Source of the DNA: an uncultured Hellea sp.
Lineage (GTDB): Bacteria; Pseudomonadota; Alphaproteobacteria; Caulobacterales; Maricaulaceae
Direction: 5' to 3'
Length of the DNA: 64,000 nucleotides
Assembly (NCBI GenBank): GCA_938007935.1
Contig: CALLMD010000031.1
Span: forward strand, 62,001-126,000
This document shows positions 1 to 64,000 of the stretch, piece after piece (the stretch's first letter is position 1; each line of letters opens with the position of its first letter). The notes below the pieces were generated by a model, which was not told the DNA's origin, made no database searches, and saw only the letters and a program-made list of their open reading frames with translations. A program made the translations under genes and the position numbers.

Positions 1-89
1 GTTATGCCTCAGCCCGCTACGCAGATTTACTTGCGACAGGTAATCGCGAGTTATTCCAAACCCGCGTCACAGAATATTTAAAAGGTTAG
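1..89 (+). CDS. C-terminal end of a CDS truncated by the window edge (...YASARYADLLATGNRELFQTRVTEYLKG*)
   Basis: Open frame from base 3 to the TAG at 87-89, immediately upstream of ychF. The family cannot be assigned from 28 residues. Confidence 0.55.
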   Translation, partial: YASARYADLLATGNRELFQTRVTEYLKG

Positions 90-93
90 TTCC

Positions 94-1191
94 ATGGGTT
101 TTAAATGCGGTATCGTTGGACTTCCAAATGTCGGAAAATCCACACTTTTCAATGCTTTAACGAAAACAGCGAATGCACAGGCGGCAAATTATCCCTTCTG
201 TACAATTGAACCCAATGTTGGCGATGTGGCCATGCCAGAACCCCGCCTTGACGTGATTGCCAAAATTGGCGGCTCCGCCCAAATCATCCCAACACGGATG
301 AATTTTGTCGATATTGCAGGCCTCGTTAAAGGCGCGTCAAAAGGCGAAGGTATGGGCAATCAGTTCCTTGCTAATATTCGCGAGACAGATGCTGTGATCT
401 ACGTGCTTCGATGCTTTGAAGATGAAGACATCACCCATGTCGATGGCCGCATTGATCCGATGTCAGATTTCGAAACCATAGAGACAGAGCTTATGCTGTC
501 AGACCTTGAAAGCCTTGAAAAGCGCAAGGGCGGACTTGAGAAGAAAATTAAACAAAATGACAAAGACGCCTTACAAACAATGCGCTTAATCGAAACCGCG
601 ATAGCCGTCCTCGAAGATGGCAAACCCGCCCGCACAGCCGAGATCGAAGAAGACGACAAAAAGGCATGGAAGATGTTACAGCTCCTAACGTCTAAACCGG
701 TTCTTTATGTCGCCAATGTCGATGAGGAGAGCGCGGCGGATGGCAATGACTATTCTGCCAAGGTGCTTGCCCATGCCAAAGCCGAAGGCTCACAAGCTGT
801 CATAATCTCCGCGCAAATCGAATCTGAAATGGCTTTGCTCGATGATGAAGAACAGGCTGAATATTTAGACGCAATTGGCCTGAAAGAACCGGGCCTCAAC
901 CGTCTTATTCGCGCAGGCTATGCCCTTCTTGGCCTAGAAACCTATTTCACGGTTGGCCCCAAAGAAGCCCGCGCTTGGACCTTCCAAACGGGCTGGACAG
1001 CCCCGAAATGCGCTGGAGTCATTCATGGCGACTTTGAAAAAGGATTCATACGCGCCGAAACGACTGCCTATGAAGACTATGTTGCCCATAACGGCGAACA
1101 GGGCGCCAAAGAAGCAGGCAAAGTCCGCCAAGAAGGCAAAGACTATATTGTCAAAGATGGTGACATCATGCTGTTCAAGTTTAACGTGTAA
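94..1191 (+). CDS. ychF: Redox-regulated/ribosome-binding GTPase YchF (OLA1 family)
   Basis: N-terminus MGFKCGIVGLPNVGKSTLFNALT (P-loop), NYPFCTIEPN, and a TGS-like C-terminus KVRQEGKDYIVKDGDIMLFKFNV. Confidence 0.97.
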   Translation: MGFKCGIVGLPNVGKSTLFNALTKTANAQAANYPFCTIEPNVGDVAMPEPRLDVIAKIGGSAQIIPTRMNFVDIAGLVKGASKGEGMGNQFLANIRETDAVIYVLRCFEDEDITHVDGRIDPMSDFETIETELMLSDLESLEKRKGGLEKKIKQNDKDALQTMRLIETAIAVLEDGKPARTAEIEEDDKKAWKMLQLLTSKPVLYVANVDEESAADGNDYSAKVLAHAKAEGSQAVIISAQIESEMALLDDEEQAEYLDAIGLKEPGLNRLIRAGYALLGLETYFTVGPKEARAWTFQTGWTAPKCAGVIHGDFEKGFIRAETTAYEDYVAHNGEQGAKEAGKVRQEGKDYIVKDGDIMLFKFNV

Positions 1192-1271
1192 CACAGTTTC
1201 AACCTGAAGTAAGCGTATATTTTTTTAAGTTTTTTGTGATTAAATGTCCCTGTGGGAAAAGGGATTTTCAA

Positions 1272-1754
1272 ATGTTATCACGTCTTGTCTTAGCGACGCT
1301 TTTAGGCTGTCTTACGCTCAGTATTGCAGTTTCAGCCCAAGCTAAAGAAACGCCATCGCTGGTTGCCTTGGTCATGAAACATAAACCGAGTCAGGTAAAT
1401 TCTCGCTCTGAACATTCACTCGAAAAGTTGGATTTGACACTTACAAAAACCGAGTGTGAAGACATTGAACGTAGCCTGACAGAGGCTTATGGCCCTGCAG
1501 CAAGAACACGGGGCAGCCTGCGGATTTGGGAAGTCTCCAATAAGCATAAATCCAGCGGTCAATCCAAATTTGTGACGATTATTGCAGGGCAAGAGGCTGG
1601 ACGTTATTTTGTAAAACTGGACCGTCAAGGTTATGCCGCAAGCAATAACCCTCGGCTTAGGAAAAATAACAAACCGCGTTCGTTCAATAGACCACAAAAT
1701 AAACCCTCACAGTATCGATCTAAAACGACGATAAAATCTTATGAGCGGGACTAA
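1272..1754 (+). CDS. Secreted hypothetical protein
   Basis: Signal peptide MLSRLVLATLLGCLTLSIAVSAQA when started at the internal ATG 1272. The ORF track start at 1236 lacks a signal-like N-terminus. Confidence 0.6.
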   Translation: MLSRLVLATLLGCLTLSIAVSAQAKETPSLVALVMKHKPSQVNSRSEHSLEKLDLTLTKTECEDIERSLTEAYGPAARTRGSLRIWEVSNKHKSSGQSKFVTIIAGQEAGRYFVKLDRQGYAASNNPRLRKNNKPRSFNRPQNKPSQYRSKTTIKSYERD

Positions 1755-1835
1755 TCGGGATAATAATCTTTTAACTTAAACCCCCTACTCTAAATTCGGG
1801 ATGAAGGACTATGCTAGCTGCGTAGTTAATATGGG

Positions 1836-3779
1836 ATGATAAAGAACTTGGAGCCAATCCGGCTTTTCGTTTATGTCTGTTTTTTATTCGCTAGCCTTAG
1901 CGCCACCCTATCCCATGCCCAGAGCTTTACCAATTCCATAATTGGAAATATCAATGATACAACTTTGTGCCCGGGCGCAACAGGAGCCGGTACAACGGCA
2001 AATCTAACACGGACATTCAATGTCAGCGGGCTTCCAAGCTCGGGGATCGACCTTAATGTCGGGTTTCTGGCCTCACATAGTTGGCGCGGAGATATTCGCC
2101 TCACATTGCGCTCTCCTGGTCCTTCACCTGTGAGCGTCGTGCTTATCACAGAAGACACATCTAATAACGGAAATGACAATAATTATAATTTGGAACTTGG
2201 CGATGAAGGCACAGTGACTGTTAACACAGGCGCAGCAGATGGACCTCATGACATCACGCTCACGCCTTATCAAATCCTAGCCAGTCCAAATAATCCTTTA
2301 TCCGCTTTTAATGCTGTTAATCCTAACGGAACATGGACCTTAGAAGTGTGTGATGATTATGCGGGTGAAAGCGGGCAGTTTTTACAAGCAACTCTTTTCT
2401 TTGCTTCACCTGATGATGCAGACCTAAATCTCTCTGTCGCGATTGATAATAACCTCCCACAATTCACAGAAACCGTTACCTTGACCTATAATTTGGTCAA
2501 TGGTGGGCCCAATTCTACATCTGGTGTAACCGTTAATGCGCCTTTGCCATCAGGTCTTAGTTTTATATCTTCAGCTGGTACAGGAAGCTATAATAGCGCG
2601 ACGGGGCTTTGGACACTTCCTGGAACTCTCGGCCCAAACTCAACATCCACACTGACAATTACGGCAACTGTATTGGGCGCTGGCAGCAATGTTGTCACGA
2701 CTGAAGTCCAATCATCCGCCCAGAATGACCCAGATTCAACACCAGCCAACGGAATACCCACGGAAGATGACTATGCAACCCTCACTTTTTTCCCGCAGCC
2801 TCCCCTCACGCCGCCCGCGCTAAGCTGCTCTGCCGCCACGCAATTTGTACATGCTTGGGATGCTCCAGGCGCGACTAATGGATGGTCATCAGGCGTGTTA
2901 GCGAATAATTATACAGCAGAAACCACGCCGTTAAACTTTACGATAACGGGCGATACGGGCAATCTCGGGCAAATTAGCGGCGTGAATACGCCTGTGACCC
3001 AAAATACATATACAGGTGGCCTTGTTACAGCTGAATATAGCCTTGGCATTGCAGCGGATCATGCCAATGCCGCCCAGGAAATCGTCATAACTGCCGATAT
3101 TGGCACACCAGGTGAAGGCATTGAAGCGCTTCAATTCAGTGTTTTTGATATCGATCTTGGCGGTTGGGTTGACCGCCTAACTGTTACGGGTGAAATCAAT
3201 GGGAACACCGTACTTCCCACAACGATGACACCAAGTGGAAATAACTACATCTCTGGCAATTCCGCCATAGGAACCAATGGGAATGCAGGCGCAACTGCCG
3301 CAAGTGGTAACGTCACCGTCACATTTAACACGCCTATAGATAAAGTGACTATAGCATACGGAAATGATCCTTCAGTTGGCGCAAACCCTGCGTTTCAAAT
3401 CATGTCCGTACATAAATTTACGATGTGTCCCCGCCTTCTTGCGGACATCTCTGCCGTAAAATCTGTTGACGTCTATGATCCTCTCAGTGAAGGTCTTTAT
3501 ATGACGCCTGGTAATGAAGTCCTTTACAAGATCACGGTGACCAATAGCGCAAGCGCAGACGCACCTGCAAATGACATTGATATAACCGATACACTACCTG
3601 AAACTGTTAAGTTCATATCCGCAACGACTACAGGCTTTACAGCTGGAAGCTTTGGCTCGCCGGCCCTACCCGCAACCAATACCGATTGTGACAGCGGCGC
3701 TTGTGTTATTCACTTTTCTGGCGGGACTTTGCCAATCAACACAACAGGCGAAATCATCATGCGGGCCTTGATTAAATAA
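1836..3779 (+). CDS. Secreted protein with proprotein convertase P-domain-like N-terminus and DUF11/CARDB-like repeats
   Basis: Signal peptide ending SHAQS. P-domain pattern (LNVGFLASHSWRGDIRLTLRSPGP...NPNGTWTLEVCDDYAGESGQFLQATLFF). DUF11-like blocks (VTLTYNLVNGGPNSTSGVTVNAPLPSGLSF; VLYKITVTNSASADAPANDIDITDTLP). Confidence 0.75.
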   Translation: MIKNLEPIRLFVYVCFLFASLSATLSHAQSFTNSIIGNINDTTLCPGATGAGTTANLTRTFNVSGLPSSGIDLNVGFLASHSWRGDIRLTLRSPGPSPVSVVLITEDTSNNGNDNNYNLELGDEGTVTVNTGAADGPHDITLTPYQILASPNNPLSAFNAVNPNGTWTLEVCDDYAGESGQFLQATLFFASPDDADLNLSVAIDNNLPQFTETVTLTYNLVNGGPNSTSGVTVNAPLPSGLSFISSAGTGSYNSATGLWTLPGTLGPNSTSTLTITATVLGAGSNVVTTEVQSSAQNDPDSTPANGIPTEDDYATLTFFPQPPLTPPALSCSAATQFVHAWDAPGATNGWSSGVLANNYTAETTPLNFTITGDTGNLGQISGVNTPVTQNTYTGGLVTAEYSLGIAADHANAAQEIVITADIGTPGEGIEALQFSVFDIDLGGWVDRLTVTGEINGNTVLPTTMTPSGNNYISGNSAIGTNGNAGATAASGNVTVTFNTPIDKVTIAYGNDPSVGANPAFQIMSVHKFTMCPRLLADISAVKSVDVYDPLSEGLYMTPGNEVLYKITVTNSASADAPANDIDITDTLPETVKFISATTTGFTAGSFGSPALPATNTDCDSGACVIHFSGGTLPINTTGEIIMRALIK

Positions 3780-3782
3780 GGC

Positions 3783-4646
3783 CTAGGCAATTTTCCATGG
3801 GGTTTGAGTTTCTAGAACTGTGACGATATCACCTTGCTGAACGCGGCCTTCATTTAGGGGTATGGCATTGACCCCAAATAAGACTCCTTTAAGACGTTTA
3901 TCAGCCGAACGGCGCAAATGCGTTAAAGCTTCTAAAGACATATTCCCGCGGCTTTCTCCGCTCTTAGGATCAAGGGTCGTCATAATACAGCGCGTACACG
4001 GCTTAACGCAGTCAAAAACAACATCCCCTATTTTGATGCGCTTCCAGCTATCCTCTATCCATGGAGTGCCAGTGCCGCCTATAACAACATTGGGTCGAAA
4101 GCGTGACATGGGTAGAGCGGCTTCACTATTAGCTGTAACATATTCATTTACGGCATCCAGAGAGGCCTGCGCCGCAATTAAAACTGGATAACCATCCGCA
4201 AAACTCACATCAAATGGCTCGTTTCGCATAAAACTTTTGCGGCGACGCTGTGTTATCAGGCCAAAACTTGCTAATTGAAAATTTCCTTCAAGCTGTTCTG
4301 AGAGCCATTGATTTATGGGGCCATCGTAAAGCGCGGCTGGAAATTCATCACTCCACACAGATACATCTTGATCGGTGGTTGACGCCTCAAGATTTAAATC
4401 AAAATGCGCGTCCTTGAGTGATAAGTGTAAGCCATTTTGCGTGGGCAAAGCTTTTAGCTGGGCAAGTTGCGGGTGAGTGCGTTGTGATATGAAACGGTTT
4501 ACGCGTTTTCCGTCCTCAGCTTTTATCGCTTCAACAACGACCCAGCGGCGATCATGTTTTAAACCTAAAAACTCGACATCTGCACTATCGACATCAATCA
4601 CACGTCCTGATTTAACAGGATAGATGTGCAGGCTAGAGAGTTTCAT
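3783..4646 (-). CDS. MOSC domain-containing protein (YcbX-like)
   Basis: MOSC_N start MKLSSLHIYPVKSGRVIDVDSADVEFLGLKHDRRWVVV and CVKPCTRCIMTTLDPKSGE. Confidence 0.9.
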   Translation of the reverse strand: MKLSSLHIYPVKSGRVIDVDSADVEFLGLKHDRRWVVVEAIKAEDGKRVNRFISQRTHPQLAQLKALPTQNGLHLSLKDAHFDLNLEASTTDQDVSVWSDEFPAALYDGPINQWLSEQLEGNFQLASFGLITQRRRKSFMRNEPFDVSFADGYPVLIAAQASLDAVNEYVTANSEAALPMSRFRPNVVIGGTGTPWIEDSWKRIKIGDVVFDCVKPCTRCIMTTLDPKSGESRGNMSLEALTHLRRSADKRLKGVLFGVNAIPLNEGRVQQGDIVTVLETQTPWKIA

Positions 4647-4654
4647 ATTTTGCC

Positions 4655-5182
4655 TTAGTGCCCCTCAAAGGCGACGAGCGCCGTTACAGGAACGCCTAAA
4701 TCAGTAATCCGCTTTACCCCGCCTAAATCCGGCAAATTCACAACAAAAGCTGCGCCAACTACCTCTGCCCCCGTTTTACGAATGAGCTTAATCGCCGCTT
4801 CTGCGGTGCCGCCTGTGGCAATTAAGTCATCAATAAGCACAACGCGCTCGCCCTTACGGATAGCATCGGCATGTATTTCTAGGGTATCCTCTCCATATTC
4901 GAGCTCATAATCTTGCTCATATGTATCAAATGGGAGTTTGCCCTTCTTTCGTATCGGCACAAAGCCTGCCCCTAATTCATAGGCCACCGCTGTTCCAAAG
5001 GTAAAACCTCTAGCCTCAATCCCTGCAACATTATCAATATCTTGCCGCGTATAAGGCGCTGATAATTCCACAATGGACTGCGTTAAAGCGCGTCTATTAG
5101 TTAGCAAAGTCGTGATGTCACGGTACATAATACCCGGCTTGGGAAAATCAGGGATGGTACGAATGGCGTCTTTGAGGTTCAT
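4655..5182 (-). CDS. apt: Adenine phosphoribosyltransferase
   Basis: IRTIPDFPKPGIMYRDITTLL, GIEARGFTFG, PRPP motif VVLIDDLIATGGTAEA. Confidence 0.97.
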   Translation of the reverse strand: MNLKDAIRTIPDFPKPGIMYRDITTLLTNRRALTQSIVELSAPYTRQDIDNVAGIEARGFTFGTAVAYELGAGFVPIRKKGKLPFDTYEQDYELEYGEDTLEIHADAIRKGERVVLIDDLIATGGTAEAAIKLIRKTGAEVVGAAFVVNLPDLGGVKRITDLGVPVTALVAFEGH

Positions 5183-5823
5183 TGGTTCACCTTATCTGTA
5201 TCGGGAAGAATATGGCTCTCGGTAAAGGCCATGGCTTCCCAGTCTTGAAAGTCAGGGTCAGCCATAAGCTCCGATATATAGGTATCAGATCTTGCCGTGC
5301 GCGGGAGATCATAACTGGCAAAGCGCGTCGCTGCAGGCGTATAAAACGCATCTGCGATAGACCAATCATTAAATAGGAACGGGCCGTCATGACGCGATAA
5401 AAGCTCATCCCATAACGTCACCATCTGCGCGGCGTCATCAAGACAGCTTTGCGGGACAGGTTTTGATGTTCTACGGCGAAGGTTCATGGGCGCTTCACGC
5501 CTGATGTTCTCAAACCCTTCATGCATAAGCTTGGTCACGCGGCGAGCTTCGATTTTATCGGCTTCATCTTTGGGCCAGAGATTAGGCACAGCTTTGGCGC
5601 AAAATTCAGAAATTGCTAAACTATCAGGAAGCTTGTCACCATTAATATCAAGAACAGGCACAGTTCCTGCATCTGTTAAAGCTAATAATTTATCTTTATA
5701 TCCGGGGATATCGAGATCGATGACCTCTTCCGTAAAAGGAAGTTCTGCTTTGCGAAGCACGAGCCACGGCCTTAATGACCAAGACGAGTAATTATAATTA
5801 CCAATATAAAGCTTGAGAGACAT
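5179..5823 (-). CDS. Glutathione S-transferase family protein
   Basis: LYIGNYNYSSWSLRPWLVLRKAELPF and overall GST_N/GST_C layout; overlaps apt by 4 nt. Confidence 0.9.
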   Translation of the reverse strand: MSLKLYIGNYNYSSWSLRPWLVLRKAELPFTEEVIDLDIPGYKDKLLALTDAGTVPVLDINGDKLPDSLAISEFCAKAVPNLWPKDEADKIEARRVTKLMHEGFENIRREAPMNLRRRTSKPVPQSCLDDAAQMVTLWDELLSRHDGPFLFNDWSIADAFYTPAATRFASYDLPRTARSDTYISELMADPDFQDWEAMAFTESHILPDTDKVNQ

Positions 5824-5827
5824 ATTT

Positions 5828-7060
5828 CTACCTGTTGATTAACTTAAGCGCCATGAGAAGCTTTTCACGGTCTGCCGTAAAACCGCTCCTTATCCAAAGG
5901 GCTTTTAAAGCCTCTAGCATCTTTCCCATTTGCGGACCTGACTTGACCCCTGCGGCTTTCATATCTTTGCCAGATAGCGGAAATTCTGGCGGCGTCCAGC
6001 CCATGGCCAAATCACATAGGCTCATCCAGCGCGTACTCACGATTGCATCATCCTCACCCGCCGCGCGAATACGGCAGCGGTCAATAACAACTGTCTTGCC
6101 CCCAAGATAAATCGATTTAAGCTGTTCCTTGTTTTCGCCATGCGGGTCCAAAGCCACAGAGCTATCAGACCAAGCCCGTAATCTCTGCGTCTCCTTACTG
6201 CTCATCTTAAGCCGCTTACATAGCAATGCCATTTGTAATGGCTCACGCGCCGCCATCGACATAAGCCTCAAAAGAGGGTCAGGTTTAATCGCTTCGCGGC
6301 GTTCAAGTTTCACCATTCGCGAAAGTCCTTCCGCATTACTCGCTTCGGGTAAGACCTCCTCAAGAATTTCATTGGTTAGCATGATGTGAACCGCTCGAGA
6401 TGGATCAGGCGCAGAGAGAATTTTTTTAATTTCGGACCAAACACGTTCAGCCGATAATTTTTTAAGGCCGCTACGATTTTCGCGGCAGGCCTTAAGCGCG
6501 CTGGCGTCAAGTTTTGCTGCGCCGCCATACCACGCCAGAAACCGAAAATAGCGCAGGATACGTAGATAGTCTTCTTTAATGCGTAAGTCCGCCTCGCCCA
6601 CGAAACGAAATTTCATCGCCTTAATATCATCAAGGCCTTGTCCTGTTGGATCAAAAACTGTGCCGTCAAAATCAGCGTATAGGGCGTTCATCGTCAGGTC
6701 ACGGCGCTGTGCATCCTCTGCCCAATCCTGCGTAAAGGATACCACGGCGCGGCGACCATCTGTCTCAACATCTTTACGTAAAGACGTGATTTCAAACGGT
6801 TTTCCGTCAATTACCGCCGTTATCGTACCGTGCTCTATGCCTGTTGGGACATACTTTATCTCTGCTGCTTTTAAGGCGCTCGCAACGTCATCAGGTTTTA
6901 ACTGCGAGGCGAGGTCAATATCACCAACCTCCACGCCCATAAGCGCATTGCGAACACACCCACCGACAAAACGAAGCGTATTGTCAGGAAAGGCTTTAAA
7001 AAGCGCGGAAATATCATCGCCGCGCATCCAAGCATTCTGCTCTGGGTTTAAACGTGTCAT
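5828..7060 (-). CDS. CCA tRNA nucleotidyltransferase / poly(A) polymerase family
   Basis: RFVGGCVRNALMGVEVGDIDLASQL, RRDLTMNALYADFDGTVFDPTGQGLDDI, RIKEDYLRILRYFRFLAWYG. Confidence 0.95.
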   Translation of the reverse strand: MTRLNPEQNAWMRGDDISALFKAFPDNTLRFVGGCVRNALMGVEVGDIDLASQLKPDDVASALKAAEIKYVPTGIEHGTITAVIDGKPFEITSLRKDVETDGRRAVVSFTQDWAEDAQRRDLTMNALYADFDGTVFDPTGQGLDDIKAMKFRFVGEADLRIKEDYLRILRYFRFLAWYGGAAKLDASALKACRENRSGLKKLSAERVWSEIKKILSAPDPSRAVHIMLTNEILEEVLPEASNAEGLSRMVKLERREAIKPDPLLRLMSMAAREPLQMALLCKRLKMSSKETQRLRAWSDSSVALDPHGENKEQLKSIYLGGKTVVIDRCRIRAAGEDDAIVSTRWMSLCDLAMGWTPPEFPLSGKDMKAAGVKSGPQMGKMLEALKALWIRSGFTADREKLLMALKLINR

Positions 7061-7114
7061 AAACGGACTCTACTGATGCGCGCAGATGCGTCTAGGCTTT
7101 TATCGATTTCGCCT

Positions 7115-7732
7115 TTAATAATCCGTTTCAAAAACACCTAAGTAAGCTCTCTGATAAAGGCGGTACATCGTCATTGCGGTCATGCCCCAAATATTGCGGT
7201 GCGTTCCATCCTCTTCGTCATAGGGCATATCGTAAAAACGGTGATCTTTGCCGCCAAAGAAAACATCACGCGCCACATGGTTTTCAGGGTTCATCAAAAA
7301 GCTAAGCGGCGTTTCAAACACATCTGCGACCTCGCGCTGATCTGGAATGATAGCCGCCTTCGGATCAACAACGCCAACAAATGGCGTGATGCGATATTCT
7401 CCAACCGCGTTAAAAGATGGCAGACGCCCTATAAGCGTGATGCTCTCTGCTTGCAGGCCAACCTCTTCCTCTGTTTCGCGCAGCGCAGCTTTCTGAGCGG
7501 TTTCTCCCACTTCGCGCTTACCACCGGGAAACGCAATTTGACCTGCATGGGACGGCATAGTCTGTGGCCGCTGCGTAAGGATAACTTTCCATTCATCCCG
7601 ATATACCAAAGGCATAAGCACAGAGGCCCCGCGTTGCCCCTCGCGTTTAATTTCATCTGATGCATCAGAAATTTTAACCGGGAGCAAGCCTGCTTGAAGC
7701 TTGGTAATTATAGGGTCAGAATCAAAATTCAT
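7115..7732 (-). CDS. NUDIX CoA pyrophosphatase
   Basis: Nudix box GGKREVGETAQKAALRETEEEVGL with upstream FPGG. Confidence 0.93.
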   Translation of the reverse strand: MNFDSDPIITKLQAGLLPVKISDASDEIKREGQRGASVLMPLVYRDEWKVILTQRPQTMPSHAGQIAFPGGKREVGETAQKAALRETEEEVGLQAESITLIGRLPSFNAVGEYRITPFVGVVDPKAAIIPDQREVADVFETPLSFLMNPENHVARDVFFGGKDHRFYDMPYDEEDGTHRNIWGMTAMTMYRLYQRAYLGVFETDY

Positions 7733-7738
7733 AACCGT

Positions 7739-8338
7739 CTATATTTCATGCGCCCCAACTGGGCCTAACGGAAAGAAGCTGCCAGCAGCATAAATTCCAA
7801 GCTGATTACCTGCCTCGGTCTTAATTTCAACGGCGCGGTCAACAAGTTCATAAAAGACAGGCCGCGACAGGGCCGCTTCAAGGCGTCCTCTGACCGTAAC
7901 AAAAGGCGACGGCTCTAAAGTCTCAGGATCAGTTTCGATACGGATAGGGTTATCCGGCCCCGCTTCAACAACCTCATCTAAATTCGTCGTAAAGAAAACA
8001 CGCTGATCTTTACCCTCACCTTCAATATCGACGCGAACGCCAATAAAGTGAGCGCGTTCCACCTGAATGCCGATTTTCTCAACTGGCGTTACAAGATAAG
8101 TCCGCCCATCTTCATCCTTGCGCAATATAGAGGCAAAGAGACTCACCAAACCTTTACGCGTTATACGGCTACCCTCATGCCACCAAGACCCGTCAGGCTT
8201 GATAACCATATCCATTTCGCCGCAATAATCAGGGTTCCATTTTTCAACAGGACGCTCCCCCTCTTCGGTATCTTGAAGGGCTTTCATTAAATCCTGCAAA
8301 GAGAACTGCGGCTTACTGCCATTTAACGTATTTTCCAT
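7739..8338 (-). CDS. DUF1285 domain-containing protein
   Basis: PVEKWNPDYCGEMDMVIKPDGSWWHEGSRITRKGLVSLFASILRKDEDGRTYLVTPVEK. Confidence 0.88.
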   Translation of the reverse strand: MENTLNGSKPQFSLQDLMKALQDTEEGERPVEKWNPDYCGEMDMVIKPDGSWWHEGSRITRKGLVSLFASILRKDEDGRTYLVTPVEKIGIQVERAHFIGVRVDIEGEGKDQRVFFTTNLDEVVEAGPDNPIRIETDPETLEPSPFVTVRGRLEAALSRPVFYELVDRAVEIKTEAGNQLGIYAAGSFFPLGPVGAHEI

Positions 8339-8434
8339 GGACTTTCTTTTACGCTTATCCCATCATTTTTCTAGTCTCATGACCTGATTTGGTCATAAAG
8401 AAAAATATCATTACGGCTACACGGATTGAACACT

Positions 8435-9439
8435 ATGTCTTTGCAAACATCCATCCCGGTTACGGCAAATATCGAAAAGGCGGCCAATAAGGCGGCAGAC
8501 CAATTACAAAAGGCAAAAGCCAGTATTGGAAATGTCATTCTCGGCCAAGATAAAGTTGTCGAATTATCCATGGCGGCCATCTTATCGGGCGGACATGCCT
8601 TGCTCGTTGGCGTTCCCGGTCTTGCCAAGACATTACTGGTTGAAACCATTGGCACCGTTATGGGCCTTGATGGAAAACGCATACAATTCACACCCGACCT
8701 TATGCCCGCAGATATTGTCGGTTCCGAAGTCCTTGAAGAAACAGCTAAGGGCAAAAGAAGCTTCCGCTTCATTCCAGGCCCCGTCTTTTGCCAACTCCTT
8801 ATGGCGGATGAGATTAACCGCGCCTCGCCGCGCACGCAGTCTGCGCTCCTACAAGCCATGCAAGAACGTTTTGTGACAGTCGCGGGGGCGCGCCATGACC
8901 TACCCGCGCCTTTCCACGTTCTCGCAACGCAAAACCCAATTGAACAAGAAGGGACTTACCCTTTGCCAGAAGCACAGCTTGACCGCTTTCTTTTTCAAAT
9001 CGACGTTGGCTTTCCAGACCTAGGGACAGAACGTGACATTCTTGTCGCAACGACTGGCGCCAAAGATGCAACGGCTAAAAAAGTCCTCACACCCAAACAG
9101 CTCATTGATATGCAAAAGCTTGTGCGGCAGCTCCCTGTTGGCGAAAAAGTTGTCGATGCCATTTTGACTTTGGTGCGTAATGCCCGTCCAGATCAATCGG
9201 CTCTCGAAGATGTTAAAGAAACAGTCGCATGGGGCCCAGGGCCACGGGCTGGACAAGCCTTGATGCTCGCAACCCGTGCCAAGGCCCTGATGGATGGACG
9301 TTTGTCGCCGTCAATTGATGATGTTTTGGACTTGGCAACACCTGTTCTTCAGCACCGTATGGCTTTAACCTTCGCAGCAAGGGCTGATGGAAAATCTATT
9401 TCCCAAACGATTTCCAAACTCAAAGACAGCATCGCCTAG
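8435..9439 (+). CDS. MoxR-family AAA+ ATPase
   Basis: GGHALLVGVPGLAKTLLVET (Walker A), LLMADEINRASPRTQSALLQAMQE, LATQNPIEQEGTYPLPEAQLDRF. A start at the second Met (8435) is likely. Confidence 0.95.
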   Translation: MSLQTSIPVTANIEKAANKAADQLQKAKASIGNVILGQDKVVELSMAAILSGGHALLVGVPGLAKTLLVETIGTVMGLDGKRIQFTPDLMPADIVGSEVLEETAKGKRSFRFIPGPVFCQLLMADEINRASPRTQSALLQAMQERFVTVAGARHDLPAPFHVLATQNPIEQEGTYPLPEAQLDRFLFQIDVGFPDLGTERDILVATTGAKDATAKKVLTPKQLIDMQKLVRQLPVGEKVVDAILTLVRNARPDQSALEDVKETVAWGPGPRAGQALMLATRAKALMDGRLSPSIDDVLDLATPVLQHRMALTFAARADGKSISQTISKLKDSIA

Positions 9440-9445
9440 TTATTT

Positions 9446-10333
9446 ATGGCAGCCCCTGCGCCAAATCCTGTTGAGTTACGCCGCCGCGCCGAAAGCTTAG
9501 CGGCGGGATACCCTGCGCTATTGGCAGAGGCCGAACGCGTGGCCGCCGTCGTTGCGCAAGGCGTTCATGGCCGCAGACGCCCGGGACAAGGCGAAACCTT
9601 CTGGCAATATCGCAATTACCACAGCTCTGATGCCGCGACGCAGATTGATTGGCGGCGCTCGGCACGTGGTGACCAAGTTTATGTTCGCGAAAATGAATGG
9701 GAAGCGGCCAATACCGTTTATCTATGGCGTGATGGGTCAGAAGGCATGCAGTGGCGCTCTTCAAAAAAACATCCAACAAAACAAGACCGCGCCACTGTTT
9801 TGTCTATGGCGTTGGCCTCGCTCTTAATGCGAGCGGGTGAACGCTGCTCGGTGATTGGCGAATCCGAACGCCCGCGCTCTGGCCGCGTCGGACTTGAGCG
9901 CATTTCAAGACGCCTTGCCTATTCAGATGGGCCAGCGCGTAATTTGGACGGCGATATTCCAGCCTATGCCCGCCTTGTTATTGCGTCTGACTTTTTAGAA
10001 CCGCCCGAGATTTGGCGAACGCGCCTTGCGCGCCTCTCTGGCCGTCCAGCCAAAGGCATCTTATTACATGTGATTGATCCCGCCGAACGAGAATTTCCAT
10101 TTAAAGGCCGTGTCCAACTTCGCGTGCCGGGCATATCCAAGCTCGAACCGATTTTAGTTGGCCGCGCTGAACGCGCGCAGGAAACTTATAAAGCTAAATT
10201 TACGGCTCATTGTGAAGCTTTGGATAGAACCGCTAGCCGCCTTGGTTGGCCTCTTATTCGCCATTACACAGATAAACCTGCAAATGCCGCCCTCACAGCG
10301 CTTTATGTTGCCATGGCAGGAACAACGCTTTGA
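9446..10333 (+). CDS. DUF58 domain-containing protein
   Basis: GRRRPGQGETFWQYRNYHSSDAATQIDWRRSARGDQVYVRENEWE. Confidence 0.92.
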   Translation: MAAPAPNPVELRRRAESLAAGYPALLAEAERVAAVVAQGVHGRRRPGQGETFWQYRNYHSSDAATQIDWRRSARGDQVYVRENEWEAANTVYLWRDGSEGMQWRSSKKHPTKQDRATVLSMALASLLMRAGERCSVIGESERPRSGRVGLERISRRLAYSDGPARNLDGDIPAYARLVIASDFLEPPEIWRTRLARLSGRPAKGILLHVIDPAEREFPFKGRVQLRVPGISKLEPILVGRAERAQETYKAKFTAHCEALDRTASRLGWPLIRHYTDKPANAALTALYVAMAGTTL

Positions 10334-13053
10334 CACTTGGGCCTATAACATTCCTTACCCCTTTGGTTCTTTTGGGCTTGCTTGCTCTCCCTTTCATTTG
10401 GTGGATTTTAAGAGTCACGCCACCCTCACCCAAAAAAGAAACCTTCCCTCCGCTACGCATTTTAAAAGATGTCGTCACCGAGGAAGAAACACCGGACTCG
10501 ACGCCCCTTTGGTTATTACTATTTCGTATTCTTATGGGCGCAATAATCGCCATCGCTTTGGCGCGGCCTATCCTACAGCAAAATGAAGGCATTACGACGC
10601 GCCCTCTAACATTGGTCATAGATGACGGATGGGACGCGGCCCCCAACTGGACAAATGTGATGCGAGAGGCCGATGCCAAGATTTCCGATGCTCGCCGTAA
10701 AAATGTCGATGTATTGCTAATCACGACATCCATACCGAATGAAGCCGCAAGTTTTGGGCCGGCTGAAGATGCCCTGCGAACACTCAAGTCTTTACGGCCC
10801 CAAGCCCTCCCGTCAAAACGCAAAGATACGGCTGATATCCTTACAAAAACCGAGCTTAGCGGAACTGACGCTGTTTGGTTGTCTTCCGGTGTCGATTTTG
10901 GAAACTCAGATTCCCTTCGTGACGCGCTTAAATCTGCGAGCAAAATAACGCGGCTTGACCCTATCGGAGAAGCCAGCATCATAATGCCCGGCGAGATAAG
11001 AGAAACGCCTGATGGATTTAAAACTGTCTGGCACCGACCCAATGCCTCTGGCCTTCGTAATGTTGAAATTATTGCCGCGGCCAAAGATGGCCGCGTTATT
11101 GGCCGCTCTGAGCTTAGTTTTGTTCCCGGGGCATCTCGCGCAGAAACCGAATTTATCTTACCCAGCGAGCTACGCTCGCGCGTTAGCACACTACGCGCAA
11201 ATGGGGTGAGTTCAGCGGGCGCCGTCGAATTACTCGATGATAGTTGGGGCCGCCCCTTAATCGGTGTTGTTACCCCCGCCAAAGATTCCGCCAGCCCGCT
11301 TTTATCAGAACCCTTTTATGCCAAAACGGCCCTTGCGCCCTATGCAGATATTTTTGAAGGCACGCTTGAAGACCTGTTACCCTTATCACCGAGCGTCATC
11401 ATTATGCCCGATATTGCGCGCACAGTGAATGAAGAGCTTATTGAATATATCGAAACAGGCGGTTTGTTGCTGCGTTTTGCAGGGGAGAAACTGGCCGAAC
11501 GTCCAGATGAATTACTCCCCGTAGCCTTACGCACGGGTGGCCGCGCCCTAGGCGGCGCGCTGACATGGGAGGACCCGCAAAGACTCGCGCCGTTCTCCAC
11601 AGAAAGCCCGTTTTTTGGATTAGCTATTCCAAGTGATATTACCGTCAAAAGACAAGTCATGGCAGAGCCGGGTATTGAGACAGATACAAAAACATGGGCA
11701 CGTCTCGAAGACGGCTCCCCTGTCGTGACGTCCTCTACACGCGGTTTGGGACGGATAGTTCTCTTCCACGTCACCGCAGGGCCCGATTGGTCAAACCTGC
11801 CAGTCGGCGGTTTATATGTGAATATGCTGCGCCGTATTTTGCCCCTTGCCCGCGCCGCTCCTGCGCGAAACCAAGAAAGCACTGGTGACTGGGTCGCAGA
11901 GAAAGTTCTGAACGGATTTGGCAGATTGGAAACGCCGCCCATTGAATCTGCAAGCCTCTCAGATGAAGGGTTTGAGAGCGTAGAAATTTCACAACAACAT
12001 CTGCCTGGCCTTTACCGCCAAGGCGCAAGACGGCGCGCGCTCAACACTGTTAAAAGCCCCGAAAGCCTGAAAGCCATTGGCACGCAATCAGGTGTCACGC
12101 TTTCAGATTACGGCCTAACCAAAGACCGAACGATTGGCGGGATATTGCTCGGCGCGGCCCTGTTTATGTTAGCTCTAGACGCCTTTTTTGCACTTATGTC
12201 CTCTGGACGCATGGGTTATTTAAAACCACGTCTTTCCAAAGGCTTAGCTGTTTTAGCTATAGCGGCATTTGTAGTTATGCCATCAGATGTTTACGCCCAA
12301 GACAAAAATCTCGATGCGGCCACAGCTTTGCATTTAGCTTATGTAAAAACGGGCAATGGCCGCATGGACCGCATGAGCGAAGTGGCTCTTGAAAGCTTAG
12401 CGCGCCAACTCACAATCCGCACAACAATAGAACCCAAAGGCGCGAAGGGCATTAACCCAGAAACAGATGATCTTGTTTTTTATCCTTTCCTATATTGGCC
12501 TGTCGCGCGCGACGCGCAGCCGCTCTCGGAAAAAGCAAATGCGAACCTTAATGCTTATATGGCGGGCGGCGGCACGATAGTTTTCGACACGCAAGATGAA
12601 GGCGATAGAGTTCTACGCGGATCAGAACCTCATCCAGGTCTTACGGCTCTGACACAAAATTTGGATATTCCTGCCCTGAATAAAACGCCTGAAGATCATG
12701 TCCTGACCAAGTCATTTTATCTCATTCAAAGCTATCCCGGACGTTGGGCCAACGGGCCTGTCTGGGTTGATAGGGATATAAACGGCGCAGCCCGAGACGG
12801 CGTGAGTTCAGTTATTGTGACAAGTAATGACTTAGCCGCAGGCTGGGCGCTTGATGAAGACGGCAATGAAATGGCCGAGCTTGAAAAAGACATACCCCGT
12901 CAGAGGGAAATGTCTATTCGCGCAGGTGTCAACATCGCCATGTATGCGCTGGCTGGTAATTATAAAGCTGATCAGGTTCACGCCGCAGCCCTCATAGAAC
13001 GGCTAGGCAAACAAAAGAAAGCCCCGCGCGATCTTGGGACGGAAACGCCCTGA
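10330..13053 (+). CDS. BatA N-terminal domain plus DUF4159 membrane protein
   Basis: ITFLTPLVLLGLLALPFIWWILRVTPP (BatA N-term) and C-terminal DUF4159-like DLVFYPFLYWPVARDAQPLSEKANANLNAYMAGGGTIVFDTQD. Confidence 0.88.
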   Translation: MTLGPITFLTPLVLLGLLALPFIWWILRVTPPSPKKETFPPLRILKDVVTEEETPDSTPLWLLLFRILMGAIIAIALARPILQQNEGITTRPLTLVIDDGWDAAPNWTNVMREADAKISDARRKNVDVLLITTSIPNEAASFGPAEDALRTLKSLRPQALPSKRKDTADILTKTELSGTDAVWLSSGVDFGNSDSLRDALKSASKITRLDPIGEASIIMPGEIRETPDGFKTVWHRPNASGLRNVEIIAAAKDGRVIGRSELSFVPGASRAETEFILPSELRSRVSTLRANGVSSAGAVELLDDSWGRPLIGVVTPAKDSASPLLSEPFYAKTALAPYADIFEGTLEDLLPLSPSVIIMPDIARTVNEELIEYIETGGLLLRFAGEKLAERPDELLPVALRTGGRALGGALTWEDPQRLAPFSTESPFFGLAIPSDITVKRQVMAEPGIETDTKTWARLEDGSPVVTSSTRGLGRIVLFHVTAGPDWSNLPVGGLYVNMLRRILPLARAAPARNQESTGDWVAEKVLNGFGRLETPPIESASLSDEGFESVEISQQHLPGLYRQGARRRALNTVKSPESLKAIGTQSGVTLSDYGLTKDRTIGGILLGAALFMLALDAFFALMSSGRMGYLKPRLSKGLAVLAIAAFVVMPSDVYAQDKNLDAATALHLAYVKTGNGRMDRMSEVALESLARQLTIRTTIEPKGAKGINPETDDLVFYPFLYWPVARDAQPLSEKANANLNAYMAGGGTIVFDTQDEGDRVLRGSEPHPGLTALTQNLDIPALNKTPEDHVLTKSFYLIQSYPGRWANGPVWVDRDINGAARDGVSSVIVTSNDLAAGWALDEDGNEMAELEKDIPRQREMSIRAGVNIAMYALAGNYKADQVHAAALIERLGKQKKAPRDLGTETP

Positions 13054-15155
13054 TGTTTGTCCAAATTTTTGAAAATCTGCCCAATATCGCCTTTGATCCT
13101 CTTCTGAGTAATAGCTGGATTATTCTTCTGGGTGTTTTCATGTTTATTGGCGCGCTCGCAGCAGGTATTGGCCGCCTTAAAAGCTATTTCCTTAGGTTGC
13201 TCGCAGGTCTTTTCATTGTCCTAGCTCTGCTCAACCCGCAAACAGTTATTGAAGACCGTGAACCGCTCCAAGATGCCGTGCTTGTCATAAAAGACGAGTC
13301 AGAATCGATGAAACTGGGCACGCGCGGTGACGCCGCTGATAAAACCTATGCGGCCTTAATGGAAAAGCTAAAAGCCGACCCTACCCTTGAGATTAATACC
13401 GCGATAATTCGCCCTAACTCTGATGGGACGCGGCTAACAACGTCATTGATAGATGGTCTTGGGAATATGCCCGCTAGTCGTCTCGCGGGAGTTATAGCCA
13501 TCACAGATGGTCAAATTCATGACTTACCTGAAAATCCTGCCGCTTTACTTCCAGACGGCGTCCCCTTTCATAGCCTTATTATTGGTGAAGAAACCGCGCG
13601 CGATCGGCGCATTAGCGCGATTGTCGCGCCACGCTACGGTCTTGTCGGCGAACAGGCAGAGTTTGAGCTGCGCGTAGATGATCCCGGCTTTGAAGGCGAG
13701 CGCGCCCAAATCGAAATTAAACTGAACGGGGAAACCAAAGCCCGCTTTCCAGCCACCATAGGCAACCGCATCTCTATCCCCATCGAGATTGAACGCCGCG
13801 GCAGTAACACAGTTGAGCTTACCGTGCGCCCTGTCGAAGGCGAACTCACTCTCAATAATAATGTCTTCGTCGCCGAAATTTCAGGTATCAGGGACCGCAT
13901 GCGGGTACTCTTGGTCACAGGCGAGCCGCATAATGGCGGCCGGTCTTGGCGTAATCTTCTCAAAAGCGATCCAGCTGTTGATCTCGTCCAATTTACGATT
14001 TTAACAAACCCCCGCGTTAAAAACACAAATGCGCGGCAAAGCGAGCTATCATTGATAGCCTTCCCGACACGTCAACTTTTTGAAGAAAAGCTCTCTGAAT
14101 TTGATTTGATTATTTTCGATCACTTTAAACGCCGTTTCCAGCCTGGCCGCAGCGGTAGGTCTACGCCGATACTCAATCCCTATTATCTTCAAAATGTCTC
14201 TCAATATGTCGAAGATGGCGGCGCGCTCCTTGTCGCAACGGGGCCGTCCTTCGCCGCCAATGAGAGTATCTACCGCTCACCGCTCGCTGCGGTTCTGCCC
14301 TCACGTCCGACAGGTGAAACGACAGATGAACCCTTTAAACCTGAGCTGAATGCAAAAGGGAGACGCCACCCCATCACGGCCTCTTTTTCTGGCAAGGAAG
14401 ACAAAACATGGGGCAAATGGTTTCGTATTATCGATAATATCCCGATTAGCGGCAATGTGCTGATGGAAGGCCCTGACGCCGCGCCTTTGCTCGTGATTGA
14501 TAAAATCGGAAAGGGGCGCGTGGCTATGCTTATGTCCGATCAGGCTTGGCTTTGGGCGAAAGGCTTTGATGGCGGCGGCCCTTATAGCGAAATGTTTCGC
14601 CGGACCGCGCATTGGTTGATGGGTGAACCTGACCTTGATGCTGAAAAGCTAATGGCTACAGCCGAGAACGGTCTCTTGGCCATAGAACGGCGCACGCTTA
14701 ATGACGGCGCGCAAAAAGTCATGGTTCAAAAACCTGATGGGACGACGGAAAATGTCACCCTCTCAAAAACTGGCGAAGGCGTTTATCGCGGGAGCCTGAA
14801 ATCAGCGGGTCAAGGTGCTTACCGATTAACCAGCGACGAAGTTTCAACCATTGCCGCGATTGGTACTCTAAACCCCAAAGAATATGCCCAGCTTCAACCC
14901 ACAACAGAGCTCCTAGCGCCGTTAGCCGCCAATACGGGCGGGAGCCAGCATATGATGGGACTGTCAGGAAACTTGCCTGAAATACGGCGCGTCAAAGCGG
15001 GGGCAAGGGCCGCAGATACTAATTGGATGGGCCTTATCGCCCATAAAGATTATTCTGTGCGCGCCTCCAAGCGCTCTCCGCTCGCGCCGGGTTGGCTCTT
15101 CTTTGCACTGGCCCTGCTTTGCCTCGCCGGGGCTTGGCGCCGCGAGGGGCTTTAG
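13053..15155 (+). CDS. Membrane protein, glutamine amidotransferase-like/DUF-type partner of the MoxR-DUF58 operon
   Basis: TM segments at the N- and C-termini, SQYVEDGGALLVATGPSFA, start adjacent to the upstream stop; operon context. Confidence 0.8.
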   Translation: MFVQIFENLPNIAFDPLLSNSWIILLGVFMFIGALAAGIGRLKSYFLRLLAGLFIVLALLNPQTVIEDREPLQDAVLVIKDESESMKLGTRGDAADKTYAALMEKLKADPTLEINTAIIRPNSDGTRLTTSLIDGLGNMPASRLAGVIAITDGQIHDLPENPAALLPDGVPFHSLIIGEETARDRRISAIVAPRYGLVGEQAEFELRVDDPGFEGERAQIEIKLNGETKARFPATIGNRISIPIEIERRGSNTVELTVRPVEGELTLNNNVFVAEISGIRDRMRVLLVTGEPHNGGRSWRNLLKSDPAVDLVQFTILTNPRVKNTNARQSELSLIAFPTRQLFEEKLSEFDLIIFDHFKRRFQPGRSGRSTPILNPYYLQNVSQYVEDGGALLVATGPSFAANESIYRSPLAAVLPSRPTGETTDEPFKPELNAKGRRHPITASFSGKEDKTWGKWFRIIDNIPISGNVLMEGPDAAPLLVIDKIGKGRVAMLMSDQAWLWAKGFDGGGPYSEMFRRTAHWLMGEPDLDAEKLMATAENGLLAIERRTLNDGAQKVMVQKPDGTTENVTLSKTGEGVYRGSLKSAGQGAYRLTSDEVSTIAAIGTLNPKEYAQLQPTTELLAPLAANTGGSQHMMGLSGNLPEIRRVKAGARAADTNWMGLIAHKDYSVRASKRSPLAPGWLFFALALLCLAGAWRREGL

Positions 15156-15242
15156 CAAGCTGCCACTGCAAAAATGGCTGGAATTTAACTGGCGTAACTG
15201 AGACAAGCTTTGCATGAAGCTATTTCATAATGAGATCTCGAC

Positions 15243-15836
15243 ATGAATTTTATACCGCTTGCAAATATTTTACTTGCCGCATGCTTTGCCCTCAGCCCTT
15301 TTGCCGCCAGCGCGGCTGACCCTATTGAAGATTTTGAAGAGGATATCGAGCTGCTTCCCAATAAGAAATTGGAAAAACGCGGCGAACGTATAAGCGGCCC
15401 TATAACCTCAATCTCTGCGGCAGGTCTCCTCTTTGCTAGTTTTGATAAAAATAGCGACTATATCATTGACGCTTTGGAGTTATCTAAAGGCCAATCAGCC
15501 GCTTTCAAAATTGCCGATAAAGATAAAAGCGGGGCCATAACTTTATTCGAGCTTGAAGATTGGCGCAAAGCGGCCCTTGGCTCTTTGGACGCGCCCCCCG
15601 GAAATATATCCTTTGATAAAGATTATGATCAGCGCGTGACGAAGGCAGAATTTAAGCATGCGCTTTCTTATGTGTTTCATACCAAAGACAAAAATGAAGA
15701 CGGTAGATTAAGCTTTGAAGAAATCACGCGCGTCTTTGAAATGCCGCGCCGCCCTATTATCCAAGAGCCTGTCGAAAACAGGCTTGATCGGTTAGAAGAC
15801 CCCATACAAAGACGCCAAGGCCCTTATCGGCGTTAA
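15243..15836 (+). CDS. Secreted EF-hand protein
   Basis: Signal peptide plus EF-hand-type loops DKNSDYIIDALEL, DKDKSGAITLFEL, DKDYDQRVTKAEF, DKNEDGRLSFEEI. Confidence 0.9.
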   Translation: MNFIPLANILLAACFALSPFAASAADPIEDFEEDIELLPNKKLEKRGERISGPITSISAAGLLFASFDKNSDYIIDALELSKGQSAAFKIADKDKSGAITLFELEDWRKAALGSLDAPPGNISFDKDYDQRVTKAEFKHALSYVFHTKDKNEDGRLSFEEITRVFEMPRRPIIQEPVENRLDRLEDPIQRRQGPYRR

Positions 15837-15943
15837 GGCTGGCCCTCCATAAACCATTTTAAGAATTTATTAGCGATGTTTCCTAAGCAAATTTTACCGA
15901 TATCTTGCTAGGAACGGGACACGTTAAAAAGTTGAGACCCTCA

Positions 15944-16453
15944 ATGTTAGTTAAAAGATTTATCCTTATCGCCAGCGCCCTTTCAATGGTCGGCTTATCA
16001 GGCTGCGCCGTTGTTAAAACAACCGGAAAAGTTGCCGCGTTGCCGTTTAAAGGCGTTTATAAGACGGGTGAATTCGTCGGAAAAGGCGTTGTCGGCACAG
16101 GAAAATTTGCAGGCAAAAGTGTTTATAAAACCGGGGAGCTGGCGGGCAAAAGCGTCTATTATACGGGAAAATATACAGGCAAAGGCATTTACGAAACGGG
16201 GAAATTTGCCGGCAAATCTATCGCCACCGTCGGAAAAGGTGTCTATTTTATGGGCACAGTCCCCGTGAAGATCACCGACAAAGCCCTTGATACAACGGCT
16301 CAGGTTTTAACGCTTACCACCCAAGCCGCTGATGCAACGGGAAAAGTTCTCGAAGTCACGCGCACAATTCAAGCGGCAGAGCTCAACGCAGAACTGGCAG
16401 CGCTTAAGGGCGCAACTGGCCTGATTAATGTGATTGTGGACGCAATTTCATAA
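15944..16453 (+). CDS. Repeat-containing lipoprotein of unknown function
   Basis: Lipobox LSGC in MLVKRFILIASALSMVGLSGCAVV, followed by five 11-residue tandem repeats (consensus xVYxTGxxAGK). Confidence 0.8.
   Translation: MLVKRFILIASALSMVGLSGCAVVKTTGKVAALPFKGVYKTGEFVGKGVVGTGKFAGKSVYKTGELAGKSVYYTGKYTGKGIYETGKFAGKSIATVGKGVYFMGTVPVKITDKALDTTAQVLTLTTQAADATGKVLEVTRTIQAAELNAELAALKGATGLINVIVDAIS
16052..16216 (+). repeat. Five in-frame 33-nt coding repeats (11 aa each)
   Basis: GVYKTGEFVGK / GVVGTGKFAGK / SVYKTGELAGK / SVYYTGKYTGK / GIYETGKFAGK read directly from the ORF. Confidence 0.92.
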
Positions 16454-16531
16454 TCTCACATCAATGTGACTGTCTCCGTGAATTGAAATTTTACCCAAAA
16501 TCTGTTATGTTCTTACATCAAGGAGAACATT

Positions 16532-17140
16532 ATGCGTAAGATTTTCACGGCGTCCCTACTCACAATTTCATTATTGGCCTCTGCCCCTGCTTTTGCAAAA
16601 AGCTTTGGGTATGACTCCACAATCGTTGAACCTCTTACATCGGCGGTGAAAATTGAAGTTGTGCTGAGTGAAGATCTCTCCCACCGCGCCAATAACCTGC
16701 CTAAAAAGCTCAAAGACCGCCACGGCAGCCACCGCTTTAATGCAGGGTTTTCAAATAACGGTTTTTACGGCGAGCGCGATCTCCAGCGCTTAACCGAACG
16801 CCTGCAAACAAAGATTGAACGCAAATTTGCCAAGAAAGGCATTACCGTCTCTGATACGGCTTCCACAGTTTTGCGCGTAACAATCGCCAATGCAAAACCT
16901 AACCGCCCCACATTTGAACAGCTTAGCCGCGAGACAGGCCTTTCCTATCAAAGCATAGGTATAGGCGGGGCAGAAATTGAAAGCGAGCTTATCGCGCCAG
17001 GCGGGCGCTCCCTCGGTACGCTAAATTATAAATGGTATGAAAACGATATCCGTGACGCCCGTTATAGCGGCACATGGGGTGACGCGCATCGAGCCTTTAG
17101 CCGCTATGCCAGTAGAGCGGCGAAGACGCTAAGTCGGTAG
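16532..17140 (+). CDS. Secreted DUF3313-like hypothetical protein
   Basis: Signal peptide MRKIFTASLLTISLLASAPAFA. The family suggestion is weak. Confidence 0.6.
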   Translation: MRKIFTASLLTISLLASAPAFAKSFGYDSTIVEPLTSAVKIEVVLSEDLSHRANNLPKKLKDRHGSHRFNAGFSNNGFYGERDLQRLTERLQTKIERKFAKKGITVSDTASTVLRVTIANAKPNRPTFEQLSRETGLSYQSIGIGGAEIESELIAPGGRSLGTLNYKWYENDIRDARYSGTWGDAHRAFSRYASRAAKTLSR

Positions 17141-17286
17141 ATGTTATCAGCTGACGAATGCGGCTCTATAAGATGGTTATTATCAGAAACTGAATAAAGC
17201 AATCTAAAAGAATACGAACATGCATGGTCTTTTATGGTCGCAGCATAGTCTAAACTGTTGTGGTCACCGGTGTGGGCTAAGATTAC

Positions 17287-18324
17287 CTACCTTTGTACAC
17301 GTCCTGAGCCGTCACCGCCCATGAGCGCTTCGACTTCTTTGACATTTACGCGGTTAAAGTCTCCCAAGATTGAATGCTTAAGCGCGCTGCCTGCGACGGC
17401 AAATTCTAAGCTTTTTTGGCGGTCTTCATAGAGGTTCAACCCTGCAATGAAAGCACTAGCGAAGCTATCGCCGCCGCCTACACGGTCAACAATATCTGTG
17501 AGTTCATACTTCTTTGAAAGAAGAAATCCGTTTTCACGGTCCCGCATACAGGCAGACCAGCCATTGATATTGGCGTTCACGGCCGCTCTTAGGGTAATCG
17601 CAATAGTGGACATGCCTGGATAAATATCGAGTACCTTCTGAGACAGCTCTTCATATTTACTCGTATCGAGATGCCCGCTTCCGCTTTCAACATCGACGTC
17701 GACAGAAATACCAAGTGACTTTTGGCAATCTTCTTCATTGGCTATGCCGACATCAATATGTTTTACGAGGTCGCACATAACTTCTGGGGCTGTCTTTCCA
17801 TATTTCCAGAGCTTGCCGCGGAAATTAAAATCACATGACGTTGTAACGCCTGCCTTTTGGGCCTCTTTGACGCATTCAAGACTTAAGTCAGCTGACCCTT
17901 GTGACAAGGCTGGCGTAATGCCTGTAATGTGTAGCCACTTGGCCCCTTTAAAGATTGTCGGCCAATCAAAGTCACCTACGCGAGCTTCGCAAATTGACGA
18001 GGCGGCACGGTCGTAAATAACTTTAGAGGCTCGCTGATTAGCGCCTGTTTCAAGATAATAGATTCCAACGCGGTCACCTTGACGTTTCACATTTGACGTA
18101 TCAACACCCAGCGCGCGCAAACAATTAATCGCGTTTTGCCCGATATCATTATCCGGCAATGCTGAGATGAACCCTGCATCAAAACCATAGTTTGAGAGAG
18201 AGACAGCCACATTGGCCTCGCCCCCGCCAAAGGTTGCTTCAAAGCTTGGGCTTTGGAAAAAGCGCTCATATCCATTCGTCCGCAGGCGAAGCATGATTTC
18301 GCCAAATGATAGAAAGTCAGTCAT
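17287..18324 (-). CDS. kdgK: 2-dehydro-3-deoxygluconate (KDG) kinase, PfkB family
   Basis: [44 protein letters not shown] and [20 protein letters not shown]. Confidence 0.93.
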
Positions 18325-18337
18325 TTAAGTATCCGTT

Positions 18338-18967
18338 TTATGAATGCGCGATCGTAATCGCGTCTTTGGCTAATTTAGTGATAGCCCCGAAGTCACCGGC
18401 TTCAATCGCGTCTTTAGGCGTAAGCCAAGAGCCGCCACAGGCCAGTACAGCGGGTACAGCAAGATAATCATTTAGATTTGCAGGGTTGACGCCCCCAGTG
18501 GGCATAAAGCGCACATCGCGATAAACAGAAGATAACGCTTTGAGCATTTTTGGTCCTCCGACGAGTGACGCCGGAAAAAGTTTCACGGTGCGAAGGCCCA
18601 TATTCCAGGCTTGCTGCAGTTCTGTTGCTGTAGAGATGCCTGGCAGGATTGGAATCCCAGCTCCATTGGCAACATCAACTGAAGCCGCATCCAATCCAGG
18701 AGAGACAATGAAGCTAGCCCCTCGCCGTATGACCTCTTCGCTTTGAGCCGCACTGAGAACGGTTCCTGCGCCCACATGGGCATCTGGAAACTCTTTGGCG
18801 ATAGCTTCAAGGCAATCAAGCGCCGCATCCGTGCGAAGGACCACTTCGAGAACATCCAACCCGCCTGCGAGCAAGGCTTCTGAAATCTTTAGGGCTGTTT
18901 TTGGATCATCTGATTGCACAAGCGGAACGACCCGCTTGGCTTCAAGGGATTGAATAAGGTCTGTCAT
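18338..18967 (-). CDS. eda: KDPG (2-dehydro-3-deoxy-6-phosphogluconate) aldolase
   Basis: VVPLVQSDDPKTALKISEALLAGGLDVLEVVLRT, HVGAGTVLS, PGISTATELQQAWNMGLRTVKLFPAS, FMPTGGVNPANLNDYL. Confidence 0.96.
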   Translation of the reverse strand: MTDLIQSLEAKRVVPLVQSDDPKTALKISEALLAGGLDVLEVVLRTDAALDCLEAIAKEFPDAHVGAGTVLSAAQSEEVIRRGASFIVSPGLDAASVDVANGAGIPILPGISTATELQQAWNMGLRTVKLFPASLVGGPKMLKALSSVYRDVRFMPTGGVNPANLNDYLAVPAVLACGGSWLTPKDAIEAGDFGAITKLAKDAITIAHS

Positions 18968-18977
18968 TTAATAGGTC

Positions 18978-19733
18978 CTAAGAGTAGTACATACCGCCGT
19001 TAATGTCGATATTCGCGCCCGTGATATAAGATGACCTGTCAGATGCAAGATAAACAACCGTATCGGCGCAATCATCCGGATGCCCTTGCCGGCGAAGCGG
19101 GACTGTCGCTTCTACGTTTCGGCGCGCCTCATCCGTGGAAAAGGTATCGTGGAAGGTTGTCGCAATCATCCCTGGGTTAAGCGCATTACAGCGAATGCCT
19201 TGCGGACCAAGTTCTTTTGCCATAGCGCGCGTGAAAGCACTGACAGCGCCTTTAGATGTGCAATAAGCTGATGACCCATTACCGCCGCCATTTTGTCCTG
19301 CTAATGAAGCTAAGTTCACAATAGAGCTGCCCGCGGGCATATGCGGAACAACGGCTTGTGTCGCTAGAAATGTCGAATTCATGTTGAGGGACATGACGTG
19401 GTTGAAGAAATCTTCGTCCATTTCGGTGATCTTTTTGCGCGCCACTAAACCGCCGACATTATTGACGAGAATATGAATGTCCTTGCCGAAAGCTTTCACA
19501 GTCTGGGCAACTAAATTCTCAACATCTGCCTTTTTCATCATGTCGCCTTTGACGAGTATGGCTTCGCCGCCCACTTTCTCGATAGCAGAGACAGTCTCTT
19601 CGCCAGCCGCTTTACTGCTATGATAATTTACAACAACTTTCGCGCCAGCCTCAGCCAATTTAATTGAACAAGAGCGTCCGATATCTCGTGTACCGCCTGT
19701 GACGATTGCAACTCTTCCCGAAAGATCTTTCAT
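18978..19733 (-). CDS. SDR-family oxidoreductase, candidate DEH reductase of alginate catabolism
   Basis: Rossmann motif VTGGTRDIGRSCSIKLAEAG, NNVGG, catalytic SSAYCTSKGA; operon with kdgK/eda/PL17/PL6. Confidence 0.9.
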   Translation of the reverse strand: MKDLSGRVAIVTGGTRDIGRSCSIKLAEAGAKVVVNYHSSKAAGEETVSAIEKVGGEAILVKGDMMKKADVENLVAQTVKAFGKDIHILVNNVGGLVARKKITEMDEDFFNHVMSLNMNSTFLATQAVVPHMPAGSSIVNLASLAGQNGGGNGSSAYCTSKGAVSAFTRAMAKELGPQGIRCNALNPGMIATTFHDTFSTDEARRNVEATVPLRRQGHPDDCADTVVYLASDRSSYITGANIDINGGMYYS

Positions 19734-19759
19734 CTTTAGTCCTTAAATTTTATTTCCAA

Positions 19760-20641
19760 TTACTTCTTAAGCTTGACGAAGTAGTCGAAGATTTCTGGAA
19801 CATTTCCATCACCCATACCCGCATCAACGGCGGCCTGTAGGCTTTTAGATGTCGCTTCAGCCACTAAGGAAACCGACCCTAAATCTGACACCATCTGTGC
19901 GAAATAACCTAAGTCCTTGTTTGCATTGTTAATGGAGAAGCCCAAATCGCTGTTACCATCCACGGCGTAGTTCTTACAGAACTTCATGAAAGGTGAATTA
20001 GACGGGCCTGCTGACATGATATCGTAAAGCTGCTGACGATCAACGCCTGCAAGCTCAGCGGCTGCGAAAGCTTGTGACATAGCCGTAACCGTCGTCATGC
20101 CCATGAAGTTATTGATAAGCTTCGTTGTATGCCCTGCGCCAAGAGCGCCAAGGTAGAAGACGTTCTCGCCCTGCTCTTTAAGCATAGACTCATATTTGTC
20201 GAAAGTCGCCTTGTCACCAGCCGCCATAATGTTCAGCAGGCCATCTTTAGCATGTGCAGGCGTACGGCCCAGAGGTGCGTCAATCATGCCTACACCCTTT
20301 TTAGCTAGGTCAGCGCCAATCTTCTTAGTTGAAGCCGGAATAGATGTACCAAAGTCAATAAGGACAGAGCCTTCTTTGATACCTTCAAGAACGCCGTTCT
20401 CGCCATAAACAATCTTCTCTACAACAGCAGATGTTGTTAGGCAGAATTGAACGATGTCAGCTTTTTCAGCAAGTTCCTTTGGCGAGCTCGCTTGTGTAGC
20501 ATTTCCGCGCGCTAAGACTGTATCAACAGCATCCTGGTTCAGATCCATAACAATGACTTCAAAGCCGCGCTTTTGAAGGTTTTCGACCATGTTTCCGCCC
20601 ATGAGGCCAAGGCCGATAAATCCGATGATTGGTTTTGACAT
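19760..20641 (-). CDS. 3-hydroxyisobutyrate dehydrogenase / tartronate-semialdehyde reductase family oxidoreductase
   Basis: IGFIGLGLMGGNMVENLQKRGFEVIVMDLN, DAPLGRTPAHAKDGLLNIMAAG, GHTTKLINNFMG. Confidence 0.93.
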   Translation of the reverse strand: MSKPIIGFIGLGLMGGNMVENLQKRGFEVIVMDLNQDAVDTVLARGNATQASSPKELAEKADIVQFCLTTSAVVEKIVYGENGVLEGIKEGSVLIDFGTSIPASTKKIGADLAKKGVGMIDAPLGRTPAHAKDGLLNIMAAGDKATFDKYESMLKEQGENVFYLGALGAGHTTKLINNFMGMTTVTAMSQAFAAAELAGVDRQQLYDIMSAGPSNSPFMKFCKNYAVDGNSDLGFSINNANKDLGYFAQMVSDLGSVSLVAEATSKSLQAAVDAGMGDGNVPEIFDYFVKLKK

Positions 20642-20683
20642 TAGATGTCTCCTATACTTATTTCTGTAACATTTAAGTTTGAA

Positions 20684-22000
20684 TTATCCGACTTTTACGC
20701 CGCGTGGTTTTAAAGGTTCAATTTTGCCGCATAAGAACAACACACTTGCAATAGCTGTTAATGCTAAAATAGCTCCGAGAATAAAGACGGTCGAATAATT
20801 CGCCCCCTTCGTCATAATTGGAACTAAAAGCGTCAAAACAAATGCGGTTAACTTGGCTGCCATTCCCGCAAAACCAGCTAATGTACCCACTGTTCTTCCG
20901 CCGTAAAAGTCACTGGGAAGTGTCTGAACATTACCAATTGCCGTTTGAAAACCGAACAAAATTATAAACATCAGCGTCAACGCCATAACTGGCGTTGTAG
21001 CAACTGACATAGCGAGCAAAGATGGCAACATAATCAAGCAGCCAAGAATAATTACGAACTTACGTGTTTTATCAACACTCCAACCTGATGAGAGACGGTT
21101 TTGCGCTAACAGGCCGCCAAACCATGCACCAAACATAGCACCAACAAACGGGATCCAACCAGACCCAACAAGGTCTTTAACGTTGTAACCGTGAACTTCG
21201 AACAAATATGTTGGAATCCAAACGATGAACAACCACCAGATTGGATCAATCGCTGCAGAGGCTATGATAACACCCCAACTCTGCTTACGAGACAAAAGTT
21301 CTCCAGTATTTGGATTGTAGCCACCATCATGAGTCCCATCGCCATCGACATCTTCATTAATTTGACCACTTAGGATATATTCACGTTCGTCATCGGACAG
21401 CCATGAGTGAGCTTTTGGCGGGGCTTTAACAATAATGAGCCATGGGATTAACCAAAGCAAACCAAGCGCTCCTATTAGAATAAAGACCATCTTCCAGTCC
21501 ATATAAATAGATAGGTAACCAATAAGTGGAATTGCGATAATCCCTCCAATGGCGGCGCCAGAGTTAAAAATACCCTGTGCAAATGCACGTTCTTTTGTCG
21601 GGAACCATTCGGCATTCGCCTTTGCGGCGCCCGGCCAGTTACCGGCCTCTGCGACGCCTAGTAATGCTCGGAAGAAACTTAAACTCCAAACGCCTTTAGC
21701 GAAGGCATGCAAAGCCGTTGCGAGTGACCAAATACCAATAGAAAGCGCAAAGCCAATACGTGTGCCAACCCAGTCAAAGATTTTACCGAAGATAGCCTGA
21801 CCAAAGGCATAGGCAAAAATAAAGACCGATGAGATTATGCCTAAAATAGCTTTGTGCCCATCTGCATCCATATCAGGAAACATATCTGGAGCCATTTGAG
21901 CTGGCCATAGAACTGTAATGGCTTGACGATCAATATAATTAATAATTGTCGCTAAGGCGACAAGCCCGACAACGACCCAACGCAACTTCCCCTTCATCAT
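20684..22000 (-). CDS. MFS transporter, hexuronate (ExuT-like)/oligouronate type
   Basis: RWVVVGLVALATIINYIDRQAITVLWPAQM and GVAEAGNWPGAAKANAEWFPTKERAFAQGIFNSGAAIGGI; operon position. Confidence 0.92.
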   Translation of the reverse strand: MMKGKLRWVVVGLVALATIINYIDRQAITVLWPAQMAPDMFPDMDADGHKAILGIISSVFIFAYAFGQAIFGKIFDWVGTRIGFALSIGIWSLATALHAFAKGVWSLSFFRALLGVAEAGNWPGAAKANAEWFPTKERAFAQGIFNSGAAIGGIIAIPLIGYLSIYMDWKMVFILIGALGLLWLIPWLIIVKAPPKAHSWLSDDEREYILSGQINEDVDGDGTHDGGYNPNTGELLSRKQSWGVIIASAAIDPIWWLFIVWIPTYLFEVHGYNVKDLVGSGWIPFVGAMFGAWFGGLLAQNRLSSGWSVDKTRKFVIILGCLIMLPSLLAMSVATTPVMALTLMFIILFGFQTAIGNVQTLPSDFYGGRTVGTLAGFAGMAAKLTAFVLTLLVPIMTKGANYSTVFILGAILALTAIASVLFLCGKIEPLKPRGVKVG

Positions 22001-22371
22001 GACGTTTGTTCCGCTGGCTTTTCGCCTTTATAATAATTTTCGAAAAAGTCTTCTCGGATAGGTGTGAACATGTCCAGCAAAACGCCGGCTTCGATGCAAA
22101 TCGCGCCATGCATGATATGAGGTGTCATCAGAAAACTATCACCTGCCTTGAGGCGCTTCGTTTCTTCGCCAACGGTTACGTCAAAAACACCGCTTTCCAC
22201 ATAGGCAATTTGGCTGTGATAATGCGCGTGCATATAGCCTTCAGCGCCCGTTTCAAATGTAGCCTTCACCAACATGATATCATCACTGTGACTTAGAATT
22301 TGACGCTTGATGCCGGGATCAACATCTTCTTTCGGGACATCCTTGTCGAAAACAAAATTTGTACTTTGCAT
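21997..22371 (-). CDS. kdgF: KdgF-like cupin (linearisation of unsaturated uronates)
   Basis: Cupin pattern HAHYHSQIAYVESGVFDVTVGEETKRLKAGDSFLMTPHIMHGAICIEAGVLLDMFTPIREDFF; located between MFS and PL17. Confidence 0.88.
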   Translation of the reverse strand: MQSTNFVFDKDVPKEDVDPGIKRQILSHSDDIMLVKATFETGAEGYMHAHYHSQIAYVESGVFDVTVGEETKRLKAGDSFLMTPHIMHGAICIEAGVLLDMFTPIREDFFENYYKGEKPAEQTS

Positions 22372-22373
22372 AA

Positions 22374-24560
22374 TTAATTCCCCGCAGATTTATGTTTATT
22401 TGAATGGAAGAGTTTATAGGCGCCCGTCCAAGTTACGGCCTCACCATTTACATCAACCGTGTGCGTGAGGGTTGGGTCAGCATCTCCCGCCAAGCCTAAG
22501 CCAACTCTCTCTCCGTCCTTGGTTTGAATTTGAATATATTCATTTGCTCCGGCTTCGAAATGCGAAAGGGATTTAACCTGACTATGACTTCCGAGCGTAT
22601 ATTCAAGCGTTGGGTTATAATCCCCATGCGGTTCAATAACGGAGACAATAGAGATGCCGTCATTAGTTTTTGCGCGCAGCATAAAGCCGGGCTCATTTTT
22701 AAGGTTGAAATTCGGATCATTGGCCCCAACTTGGGTAAAAACAACTTTGGTTCCATCGGGCACTGCAGATGAAACAGAATAAAACTTCCTGTCCAGCAAC
22801 CAAGTGACTTGAGAGAGACCATCAATAGGCAACGCCTCCGCAAGTTTCCAAAGATATTGGTAGCCATTTTTATTACCAAGCGGTGTGCGTGATGTTGGGT
22901 CGGCCTTCACCTCGAAATTCGTTTCAATTAAATGCCCATTATAGTGGAAGGGCAAATCATAGCTATGTGGGCTTTCTGAGTGAGCTTCAACCAAATCAAT
23001 AATCACAGGGCCGTCGAAAGCGGAATCTTTAATAATTGCAACAGAACGGTCTATCCTTACACCGTCATAAGCCGTTTCGATCTCAGCAGATGTTAGCGTG
23101 ACATTGTCATCATCAATGAATGTCCCAAGTTTCGGGGCGTGCTGATTTCCAACTCTTACATCTCCATCAAAATGGCTTGTTTCGTCTACGACCAAGGCAT
23201 TATGAGAGACAGTTTGCTTTGCATAAGCATTATTTTCAGGGAGATAATGCCCGCCATATTTCGCTTCAACATTCAGGAAACGGGCAGCACCGTAATCGCG
23301 CAGTATTTCGTGGCCTGCATCATAGACGAGCAAACCCATTTTATCGAAATGTCCGTGACCAAGGCCTTGTGATGTGTTTTTAGCAACAACCGCCAAACCT
23401 TTGGGGTCATTAGACGCCCGTAATATATCAAGCGCCCCCTCTGTGCCATCCTGCCCGTCACCCAGCCGCATTGATTTATAATCAAAGGGGGTTGCTTTCC
23501 CAGCCGCCAAATCGCGCGCTAACTTACGGCTTTCCGGCGTGAGAACAAATGTGTCTTGCTCTGCTGCGATGGACAACAATCCGGTGTCACCCGTCAGTTC
23601 ATAAGCAATAGCCACGCCGTTTAGCAGTTCATTTGTCCGAATGCCTTTTTCTTTAATGGCATCATTAATCGGGAAAAATAGGCCGCCATAATTCTGTTGA
23701 ATTAAGCTATAAATAGCCTTTTTTAAGATACCATCACGTTTCTCGAATATCTTATATTCTGGATTATTCTTCTGAACAGCTTGCGCAAATATAACAAATG
23801 GCTTCAGCGCGAACCGATGGTAATACGGCCCTTCATTATAATATCCATCAGGAGAAAAGAGCACGTCCATTTGTTTGAGGAAACCAGCCTCCCCGGATTT
23901 ATCTAACCCCAATAACGCCTTTTGGACATATTCATCATCACCAATTGCATAACCCGTAAGGCCAACAGCGGCTGTTGCCCATGTGCCATGATTGTGGACC
24001 TTGTTGAAAGTTTCTGGCGCTTCCACAGATAGAAAATCTGCCATGTTGCGTAGTAAGTCTTTCTCAATTTTGTCTTGCTGTTCCTGCGAGAGCGTATCTT
24101 TTATAGCATTGTAGCACTGCGCGACATTGAGCAGAAACATGCTTTCGTTCAAATTTTGCCAGAACATTCTTCCAGGGGATTGCTCTTTTTTTGCAGGATG
24201 TAATTTCCAACCCGGATAAACTTCAGCATAATCCATCATGGCTTGCCCTGCGAACTCGGCATATTTTTTATCGCCCGTCAGTGCATAGAGCTGCCCTACA
24301 TCATATAATAAAAAACCATTCGCCTTGTGTGTTTCATGCGTATAACCACCGCCCGGATCTTTGGGAATGGGCATGGCTAGAGGACTATCCATCTTTGTCG
24401 CGAGATTAACTTGCGCAGCCTTTAATGTGCGATCAAACCCAGTCATTTGCCCAGACTTTTTTACGGCATTCGTCATGGTCTTTGGCGATTCAGAGCCCTG
24501 GCAAGCCGTCAGTCCTGCGGTCAAAGCAAGAGCAGATATAAAGCTTAAAGCAAGGCGCAT
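22374..24560 (-). CDS. PL17-type oligoalginate lyase (heparinase II/III-like), lipoprotein
   Basis: Alginate_lyase fold segments (AQVNLATKMDSPLAMPIPKDPGGGYTHETHKANG; VHNHGTWATAAVGLTGYAIGD; SPDGYYNEGPYYHRFAL) and heparinase II/III-like C-domain (GLGHGHFDKMGLLVYDAGHEILRDYGAARFLN). Lipobox LTAC. Confidence 0.93.
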   Translation of the reverse strand: MRLALSFISALALTAGLTACQGSESPKTMTNAVKKSGQMTGFDRTLKAAQVNLATKMDSPLAMPIPKDPGGGYTHETHKANGFLLYDVGQLYALTGDKKYAEFAGQAMMDYAEVYPGWKLHPAKKEQSPGRMFWQNLNESMFLLNVAQCYNAIKDTLSQEQQDKIEKDLLRNMADFLSVEAPETFNKVHNHGTWATAAVGLTGYAIGDDEYVQKALLGLDKSGEAGFLKQMDVLFSPDGYYNEGPYYHRFALKPFVIFAQAVQKNNPEYKIFEKRDGILKKAIYSLIQQNYGGLFFPINDAIKEKGIRTNELLNGVAIAYELTGDTGLLSIAAEQDTFVLTPESRKLARDLAAGKATPFDYKSMRLGDGQDGTEGALDILRASNDPKGLAVVAKNTSQGLGHGHFDKMGLLVYDAGHEILRDYGAARFLNVEAKYGGHYLPENNAYAKQTVSHNALVVDETSHFDGDVRVGNQHAPKLGTFIDDDNVTLTSAEIETAYDGVRIDRSVAIIKDSAFDGPVIIDLVEAHSESPHSYDLPFHYNGHLIETNFEVKADPTSRTPLGNKNGYQYLWKLAEALPIDGLSQVTWLLDRKFYSVSSAVPDGTKVVFTQVGANDPNFNLKNEPGFMLRAKTNDGISIVSVIEPHGDYNPTLEYTLGSHSQVKSLSHFEAGANEYIQIQTKDGERVGLGLAGDADPTLTHTVDVNGEAVTWTGAYKLFHSNKHKSAGN

Positions 24561-26815
24561 TACGGGTTCAGCCCCTGATTATCAGCTATAATAGCTGTGT
24601 TTTCTAAAATACTATTAAGCTCGAAGACCTGCGGCGAAGGCACATCCTCGAATTTATTATTGGTAATACGTGTCTTTGGCTCTCCAACCGTATGATTGAT
24701 CAAAAATGCAGGACTATCCTCAAAGGTATTTCCTGTCATATCAGTCACTTGCACGCCGTGCAGATAGATAGATGCTTTATGCTTATTACGTTTGTCTTTG
24801 CCGACATTAGAGACAGATGAATTAGTCAGCGCGAAATGTGGCCCAAAGGTGCTTTCATCACGACCACCACGATAGTAATCTACAAGCGCGTGCCCTATAT
24901 TTTTAAAACTTGAATCTTCAATGGTCAGATATTCCGCATTATAGATACCGTAATCATCGCTCTCTTTATCGAGTTTGAAAATTGCGCCTGATACATTTTC
25001 AAATTTTGAGTTTTTGATCAGAATATTATCTGCAAATGTTCCCTTTGAAGCCGTGACAATATTAAAGGAATGGTTTGTATCAATATCTCTGAAATTACTG
25101 TCGATAATCTCTAGTCGATAATTGGGCAGCATAGAATAAGGACTCGTCCGAATAACAGAATTACCCGCATAATCTGGACTATCATCCCCTGAAATATTCA
25201 CATTTATAAGCTGCAAACTACCGCCCGCCAATATTTCAAACATGGCGGTACGCTCGAAGGTCAGGTTAACTTCGCCTTCGCCTTTAAATGTTAAAGGCTT
25301 GTCGAGTTTTAGGAATTTATTGGCGACATAATTTCCGGGCGCGAGGACTATTACGTCGCCAGCTCCTGCCGTAGCAATCGCCTCAGACAGAGCTTTTTCT
25401 TTTGGCTCAATATTGATGGTCTTGCCTGACGCAAAAGCGATTAAAGGCTCGGCTTTGGGAAACCATGACACCCCGGTCATATCCTTTGTCGTAACTTTCA
25501 GATTTCGCGCGGCTCCAACATCTTCGTTTGTATTGGGATATAACAATCCATTTTCAGCCCGCTCTAACTTAATTTCTTGAACGTTAAAACCCGTCTTTAA
25601 TTCTGGCGATGGCTCTCCGACCAGAGCATTGTTTTTAAAATCAATCCCGGACATATCGTCATAGATTGTAAAAACATCGCGCCCATCGTCATGATAAATT
25701 AAATTACTTTCAAAGGTACTATCTTCTGGAACACCGCTGCGTTCCTCATCGCTTCCCGCGCCAAGCTGAATATTATCACTATTGATGATGCTGTTATTCT
25801 CTATGCGCGCATTGATAACAGGGTCATAACGGTTGATCGGTCCATTTGGCACGCCGTTCATGACAACCAACGCGCCACCAAATCGTGTTCCTTTAAGGCC
25901 TTCCATGTAATTATTGCGTATGGTCTGACCTGCATTAATCACACGAATACCACCCGTATGGTCTGCATCATTTCCTAAGAACACATTACCTTCAACAAGG
26001 TTATTATTCCCATGGCGCATCGTGAGCGTGCCGCGCGATTGGTAAAATGTATTATTCAAAAACTCATTCTTACCAGATTTATTAGAAATGATTTCCAGCT
26101 CACCATCACAGCGGTCAAAGTAATTATTCTCAACAGTGGTAAAGCTGTTCTTTCGTGAGTGATGGCTCGTTCCAATTCTTAGTGTTTCTCCGCCATTCGA
26201 CCCAAGTATAGGCCGCGGGCCAAAATAATTATGATCAATACGGTGATAGTTTTCTAGGCTTTCCTCCGTATTCAAGCGCACCGCCATGGTGACGCCTTTA
26301 TTACGCTTCCCAACAAGGTGATTGTGGTCAAAGCGGTTATGCTTGCCATACATCATTACCCAAAAATCAACTTCATAACGCTCTGGCTGATTATAATTAT
26401 CAATGACGATTTCGGTTACGCGTGAATTGTTAGCAAGATTGTTCTTATTCTGACGAAAGGAAATCACTTCACTCGTTGGTGTATACCCGTCTTTAAAGAC
26501 CAAACCTGATACTTCGAGATATTCACCCGCCAGACGTAGATTTGACTGCCCCGTCAAGATGACTTCGCCCTTGGTCTCGGCGGTTAAGGTAATCGGATTA
26601 TCTTTCTTACCCTTACCTTTAAATAGAATTTCAAAATCATCCCAGGTTCCATTGGCTAATTTTATGACGTCCCCAGGACCAGCCTTGTCTAAGGCCTCTT
26701 TATATGCGTCTTGATCTTGGACGAGATATTCTTCAGCTTGCACTTCGCAGCCAGAAATACCGACAGCAACGCTTAGAATAATGACAGGTTTGAGCCAGTT
26801 TCGCAAAACATTCAT
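24560..26815 (-). CDS. PL6-type alginate lyase (two parallel beta-helix domains), lipoprotein
   Basis: GDVIKLANGTWDDFEILFKGKGKKDNPITLTAETKGEVILTGQSNLRLAGEYLEVSGLVFKDGYTP, MAVRLNTEESLENYHRIDHNYFGPRPILGSNGGETLRIGTSHHS, and a second beta-helix domain after ~470. Lipobox ISGC. Confidence 0.95.
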   Translation of the reverse strand: MNVLRNWLKPVIILSVAVGISGCEVQAEEYLVQDQDAYKEALDKAGPGDVIKLANGTWDDFEILFKGKGKKDNPITLTAETKGEVILTGQSNLRLAGEYLEVSGLVFKDGYTPTSEVISFRQNKNNLANNSRVTEIVIDNYNQPERYEVDFWVMMYGKHNRFDHNHLVGKRNKGVTMAVRLNTEESLENYHRIDHNYFGPRPILGSNGGETLRIGTSHHSRKNSFTTVENNYFDRCDGELEIISNKSGKNEFLNNTFYQSRGTLTMRHGNNNLVEGNVFLGNDADHTGGIRVINAGQTIRNNYMEGLKGTRFGGALVVMNGVPNGPINRYDPVINARIENNSIINSDNIQLGAGSDEERSGVPEDSTFESNLIYHDDGRDVFTIYDDMSGIDFKNNALVGEPSPELKTGFNVQEIKLERAENGLLYPNTNEDVGAARNLKVTTKDMTGVSWFPKAEPLIAFASGKTINIEPKEKALSEAIATAGAGDVIVLAPGNYVANKFLKLDKPLTFKGEGEVNLTFERTAMFEILAGGSLQLINVNISGDDSPDYAGNSVIRTSPYSMLPNYRLEIIDSNFRDIDTNHSFNIVTASKGTFADNILIKNSKFENVSGAIFKLDKESDDYGIYNAEYLTIEDSSFKNIGHALVDYYRGGRDESTFGPHFALTNSSVSNVGKDKRNKHKASIYLHGVQVTDMTGNTFEDSPAFLINHTVGEPKTRITNNKFEDVPSPQVFELNSILENTAIIADNQGLNP

Positions 26816-26880
26816 GCTATGCTATTCCCCTGAATTATCCCTCTCGCACCATTACAAGCGGACCTTCTATTTTGAAGGAA

Positions 26881-26952
26881 AATATCTGTAAAACAGGCGG
26901 TTTTGTCAACCAATATATTAAACCAATTTATATAAATTGGTATATAACTAGT
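26881..26952 (-). promoter_or_regulatory. Operator/promoter upstream of the PL6 operon: palindrome ACCAATTTATATAAATTGGT (26922-26941), third half-site ATATAACTAGT, TTGACA (26904-26909), GATATT -10-like (26881-26886) with 17-nt spacer
   Basis: Perfect 20-bp inverted repeat read directly; the same module occurs upstream of both TonB receptors. Confidence 0.75.
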
Positions 26953-27694
26953 GAAGCTGCTGTGTCAGCGTAAACCTTGACCGACTCTCAGACGCCTTGC
27001 GCTTAACTTCTTCGTAAGCCGCCTCTTCAGAAGCCACTAAAAGCGCTTCGATCATGCGATTAAAATGAGCCCGCATTGCGCTTCTGGCTGTCGCTGGATC
27101 TCTATTTTTGAGAGCGTCCAATATTGCTGCATGCTCGTCTTCACGATGACTGCTATCTTTATCACAAACTGACTTATATACGTTTTGAAGCTGCGCAGCT
27201 TCAGTGCGCATCTTCCACATACTATCTATGACAAATATAATTGCATGATTATTTGTCGAGCGGGCTATGGTCATGTGAAAGGCTTCATCGGCTTCATCAG
27301 CTGTTATATCCGCCTCAACCTTTCCTGACATAATTTCGATATAACCCTCTAACTCTTTAATCGCCTCATCGGTAATGATAGGCGCAGCTAAAGCAGCCGA
27401 CTCTGCCTCAAACAGAGCGCGGGCTTCAGTAAGCTCAAATGGCCCGACTTTGGGCAGACCATTTAAAGCTTTATTACTGCCATCCAGAACATAAGCACCA
27501 GACCCAACTTTAATCTCGAGCCGACCCTGGGCTTGCAAAGCGATTTCCGCTTCGCGAACAGCAACGCGGCTTACACCGAATTTTGTGGCCAGATCTCGCT
27601 CACCGGGCAAGCGACTTCCCGCAGGGAAGACGCCAGAATCGATAAGTTCTAAAATCTGATTAGCAACAGAATGATATAAACGTTTTTCAACCAT
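26948..27694 (-). CDS. GntR-family (FadR subfamily) transcriptional regulator of the alginate locus
   Basis: wHTH YHSVANQILELIDSGVFPAGSRLPGERDLATKFGVSRVAVREAEIALQAQGRLEIKVGSGAYVLDG; FCD C-domain. Confidence 0.95.
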   Translation of the reverse strand: MVEKRLYHSVANQILELIDSGVFPAGSRLPGERDLATKFGVSRVAVREAEIALQAQGRLEIKVGSGAYVLDGSNKALNGLPKVGPFELTEARALFEAESAALAAPIITDEAIKELEGYIEIMSGKVEADITADEADEAFHMTIARSTNNHAIIFVIDSMWKMRTEAAQLQNVYKSVCDKDSSHREDEHAAILDALKNRDPATARSAMRAHFNRMIEALLVASEEAAYEEVKRKASESRSRFTLTQQLH

Positions 27695-27706
27695 GCCCCA
27701 ACTTAT

Positions 27707-27744
27707 ACCAATTATTCTTGTTTCACAATATTGGTATAACCAGT
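27707..27744. promoter_or_regulatory. Candidate GntR operator(s) upstream of the gntR gene: TACCAATTATT ... ATTGGTATAACCAGT
   Basis: ATTGGTATAACCAGT at 27730-27744 matches the ATTGGTATGACCAAT core found upstream of the TonB receptors; a further ACCAAT half-site begins at 27707. Confidence 0.65.
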
Positions 27745-27760
27745 TTCACTTGCCGTCAAC

Positions 27761-30700
27761 TTAGAAACGTCCACGAAGTCCGAAGAAGATACGAGGACCA
27801 TAATCATTGACCTCGTAGCGATCATCATCAACGAAAGCAAACTGCTCTTTAGGCTCGCTTGTAATATTGATAATTTCAGCCGAGAGGCGGAAGTTATCAG
27901 TAAGTTTATACGCCGCACGAGCCTCCCAGACACCAACGTCGCCAACATAACGCAAACGCGTTCCATCGGATGTGAACGGCTGGAAATACTGGTCACGATA
28001 TTTGTAGTTCACAGCTAAATCAAGATCTCCAATTCCGTAATAAACTTGTGCGGAAATTGTGTTCTCTGACAGCCCTGGCAGTCCGCCAGGAGCAATAATA
28101 CCCTGGTTTGTCTGAACCAAAGACCCATCAGGCAAACGCGTGAACGCATCACCATAGCGGCTATCCTCAAACTCAAAATCAGAGTCAACATAGTTATAGC
28201 TGATTTTTGCGCCGAGACCGCTCAATAAACCGGGAAGATAAGTGAAACCGTGAGATGCCGTAAGTTCAAGACCAAAAAGATTACTTGTTTGATCACTCGT
28301 CTGCGTGGTCGTCACATCACGCGTAACTGTTTGACCGTTAAATTCGAATGATTCGGGCTGAATAACAGTTTCAAACCCACCTTGAAATGACTTGTAATAC
28401 GCACCAATCGCCAGAATTGAATCTGCATTCGGATACCACTCGAAACTAGCATCGTAATTCCATGACATGAGCGGGTCGAAATTAGGATTACCGACAGCTC
28501 TAATTTCTCCGATGACATCATCAATAGATGCAGCTGTTTCGCTTCCATCATCATCAATATTCGTAGAGAATATACGTGAGAACCCAAGATCTTGCGGGTC
28601 AGCCCGTGACATAGCACGGAAGACACCCATCCGAACAAGCTTATCCTCAGCGACTTCCATAATCAGGTTCGCACTTGGAAGAAGCCTAGTATAGCTATGG
28701 CTCTCCGTAATCTCCTGAACTGCTCCAGGATTGGTGAAATCTGGCCTAACTAGTGAAAATTCACCCTCATCATTTTCAGTAATCGTGATAGCTTCACGGT
28801 AACCAGTCGCTGTGACATCTGTTTGAACCAAACGCGCACCAATATTACCGGAAATTGGTATACCACCAGCAAATGTACTCTCATAATTCGCCATCAAATA
28901 AACCGAAGAAACATCTTCTTGAACATCGACAGTGTTATCACGTTCGACAATCAATTCAGGAATTTCACTGCTTAACAAGGCGATAGGATCTGTCGGGTCT
29001 CCAGATAAATCATTAATACCTGAATCTAGCAGAGCTGCATTAATCTGATCATTGATACTATTGATGAGACCAACACCCGTTTCAGCCACACACCGAGCAT
29101 CAAATGTAGCCCATGAATTCGTTCCAACACTTTGGAAGGCACCCTGATCATCAAAGAATCTATTTGTAACAATATCTCCACTGCGCACACTACTTAGGAA
29201 GTTATTTTCAGGTGTTCCCCCCGAATAACAAGCATCATTAACCTGAGCAATAAACCCGATATAAGTATCAGCTAAATCACCTGAGGAGTCGAAGACTTGC
29301 TGACTTTGAATTTCCAAGTCACGGTTATCTTCGATTTCAAATGTCGTACGGCCAGTTAATCGATTATAGGGATTATTCGCATCAATACCGCCGCCCAAGC
29401 TTAAATAATCGCGCTGACCATATCTAACGCCAGCTTCAAGCTCTTTGAAGAAACCGTCACCAAGATCATAATTAAAATCTAAACTGCCTGACAGAACCTC
29501 ATCTTCACGATGTAGGTCATTGTCGATACGAACGCGCAGACGATCCACAAAGTTAGCCGGATCGTTTACATCAAACTCTTCACTATGCAATGTGAAGAGC
29601 CCAACACCACTATTGCGCTGGTCAAATTCAATAACAGGGGATGCATTTGATTGAATACGAAACTCGAAAGCGCGCTCATCACGCTCAGTCTTTGAATAAC
29701 CAATATCAGCCGTGGCCGTTAAGCGGTTTGTTAATTCATATTCGACATTCAATCCGCCGCCCAGATACGTTTCTTTACGCTCATAATCACCCCCCTGAAT
29801 CTCAATTGAGTTATCTGTAATCGCCCGCAAAACACCTCCCTGAGGCGTCGTAACCAATGTATCAAGCGTCGTCGTACTTGACGTATTTCCACTAGCATCA
29901 ATGACATTAAGACTTGTGTCATTTCGACGGCCACCATTGAACGTCAAATCATTTCTAAGCTCAGACTGAGTCCGTTCTGACCATTGAACATCTAAATTGA
30001 CATCCAAACGATCATTTGGCTGATATTGAAGAGCACCGAAAAGCGCATCGCGCTCATCGCGCGTATCATTTTGACGGAAATGGCGTTGAGATGGCGCAAA
30101 GACGAAAGGAACACCGAAGTCATTGAGCAGACCAGTCTCAGGATTAATAGTTGTATCAACACCCTCTACGCGAGACCCACTCGCATTACGGAAACCCGCC
30201 AATTCTGCAGCTGTCGGACTTGCGCTACCACTTGTGTCGGATAAATCAAAACCTTCAACATTAACATCATCACAATCGTCATCGCCACGACGTCTTGTTT
30301 CCGGGTTGTTAGAAAAACCAGTCGCTGTACCAAGCGATTGAGGCTCAATAAAGCTGGCCAAGCCGTTTGTAATCAAACAAGCTGGGCGTGAGTTACTTGT
30401 TGGCCCTGTCTGGCGCGCTTCAGCTTCTGGCTGAGAGATATCGCTGCGCTGAAAACCGATTGAAAAACCAACATCGCCAGTTCCGACTTCAAATTGATCT
30501 GTATAACTTACTGTACCCCGATAACCAATATCGCCAGCCTCAGTATCACTTTGATCCAATTGGTCAGGATTTACATTCCCCTTGATATCAAATTGAATTC
30601 TTTTCTTCCCATAATCCAGCGGCTTGATTGTTTCGAGATTGATTTGACCCGCAACACCACCTTCAACTTGGCTCGCATTTTGCGTTTTAAAGACTTCAAG

Positions 30701-31132
30701 CTTATTAACCAGTTCAGATGGGAACTGCGAGAAGTTAACAGAGCGATCGCCAGATCCGTTCGTCGCCACACGACCATTTACCACTGTCGATGACAAATAT
30801 GGCCCAAGGCCGCGAACTGAAACTTCTGTCGCGCCGCCATTTTCCCTATGCGAGGCAACACCCGTAATAGTTTCCAAGGCTTCACCAATAGAAAGTGCGG
30901 GAATATCGCCAATTTCATCCGCGGAAAGTCCGTCAACAATTTGTGTATTGTCGCGTTTAAGCGCAATTGCATCTTGAATAACCTGACGCGATCCCGTGAC
31001 AATAACTTCATCGTTAAGGTTATCCTGTGCCAGAGCCGTTTGTGAGAGCGCTAGCATTGAGACGGATACACTCCCCATAAGAAGCGCTTTCGCAGATTTC
31101 ATTTGAATAATATTAGAACGGTACTTCGCCAT
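27761..31132 (-). CDS. TonB-dependent receptor (alginate-locus type)
   Basis: Signal peptide, TonB box-like DEVIVTGSRQ, plug GVASHRENGGATEVSVRGLGPYLSSTVVNGR, C-terminal FGLRGRF. Confidence 0.96.
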   Translation of the reverse strand: MAKYRSNIIQMKSAKALLMGSVSVSMLALSQTALAQDNLNDEVIVTGSRQVIQDAIALKRDNTQIVDGLSADEIGDIPALSIGEALETITGVASHRENGGATEVSVRGLGPYLSSTVVNGRVATNGSGDRSVNFSQFPSELVNKLEVFKTQNASQVEGGVAGQINLETIKPLDYGKKRIQFDIKGNVNPDQLDQSDTEAGDIGYRGTVSYTDQFEVGTGDVGFSIGFQRSDISQPEAEARQTGPTSNSRPACLITNGLASFIEPQSLGTATGFSNNPETRRRGDDDCDDVNVEGFDLSDTSGSASPTAAELAGFRNASGSRVEGVDTTINPETGLLNDFGVPFVFAPSQRHFRQNDTRDERDALFGALQYQPNDRLDVNLDVQWSERTQSELRNDLTFNGGRRNDTSLNVIDASGNTSSTTTLDTLVTTPQGGVLRAITDNSIEIQGGDYERKETYLGGGLNVEYELTNRLTATADIGYSKTERDERAFEFRIQSNASPVIEFDQRNSGVGLFTLHSEEFDVNDPANFVDRLRVRIDNDLHREDEVLSGSLDFNYDLGDGFFKELEAGVRYGQRDYLSLGGGIDANNPYNRLTGRTTFEIEDNRDLEIQSQQVFDSSGDLADTYIGFIAQVNDACYSGGTPENNFLSSVRSGDIVTNRFFDDQGAFQSVGTNSWATFDARCVAETGVGLINSINDQINAALLDSGINDLSGDPTDPIALLSSEIPELIVERDNTVDVQEDVSSVYLMANYESTFAGGIPISGNIGARLVQTDVTATGYREAITITENDEGEFSLVRPDFTNPGAVQEITESHSYTRLLPSANLIMEVAEDKLVRMGVFRAMSRADPQDLGFSRIFSTNIDDDGSETAASIDDVIGEIRAVGNPNFDPLMSWNYDASFEWYPNADSILAIGAYYKSFQGGFETVIQPESFEFNGQTVTRDVTTTQTSDQTSNLFGLELTASHGFTYLPGLLSGLGAKISYNYVDSDFEFEDSRYGDAFTRLPDGSLVQTNQGIIAPGGLPGLSENTISAQVYYGIGDLDLAVNYKYRDQYFQPFTSDGTRLRYVGDVGVWEARAAYKLTDNFRLSAEIINITSEPKEQFAFVDDDRYEVNDYGPRIFFGLRGRF

Positions 31133-31194
31133 TGATCGTCTCCCCTGAGATTATGGTTTAATTTTATAGAATAAGAACCAATAATACGTTATTA

Positions 31195-31242
31195 TGTCAA
31201 CCTATTATGACAACCGATTTACTTATACTGGTATGACCAATG
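31195..31242. promoter_or_regulatory. Operator in the TonB receptor/PL7 divergent intergenic region: ACCGATTTACTTATACTGGTATGACCAATG (31213-31242) with TTGACA (reverse strand, 31195-31200)
   Basis: 30-bp module with the same half-site spacing as the one at 35413-35442. Confidence 0.72.
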
Positions 31243-32234
31243 CATAATACCGCTCAGCTGTTGCTTAATAGTCACGCTTTAAAGTTTCATACTGCCACTA
31301 AAAGTCGCAAATCCCTACTTCAGGATAAGCTTGGTCGAATCTGCTTTAGCTTGATGAGCCTAGTCACCGCCTCTTTAACCTCCCCCATGGTCTTAGCGCA
31401 AACAGGTACCGTGCCGCCTTTAGAGCTCAACGATTGGTATTTAACACTCCCTATTGATGACGATAAAAACGGCAAGGCCGATACTATTAGCGAAACTCAG
31501 CTCGTCAAAGGCTGGACAGATAAGCGTTTTTTTATCCCTCCGAGGATGGTGGATTGGTTTTTCGAGCGCCTATCGCAGGCGCCAAAACATCAAAAAACAC
31601 AAATTACGTCCGAACAGAGCTCCGGGAAATGTTGCGACGCGGGAATACAAAGATAAAAACGTCAGAGCCTGGGAAGAACAACTGGGTTCTCTCGACCGCT
31701 GCAAAACGATACCGCAAAAAGGCGGGCGGTGTTGATGGTGAGCTTCATGCAAGCCTTGCCGTCAACTACGTCACGACCACTGGGGCTAAAAGTGAAGTTG
31801 GCCGCGTTATTATCGGCCAAATTCATGGGCGCGATGACGAACCCGTTCGCCTCTATTATCGCAAGCTCCCCCATCACAGCAAAGGAACGCTTTATTTTGC
31901 GCATGAAGTTAAAGGCCAGAGCGAGGATATTTATATCCCCTTAATCGGCAACCGCGCGAATAAGGCTGATGACCCTATTGATGGCATTGCTCTAAATAAA
32001 GTATTTTCATATTCAATCGTGGCCGCAGGGCACGCTGCTGAAGTCAGTATTCATAAAGAAGGGAAAGTCATTGCCCGCAAACGCATAGATATGAGCAAAA
32101 GCGGATATAATAGCTCTGACGAATATCTCTACTTCAAAGCTGGAGTTTATAATCAAAATAAAACGGGTAATCCAGATGATTACGTCCAAGCCACATTCTA
32201 TTCTATAAGAAATTTGCATAGCCGCGCACGGTAA
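31240..32234 (+). pseudogene. PL7 alginate lyase interrupted by a -1 frameshift at a T7 run (true pseudogene, recoded gene or sequencing indel not resolved)
   Basis: Frame 1 (31240-31656) gives signal peptide and LELNDWYLTLPIDDDKNGKADTIS...KRFF. Frame 3 continues FFYPSEDGGLVFRAPIAGAKTSKNTNYVRTELREMLRRGN ... VGRVIIGQIHG ... YLYFKAGVYNQNK, i.e. PL7 RTELRE, QIH and YFKAGVYNQ motifs. The switch point is TTTTTTT at 31527-31533. Confidence 0.88.
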
Positions 32235-32286
32235 AACCGCTAAGCTCAATGCCAGTGAATTCATCTCATCTAATTTAATTTCTCAC

Positions 32287-32319
32287 AAAAAAAAAAGGGC
32301 GCCGAATAATCGACGGCCC
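32287..32319 (-). terminator. Rho-independent terminator-like hairpin plus T10 for the downstream end of the second TonB receptor gene
   Basis: On the reverse strand GGGC(C)GTCG-ATTATT-CGGCGCCC followed by TTTTTTTTTT. Confidence 0.6.
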
Positions 32320-32341
32320 CTCTTTCAAGAATATTTACTTC

Positions 32342-35320
32342 CTAAAAAGTGTAGCTACCGCCAAAGACAACACGACGATCTGGGTAGCCAACGAAACAGA
32401 TTGGACCTGTGTCGGTAACACAGCGCTGAACAACATTCGATTTGGTTAGGTTCACGCCCTCGACGCCAATGTTGAAGTTATCTGTGACATCATAATTAAT
32501 GCTAGCATTGAGCTGACCACGACTTTCATTGACGACTGGAAAGCTAAATGTTGAGTTAACGCTGGCACCACCGGCAAAGTCGAGTGTCCGGTACTGTTCA
32601 CGCCAAGTGTAACGTGCCCGAGCTGACAAGCCATACTTCTCATAGAAGGCCGTGAGGTTATAGGCGTTCTTGGAGTTATCCAACAATCCGCGCGGCAATG
32701 ACTGGTCGCCTAACACAGTTCGTCCACGTCCGCCTGTCGTATCAACGATCGAACCGCCGCCGAACTTTTGGTATGTGTAATTGGCGAGAATGCCGAAGCC
32801 TGAGGCCCAAGCAAATCCGCCCATACGGTCTTCATAGTCATTAAGCGTATGCTGAAAAGAGACTTCGATACCCTCTTGCGAGATAGAAGCAGTTTCGTTC
32901 ACAACCGTTACAAGGTCTACACAGTAGCCAATTGTTCCAGTAGGCGCGAATTGGTTTGCCTCAACAACTGGGTTGAATATACCTCCGCCTGGACAATCTG
33001 GATTCGTTTCACGAACTAGACCTGATCCTGAATTACCAGCACTAAGCGCAGCTTCGTCTGTAATTTGACTGATGGTAGAGTTTCGCTTTTTGTTAAAGTA
33101 TCCAATACTGAATACGGATCCAGGTGAAAAATACCAATCAGCCGAGATATCGAATGAGTCTGTGACCGAAGGCTGTAGACTTGGATTACCAATTCTGATG
33201 GGCGTATTTTCGTTCTGTGTGAATGTCGTCGCCGTATTGATATTTCCAAACCCAGGACGCAGAATATCCTGATTATAGGCTGCGCGGATTAGAACATTTT
33301 CGACTGGTTCGAACGCGAGGTTAGCTCGCGGCAGGAAGAAGTCATAGGTGCCTGATGTTGTCTGTAGCGACCCACCTCCTCCGGGGGCAGGAACAAACGA
33401 TGTCGAGTCCACATCTGTCTCAATGTATCTTGCACCTACATTACCTCGAAACATTCCAAAGCCGAAATTCGCTTGTGCATAAAATGCATCAGTTGACTCG
33501 TCAACGCTGTAGGATGAACCTTGAAGAAGTTGTACGTTTGCTGTGGTCCGGCCATCAGCTTGTGGCTCAAGAAGGCGTTGCTGGGCGAACGCATTTTCAA
33601 GTGTAGCTAAGGTGCCACTTGGATCGTTAAACGCACGGTCTGGATCAATTAGCAAAAAGTTCTTAACAAACAGCTCGCGACCATCGGCGTCTCCAAAATT
33701 GTCAGGCCCTGGAACAAGTAGGTCTGCGAATAGACGGCCATTGGGACTGTCTTCAAGACGACTAAAGCCACCAATACGGCCCTCGACACGTTGGAACTCG
33801 GTAGAACGGTCGTTGTTGCGGTACCCGACGTCAATAGATGTCAGGAACTCGCCAAATGAACTGCCTTCCAAGTCATATGAGAGATCGAGACGCAAAGATT
33901 CTTCACTATTGTCCGTCGTATTACGCCCAACCCGAACATCATCAATTACGACATTGTTAGGGTCTAGTAGCTGCGCAGCGGTAGGCGCGAATGGCGAGGA
34001 GAAATCAATACCAAAAGAGAGAGACTCGTTGGAGCGATCAAAGATAAACGGTACAGAGTTGTCATTACTTGTTCTTGGGTCGCCCGTTGCTCCGCCGTCA
34101 AGCGGTGTATTCGGGTTAATAAAATTCAGTACGGTGCTGAGGTTAGGGTTTTCCGTTTCGGATGTTGTGTTAGACCACTCTGCACGACCTGAAAGACGGT
34201 CTGTGATATCCCATTCACCGCCCAAAACAAATACATTGTTCACCGTAACCCGCGCACCTGTATCACTAGCGAAACGCAGGTTCGGATCATCATCATCGAC
34301 GCCGAGGTTAACTGGAATACGGCCAGATACAGCCACCTCGCTTACAGTGCCCGGAAAGCCGAAGTCGATTGGCTCAAATGTGTCAATTTCTGCAACTGAG
34401 CGGAGAGAACTTACACCAGAAGCTTGTACACGATAGGAGTCTTGAGCCCGTTGTTGATCATTGACGATAGCATCAAAGTACAACTTCACATTATCGCTAG
34501 GCCTGGCCTCGACCGTGCCTGCAAGGTTAATTGTTTCATATTTAAAGTTTTCCTGTTCTTGAAGCAGGAACTGAATACCAAGGAAATCTCTACCATCAAC
34601 CGAGCGAAGCTGGTCTACATCGGCTCGCGGACGAAAGGAAACTGCATCTTGTTCAGTGTAAGAGCCACTAACGACAAAGCCGATTTCCTGACCAGAGGCG
34701 TTATCCCACTTTTTACCGAGCGCACCAGATAAACGAGGCTTAATGCCTTCTGTACTTAACTCACTATATTCACCTTGAACTCGGACAGAGGCGAGAGTTT
34801 CTTTCAAATCAAGTGGACGAATAGTCCTTAGGTTAACGGTACCACCAACTGAACCCTCAATCGTTGAAGCTTCTGGCGCTTTGATTACCTCAACACCAGC
34901 AATAATAGCTGGGTTGACATCTTCAAAACTGATGCCAACTCGGCCCGAACCAGAACCCACCGTCGAGACACCATTAATTTCAACACGGTTATCGTTAGTA
35001 CCACGAATTTGAACACCTGTACCAACACCGGCCGTTCGTGTGATTTGAATACCTGTGACGTTTTCCAAAACTTCAGCGAGGTTTTGATCTGGAAGCTTAC
35101 CGATATCTTCTGCCAATATAACCTCGACAAGGCTATCCGCATTACGCTTTTCAATGATAGCGTTTTCAAGTGACTGACGGATACCAACTGCGATAACTTC
35201 ATCATCTGGAGCACTTTGCGCCAAAGCCGTTGATGTTACCATCATAGACAATGAAGATCCGATTAGCATTGCTGCTTTTATCGAGCCATAACGGCGGTTT
35301 TTCTGTATCGTTGTTAGCAT
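32342..35320 (-). CDS. TonB-dependent receptor
   Basis: Signal peptide, AVGIRQSLENAIIEKRNADSLVEVILAEDIGKLPDQNLAEVLENVTGIQITRTAGVGTGVQIRG plug, C-terminal VVFGGSYTF. Confidence 0.96.
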   Translation of the reverse strand: MLTTIQKNRRYGSIKAAMLIGSSLSMMVTSTALAQSAPDDEVIAVGIRQSLENAIIEKRNADSLVEVILAEDIGKLPDQNLAEVLENVTGIQITRTAGVGTGVQIRGTNDNRVEINGVSTVGSGSGRVGISFEDVNPAIIAGVEVIKAPEASTIEGSVGGTVNLRTIRPLDLKETLASVRVQGEYSELSTEGIKPRLSGALGKKWDNASGQEIGFVVSGSYTEQDAVSFRPRADVDQLRSVDGRDFLGIQFLLQEQENFKYETINLAGTVEARPSDNVKLYFDAIVNDQQRAQDSYRVQASGVSSLRSVAEIDTFEPIDFGFPGTVSEVAVSGRIPVNLGVDDDDPNLRFASDTGARVTVNNVFVLGGEWDITDRLSGRAEWSNTTSETENPNLSTVLNFINPNTPLDGGATGDPRTSNDNSVPFIFDRSNESLSFGIDFSSPFAPTAAQLLDPNNVVIDDVRVGRNTTDNSEESLRLDLSYDLEGSSFGEFLTSIDVGYRNNDRSTEFQRVEGRIGGFSRLEDSPNGRLFADLLVPGPDNFGDADGRELFVKNFLLIDPDRAFNDPSGTLATLENAFAQQRLLEPQADGRTTANVQLLQGSSYSVDESTDAFYAQANFGFGMFRGNVGARYIETDVDSTSFVPAPGGGGSLQTTSGTYDFFLPRANLAFEPVENVLIRAAYNQDILRPGFGNINTATTFTQNENTPIRIGNPSLQPSVTDSFDISADWYFSPGSVFSIGYFNKKRNSTISQITDEAALSAGNSGSGLVRETNPDCPGGGIFNPVVEANQFAPTGTIGYCVDLVTVVNETASISQEGIEVSFQHTLNDYEDRMGGFAWASGFGILANYTYQKFGGGSIVDTTGGRGRTVLGDQSLPRGLLDNSKNAYNLTAFYEKYGLSARARYTWREQYRTLDFAGGASVNSTFSFPVVNESRGQLNASINYDVTDNFNIGVEGVNLTKSNVVQRCVTDTGPICFVGYPDRRVVFGGSYTF

Positions 35321-35394
35321 ATTCTTGATTCCCTCTGCTTATTTAAAAAATACATTATTCTTGTTGAGTCGCAAAAGAACCCCTAGATGACAAT

Positions 35395-35442
35395 TTGTCA
35401 ACCTATTTAAGAACCAATTTTATATAATTGGTATGACCAATT
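35395..35442 (-). promoter_or_regulatory. Operator upstream of the second TonB receptor: ACCAATTTTATATAATTGGTATGACCAATT (35413-35442) with TTGACA (reverse strand) 9 bp away
   Basis: AATTGGT-ATG-ACCAATT (35426-35442) is a perfect inverted repeat; the first two half-sites form a near-perfect 20-bp palindrome. Confidence 0.75.
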
Positions 35443-35578
35443 AACGATTATTGAAACATGTTGCATTTAGGCAACAAGATACCAATTCCCCGGAAAATAT
35501 GTGTTATTACAGACTAACAGGAAATGCTGCCTTTAGATTATTAGCAAAAGCCTGTAAATACAAAGCCTTAAATATAAA

Positions 35579-38227
35579 CTATTCTGGTGGATGACCGATT
35601 AAAGAACGATCCTTGTATCGCAATGTCGATTGTTTTTCTATCGGTACAAAAAATTTCCAACTAGACAATGGTTCAGTATCCCCCACATTATCAGATGTAA
35701 TTAATGTCAATATGAACGCGTCTTGAGGCGCAACTTTGAATTCATAAGTAGGCATAGATTCCTTTCCTTCTTGTGAAATAAGAGCACCATCAGCCTGACG
35801 CATTAAACCTTTAACCGAAGCGGAAAGATGCGGCCAAGGTATTGTCATGTTCACTACATCCTCATTATCACTTGCATTATAAACTAAAAAACGAACTTCG
35901 TTATTTACTCGGGATACGGACTCAATAATCAAACCATCAGACATAGAGAAACCCTGCGCGACTTGGCCAGACTTTAAGGGCTGCAAGTTATACTCCTTTG
36001 CAGCACGCGAGAATTTAACCGGATCATCAGCGCTTGATAGAACTATTGCATAATTATATTTCAGTTCCGATTTTCCAGATAAAAGCTCATTCTTTTTGCC
36101 TCGATAATTAGCTTGCGTATGCGCCAATAAAATATCTGCAAAACTATCACCCCATTGACGCCCAGCTAAACCCTTATCCAATATTGCGACCCCCTTTTGT
36201 GAGGCAGTTAAATGACTTGACCACCCCATTGCCGGCCCAATCGTGGAGTTCAATCCTAAATTTTTATGATCGTAAAAAGATTTCAAGTGCTCAAGATCTC
36301 TAAGCTCACTAGGTTTATCCTGTACAAACCCAAAAGGTGTACCGCGATTTTGGTAAGAAATATTATCTGGCAATGAAAAACGCGCGCTCACTAATAGGCC
36401 ATTAGGAACATTCTGAGTAGAGGTCTCAAATTCAATACGTTTTCCTCTTTTTGGAATTCGGACAAGACGCTTAAGGACCATTCCATTTGAATGGGTATTG
36501 ATTATACTTAAGCTAACAAAAAGCGGTCCATTGGTTTGTCTTATTTTCGCAGGCAGCTGGTCTGAAGAACCAAGGTATTGCAATTTTTCAAGTGGGGATA
36601 AAAAGTCAGACGCGCTTAAACCTTTTTCTAATTTTAAAGGATCATTCATCCACACAATCTTGTTTGAAAATGTCGTTAGCGGTGTACCAGCTTTATCCAA
36701 AATTGATATTATCTCGCCCGTCGAAGCATCAAAATTGACTTTTAGGTCCTCTGTTTCAATGTATCCCGTAAATTCATCTAAAACAGAGCGCTCAGCCTTT
36801 GATGGCATTAAAATATTTCCAGAGAACTGACGCACGCCCCCTTCACATATAGCTGACTGATTTAAAATATCATTCTTTTCACATATCGCGCCGTTTGGTT
36901 GAGTTTTATCATCAGCCCATTGATAGTACCCATTTCGCATCCAGCCAATTGGGTCAAATGCATATGTTTCTTCCATACTATTGGATATCTCATCTAAAAG
37001 TTTTACCGCCATTTGGGTCCGGTCACGAACATTCCATTGTTCTTCACCGATGAACGGGTCATCAGAACCCGCCCCCCACAATAATGCTCGGTCTGCATTA
37101 AGTAATACCATCCACCAAGCATCATGTAGTTCCGCAGATTTATATGAACCGTTATCTTTACCCATAGATAAAGATGACATTATTTCCGTCGAAACTAATT
37201 GATTTTCAAGACTTCTAAACTCTTGTTTAATTTGTGGAAGATTTACCCAAAAGGCATTATAGCTAAAAATACCTGCCTCATCAATTTTTGGTAGACTAAC
37301 ACCGGATTTCAAAGCGTTATCCAGACTGAATTGAAAATCTTCCGTCGTTCCAAGGCACACCTCTCGACCCGTATCATCTTTCACTGCTGTAATCATTTCT
37401 TCTAAGCGCGAAATATCTTCCGGAGCTTCACTATAATCACCATTACCAATAAGCCATAAGAAGGGAAGTTCTGGCTGCAGAGCTGCATCTAAACGAATTT
37501 CAGACAGCATTTGTTCTTTATAGCTGTCTGGCAGTACCCCCTCGCCTTTAAACGCCAAACGCCATTGGGCATAGCTTTTAACATTAGCGACCATTGTCGA
37601 TGCCCCACTGGGGGCAACAAGTTCATATAATTGATTCTTTGTGCTTGAATTCCTCTGATGCACCATCAAATCAATATCTAAAAGGTCTAGATACTCAGAG
37701 ATATTTGGATTTACGCCTAATAGATCAATATACCATGCTATATCTGGGCGAATTCCAATTTCGGAAGAAAACCAATCTTGAGCTATTTGCCCCATTCTAA
37801 AATTAGTTGCGCCTGAGGATAAAGATGAATCATACTCAACGGCAAAGGCATTTGTTAAAGATGCTTTTCCAGACTGAAGTAGTCCAAGGAGTCTGTCATA
37901 CTCTGCTGGACTTAAATTTTTAATAGCGATCGCCGTCGGCACCTCTGAAAACACAAACGGTAGATTGGATTTATCCGCAACATCAATAAAGCTTACATAG
38001 TTGTTCACCATATAGTTTCGCTCCGGAGCAAAACCAGTAAGCCACCCAGTGGCTGTTCCATGAGTATTAGGCACAACCCAAATTGGATTTTCTACATCAA
38101 GGCAATTTTGCGTCTCTGGGCGTGGTATAACATGACTAACGATATACTCTTGAGTGTCGTCAATTTTTTGAGATCTACATGCCTGCAGAAAAGAAACGAT
38201 TATCATGCAAAAAACAAATATTTTCAT
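35579..38227 (-). CDS. Divergent GH38-like (alpha-mannosidase superfamily) lipoprotein
   Basis: Lipobox LQAC. GH38-type segments VPNTHGTATGWL, EYDRLLGLLQSGKASLTNAFAVEYDSSLSSGATNFRMGQIAQDWFSSEIGIRPDIAWYIDLLGVNPNISEYLDLLDIDLMVHQRN, AWWMVLLNADRALLWG. The assignment is superfamily level only. Confidence 0.6.
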   Translation of the reverse strand: MKIFVFCMIIVSFLQACRSQKIDDTQEYIVSHVIPRPETQNCLDVENPIWVVPNTHGTATGWLTGFAPERNYMVNNYVSFIDVADKSNLPFVFSEVPTAIAIKNLSPAEYDRLLGLLQSGKASLTNAFAVEYDSSLSSGATNFRMGQIAQDWFSSEIGIRPDIAWYIDLLGVNPNISEYLDLLDIDLMVHQRNSSTKNQLYELVAPSGASTMVANVKSYAQWRLAFKGEGVLPDSYKEQMLSEIRLDAALQPELPFLWLIGNGDYSEAPEDISRLEEMITAVKDDTGREVCLGTTEDFQFSLDNALKSGVSLPKIDEAGIFSYNAFWVNLPQIKQEFRSLENQLVSTEIMSSLSMGKDNGSYKSAELHDAWWMVLLNADRALLWGAGSDDPFIGEEQWNVRDRTQMAVKLLDEISNSMEETYAFDPIGWMRNGYYQWADDKTQPNGAICEKNDILNQSAICEGGVRQFSGNILMPSKAERSVLDEFTGYIETEDLKVNFDASTGEIISILDKAGTPLTTFSNKIVWMNDPLKLEKGLSASDFLSPLEKLQYLGSSDQLPAKIRQTNGPLFVSLSIINTHSNGMVLKRLVRIPKRGKRIEFETSTQNVPNGLLVSARFSLPDNISYQNRGTPFGFVQDKPSELRDLEHLKSFYDHKNLGLNSTIGPAMGWSSHLTASQKGVAILDKGLAGRQWGDSFADILLAHTQANYRGKKNELLSGKSELKYNYAIVLSSADDPVKFSRAAKEYNLQPLKSGQVAQGFSMSDGLIIESVSRVNNEVRFLVYNASDNEDVVNMTIPWPHLSASVKGLMRQADGALISQEGKESMPTYEFKVAPQDAFILTLITSDNVGDTEPLSSWKFFVPIEKQSTLRYKDRSLIGHPPE

Positions 38228-38309
38228 ATTGCGTATTAATAAGTGTTAAAATGAAATTGCAACATTTGCTTTATCTAATTCATGAATATTTCTTCCTAAA
38301 GGCCTTAAT

Positions 38310-38329
38310 CCATATTACGAACAATATGG
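38310..38329. promoter_or_regulatory. Inverted repeat CCATATT-ACGAAC-AATATGG about 80 bp upstream of the GH38-like gene
   Basis: Perfect 7-bp arms read directly; function unknown. Confidence 0.35.
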
Positions 38330-38417
38330 CAAGAAGTTCACCAATTTATTTGCCCCTTCACATGGACAAGTCGAAAAATAATCAAAGTCAAAAAAGATTA
38401 AAGACCCCAAATAGGCT

Positions 38418-39056
38418 CTACTCATAGACAATATCAGCCTTGGTTTTGGCTTTGATTTCATCTAGGCTAACGCCATTCGCGATTTCTGTGAGGCGGAAAC
38501 GGTTTTGTCCACCTTCTCGGTTAAACACGCCTAAATCCGTAATGACCATATCAATGCAGTTTTGCCCTGTTAGGGGTAAAGTGCATTCTTTAAGAAACTT
38601 GCTCTCACCGCGCTTATTGGTGTGATCAAATAGTGCGATGCACCGTTTGACACCCGCGACAAGATCCATCGCACCGCCCATACCTTTAACCATTTTACCT
38701 GGTATCATCCAATTGGCGATATCACCATTTTCAGCCACTTCCATCGCACCCAAAATAGACAGATCAATATGTCCCCCGCGGATCATGGCAAAGCTTGTTG
38801 CGCTGTCAAAGAAGCTCGATTTTGGCAGGGTCGTGATAGTTTGCTTACCCGCATTGATAAGGTCAGCATCTTCTTCGCCCGCATAAGGGAAAGGGCCCAT
38901 GCCCAGCATACCATTTTCAGATTGCAGCGTAACATCCACGCCCTCAGGGATATGGTTTGCGACAAGTGTTGGAATGCCAATACCCAGATTGACATAAAAG
39001 CCATCTTCAAGCTCTTTGGCCGCCCGCGCCGCCATATCATCGCGTGTCCAGCTCAT
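38418..39056 (-). CDS. 3-oxoacid CoA-transferase subunit B
   Basis: DDMAARAAKELEDGFYVNLGIGIPTLVANHIP, LQSENGMLGMGPFP, GGAMDLVAGVKR. Confidence 0.95.
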   Translation of the reverse strand: MSWTRDDMAARAAKELEDGFYVNLGIGIPTLVANHIPEGVDVTLQSENGMLGMGPFPYAGEEDADLINAGKQTITTLPKSSFFDSATSFAMIRGGHIDLSILGAMEVAENGDIANWMIPGKMVKGMGGAMDLVAGVKRCIALFDHTNKRGESKFLKECTLPLTGQNCIDMVITDLGVFNREGGQNRFRLTEIANGVSLDEIKAKTKADIVYE

Positions 39057-39075
39057 GATGTACTCCTTCTAATTA

Positions 39076-39366
39076 CTACCATGACCGCCATTTCCCACCG
39101 CCAAAATATGCATCTACTTCCTTAATAATTTCATCAAAGTCGATAAAATCTGCCTCTAAAAAAGAACCTGAAATTTGACATCCGCCACCTTTGCCCTCTT
39201 TGAAACGTAAAGATACCATTTCTCCATGCATATATGGATCTTGCTGTAACGCTAAAAGGGAATGATACGCTTGATCGGCATTTTTGCCTTCTAAGTCATC
39301 ATACCAAACCTGTGTATATTTTGCCGTGTTAGCTTCTTGGTGATGCAATCGAATTTTTAATCGCAT
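39076..39366 (-). CDS. Small hypothetical protein between the CoA-transferase subunit genes
   Basis: 96-aa ORF filling the gap between the two subunit genes with short intergenic spacers; no family recognised. Confidence 0.6.
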   Translation of the reverse strand: MRLKIRLHHQEANTAKYTQVWYDDLEGKNADQAYHSLLALQQDPYMHGEMVSLRFKEGKGGGCQISGSFLEADFIDFDEIIKEVDAYFGGGKWRSW

Positions 39367-39369
39367 AAC

Positions 39370-40083
39370 CTAAACTTTCTCCCTAACCGTCAGTTGTTCG
39401 ATACGTTTCTCGCATTTAGCTTCAACTATGCGCTGTACAAAAACGCCAGGCGTATGGATGAAATTTGGGTCAAGACTGCCAATGGGAACGATTTCATCAA
39501 CCTCGGCCACGGTTATCTTACCTGCCATCGCCATCATGGGAGAGAAATTTCGTGCGGTCGCTTTAAAAACAAGATTACCCGCCGCGTCGCCCTTCCATGC
39601 TTTAATAATCGACAGGTCAGCTTTCAGCCCTGTTTCCATGATGTAAGTTTCGATGTCCCCATTTTCATTTGGAAACTCTTTGTGCTCTTTGCCCTCGGCA
39701 ATTAAAGTCCCCACGCCCGTCTTGGTATAAAAGCCGGGTATGCCCGCCCCGCCTGCGCGGATACGTTCAGCCAATGTGCCTTGGGGGTTAAATTCAAGCT
39801 CTAATTCTCCGCCCAAATATTGGCGTTCAAATTCTTTGTTCTCGCCGACATAGGAGCTGACCATTTTTTTAATCTGGCGTGTTTCCAAAAGTAGTCCTAA
39901 CCCAAAACCATCAACGCCCGCATTATTAGATATTGCGGTGAGGTTTTTCGCGCCGCTATCGCGTAACGCGCCGATAAGGTTTTCCGGAATGCCGCAAAGG
40001 CCAAATCCGCCAGACATGACTGTCATGCCGTCATGACAAATACCGCTTAAGGCCTCGCTCGCCGTTTTATAGACTTTACTCAT
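39370..40083 (-). CDS. 3-oxoacid CoA-transferase subunit A
   Basis: MSGGFGLCGIPENLIGALRDSGAKNLTAISNNAGVDGFGLGLLL, GGAGIPGFYTKTGVGT. Confidence 0.95.
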   Translation of the reverse strand: MSKVYKTASEALSGICHDGMTVMSGGFGLCGIPENLIGALRDSGAKNLTAISNNAGVDGFGLGLLLETRQIKKMVSSYVGENKEFERQYLGGELELEFNPQGTLAERIRAGGAGIPGFYTKTGVGTLIAEGKEHKEFPNENGDIETYIMETGLKADLSIIKAWKGDAAGNLVFKATARNFSPMMAMAGKITVAEVDEIVPIGSLDPNFIHTPGVFVQRIVEAKCEKRIEQLTVREKV

Positions 40084-40092
40084 ATTAATCTC

Positions 40093-40689
40093 CTAGCTCG
40101 CGATTCCTGCGCGCATTTGTAAGGCGAAATGCACGGCAATATCTTCCCCTTTTAAGCGGCCTGACGCATCATACCATGCGTTCAGCCAGTTGAGCGCGCC
40201 CATAAAAAAGAAGACATGCAATCTAGCATCCCCGCTTCTGATAGACCCATCTTTTTGCCCCTCTTTCACGAGACGGATAATTTTACGTTCAATCTTTCCG
40301 CGCCGCGTGAGCACAACCGTTTTGTTTTCAGCCCCTAAACTATTTACATCTGTCAAAAGTGATACACCCGACGCCGTCAGCATTTCTACCAAATCAATAA
40401 AGAGCGCTTCAAGTCTATCAAGAGCAACAATGCCTTTGGGTTTTGAGGCTAAAATCTCATCCATCGCATCATACGCCATAAGGTGGCACTCAAAGAGCAC
40501 CTCTTCCTTATTGCGGACATAATAATAAAGGGCAGCTTTGGTAAGACCAAGCGTTTTAGCAATCTCTGTCATGGACGCGTTGTGATAACCACGCCGCCGA
40601 AAAGCTTGCCCCGCTGCAAGAATAACAGCTTGCCGTTTCGTAGCAAATTGCTTTTCTCTATTGAAGGGTTCTTTGAGCGCTGCATCCAT
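40093..40689 (-). CDS. TetR/AcrR-family transcriptional regulator
   Basis: TKRQAVILAAGQAFRRRGYHNASMTEIAKTLGLTKAALYYYVRNKEEVLFE. Confidence 0.95.
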   Translation of the reverse strand: MDAALKEPFNREKQFATKRQAVILAAGQAFRRRGYHNASMTEIAKTLGLTKAALYYYVRNKEEVLFECHLMAYDAMDEILASKPKGIVALDRLEALFIDLVEMLTASGVSLLTDVNSLGAENKTVVLTRRGKIERKIIRLVKEGQKDGSIRSGDARLHVFFFMGALNWLNAWYDASGRLKGEDIAVHFALQMRAGIAS

Positions 40690-40710
40690 ACACTATTTTC
40701 TTAGCACAAA

Positions 40711-40738
40711 ATAAATTTGACTCAAGAGTCAAATTTAT
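40711..40738. promoter_or_regulatory. 28-bp perfect palindrome ATAAATTTGACTC-AA-GAGTCAAATTTAT, candidate TetR operator
   Basis: 13-bp perfect arms in the divergent tetR/carboxyltransferase intergenic region. Confidence 0.8.
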
Positions 40739-40773
40739 GTATTTAAAGTCAAAATTCATGTGAGTCATAATTC

Positions 40774-42363
40774 ATGCCTAAAATTATCAGTAAGATAAAT
40801 CCTGACAGCCCTGAATTCCGCGCTAATGCTGCGGCCATGCAAGAGCTTGTCGATGACCTGCGCGATAAAGTTGGCAAGATTGCTCTTGGCGGCTCTGAGC
40901 GCTCGCGTGAACGCCATATTGGGCGCGGCAAACTATTGCCAAGAGAACGCGTTGAACGCCTTCTTGATCCCGGCACGCCATTTCTAGAGCTGTCTCAAAT
41001 GGCTGCTTATGAGTGTTATGATGATGATATTCCCAGCGCTGGTATTATCACAGGGATTGGCCGCGTGGCGGGACGCGAGGTTATGATCCTCTGTAATGAC
41101 GCGACCGTCAAAGGCGGCACCTATTTTCCGCTCACCTGTAAAAAACAAACGCGGGCTCAGGAAATTGCACGTGAGAACCGCCTACCCTGTATTTACCTAG
41201 TTGATAGCGGCGGCGGGAACCTGCCTCACCAAGCTGAAATTTTCCCTGATAAAGACATGTTCGGACGGTGCTTTTATAACGAAGCCACAATGTCAGCAGA
41301 TGGCATACCCCAAATCGCAATTGTGATGGGCTCTTGCACGGCGGGTGGGGCCTATGTGCCCGCTATGGCCGATGAAAATGTTATTGTCGCCAATCAAGGC
41401 ACAATCTTTTTAGGTGGTCCTCCCTTGGTGAAAGCGGCGACAAATGAAGACGTCACAGCAGAAGAGCTAGGCGGCGGCTTGCTGCATACATCGGTCTCAG
41501 GCGTTGCCGATCATCTCGCCAGTAATGACGCTCATGCCCTACAGATAGGCCGCCATATCGTCAAAAATCTAGGCCCAGCTAAATATAGCTATGAGCCTAA
41601 CGACGTGGAACCGCCTGCCTATGATGAGGACGAGCTAAATGGCATTGTCCCTAACGACCTGCGCAAGCCCTATGATTGCCGCGAGATTATCGCCCGCATA
41701 GTCGATGGCTCGCGCTTTGATGAGTTTAAAAAACTCTATGGCGATACGCTCGTCACTGGATTTGCTAAAATTCATGGCTACCAAGTCGGCATTCTGGGCA
41801 ATAACGGCGTGCTCTTTTCCGAGAGCGCGATGAAGGGCGCGCATTTTATTGAGCTTTGTGCGCAGCGGAAAATTCCGCTTATATTCCTGCAAAATATCAC
41901 AGGCTTTATGGTCGGCTCCAAAGCCGAAAGCGGCGGCATTGCCAAACATGGCGCTAAGATGGTACACGCTGTTGCGAATGCCAAGGTGCCTAAATTTACC
42001 GTTGTTGTGGGCGGCTCTTACGGGGCGGGTAATTATGGCATGTGCGGGCGAGCTTATTCGCCGCGCCTCATGTTTATGTGGCCCAATGCGCGGATTTCCG
42101 TCATGGGCGGCGAGCAAGCGGCGATGGTCCTCGCCTCTGTGCATCGTGACCGCGAGAAATGGAGCGAGGCAGACCGCGAGGCCTTCATGGCCCCCATCCG
42201 CGAAAAATATGAACGCGAAGGCCATCCTTATTATGCCAGTGCCCGCATCTGGGATGACGGCATAATCGCGCCGACAGATACGCGCCGCGTTTTAGGTCTA
42301 GGCCTAGCCATGGCCGCCAATGCGCCGCTAGAGGAGTCACGCTTTGGCGTGTTTAGAATGTAG
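40774..42363 (+). CDS. Acyl-CoA carboxylase carboxyltransferase (beta) subunit, methylcrotonyl-CoA carboxylase type
   Basis: [77 protein letters not shown]. Confidence 0.94.
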
Positions 42364-42365
42364 TT

Positions 42366-43403
42366 ATGTCAAACAACCGTTTCGACTTTTTACGGCTATT
42401 ATTTGCCAGTGTGGTATTTATTTATCACATTGTGGTCTTGGCCCAATTAAATCTTGGTGAAGCCCAGTGGGCCCAGCTTGCCGAGATATCCATTCAAGGC
42501 TTTTTCGTGATTTCGGGCGCTTTGGTTTACGGCTCATTTATAAGATCGCAGACAACGAAGGTTTATGCCGAGAAACGCATCCGCCGCCTTTTACCTGCTT
42601 ATCTCGTGGTCATCCTCGCGCCATCCGTAATAGCCTTATTTATGACAGGGCACCTAGCCTATATCCTGCGTTATCTCGGTTGGAACAGTGTGTTTCTAAA
42701 CTTCATGCAACCGACACTTCCGGGCTTGTTTGATGGCAATCACATAACCGCCGTCAATGGCTCGCTATGGACGCTGAAAATTGAAGTCTTGTTCTATTTG
42801 ATTTTACCAATTTTGGCATGGATAATTTCCAAAGCGGGGAGTGCTAAATGGTTGCTTTTAGCTGTCATCTACATCACCGCAGAAATCTGGCGACAAAGCT
42901 TGTTCAGCGGGGCGGTATCTTTGCCGGGACATCTCGCATCTTACAACGAACAGCTCTCACGGCAGCTTCCAGGGCAAATGAGCTTCTTCGTGACGGGCAT
43001 GGTGATCTGGATGTTCTGGGATCAAGCTAAGAAAGCCCCAATCTGGCTTTTACCCTTGGGGCTATTGTTCACACTCTTGTCTGTGTTTTTACCTTTATTT
43101 GAGACTTTACGAGCGGCAGGGCTCGGCTTGCTAATTGCCTATATCGCATTCGCCAAGGGGCCAGCGCTGAACGCGGCGCGTTGGGGTGATCTTAGCTATG
43201 GCGTTTATATTACGCATTTCCCGATCATCCAAATGCTGATTGCTCTAGGCGTCTTTGCCGTCAGTCCAATCTTGGGAATTTTAAGTGCCACCGTCTTAGT
43301 GTTCGCCGCCAGTTTTGTCCTGTGGCATGTCATTGAAAAACCGTCTTTGCTACCAAGTTCACATTACCGCCAGAAAGCTGCGGAGAAAAAAGCCCGCGCA
43401 TGA
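42366..43403 (+). CDS. Acyltransferase family 3 (OafA/NodX-like) membrane protein
   Basis: NNRFDFLRLLFASVVFIYHI and multiple TM helices; GVYITHFPIIQMLI. Confidence 0.93.
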   Translation: MSNNRFDFLRLLFASVVFIYHIVVLAQLNLGEAQWAQLAEISIQGFFVISGALVYGSFIRSQTTKVYAEKRIRRLLPAYLVVILAPSVIALFMTGHLAYILRYLGWNSVFLNFMQPTLPGLFDGNHITAVNGSLWTLKIEVLFYLILPILAWIISKAGSAKWLLLAVIYITAEIWRQSLFSGAVSLPGHLASYNEQLSRQLPGQMSFFVTGMVIWMFWDQAKKAPIWLLPLGLLFTLLSVFLPLFETLRAAGLGLLIAYIAFAKGPALNAARWGDLSYGVYITHFPIIQMLIALGVFAVSPILGILSATVLVFAASFVLWHVIEKPSLLPSSHYRQKAAEKKARA

Positions 43404-45409
43404 CAAAAAAGATCAAAAAAATTCTGATAGCCAATCGCGGCGAGATTGCGTGCCGTGTCATGAAGACCGCGCGCAAAATGGATATTGCGACTGTTGCTGT
43501 TTATTCTGATGCTGACCGGAAAGCGCTGCATGTGCGCATGGCGGATGAAACCGTGCATATCGGCCCCTCCCCCGCCATAGAGAGCTATCTCGTTATTGAT
43601 AAAATCATAAATGCGGCCAAAGAGACGGGCGCAGATGCTATCCACCCCGGCTATGGGTTTCTGTCTGAAAATCCTGATTTTGTACGGGCCTGCGAAAAAG
43701 CCAAGATCACTTTTATTGGCCCGAGCGCGCAGTCAATGGAAGCTATGGGCCTTAAAGACGCCGCGAAAGCCTTAATGGATAAGGCAGGCGTGCCGATTAC
43801 CCCCGGCTATCACGGGAAAGATCAAGACCCGAAACTGCTTAAAGCCAAAGCGGGCATGATTGGCTATCCCGTCCTGATTAAGGCCGTGGCGGGTGGCGGC
43901 GGAAAAGGGATGCGCAAGGTCGAAGCCGAGGCGGATTTCGATGCCATGCTGGCCTCTTGTCAGCGCGAAGCTAAATCGAGCTTTGGTAATGACGATGTCT
44001 TGATTGAAAAATACATTCAAAGCCCGCGCCATATTGAAGTGCAGGTCTTTGGCGATACACATGGCAATGTCGTGCATATGTTTGAGCGCGATTGCTCGCT
44101 CCAGCGCCGCCACCAAAAAGTCATCGAAGAAGCCCCTGCCCCTGGCATGACCGAGGCCGTACGCAAAGCCATGACCGATGCCGCCATAGAGGCCGCCAAG
44201 GCCGTGAACTATATCGGCGCAGGCACAGTTGAATTTATCGTCGATGGGTCAGGAAAGCTGCGCAAAGACGGCTTCTGGTTCATGGAAATGAATACAAGAC
44301 TGCAAGTCGAACATCCCGTGACCGAAATGATTACGGGACAAGATTTGGTCGAGCTACAAATCCGTGTCGCGCAGGGTGAGAAACTTCCCAAGCAGAAAGA
44401 CATTAAGATGGAAGGTCACGCGGTTGAAGCGAGGCTTTATGCCGAAGATCCAAACCGCGATTTCATTCCAACGGCTGGTGATATCATTTACATGAATGAT
44501 GATTTAGGCATTTTTGAAGATGGCGGTTTTCGTATCGATACTGGGTATGACCATCGAATGGACGTCTCCGTTTTCTATGACCCAATGATACTTAAGGTCA
44601 TTGGTTATGGGGATAAAAGACAGGATGCTATTGATCATACCGATATAGGAATTGGTAGTGTAGAGGTTTATCCAGTTATAACGAATGCTTCTTTTTTATT
44701 GAATTGTCTCAATCATAAAGAATTTGAAAATGGTAACATATCCACTTCTTTCATTGAACAACATAGCTCTCAGTTAATTCCATTTCCAATTCGAGATTGT
44801 GACGAAATTTTTGCTTTGGCAGCAATTAAATTAGATAGAGCTGCCGAAGAAAAAATAACAACACCTTTTGGAGAAATCGAAGGATGGAGACTTAATTTAA
44901 AGCCTCAAAATATCTGGCGGTTTCAAAGAGAAGATCAAATTATAACGGTTAATTTAATTCGCCAAGAACGATACTTTGCAAAAGTATCGATAAATGAGCA
45001 AGAACCTATATCAATCAGCCTAGATTCAGATCAAACAATAACGAATACACAAGAGGCATTGAAAAACTTCACGGTTTGGGATTATAAAATTAAAGACGAC
45101 TACGTGAGTATGCATGCCAATGGCGTATTTGCTCAGGTTAAAATGTATAATCCATCATCTGACTTAATATCCACCTCATCCAACGCCCTCACCGCGCCCA
45201 TGCCGGGTAAAATCATTGCCGTAAATGCTAAAGCTGGCGATAGCGTCAAAGCTGGCGACCCACTCATTGTCATGGAAGCGATGAAAATGGAAATGACGCT
45301 TGAGGCGCCGCGTGACGGCATGGTGGCAGAGGTCACGGCGCAGGTCGATGCTTTGGTCACTGACGGTGAAATGCTATTAAGTTTAGAAGAGATTGAGAAA
45401 GATAAATAA
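43400..45409 (+). CDS. Acyl-CoA carboxylase biotin carboxylase/BCCP (alpha) subunit, methylcrotonyl-CoA carboxylase type
   Basis: KKILIANRGEIACRVMKTARKM, HPGYGFLSENPDF, GGGGKGMRKV, EMNTRLQVEHPVTEMITG, biotinyl motif VMEAMKMEM. Confidence 0.95.
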   Translation: MTKKIKKILIANRGEIACRVMKTARKMDIATVAVYSDADRKALHVRMADETVHIGPSPAIESYLVIDKIINAAKETGADAIHPGYGFLSENPDFVRACEKAKITFIGPSAQSMEAMGLKDAAKALMDKAGVPITPGYHGKDQDPKLLKAKAGMIGYPVLIKAVAGGGGKGMRKVEAEADFDAMLASCQREAKSSFGNDDVLIEKYIQSPRHIEVQVFGDTHGNVVHMFERDCSLQRRHQKVIEEAPAPGMTEAVRKAMTDAAIEAAKAVNYIGAGTVEFIVDGSGKLRKDGFWFMEMNTRLQVEHPVTEMITGQDLVELQIRVAQGEKLPKQKDIKMEGHAVEARLYAEDPNRDFIPTAGDIIYMNDDLGIFEDGGFRIDTGYDHRMDVSVFYDPMILKVIGYGDKRQDAIDHTDIGIGSVEVYPVITNASFLLNCLNHKEFENGNISTSFIEQHSSQLIPFPIRDCDEIFALAAIKLDRAAEEKITTPFGEIEGWRLNLKPQNIWRFQREDQIITVNLIRQERYFAKVSINEQEPISISLDSDQTITNTQEALKNFTVWDYKIKDDYVSMHANGVFAQVKMYNPSSDLISTSSNALTAPMPGKIIAVNAKAGDSVKAGDPLIVMEAMKMEMTLEAPRDGMVAEVTAQVDALVTDGEMLLSLEEIEKDK

Positions 45410-45534
45410 TGCACGTCATTCCGTCGTGTCTCAAAGAGACAAACGCGGTTTGCATGGAGGCGCTATTATTAAATATGGGCACGGGGCGCGGGCTTTGCCG
45501 CGCGTCGGTGTGACAGCGAATAGAAAGACCTATT

Positions 45535-46704
45535 ATGACAACATCCTACCCCACCTTGCAATTCGGACATTCCGACGAAACGCAAATGATACGCGAGAGC
45601 GTCTATGCCTTTGCGCAAGAACATATCGCGCCCATTGCCGCCGATATTGACAAAGACAATAAATTCCCGCGCCATCTCTGGCCGATGATGGGCGAGCTTG
45701 GTCTGCATGGTATTACCGTGTCGGAAGAGGATGGCGGGGCGGGTCTTGGTTATCTACAACACACAATTGCTCTCGAAGAAATTAGCCGCGCAAGCGCCTC
45801 TGTGGGGCTGTCTTACGGCGCGCATTCTAATCTGTGTATCAATCAACTGCGCCGTTGGGGTAATGCCGAGCAAAAGGCCAAATACCTTCCTAAACTTATT
45901 AGCGGCGAACATGTCGGCTCGCTCGCCATGAGTGAACCTAGCGCTGGCTCTGATGTCGTGTCGATGAAGCTTAAGGCCGAAGGCGCGCAAGGGGGTTATT
46001 TGCTCAACGGCAATAAGATGTGGATCACCAATGCCCCCGAAGCGGATACATTGTTTGTTTATGCCAAGACCGACCCCACTGGCGGTTCCAAGGGCATTAC
46101 CGCCTTTATCATCACGCCTGATATGGAAGGCTTCTCCACCGCGCAAAAACTCGACAAGCTGGGCATGCGCGGCTCTGACACTTGCGAGCTTGTTTTTGAA
46201 GACTGTTTTGTCTCGGATGAAAATGTCGTGGGCGAAATCGGCCAAGGCGCAGAAATCCTCATGAGCGGCCTTGATTATGAACGCGTTGTCCTCTCAGGCC
46301 TTAGCGTCGGTATCATGCAAGCCTGCCTTGATGTGGTTTTGCCCTATATTCATGAGCGCAAACAATTTGGAAAACCCATTGGCACGTTCCAGCTTATGCA
46401 GGGCAAACTCGCCGATATGTATGTTACGCTTTCCACCGCGCGCTCTTATGTTTACGCCGTCGCGGCCGCATGTGATCGCGGCGAGACGACACGTAAAGAC
46501 GCGGCGGGCTGTATTTTATATGCGGCCGAAAAATCAACTCAGATGGCGTCTGATGCCATCCAAATGCTCGGCGGGATGGGCTATATTAATGAGAGCCCGA
46601 CAGGCCGCCTCTGGCGTGATGCCAAGCTGATGGAAATTGGCGCGGGCACATCTGAAATCCGCCGCTGGCTCATTGGCCGCGAGCTTTTCGGGGAGACTAC
46701 GTAA
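45535..46704 (+). CDS. Acyl-CoA dehydrogenase, isovaleryl-CoA dehydrogenase type
   Basis: [82 protein letters not shown]. Confidence 0.94.
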
Positions 46705-47162
46705 TGTCAGGCAAGTGGTTTGATGAGTTAGAAATAGGTCAACTATTTCAACACCCTATACGCCGTACCTTAACCGAGACAGATAATATCCTCTTCACAT
46801 CCATGACCCATAATCCCGCGCAATTACACCTTGATGCGGAATATTGTAAGAATGAGACTGAGTTCGGTCGGCCCCTCATCAATAGCTATTTCACACTTGG
46901 ATTGGTAGTGGGCATATCAGTCGGTGATACCACGCTCGGCACAGCTGTAGCCAATCTAGGCACAGACAAAGTCCGCTTCCCTGCGCCTTTATTTCCAGGC
47001 GATACAATACGCGTAGAAACAGAAGTTAAAGCCCTACGAGAGTCAAAGTCACGCCCAACACAAGGCATCGTCACCTTCGAACATCGCGCTTATAATCAAA
47101 GAGATGAGCTGGTTTGCATTTGCCAGCGCACAGGTTTACAGCACAAAAATCCGTCTACATAA
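46704..47162 (+). CDS. MaoC-family dehydratase
   Basis: FDELEIGQLFQHPIRRTLTETDNILFTSMTHNPAQLHLDAEYCKNETEFGRPLINSYFT. Confidence 0.93.
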   Translation: MSGKWFDELEIGQLFQHPIRRTLTETDNILFTSMTHNPAQLHLDAEYCKNETEFGRPLINSYFTLGLVVGISVGDTTLGTAVANLGTDKVRFPAPLFPGDTIRVETEVKALRESKSRPTQGIVTFEHRAYNQRDELVCICQRTGLQHKNPST

Positions 47163-47231
47163 GTACATCAAATCACTTGTTCATCATTGACGCGCAAGGT
47201 AAGGCTCCATTTCGATATAAATGGACCCAAA

Positions 47232-49079
47232 ATGAAAATTGCAAATTTCATATCTCTCATTGGCTTGGCGGTGTCATTGCCAAGCCTAGCGATGGCTCAA
47301 TCACCTACACAAGATATTATACCCAGAACAGCCGCATTTTGTCCAAATGGAACGGTCATAATCGTTGATGATATTCGCCAGTGCCGTATTGATGATACGC
47401 TGGACACTTTAATCGCTGACTTTGAACAGGCCGAAATACAGGGTAATCCAATAGCCGCTGGGCAAGAAGGTGACCGCGCGGCCTTACGTAAACTGCCTGA
47501 TGTATCGCCAGAAGGTGCCAAAAATTATCAAGCCATTACCACAGAATTTATTCGCCGTCACAGCGCGCTCTCAACACGGCCAATGTCTGGCGAAAAGCGG
47601 CTTAATTACGATTTGCTAGGCTTCGTCCTAAAGCAACGTCAAAGACTGATGCCTTTTGATCAAGCCCGTATTCCCTTTACGAATGATAGTGGTTTCTTCA
47701 ATCAAATGAGCTACATTTCACGGCAAACAAATTTTGCAATTATGGATGATTATGAGGCCTATGCAGCGCGTCTCTCTCAGCTTCCTTTAAACTTTGCCCA
47801 ACACAAAGCCAATATGCGGCGCGGTATTAAGACCAATATGACGGCCTCAGCTGAAATTATACCCGGCATTATAGAAATGGTGAAAAAGCTCGGCGCAGGA
47901 GACGCGAAAGATCACAGCTTCTTTGCGCCATTTAAGACATATCCCGACACAATAAGCGAAGAAGACCAAACGCGTCTGACAGCTTTGGGCGAAGCGGTGA
48001 TGAATAGCTCGGTCCTACCCGCTTACAAAGATTTAGAAAGATTTCTTGTCTCGGAATATTTGCCTAAAGCCCGCTCAACAGTCGGTATTGGCACAACAAC
48101 AGAAGGCCGCGAATATTACCGTGCCTTGGTTCGTTATTTTACCACGCTGGATATGTCCCCTGACGAGGTTCATGAGTTAGGCCTGCGCGAAGTCGCGCGC
48201 ATTCGCGCCGAAATGGACACAATCATTAGGGAGTTGAACTTTGACGGTAGCTTTGCTGATTTCTTAAATTTCCTACGCACCGACCCACAATTTTACGCCA
48301 CCTCCGAAGAGCAATTACTCAAAGAAGCCGCATGGCTGGCCAAACAAATTGACGGCAAAATGCCTGAATTCTTTGGTACGCTGCCGCGCTTACCTTACGG
48401 CGTTATGGCTGTGCCCGCCGAGATTGCGCCTAATTATACGACAGGGCGTTATTGGGGCGGCAATCCAGAACAGCACCGTGCGGGTAATTACGTTGTCAAC
48501 ACCTATGACCTTAAACAGCGCCCCCTTTACAATCTGCCCGCTTTAACGGCGCATGAAGGCGTTCCAGGACATCATCACCAGATTGCGCTGGGACAAGAGC
48601 TTAAAAACGTCTCCCGCTTTCGGCAAAGTCTCTATCCAAATGCTTTTGGCGAGGGATGGGGGCTTTACGCTGAAAAGCTCGCGGGTGAGATGGGAATTTA
48701 TAAAACGCCTTATGAGAAATTTGGACAACTGACCTATGAAATGTGGCGGGCCTGCCGTCTTGTTGTCGATACGGGCATGCACTGGAAAGGCTGGACGAGA
48801 GAGCAAGCAGAGGCCTGTTTTTTTGAAAACTCTGCTCTTGCCCCGCATAATATCAAAACAGAGGTCGAACGCTATATAAGCTGGCCCGGTCAAGCCCTGG
48901 CTTATAAAATCGGCGAGCTTAAAATCATTGAGCTTCGTGAGCGGGCAACACAAATCTTGGGTCACAAATTTGACCTTCGAAGCTTTCATGATGTTATTTT
49001 GAAAGATGGCGGCATGCCGCTGGACTTACTCGAAGTAAAAATAGACCGCTGGATTTTCGAAGAAAATTCCAAACCTTAA
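47232..49079 (+). CDS. Secreted DUF885 family protein
   Basis: Signal peptide MKIANFISLIGLAVSLPSLAMAQ at the internal ATG 47232; HEGVPGHHHQIALGQEL and GEGWGLYAEKL motifs. Confidence 0.93.
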   Translation: MKIANFISLIGLAVSLPSLAMAQSPTQDIIPRTAAFCPNGTVIIVDDIRQCRIDDTLDTLIADFEQAEIQGNPIAAGQEGDRAALRKLPDVSPEGAKNYQAITTEFIRRHSALSTRPMSGEKRLNYDLLGFVLKQRQRLMPFDQARIPFTNDSGFFNQMSYISRQTNFAIMDDYEAYAARLSQLPLNFAQHKANMRRGIKTNMTASAEIIPGIIEMVKKLGAGDAKDHSFFAPFKTYPDTISEEDQTRLTALGEAVMNSSVLPAYKDLERFLVSEYLPKARSTVGIGTTTEGREYYRALVRYFTTLDMSPDEVHELGLREVARIRAEMDTIIRELNFDGSFADFLNFLRTDPQFYATSEEQLLKEAAWLAKQIDGKMPEFFGTLPRLPYGVMAVPAEIAPNYTTGRYWGGNPEQHRAGNYVVNTYDLKQRPLYNLPALTAHEGVPGHHHQIALGQELKNVSRFRQSLYPNAFGEGWGLYAEKLAGEMGIYKTPYEKFGQLTYEMWRACRLVVDTGMHWKGWTREQAEACFFENSALAPHNIKTEVERYISWPGQALAYKIGELKIIELRERATQILGHKFDLRSFHDVILKDGGMPLDLLEVKIDRWIFEENSKP

Positions 49080-49094
49080 GGTATTGCATAAAAA

Positions 49095-49118
49095 AATCCC
49101 GGCTCAGAGGCCGGGATT
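49095..49118 (-). terminator. Rho-independent terminator AATCCCGGC-TCAGAG-GCCGGGATT plus T-run on the reverse strand
   Basis: 9-bp perfect stem read directly, located 3' of the 49145-49981 gene. Confidence 0.88.
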
Positions 49119-49144
49119 GATTAAATCATGAAGATTTTCTGTGC

Positions 49145-49981
49145 TTAGAAACGATATCTACCACGCAGCATGACCGGAATAGATGTCCGGCTTCCGCCAT
49201 TATTTGTTCCAGCAAGGGGTGTTCCCTCAAGTCCATTCGCAGAACGTGGGCCCTGTGTATAGCGGATACCAGATTCAAGCGCGATAGTCGCATGGCGCGC
49301 AATTGGTGTTTCCACGCCAACAAGACCTGCAGCTGAACCAACCCAGCCACTTCTATAGAAAGGTACATCAGTTGCCGAGAAAGCTGTGCCGCCAAGACGC
49401 GCGCCTTCGATATTAATATCATCAAGATGCGTAGCGCCCAGCTTACCTTCAACATATGGACGAATATTACCAATAAGCGGACCACGGCGCGGCGCGAAAT
49501 ACTGACGTAAACCAACTTCAGCACCATAAGACTTATAATCAGACAATGCGCCCGTTAGGTTTTGAGCTCCAACGGTACCCCAATTCAATGCACCTTCACT
49601 TTTAGCCTGCTCATAATGAACATTACCTGTGAGTTTACGGTTTGGGCTCAATGCATATGATCCCCCGATTTCACCGCGAACGCCCGGCTTATAGGCTTGC
49701 TTAAAGCTTACGTTATTAATATCGGCGATGGTGCCCGCATTTGTGCGATCACCTGTTATGGCTTTGCCGCCGACATTGATCGTTGGACCAAGTGCAGCTT
49801 CAAGATTCCAACGACTCAAACATTTGCCAGAATTACAGCCGCTTGTTGCCTTTGGTTGATAGTTATAATTGCCATAATTCGCATTATGATTATAGCTCTT
49901 GTAATTATTATTGCTTCCCAGCCCTAACCAAGAACATCCTGATAGCGCGATTGCTGACACGCCTAAGATTAAGATACGCAT
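49145..49981 (-). CDS. Lipobox-bearing outer-membrane beta-barrel-like protein (paralogue 1)
   Basis: MRILILGVSAIALSGCSWLGLG; C-terminal ATIALESGIRYTQ...IPVMLRGRYRF; shared pattern with the next two genes. Start at the internal Met 49981 preferred. Confidence 0.78.
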   Translation of the reverse strand: MRILILGVSAIALSGCSWLGLGSNNNYKSYNHNANYGNYNYQPKATSGCNSGKCLSRWNLEAALGPTINVGGKAITGDRTNAGTIADINNVSFKQAYKPGVRGEIGGSYALSPNRKLTGNVHYEQAKSEGALNWGTVGAQNLTGALSDYKSYGAEVGLRQYFAPRRGPLIGNIRPYVEGKLGATHLDDINIEGARLGGTAFSATDVPFYRSGWVGSAAGLVGVETPIARHATIALESGIRYTQGPRSANGLEGTPLAGTNNGGSRTSIPVMLRGRYRF

Positions 49982-50111
49982 AGTTCCATTCCCTGTTGTT
50001 TCGAATTGGTACAAATGCCACCAACTCCAGTATTGAACGTTTCCGTTGCAACAAATGGACCAATTCGATTTTATGGGAATGTTCTCTATAGGAACTTCCT
50101 AAACATATAAG

Positions 50112-50139
50112 AAAACCCGGGCGATTAAACCCGGGTTTT
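50112..50139. terminator. Bidirectional terminator hairpin AAAACCCGGG-CGATTAAA-CCCGGGTTTT
   Basis: 10-bp perfect stem, 3' of the 50167-51480 gene. Confidence 0.85.
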
Positions 50140-50166
50140 TGATGTTATAGTTAATTTTCGCTTAAG

Positions 50167-51480
50167 CTAGAATGCGACGCGTCCGCGAAGTTTTACAGGA
50201 ACAGACCAACGATCCGTCGCTGATTTGCCAGCAATATTTAATGCATCCGTCCAGCGAACACCTGATTCAATGCCAATCGCTGCACGTGAACCTATGGCCA
50301 TTTCGGATCCGAGGACAGCAGAGGCTGTTGGGTTCCATCCACTTTCTATGAACTCACCTTCATTGAAAAGAAGGCCAGTATCGTCGACTTGGGTTAACGT
50401 CACAGAATTATTCTTTGTGAAACCACCTGTTGCGCCAACATAGGGGCGGAAGCCTGGATTGTGACCGACATACTTACGAAGACCGCCTTCGACTGTATAT
50501 GTTTCAAGGTCTGAGAATTCACCAGTTAGGTTACGTGTTACACCGCCAACGGTTGGTGTGAAGTGACCAGACGAATCATATGTACCTGGTGTGAAGCTAC
50601 CCGTGCTCACTGACTTACCATCAGCCTGGCCATATTGTAGCGTACCAAGAACTGTCATGTCACGACTTACGTCATATTCTGCTGTTCCGCCGATGGTTTT
50701 CATATTTCCAAAGGCATCATCATAACCAATCGCATCGATTGCACCAGCTTCGCCGCCGCCGCCATCTGCAGGCCCAGATTCTTTTTCGCCAAAGACGTCA
50801 CCGCCAATACCAAATTCATTTCCAACCGCGAGACCTAACCCAAATGGAAGGGCTGCAGCTGCTAATCCGCCAACACCGCGCAATTGTGGTACGCCGTAAT
50901 ATGAAGGATATGGCTGCGGCACATAAATCGGAGCGCCTTGTACTGTCTGTACGCCAGCGCCGTTTACAAATTGACCATTAGAATATTGTGTTCCGACAAC
51001 ATTTGTCCCGTATGCGGCTGATCCATAAGGCGCATTCATACCAAGCGTTGTTGTTCCGCCAGCACCGTAACCCGTGCCATACATGCCAGTTCCGTATCCG
51101 GCTGCGCCAGTACCGTATGCGCCAGTACCGTATCCAGCACCCGCGCCATATCCGCCTGCGCCAATACCGTAACCAGCACCCGCGCCGTATCCGCCTGCGC
51201 CAACACCGTAACCAGCACCCGCGCCGTACATTCCAGCACCGTAACCAGCACCTGCGCCAGTACCATACATGCCTGCGCCGTAACCAGCTCCATATCCAGC
51301 ATCAGCGCCGTATCCGCTACCTGTTAGGCCATATCCGCCGCCTACTCCACAGGCGCCAGCAGAACCGCCGCCATAATATGCGCCGCCCGGGGCACAATGC
51401 GCCCCGCCTGAACCGCCCAATCCAAGCCAGGAACATCCTGACAATAAAACCGCTGATAATGCGCAAACTGCAAGTCTCAT
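50167..51480 (-). CDS. Lipobox-bearing outer-membrane beta-barrel-like protein with Gly/Tyr/Ala repeat domain (paralogue 2)
   Basis: MRLAVCALSAVLLSGCSWLGLG; GYGAGAGYG repeats; C-terminal AIGIESGVRWTD...VPVKLRGRVAF. Confidence 0.8.
   Translation of the reverse strand: MRLAVCALSAVLLSGCSWLGLGGSGGAHCAPGGAYYGGGSAGACGVGGGYGLTGSGYGADAGYGAGYGAGMYGTGAGAGYGAGMYGAGAGYGVGAGGYGAGAGYGIGAGGYGAGAGYGTGAYGTGAAGYGTGMYGTGYGAGGTTTLGMNAPYGSAAYGTNVVGTQYSNGQFVNGAGVQTVQGAPIYVPQPYPSYYGVPQLRGVGGLAAAALPFGLGLAVGNEFGIGGDVFGEKESGPADGGGGEAGAIDAIGYDDAFGNMKTIGGTAEYDVSRDMTVLGTLQYGQADGKSVSTGSFTPGTYDSSGHFTPTVGGVTRNLTGEFSDLETYTVEGGLRKYVGHNPGFRPYVGATGGFTKNNSVTLTQVDDTGLLFNEGEFIESGWNPTASAVLGSEMAIGSRAAIGIESGVRWTDALNIAGKSATDRWSVPVKLRGRVAF
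51060..51330 (-). repeat. Coding tandem repeats (about 39-nt period, GYGxGAGGYGAGA-type)
   Basis: Near-identical units ccgtatccagcacccgcgccatatccgcctgcgccaata / ccgtaaccagcacccgcgccgtatccgcctgcgccaaca. Confidence 0.85.
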
Positions 51481-51589
51481 GTCGGACTCCCTTTTCGTTT
51501 TCATCTCTATTGTTTCCTTTTAAAACACGGTATGTTTAAGAAATAGTTTTCAAATCGGAAACAAAACCTTAATATTTCCAGCTATTTAG

Positions 51590-52927
51590 CTAAAAGTTGT
51601 AACTACCTCTGACTGTAAACGGCACGGCAATATTTTTATCACCCTTTTCACCATTCGAATATTTACGCGCACCCTCAACTCTTAAGCCAGATTCAAATGC
51701 GAGCGCTGTTTTTGGTGTCACTTGCCATTCCACGCCAGCATTTAACTGGCCGGAAGGAACCCATTGACTGTCATAAAGGTCAACGCGAGTTGATGGTCCC
51801 GTCACTTCATAAAAATCCGCAACATCTCCACCAGATTCAAACGCCCGCTCATAAAATAATTGTGACTGTGATGTATCAAATGAAACACCATTAAAGTGAG
51901 AAGCACCTAAAGAGGCCCCAACAAATGGAGTGAGTGTTTTAAATCCCTGATCTTTAATAATTGGATTAAAATAATGTCTTGCGCCCAACTCTAGATCAAT
52001 GCGCTTCATATCTGTAAAATCGTAACTAAACCGCGCAATTTCTTGATTTGGAAGATATGATGTCGAACGAGAGACACCGCCATTTTCTATAAAATTCCCA
52101 GTCGGTGGGTTAGGGTCTCCCATTGCATTCAATCCAGGATCTTCTGGAATATAGTCTTGAGACTCTGTTAAACGATATAAAGTTGCATTAACTGTTCCTA
52201 CAGAACCCGCTTTTCCTTCTGCAGCTGAGTATCCTGCATTTGCAAAGAAAGTGGTTTTAGGCGAAACAATGTACTCGACCCCACCCGCAACTCTAAACGG
52301 TGTGCTATGCACGTCGTCAAAGGATATATCGGGCGTTAACGCTTCCTCATACTGATTCGGAGTTAGGACGCCCAGACCTGTTACATTCTGATTATTTGCA
52401 GTCCATGTGGTATCAGTTATGTTCCCTGCAGCCTGACTACCAACGCGGCGTCCTTCATTGTATAATTGAGGATTATAGATGCCGATCGGGTCCAAGCCTG
52501 AAACATTAGCATAGTCCAGAATATTACCAGAAAAACTTTTTTCAAATCCAGCTGAAAGAGACCCACGTAAATTAGGCTTTCTAATGCGTTTACGGGGCTG
52601 ATAATGCGCGGCTTGCTGTCCGGCCACACTGGCATGTGAGCCATATCCACCGCTTGCATAATTTCCGCCGCCAAAATTAGGCTGTTGCGGGAAACCACCA
52701 GAAGCGGCTCCAATTGTTACACTTGCTGGATCACATCCGCGCGGAATTGGCGCCCGCGGAGAGTAAACAACGCAGGGATTGTGCTGGCTAGCCGCCATGC
52801 CGCCATATTGAGAAGAGTTATTAAAACGAACATTATTTTGAACATTCGTAGCATTCCTTACATGGTCACCCAACCAAGAACATCCCGATAGCAAAACTGC
52901 TGATAATGCACAGACCGCAAGACGCAT
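51590..52927 (-). CDS. Lipobox-bearing outer-membrane beta-barrel-like protein (paralogue 3)
   Basis: MRLAVCALSAVLLSGCSWLGDH; C-terminal TALAFESGLRVEG...VPFTVRGSYNF. Confidence 0.8.
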   Translation of the reverse strand: MRLAVCALSAVLLSGCSWLGDHVRNATNVQNNVRFNNSSQYGGMAASQHNPCVVYSPRAPIPRGCDPASVTIGAASGGFPQQPNFGGGNYASGGYGSHASVAGQQAAHYQPRKRIRKPNLRGSLSAGFEKSFSGNILDYANVSGLDPIGIYNPQLYNEGRRVGSQAAGNITDTTWTANNQNVTGLGVLTPNQYEEALTPDISFDDVHSTPFRVAGGVEYIVSPKTTFFANAGYSAAEGKAGSVGTVNATLYRLTESQDYIPEDPGLNAMGDPNPPTGNFIENGGVSRSTSYLPNQEIARFSYDFTDMKRIDLELGARHYFNPIIKDQGFKTLTPFVGASLGASHFNGVSFDTSQSQLFYERAFESGGDVADFYEVTGPSTRVDLYDSQWVPSGQLNAGVEWQVTPKTALAFESGLRVEGARKYSNGEKGDKNIAVPFTVRGSYNF

Positions 52928-53037
52928 CTTATTCCTCCAAATTAGCCGCGCCTCTCAAATGAGGACAACTATGGTTAATGAAGGAAATGCCCTGTTTTGC
53001 TTAACAAGGTGTTTATATAAGGAATTTTTTTAGGTTT

Positions 53038-53409
53038 TTACAAAAATTGTGTCACATTTTCCGGCGGACGGCCCAATATCGCCTTTTGGCCCTTAACCAC
53101 GATTGGACGCTCTATAAGCTTTGGATGTTGTGACATCGCCGAAATCAACTTCGCCTCATCTTGCTCTGCCTTAAGATTAAGCTCTTTATAGACAGCTTCC
53201 CCTTTACGCATTAATTGCTGCGCGGATGCAAAGCCCAGCTTTTGTAAAAGCGATGAAATTGTGCGCTCACTTTGCAGATCCTCTAGATAGAGAACTGTTT
53301 CAACCTCTACGCCCGCATCCTCTATCAATTTGAGGGTCTGACGTGATTTTGAACAGCGCGGATTATGATAAATCGTCAATGACATAGAAACTCCAGTTGC
53401 TTTTCTCAC
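53038..53409 (-). CDS. ArsC/Spx-family arsenate reductase-like protein
   Basis: LTIYHNPRCSKSRQTLKLIEDAGVEVETVLYLED and LIERPIVVKGQKAILGRPPENV. Confidence 0.93.
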   Translation of the reverse strand: MRKATGVSMSLTIYHNPRCSKSRQTLKLIEDAGVEVETVLYLEDLQSERTISSLLQKLGFASAQQLMRKGEAVYKELNLKAEQDEAKLISAMSQHPKLIERPIVVKGQKAILGRPPENVTQFL

Positions 53410-53431
53410 GCTTATATAGTCGTTTCAGAGA

Positions 53432-54247
53432 ATGAAAACAGCCCTCGTCCTTTCTTCATTTGTCGCCGCAAGCCGCGTCGGCGCAACGGCCAGCGCATTT
53501 AGTCTACGCCGCCTTGGCATAGAAACAATTGTACTGCCAACAACCGTCTTAGGCCGGCATCCCGGCTGGGGCGCGCCAGGCGGCCAAGCCCTTGAAGCGG
53601 CGCATCTGCGCTCCATGTGGGAGGCCATAAAAGCACAGGACATAACCATAGATGGCGTCTTGACTGGATATCTCGGCGTTGATGACCAGATAGAACTAGC
53701 CCTAGATATCATAGCAGACGTCAAAGCTGTAAACCCCGAAGCGATTATCGTGGTTGATCCTGTTATGGGAGATAATGGAAAGCTCTATATCCCCGAGACG
53801 CGCGCAGCCGCGATAAAATCTAAGCTTTTAGTGCAAGCAAATATCATAACGCCAAATGCTTGGGAATTTTCCTATATTACAGGCTGCGACCCCGAATCTT
53901 TGGCGAGCATAAAAGACGCCGCCAAACATATAGAAATGCAAAGCTTAATCACATCCGTCCCTATCGCAGGCGATATAGGTGCTTTGTATAACGATAATTC
54001 TCAGAGCGTCTTGGTCTGTCATAAAAAATTCAAAGCTGTGCCCCATGGCGGGGGCGACGCACTGAGCGGTACCTTCTTAGCGCATCTTTTAAACGAAGCA
54101 TCACCGCATGAAAGCCTCGCTAAATCTGTTTCAACGATTTTTTCAATTCTCTCTGCCGCGGTAAAAACGGATGCAGGGGAACTGCCCTTAATTCGAATGC
54201 AAGACGCCTTCATTAATTCAGCGCCGTTAAAAATTGAAATTTTATAG
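53432..54247 (+). CDS. Pyridoxal kinase (PdxY-like)
   Basis: VVDPVMGDNGKLYIPE, ITPNAWEFSYITG, VPHGGGDALSGTFLAHLL. Confidence 0.9.
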   Translation: MKTALVLSSFVAASRVGATASAFSLRRLGIETIVLPTTVLGRHPGWGAPGGQALEAAHLRSMWEAIKAQDITIDGVLTGYLGVDDQIELALDIIADVKAVNPEAIIVVDPVMGDNGKLYIPETRAAAIKSKLLVQANIITPNAWEFSYITGCDPESLASIKDAAKHIEMQSLITSVPIAGDIGALYNDNSQSVLVCHKKFKAVPHGGGDALSGTFLAHLLNEASPHESLAKSVSTIFSILSAAVKTDAGELPLIRMQDAFINSAPLKIEIL

Positions 54248-54273
54248 TATCGTGATGCTCATTCAATAACGCG

Positions 54274-56010
54274 TTAAAGCATGCCCATAAGTGATAAGAG
54301 CTGGAAGCGCGATACGTCTTCCGTATTTTGAGCTTGGATAAGGTTGATCTCGGCATCAAGTAAGGTTTGCTCGATTGACAAAACATCGAGCGACGTCGCA
54401 AGGCCGGCTTCTCTTTGCCTGTTGATAGCCTCATATGCTTTTTGCGCCGCTATTTTTTGCACCTCATTAGGTGCTTTACTACGCCGCGCGGATTGCACAT
54501 TTGCCCAAAGCTGTTCGAGTTTTTCATTCAGGTTATCATGGAGCTCATGATTTTCTAAAACCGCCCTTGATTGTGCCAAGGCCGCTTGCCTGACCCGTGA
54601 TTTATTTTCACCGCCTGACAAGAGAGGCACATTAATATTTAAGAGAACCTCTGCCGCCGAGTTCCGGCGAATAGTTTCTGATTGCCCCTCAGCAGCCCTT
54701 AAAACACCCTGTAGAGACAGTTTTGGCCGCCCAAAGGATTTGGCAACCTCAATATTGTGATAGGCCGCTTCAGCCCGCGTTTGTACGGCTTTGACCTGCG
54801 CATTATTCTTTTGGGCGGTGGCCTTAATTTCTTGAAGAGAGCTTGGCAGCTCAACTCTACTTGCCGGCATAAGAGACGGCGCAGGACGCCCCACTAATTT
54901 CTTATAATTACTTTCACTAGCGGACAGGCTGGCCTTCGCTTGCTCTAATCTAACTTGGATAGAAGCGAGGCGCGCATCAATAAGGGCTTGATCTGTAATC
55001 GTGTTTTCTCCGGCGCTAACCATCGCCTGCACATTATTTTTCTGATCTTTCAAAAGCTCGACATTACGCGCATAGAGCTGGATTAATTCACGGTCCCGAA
55101 TGACGTTTAAATGCGCAATCACCGCCTCTTGTGTCACAGCCGATTGAACAACCTCATAATTGGCTTTCGCGGACTCGATACCGACCTTCGCCACTTTCTT
55201 TTTCGCATTGATAAGTCCACCGTGATAAATCGGAAGAGATAGATCAAGATTTGCCGCGCGGCGGACCCGAAAATCTGAATCATTTCTATTGACCACATTA
55301 AAGGCCGTTTCAGATTGGCTGGCCCCGACAACGCCTTCCAGATTTAACTTAAAGCGGCCCGCAGACTTGGCCTGTATCAAGCCTTCTTCGGCTTCCCGTA
55401 TCTTTAAATCCTCAATGGCCAATCGTGGTGATTGCTCGACGGCGCTTTGCAGGGATTGATCAATTGATGCCTTAGCAGCGTTTGACGTTATGTCTTGAGG
55501 GGGCGCTTCATATTGTGGCGAAGGCGAGACATATTGAGGCGCAGGTTCAACATATTGAGGCGAAGACGCAGCAGGGTATGTATGGCCCTCTGCACTTTCA
55601 ACATATGTGTATCCCCTATCGTTATATACAGGGAGAACATATCCTGACTCGTCAAGATGATGACTAAATTTTTGAACCCTTACAGGGCCAGAGTGCTGCA
55701 TTTTGGGCATCGCTTGAGTCTGCGTGGGGTAATCCTGATAATAATGCCCTTGAACAGGTCTCTCATGCGCGTACATGCCTCTTAATTTCGGCGTGATATT
55801 ATTCTGGGCGAGCCTGACATGAGAGACAGGTATCACGCCATAATTTTGGAATATTGGCTTGTATCGCATTGACGAAACATGGGCGTTATTTTGGTAGTCA
55901 ACAGACGCAGGATTCCCAGCCATACAGGCTGTCAACCCAAGCCCAAAACTTGACATTATAAGGGCTCTGACGCTCGGACCACGCATCCAGTTTTTCATGG
56001 CTCTAGCCAT
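54274..56010 (-). CDS. TolC-family outer membrane factor with ~150-residue N-terminal extension, putative lipoprotein
   Basis: Coiled-coil OEP repeats after residue ~180 (ASIDQSLQSAVEQSPRLAIEDLKIREAEEGLIQAKSAGRFKLNLEGVVGASQ). Lipobox LTAC. Overlaps the HlyD gene. Confidence 0.88.
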   Translation of the reverse strand: MARAMKNWMRGPSVRALIMSSFGLGLTACMAGNPASVDYQNNAHVSSMRYKPIFQNYGVIPVSHVRLAQNNITPKLRGMYAHERPVQGHYYQDYPTQTQAMPKMQHSGPVRVQKFSHHLDESGYVLPVYNDRGYTYVESAEGHTYPAASSPQYVEPAPQYVSPSPQYEAPPQDITSNAAKASIDQSLQSAVEQSPRLAIEDLKIREAEEGLIQAKSAGRFKLNLEGVVGASQSETAFNVVNRNDSDFRVRRAANLDLSLPIYHGGLINAKKKVAKVGIESAKANYEVVQSAVTQEAVIAHLNVIRDRELIQLYARNVELLKDQKNNVQAMVSAGENTITDQALIDARLASIQVRLEQAKASLSASESNYKKLVGRPAPSLMPASRVELPSSLQEIKATAQKNNAQVKAVQTRAEAAYHNIEVAKSFGRPKLSLQGVLRAAEGQSETIRRNSAAEVLLNINVPLLSGGENKSRVRQAALAQSRAVLENHELHDNLNEKLEQLWANVQSARRSKAPNEVQKIAAQKAYEAINRQREAGLATSLDVLSIEQTLLDAEINLIQAQNTEDVSRFQLLSLMGML

Positions 56011-57352
56011 CCCGCATCGTCTTATTCAGCGTATCTTTTAGCGGGCCCAGCAAATAATCTAGAACAGTGATATTATCGGTTTGGATAAAAATATCCGCCG
56101 GCATGCCCGGAACTAATGATTGTCCATTTAATTTCGGTAGCTGACTTTCAGCAATTTCGACCTCGACAAGAAAATATGGAAAGCCCGTAATTGGATCGAC
56201 GAGATTATCGGCGGAAATATAAGACACAGTGCCATCAAGTTCTGGTGCAGAGCTTTGCTTGAGCGAAGAAAAGATAACATTTGTATTCTGTCCAAGCGTA
56301 ACCTGATCAAGGTCTTCAGGCATGACCTGCGCCGAAATAACGAGGCTTTCACGCTCGGGTATGATTTTCATAATTTCTTGACCGGGCGCAATGACGCCGC
56401 CCACTGTCGAGACAGTCATTTCATGCACCACCCCAGAAACTGGCGCTTGAACTTTTACTAATTTGTTTTTGCTCGATACGGTCTTTAACGCCTCGGAAAA
56501 ACTATCAGCTTGGGTCTGCGCGACGCGTAAATCCGTCAAGACCTGTTCATTGCGCAGTCGCTGAACCTGATCAATTTTAATCTGCGCTTCTTTAATCCCG
56601 TTGCTTAACCCCTCACGTCTGGAGTCGAGTTTAGCGACAGCATTTCTTAAGCGTGTTCTATCACGTTCAAGCTGCGTGACGCGGTTTCTAGAAATCAGGT
56701 TTTGACGCAGTAAATCCGTAAGCTTGGCAAATTCTTGTTCAACCAAAGCAAGTTCGGATTGCGTGAAACTAATTTCGGAGACTAGGCCTTTATCTTCATC
56801 ACGCAGCTGTTCTATACGCTGCCGAAGCTGACCAATTTCCCCCATAAGTGCCCCGCGGCGCGCGTGAAATAACTGCTCTTGGCCCGACATAGCCAGCGCA
56901 ACTCTGCGGTTCCCGCGTTTGCGCGATAATGCGTCTGACCACATAATGCGATCCTGCCCAGTTTTTTCAGCCTCAAGGCGGTTTATAAGAGCTTGGTTTT
57001 CAAAATAATTTGTTTGCGCAGCCTCTAAATTGGCGTTCAAAATTGTAGCATCCAGAGACAGAACAGTCTGACCCTTCGTCACCACATCACCTTCCCTTAC
57101 AGTTATGTCGCTGACGATACCGCCATCTAAGTGCTGAACAAGTTTAGGTTTGCCTTCTACAGCGACTTTACCCGTCGCAATGACGGCCCCTTGGATTTTA
57201 GCAAAAAAGGTCCAGCCGCCAAAGACAATGACGAGTAAAAACAAGCTGAAATAGCTCACGCGCAAATATGTATTCAAAGACTGAAATGAAAGCTCAGTCT
57301 GCGCGCCTTGCTTTTGGGGCTTTATATTTTTTTGACGTTTTTTCATCATCAT
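56003..57352 (-). CDS. HlyD-family type I secretion periplasmic adaptor
   Basis: GAVIATGKVAVEGKPKLVQHLDGGIVSDITVREGDVVTKGQTVLSLD and VSGVVHEMTVSTVGGVIAPGQEIMKIIPE. Confidence 0.95.
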   Translation of the reverse strand: MMMKKRQKNIKPQKQGAQTELSFQSLNTYLRVSYFSLFLLVIVFGGWTFFAKIQGAVIATGKVAVEGKPKLVQHLDGGIVSDITVREGDVVTKGQTVLSLDATILNANLEAAQTNYFENQALINRLEAEKTGQDRIMWSDALSRKRGNRRVALAMSGQEQLFHARRGALMGEIGQLRQRIEQLRDEDKGLVSEISFTQSELALVEQEFAKLTDLLRQNLISRNRVTQLERDRTRLRNAVAKLDSRREGLSNGIKEAQIKIDQVQRLRNEQVLTDLRVAQTQADSFSEALKTVSSKNKLVKVQAPVSGVVHEMTVSTVGGVIAPGQEIMKIIPERESLVISAQVMPEDLDQVTLGQNTNVIFSSLKQSSAPELDGTVSYISADNLVDPITGFPYFLVEVEIAESQLPKLNGQSLVPGMPADIFIQTDNITVLDYLLGPLKDTLNKTMRDG

Positions 57353-59184
57353 TACGCTTGTTGGGTTTGGTAAGGGTTCGGCCTTGCCGCAGGCGCTTGC
57401 TGCGCTGTTTGAAGGCGTTGCTGCTTTTGACGAGCTTGCGCTTGAAGGCGCTGTATTTGCGCCATTGTTTTTGTAGGTGGTACGCGGTTTCCGTTATTTA
57501 GGACGTCTTCTCTTAATCCAAATTTCTCTTGTTCGCCGCTGCGCAAAACAAGAACTTTATTGACCGCCGCCATAGCGGTTGGACGATGAGAGATAATGAT
57601 GACTGTTTTGTTCTGACCGCGCATATATTGGATAGCGGCATTTAAAGCTTTATCACCTTGCGCGTCTAAATTGGAGTTAGGTTCATCCAGCACGACAAGA
57701 CAAGGATCCCCAAAGACTGCCCTTGCTAAGGCAACGCGTTGGACCTGCCCCACAGAGAGAACAATACCCCCTGCCCCCAGTTTCGTATTATAGCCATCAG
57801 GCATACTCAGTATAAATTCATGTATGCCCGCAATCTGGGCTGCGCGAATAATAGATTCAGGCGCGATATTGGATTGGAAACGCGAAATATTTTCGCCCAC
57901 AGTACCATCAAATAATTCAACCGTTTGTGGCAAATAGCCAATATGGCGGCCTATCTCTGTGTTTTCCCATTGATCAAGTGTCGCGCCGTCGAGCCTGACA
58001 GATCCCATTTGCGGCATCCAGATACCCACAAGTAAGCGCGCAAGAGATGATTTGCCCGATCCGCTATGACCCAAAACACATAATCCGTCCCCTGGCACGA
58101 GGTCAAAGTTTAACCCTTTAAGTGTGGCTTTCTTGGCGCTGGGAGGGCCAGCAGAGAGGTTCTTAACACTCACTATACCCGTAGGCTGAGGCAAGGATAA
58201 TTTTTCCACGTCTTCTGGCAAAGATGCATAAAAACTGTTTAAATCCCGGTAAGCGGACTTGGTTTGAATGTAACTTCTCCACTGACCAATCACCATTTGA
58301 ATAGGGGCCAAAGCGCGCCCTAAAATAATGGATCCTGCAATCATAGCGCCGGGCGATATAATTTGCTGCACCGCGAGAGCTGCGCCTAATCCCAAAATGG
58401 CAGATTGCAAAAACATACGAAACGCTTTGGATACAGCTGTTGCTCCGCCGGCAATATCACTTGCGGAAAGATCGCTAGCATTGCCCGCATTTTTGATACG
58501 GTGCCATCTCTTGGCCATATCATCAACCATGCCCATAGACAGGATGGCCTCGGAATTTGAATAGACTTTTTGCGTAAAAACCTGACTATTTGACCGTGCG
58601 CTCTGCGAGTCCGTCTCTTTGTTTCGTGTTCTCATTTCAGCGATAATAGCAATACATAAAACGATGAGCGCGCCAATGATTGCGAAAACACCCAAGGTCC
58701 AATCAATCATAAAAATGACCCCGATATAAATCGGTGTCCAAGGAATATCAAAAAATGTTGTCGGTGCGGGGCCTGTGAGAAAACGCTTTAAGACGGCAAG
58801 ATTTTGAAGCGGCCTTTGCGCTGCGCCGCGCTCACCTCTAACGCCTTGCGCCAGCCATGATTTAAATATCGGCGCGCTTAATTCAGCTTCGACATAATTC
58901 CCAATGCGCACAAGAATGCGAGTGCGTAGAAAATCCATCAACCCCATAAACCCATACATTGCGACCATTAAAATAGACAAGACAATAAGAGTGGACATGC
59001 TTTGACTGGTTATCACGCGGTCATAGACCTGCAGCATATAGAGCGGACCTGTGAGCATCAAAACATTGACAAACAAGCTTAAGAACCCAACGCCAAACCA
59101 TGCCTTTCGCATAGAAGAGATCGTTGCGCGCACAGGCGATTTTTTGGCCTTAACGGCACTGGATTTGGATCTAGTCTTCAACAT
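57352..59184 (-). CDS. Type I secretion ABC transporter/permease (PrtD-like)
   Basis: DGLCVLGHSGSGKSSLARLLVGIWMPQMGSVRLDGATLDQW, LSVGQVQRVALARAVFGDPCLVVLDEPNSNLD. Confidence 0.95.
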   Translation of the reverse strand: MLKTRSKSSAVKAKKSPVRATISSMRKAWFGVGFLSLFVNVLMLTGPLYMLQVYDRVITSQSMSTLIVLSILMVAMYGFMGLMDFLRTRILVRIGNYVEAELSAPIFKSWLAQGVRGERGAAQRPLQNLAVLKRFLTGPAPTTFFDIPWTPIYIGVIFMIDWTLGVFAIIGALIVLCIAIIAEMRTRNKETDSQSARSNSQVFTQKVYSNSEAILSMGMVDDMAKRWHRIKNAGNASDLSASDIAGGATAVSKAFRMFLQSAILGLGAALAVQQIISPGAMIAGSIILGRALAPIQMVIGQWRSYIQTKSAYRDLNSFYASLPEDVEKLSLPQPTGIVSVKNLSAGPPSAKKATLKGLNFDLVPGDGLCVLGHSGSGKSSLARLLVGIWMPQMGSVRLDGATLDQWENTEIGRHIGYLPQTVELFDGTVGENISRFQSNIAPESIIRAAQIAGIHEFILSMPDGYNTKLGAGGIVLSVGQVQRVALARAVFGDPCLVVLDEPNSNLDAQGDKALNAAIQYMRGQNKTVIIISHRPTAMAAVNKVLVLRSGEQEKFGLREDVLNNGNRVPPTKTMAQIQRLQAQARQKQQRLQTAQQAPAARPNPYQTQQA

Positions 59185-59362
59185 TCACACTTAGATTATT
59201 TTTCTAATTATGGAACGTTTATGCCCATAGAATGATTTATATTTGGATAAGTAATATGCCTAATAATCGCTTAACGGATCATCTTGTGCGCGACATATCA
59301 TTTTGTGAAAATGGTAGGGGGAGCGCTTTTCCATCAGAACCCCTAGAAATTGGGGGTTCTGT

Positions 59363-59439
59363 TGGTAGGGGGAGAGGGACTTGAACCCCCGACCAACCCG
59401 TTATGAGCGGGTGGCTCTAACCAACTGAGCTATCCCCCC
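59363..59439 (-). tRNA. tRNA with CAT anticodon (elongator Met or Ile2), CCA encoded
   Basis: Reverse strand GGGGGGA TA GCTC AGTTGGTTA GAGC C ACCCG CTCATAA CGGGT TGGTC GGGGG TTCAAGT CCCTC TCCCCCT A CCA folds as a cloverleaf. Confidence 0.93.
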
Positions 59440-59510
59440 ACTGGTCAATGAAGCGGCTCTATAGCGCGGCGCGCGGGCGAGGCAAAGAGGCAATTTGCCT
59501 GTTTTGAAGA

Positions 59511-61040
59511 TTATCTCATGGAGAGCGCCACAAATTCACAGAGTAATTTTCGCGTCTCTCGCGGATCGATAATATCCTCAACGGCAAAGTGCTCTGCGGT
59601 TCTAAAGGGCGAGGTCACCTTAGCGAGGCGGTTTTTGATTTCAGCCAGTTTTTTCTCTGGGTTTTTAGATTTTGATAGCTCGCTTTGATAAGCGACCTCG
59701 ACGCCGCCATCGATAGGTAGGCTGCCCCAATCCCCGCTCGGCCAGGCAAAACGATATTGAAAGCGCGTATGGTCTGACATAGCCGCCCCCGCCACGCCAT
59801 AAGCCTTGCGGATAATGACATTGGCCCAAGGCACCGTCGATTTATAAATCGCGTTCATTGTCTCCACGCCGCGCCTGATAGTAGCGGTGCGCTCGGCCTC
59901 TAGCCCGATCATGAATCCGGGATTATCAACCAAGTGAATGACGGGCATCCCAAATTGCTCGGCGAGCGCAGTAAAGCGCTTGGCTTTCTCCGCCGTATCG
60001 GCTGTCCACGAGCCGCCTAAAAATGTTGGGTCAGAGGCGAGCACGGCAACGGGCCAGCCATCAAAGCGCGCAAAGGCCGTAATCACCGCCCGGCCCCAAC
60101 GCCGCCCCATTTCAAAGACGCTGCCTTTATCAGCAACCGCGTCCACAATACGGCGCATATTGTAGGCTTTAGATTTATCACGCGGCACAATCGTGGCGAG
60201 CTTCTCATCTGCGCGGTCTATGGGGTCATGATTGTCAGAGCGCAGCAAAGGCGCGCCCGCATAAGAGGGTAGATATGAGAGAAACCGCTTCGCCATCTCC
60301 ATCGCCTCGGCCTCGTCTTTGGCCTCATCATCGACAACGCCATTTCTTGTATGGATGATAGAGCCGCCAAGGCTTTCTTTATTTTGCGTCTCGCCCAGCG
60401 CGGCGACAACGGCGGGGCCAGCGGTAAAAATTTGCGAGAGCCCTTTGACCATGACGGAATAATGGCTGGCCACAACACGCGCCGCGCCAAGCCCTGCGGT
60501 CGGGCCCAACGCCAAAGCCACCACGGGCACGGTGTCGAGGTTTTTCACCACATGATCCCAGCCCGGCACAAAGGGGACATAGGTAAAACCCATATCTTCA
60601 ATCATTTTGACTGAACCGCCCCCGCCTGTCCCGTCAATCATGCGTATGAGCGGTAAGCGCATCTCATGAGCCATTTGCTCGGCTTGGGTAAATTTGCGGT
60701 GGATAGACGCATCCGCCGCCCCGCCCCGCACAGTAAAATCATCTGCCGTGGCCACAACAGGCTGTCCCGCAACATCCCCGCGCCCAAAAATAAAATTACT
60801 CGGCGCGAAGTCTGTCAAATCACCCTTGGCATCATAAGTGCCCTTGCCCGCAATTTTCCCGATTTCTCGAAAAGACCCATCATCAAGCAGCATGGCCATG
60901 CGCTCACGCACATTAAGCTTACCGCGGTCTTTTTGGCGCTTAAGTTTATCTGCGCCCCCCATTTTTTCTGCAAGTTTCTGGCGTCTTGCGAGTTCGCTCA
61001 GTTCGGATTTCCAGTCATTTGTCATATCTCTAAATGGCAA
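59511..61040 (-). CDS. Acyl-CoA carboxylase carboxyltransferase subunit (second copy)
   Basis: RGKLNVRERMAMLLDDGSFREIGKIAGKGTYD, GAARVVASHYSVMVKG, GLEAERTATIRRGVETMNAIYKSTVPWANVIIRKAYGVAGAAM. Confidence 0.92.
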   Translation of the reverse strand: MPFRDMTNDWKSELSELARRQKLAEKMGGADKLKRQKDRGKLNVRERMAMLLDDGSFREIGKIAGKGTYDAKGDLTDFAPSNFIFGRGDVAGQPVVATADDFTVRGGAADASIHRKFTQAEQMAHEMRLPLIRMIDGTGGGGSVKMIEDMGFTYVPFVPGWDHVVKNLDTVPVVALALGPTAGLGAARVVASHYSVMVKGLSQIFTAGPAVVAALGETQNKESLGGSIIHTRNGVVDDEAKDEAEAMEMAKRFLSYLPSYAGAPLLRSDNHDPIDRADEKLATIVPRDKSKAYNMRRIVDAVADKGSVFEMGRRWGRAVITAFARFDGWPVAVLASDPTFLGGSWTADTAEKAKRFTALAEQFGMPVIHLVDNPGFMIGLEAERTATIRRGVETMNAIYKSTVPWANVIIRKAYGVAGAAMSDHTRFQYRFAWPSGDWGSLPIDGGVEVAYQSELSKSKNPEKKLAEIKNRLAKVTSPFRTAEHFAVEDIIDPRETRKLLCEFVALSMR

Positions 61041-61108
61041 ACTCTATGCAAGACGTCTATGCAAAACTGTGGCTTGCAATCTTGCCCGCCAGAGCAGATA
61101 TCTAGCCT

Positions 61109-61993
61109 ATGTTTACCCGTGATGAATTCCTCTCCAAAATGCATGTTGAAGAGCTTGATGATCTTCTCTTCAGAGGTGAGCCCTTGGATTTAGGATTGCC
61201 CCGTGTTTTTGGCGGGCAGGTTCTCGGCCAAGCCCTGAATGCCGCCGTTAGAACCGTAGATAGCGAACGCCGCCCGCATTCCTTACACGGCTATTTTCTG
61301 CGACCCGGCGATATTAGCCGCCCGATTATCTATGAGGTCGACCCCATCCGTGATGGGCGGAGCTTTGCCACACGCCGCGTTGTCGCCAAGCAAAAGGGCC
61401 AAGCGATTTTTAATGCCTCTATCTCTTTTCACAAATTCGAAGATGGGCTGGATCATCAAATGGATCTACCCGCAGGCATTCCTGCGCCTCAAGATGTTCT
61501 ACCTGATCCAGAGCATTTAGAGGAACTGGCGAAGACCAGACCTGAACTGACAATAGATAAGCTGCGCTCATCGAGCCTTGTTTTTGATAAGTCGATTATT
61601 GATATCCGCACGCCCAAGCTTTTGAACATCTTGGTTCCGGGCGAATATGAGCCAGAATTCGGATTTTGGTTTAAGTTCCATGAAGAGATTGGGGATGATC
61701 CGATTATTCACCGCACCTTGCTTGCCTTTATTTCTGACAAAGCTCTGATGTCTGTCGGGATGATGCCGCATAATGTTGACCGCAAAACCCACCGCATGAT
61801 TGCGGCGAGTTTGGATCACGCCATGTGGTTTCATTCTGAGATACGCGTCAATCAATGGATTTATTATCATATTGATAGCCCCCGCTCGGCAAGGGCCCGC
61901 GACTTTGGCCGCGGCAGTTTTTACACAGAAACCGGCGAGCTGATTGCCTCAACTGCACAAGAAGGTCTTATCCGCGTTGTTGAAAGAGATTAG
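61109..61993 (+). CDS. tesB: Acyl-CoA thioesterase II (TesB-like)
   Basis: PRVFGGQVLGQALNAAVRTVDSERRPHSLHGYFLRPGDISRPIIYEVDPIRDGRSFATRRVVAKQKGQAIFNASISFH. Confidence 0.95.
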   Translation: MFTRDEFLSKMHVEELDDLLFRGEPLDLGLPRVFGGQVLGQALNAAVRTVDSERRPHSLHGYFLRPGDISRPIIYEVDPIRDGRSFATRRVVAKQKGQAIFNASISFHKFEDGLDHQMDLPAGIPAPQDVLPDPEHLEELAKTRPELTIDKLRSSSLVFDKSIIDIRTPKLLNILVPGEYEPEFGFWFKFHEEIGDDPIIHRTLLAFISDKALMSVGMMPHNVDRKTHRMIAASLDHAMWFHSEIRVNQWIYYHIDSPRSARARDFGRGSFYTETGELIASTAQEGLIRVVERD

Positions 61994-62024
61994 CTATGTT
62001 ATCCGCTAGCTAACGGAGGACATT

Positions 62025-62741
62025 ATGAAAGCATTCTATCTCACAGCCTTATCGGCGCTTACACTAGCGGCCTGTCAGCCCGCGACAACTTATGTTACAT
62101 CAGGAGAGGTCCCTATGGCTAAAATTCAAGTCACGGCCACGGGCAAAGCCAATATGGCCCCAGATATGGCCACAGTATCCGCCGGCGTTGTGACCCAAGG
62201 GAAAACCGCGCGCGAAGCCATGTTTGGCAATGCCACAAAAATGACCCGCGCCTTTGAAGAGTTAGAAGCGGCGGGCATCGAGAAGAAACATATCACAACG
62301 TCACAGCTCTCTCTCCAGCCCCGCTATAATTATCAAAACCGCCAAGCGCCAAAAATAGAAGGCTATGAGGCGCGCAACACTGTCTCTGCGAAAACATATG
62401 ATCTGGATAATGTCGGCGCGATGCTGGACGCCCTCGTCAAAGCAGGTGTGAACAATATTAACGGTGTGCAATTCTCGATTAAAGATTCCAAAGCTGCCAA
62501 AGAAAAAGCGCGTGAAGATGCCATTCGTGAGGCGCGGGCCAAAGCTGAAGCTATGGCTTCTGCTGCGGGCGTAAAGCTGGGTAAGCTAAAATCACTTTCT
62601 GAATCAGGTGGTAATTTCAGACCACAATCCGTGGCCTATGCCGCGCGGTCTATGGATATCGCTCAAGCTAGCACTCCTGTCTCGGCTGGCGAGCAAGAAA
62701 TAAGCGTTACCGTCAATATGAGCTATGACATCATAGAGTAG
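62025..62741 (+). CDS. SIMPL (DUF541) domain lipoprotein
   Basis: Lipobox LAAC; IQVTATGKANMAPDMATVSAGVVTQGKTAREAMFGNATKMTRAFEELEAAGIEKKHITTSQLSLQPRYNY. Confidence 0.93.
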   Translation: MKAFYLTALSALTLAACQPATTYVTSGEVPMAKIQVTATGKANMAPDMATVSAGVVTQGKTAREAMFGNATKMTRAFEELEAAGIEKKHITTSQLSLQPRYNYQNRQAPKIEGYEARNTVSAKTYDLDNVGAMLDALVKAGVNNINGVQFSIKDSKAAKEKAREDAIREARAKAEAMASAAGVKLGKLKSLSESGGNFRPQSVAYAARSMDIAQASTPVSAGEQEISVTVNMSYDIIE

Positions 62742-62754
62742 TGACCGGCTGCGC

Positions 62755-63243
62755 ATGGACGTCTTGATCCTGATAACAGGCGGCACGCTCGATAAGGTGC
62801 ATGATACTTTTACGGAGAGCCTTGTCTTTAACGAAAAGGGCGAGAGTCAGTTGCCTGATATTTTACGTGTTGGCCGCTGTGATCACCCTGCCCTGCATAT
62901 GGTGATGCAAAAAGATAGCCTTGATATGGATGATGAGGACCGAGCCGCTATTCTCAAGGCTGTCGCGGCGGCCAAAGAGGACCGAATTGTCATCACCCAT
63001 GGCACAGGTACGATGGAGCTTACGGCGAAATATCTTGACGGGAAAGTGGGCAATAAAACTGTCGTCCTGACAGGGGCAATGCGGCCGCACTCCCTTGGCA
63101 AATCAGATGCAGAGTTTAACCTTGGCGGCGCCATTATCGCCGCGCAGTCTCTGGATTATGGCGTCTTCGCCGTCATGAATGGCCGTATCTTTGAAGCGCA
63201 AAACCTACATAAAGATACGGATTTGGGACGGTTTGATGTTTAA
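62755..63243 (+). CDS. Stand-alone asparaginase N-terminal domain protein
   Basis: LILITGGTLDK, VITHGTGTMELTAKYL, VVLTGAMRPHSLGKSDAEFNLGGAI; stops at 162 aa. Confidence 0.88.
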   Translation: MDVLILITGGTLDKVHDTFTESLVFNEKGESQLPDILRVGRCDHPALHMVMQKDSLDMDDEDRAAILKAVAAAKEDRIVITHGTGTMELTAKYLDGKVGNKTVVLTGAMRPHSLGKSDAEFNLGGAIIAAQSLDYGVFAVMNGRIFEAQNLHKDTDLGRFDV

Positions 63244-64000
63244 AAATTACTTTCAAAATAGGCTTTTGTTTCGTCATTGGCAGCGAAGAATAATTCGACG
63301 CGGCGTTCACTCAGCGCTAAATCTTGTACTGTGCTGAATTCAGCGAGCATGGTGAAAAGGCTAAGCTCATGACCGCCCAGATTAACCTGCATAGTCAATA
63401 CAGCGCCATAATCAGAGAATGAGTCAATATCGCTATCTGTGATACGGCTATCATTTGCGAGCCGGTTATATAAATCCAGCAACGGACTTTCGGGGCCATC
63501 GCGCGATATCTCGGCGCGTAGGCGTAACAGAGTCCAAGTCGCAATGACCGACCAGTTCAGAAAACAAGGCTTGCTTGGCTCATCATTAAGTAAGGCGTCA
63601 ACGACGCAAAGCGAACCTTTGAAAGGAAAGAATTGCATCATTTGCTGCGCAGGAACATTCCCGCCCAGAATGTTCCACCCAGCATCAATAACAATCGCTG
63701 GCATAGGGGAATGGTTTTCCAGAATCGTCATTATAGCGCTCATGGCGGGCGCAAGGTCAGCATCATCCATCGGCAAAGCATGATATTCAGGCGCAAAGCC
63801 TGCGGCTAATAATGCCTCATTTATGGCTGGCCGTGGCATATCAAGAACACGCGCCAAGGTCATAACGCTTCCGCGGCTAGGCTTTGAGCGCCCGGTTTCC
63901 AAAAAACTTATATGGCGGCTGGATAGACCAGATTCTGTACTGAGCGCCAATTGACTAAATCGGCGAATATTTCGCCAATGCTTAATTAAATGTCCGAAAG
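63240..64000 (-). CDS. XRE-family regulator with MmyB-like ligand-binding domain, 5' end beyond the window
   Basis: The frame stays open past the ORF-track start: FGHLIKHWRNIRRFSQLALSTESGLSSRHISFLETGRSKPSR; MLTR-type C-domain (MPAIVIDAGWNILGGNVPAQQMM). Confidence 0.9.
   Translation of the reverse strand, partial: FGHLIKHWRNIRRFSQLALSTESGLSSRHISFLETGRSKPSRGSVMTLARVLDMPRPAINEALLAAGFAPEYHALPMDDADLAPAMSAIMTILENHSPMPAIVIDAGWNILGGNVPAQQMMQFFPFKGSLCVVDALLNDEPSKPCFLNWSVIATWTLLRLRAEISRDGPESPLLDLYNRLANDSRITDSDIDSFSDYGAVLTMQVNLGGHELSLFTMLAEFSTVQDLALSERRVELFFAANDETKAYFESNF

Follow-up and report, generated by a model that had tools for sequence, protein, structure and literature searches.

The locus described here raises the question of why a gene encoding a PL7 alginate lyase is read in two frames that meet exactly at a slippery heptamer, and whether this layout is a built-in switch, a fresh lesion or a flaw of the sequence. 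The gene lies near the middle of the window, the whole stretch of 64,000 nucleotides that was analyzed. A search of the literature on frameshifted PL7 lyases returned nothing relevant.

The gene opens on the + strand in frame 1 with a single-frame ORF from the ATG at 31240 to 31656 (138 aa), which comprises a leader region and an N-terminal PL7 block to 31533, followed by 40 further codons that are out of frame relative to the lyase and then a stop. The frame breaks at a run of seven Ts (31527–31533, + strand), where the frame-1 codons are cgT TTT TTT atc, so that T_TTT_TTT stands in the X_XXY_YYZ register. From 31533 the −1 frame (31533–32234, + strand) stays open for 233 residues up to the stop at 32232–32234, and a coding-potential HMM trained on ORFs of the same genome changed frame only 6 nt beyond the run, at 31539. 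The −1 part matches Alginate_lyase2 (PF08787) with an E value of 7.3e-48 over profile positions 38–222 of 225, and its score of 163.8 bits passes the curated cut-off of 29.7. The R-T-E-L-R, Q-I-H and Y-F-K-A-G-x-Y blocks have a catalytic role in PL7 lyases. All three, here RTELREM, QIHG and YFKAGVYNQ, lie in the −1 part and align with the solved PL7 lyases 4ozx and 8wok. The upstream part supplies the N-terminal block, of which residues 50–98 are 63% identical in the homologue L002, where this block stands directly before the downstream part. Compared with known PL7 lyases (PF08787; solved examples 4ozx, 8wok, 5zu5, and 7w12), the entire downstream part corresponds, including the three blocks, while here one missing base breaks the open frame after the N-terminal block. 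By its predicted activity the gene encodes a PL7 alginate lyase of the ordinary kind, apparently exported, within an alginate-use cluster. The initial annotation, which had described a PL7 lyase spread over two frames, with a −1 shift at a heptamer in canonical register, with intact downstream motifs and no stop before 32234, is borne out in all these points by the profile match, the aligned blocks, the codon register and the HMM. Its statement that frame 1 ends with R-F-F is slightly inaccurate, as this frame runs 40 codons beyond the T-run. Internal restart of the downstream part was considered and rejected: the first available starts are TTG at 31554 and ATG at 31629, and a product that began there would miss both the leader and the first of the conserved blocks, so that it would be unlikely to work. 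Nor is there a second copy that covers the function, as the gene is the sole PF08787 match in the genome.

Homologues were compared at the junction, 42 of them and three more (45 in all; L015, a short partial match, was excluded). All 45 read through the junction in one continuous frame, the nearest of them being 70–78% identical, and the two-frame layout was found in none of the 45, so that the copy in the window is a singleton. The search for an intact copy from a same-species genome gave none, the closest homologue being 78% identical. At the junction an aromatic motif is conserved in the family, [F/Y]-F-[Y/F] in its common form and R-F-F-Y here, which is spelled CGA TAT TTT TAT in L002, CGT TTC TTT TTC in L016, CGT TTT TTC TAC in L128 and CGG TTT TTT TAC in L018. 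The T-run thus exists because this conserved motif is written in T-rich codons, and one T fewer breaks the frame. The run is interrupted in L002, L016, L017, and L128, and the unbroken gene L024 holds the same in-register T_TTT_TTT (TAT TTT TTT ACC). The neighborhood is also shared. The lyase is flanked by a divergent TonB-dependent receptor gene (27761–31132, − strand), which lies beside the lyase in relatives too, and by a convergent one (32342–35320, − strand); in L126, from the same family as the genome of the window, an intact lyase has receptors of the same kind on both sides, in L002 an intact lyase likewise lies between two receptors, and in L127 an intact lyase adjoins the first receptor and a GntR-type regulator. 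Judged by alignment and gene order, a gene that is syntenic and normally intact is found here in a broken, lineage-specific state. Separately, the contig of L002 (CALJNV010000149.1) is labelled Bacteroidales, although it carries the nearest PL7 homologue (78%) in a receptor-lyase-receptor arrangement as found in this order; it may be either mis-binned or the result of horizontal transfer.

The age of the break was assessed from substitutions. For the downstream part, the window and L002 differ with a pN of 0.14 and a pS of 0.81 (saturated), a pattern as between intact homologues. In a relative-rate test of the two with L016 as the outgroup, 16 and 14 unique residues were counted (chi2 0.13). 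By this pattern, purifying selection acted on the lyase gene up to the very recent past or is acting on it still. Given purifying selection and no acceleration downstream, the break is therefore either recent or absent from the organism. An old, decayed pseudogene can be rejected, with no further stops over 233 codons, a chi2 of 0.13 and no acceleration; the initial annotation had already argued against one, and both the open −1 frame and the substitution pattern agree with it.

We consider that the break is most likely a recent one-base slippage deletion in an otherwise conserved PL7 gene, with a probability of roughly 0.5 on the sequence comparisons given here. The intact gene would have written R-F-F-Y with eight Ts, and the sequenced copy, with seven, would have arisen in this strain by a recent one-base contraction through replication slippage. 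Such a contraction would leave a newly arisen loss-of-function allele, with a 138-aa product from which the catalytic part is missing, and the deletion, if it is real in the organism, would abolish most of the activity. In favor of a recent deletion, no strict candidate other than the lyase lies at a homopolymer in the frame-switch census described below.

A sequencing or assembly error, in which the consensus dropped one of eight Ts and the lyase is intact in the organism itself, is quite possible, if less so than the recent deletion. An error of the consensus would give the same sequence, and the lack of a second lesion in a gene that is otherwise conserved fits an error equally well. A homology-validated singleton frame transition is taken to be either a sequencing error or a recent indel, and such transitions are expected to be mostly sequencing errors (PMC3711429); the lyase is like them in being one copy, homology-validated and at a site unconserved in relatives, and we see no difference from them. 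The assembly is a 42-contig draft, but the T-run lies in the middle of a 160-kb contig, away from the edges. An error also has to be set against the census, in which no second clear homopolymer break was found in 1.57 Mb. Simulated one-base losses in runs of at least six were recovered in 251 of 300 cases (127 of 300 with the strict filter), a sensitivity simulated after the HMM switch penalty, which at 1e-6 had missed the lyase, was loosened to a final setting chosen with the lyase site known. Nine strict frame-switch candidates were obtained in the 1.57 Mb, and in none of the eight besides the lyase was a Pfam domain split between two frames. Some of these eight are clear gene overlaps, such as the ImuB-like and DnaE2-like genes of L114 (7009–11783) in the same genome, which overlap by about 76–97 nt in different frames as judged by their open frames. 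A looser list added nine further switches near a homopolymer, each with an upstream stop within 10 nt, and these look like ordinary gene boundaries. Runs of eight Ts are not depleted either, with 128 in this genome against 37–519 in same-genus genomes (counted in 20 relatives). With only one clear homopolymer break in 1.57 Mb and T8 runs at this level, a generally homopolymer-error-prone assembly was rejected, which tilts the balance towards a real deletion, a single error being still compatible. As a minor observation on these counts, the same-genus genomes G015, G020, and G021 have 434–519 T8 runs in 1.8–2.0 Mb, whereas 128 were counted here in 2.94 Mb; the difference points to a lineage of much higher A+T content within the genus.

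Phase variation, in which the tract would alternate within the population between an off state (T7) and an on state (T8) and so switch a secreted enzyme, is unlikely. A one-unit change in a mononucleotide run is what such toggling would produce, and exported enzymes, of which the lyase would be one, are found among phase-variable genes (PMC3711429). Against this, a run of seven is short and ordinary, as 74 T7 and 171 A7 runs occur in the sampled ORFs, and it is not kept among the homologues, four of which have it interrupted as described above. The broader proposal of a lineage-specific switch at the T7/T8 tract, either on/off or leaky, that controls a secreted "public good" lyase and acts through slippage in replication, by RNA polymerase or by the ribosome, appears improbable as well.

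Slippage in transcription could also put an extra U into some transcripts and thereby yield a useful full-length lyase for low-level function, and we regard this as very doubtful. When bacterial RNA polymerase was assayed with gfp in E. coli, rescue reached about 5% at T7 and was absent from runs shorter than seven Ts (PMC6260861), an effect that is generic to any T7; selection against coding A/T runs is commonly evident at nine bases in many genomes (PMC1088944); and no homologue (0 of 45) keeps a run that needs slippage. The lyase resembles the "pseudo-pseudogenes" rescued by A/T-run slippage (PMC1088944) in having a one-base frame break at an A/T run, but that survey dealt with runs of nine bases, and the T7 of the lyase is at the detection limit of the gfp assay. 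By analogy with that assay, RNA polymerase slippage on the T7 could plausibly let through full-length lyase at a level of a few percent, and such a leak would be incidental to the recent deletion.

The heptamer itself, which had led the initial annotation, was weighed against its base rate in 1.57 Mb (54%) of the same genome, comprising 1,262 ORFs. In these ORFs T_TTT_TTT occurs in register 47 times, i.e., 46 times besides the lyase, and X_XXY_YYZ heptamers of all kinds 2,387 times; within the window, another in-register T_TTT_TTT lies in the ORF at 47187–49079. It is commonplace in this genome because neighboring F codons create such runs, and the heptamer alone is no signal, not exceeding chance. 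The rules for stimulators of programmed −1 frameshifting are SD-like motifs upstream and a hairpin 4–10 nt downstream (PMC4066793). No SD-like stimulator with the motifs and spacing of that survey was found upstream of the T7, and the GC-rich hairpin begins about 31 nt past the run. The 84 nt downstream do fold somewhat better than shuffles (z −2.0, with a second estimate of −1.6), but by the same measure the folding z is lower still at five of the 46 control sites, the lyase ranking sixth lowest of 47. The bases of the hairpin encode an A-P-I-A-G-A stretch and differ there in L002 and L016. The lyase shares with programmed −1 genes of the X_XXY_YYZ type (IS3-family and others, PMC4066793) the in-register U_UUU_UUU at the frame change, and differs from them in lacking conservation, the upstream motif and a standout hairpin at the right distance. 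Programmed −1 ribosomal frameshifting at U_UUU_UUU, giving a long and a short product, is thus most unlikely, its correct register being outweighed by its absence from all 45 homologues, the 46 other heptamers and the lack of a standout stimulator. Of the five options among which the initial annotation had made no choice, a recent mutation and an error remain, and programmed frameshifting falls away. The broken lyase looks like an ordinary case and not like a built-in frameshift switch.

The surroundings give the recent deletion its possible meaning. The PL7 gene belongs to the alginate-use cluster at 17287–35320 of the window, which holds PL17-like (Hepar_II_III_C, Alg17C_C) and PL6-like (Chondroitinase B fold) lyases besides PL7, a PfkB kinase, a KDPG aldolase, an SDR, a 6PGDH-like reductase, an MFS transporter, a GntR/FCD regulator and the two TonB receptors. 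If the deletion is real, the genome would be that of an alginate degrader caught just after the loss of its only PL7 lyase but still equipped with the receptors, the monomer pathway and lyases of the PL17-like and PL6-like types, and this would fit a drift towards oligomers released by others. Otherwise, the locus illustrates that a slippery heptamer found in register where a frame breaks counts as weak evidence when dozens of others occur in the sampled ORFs. Next to the alginate cluster lies a GH38-type glycoside hydrolase gene (35579–38227), an unusual neighbor.
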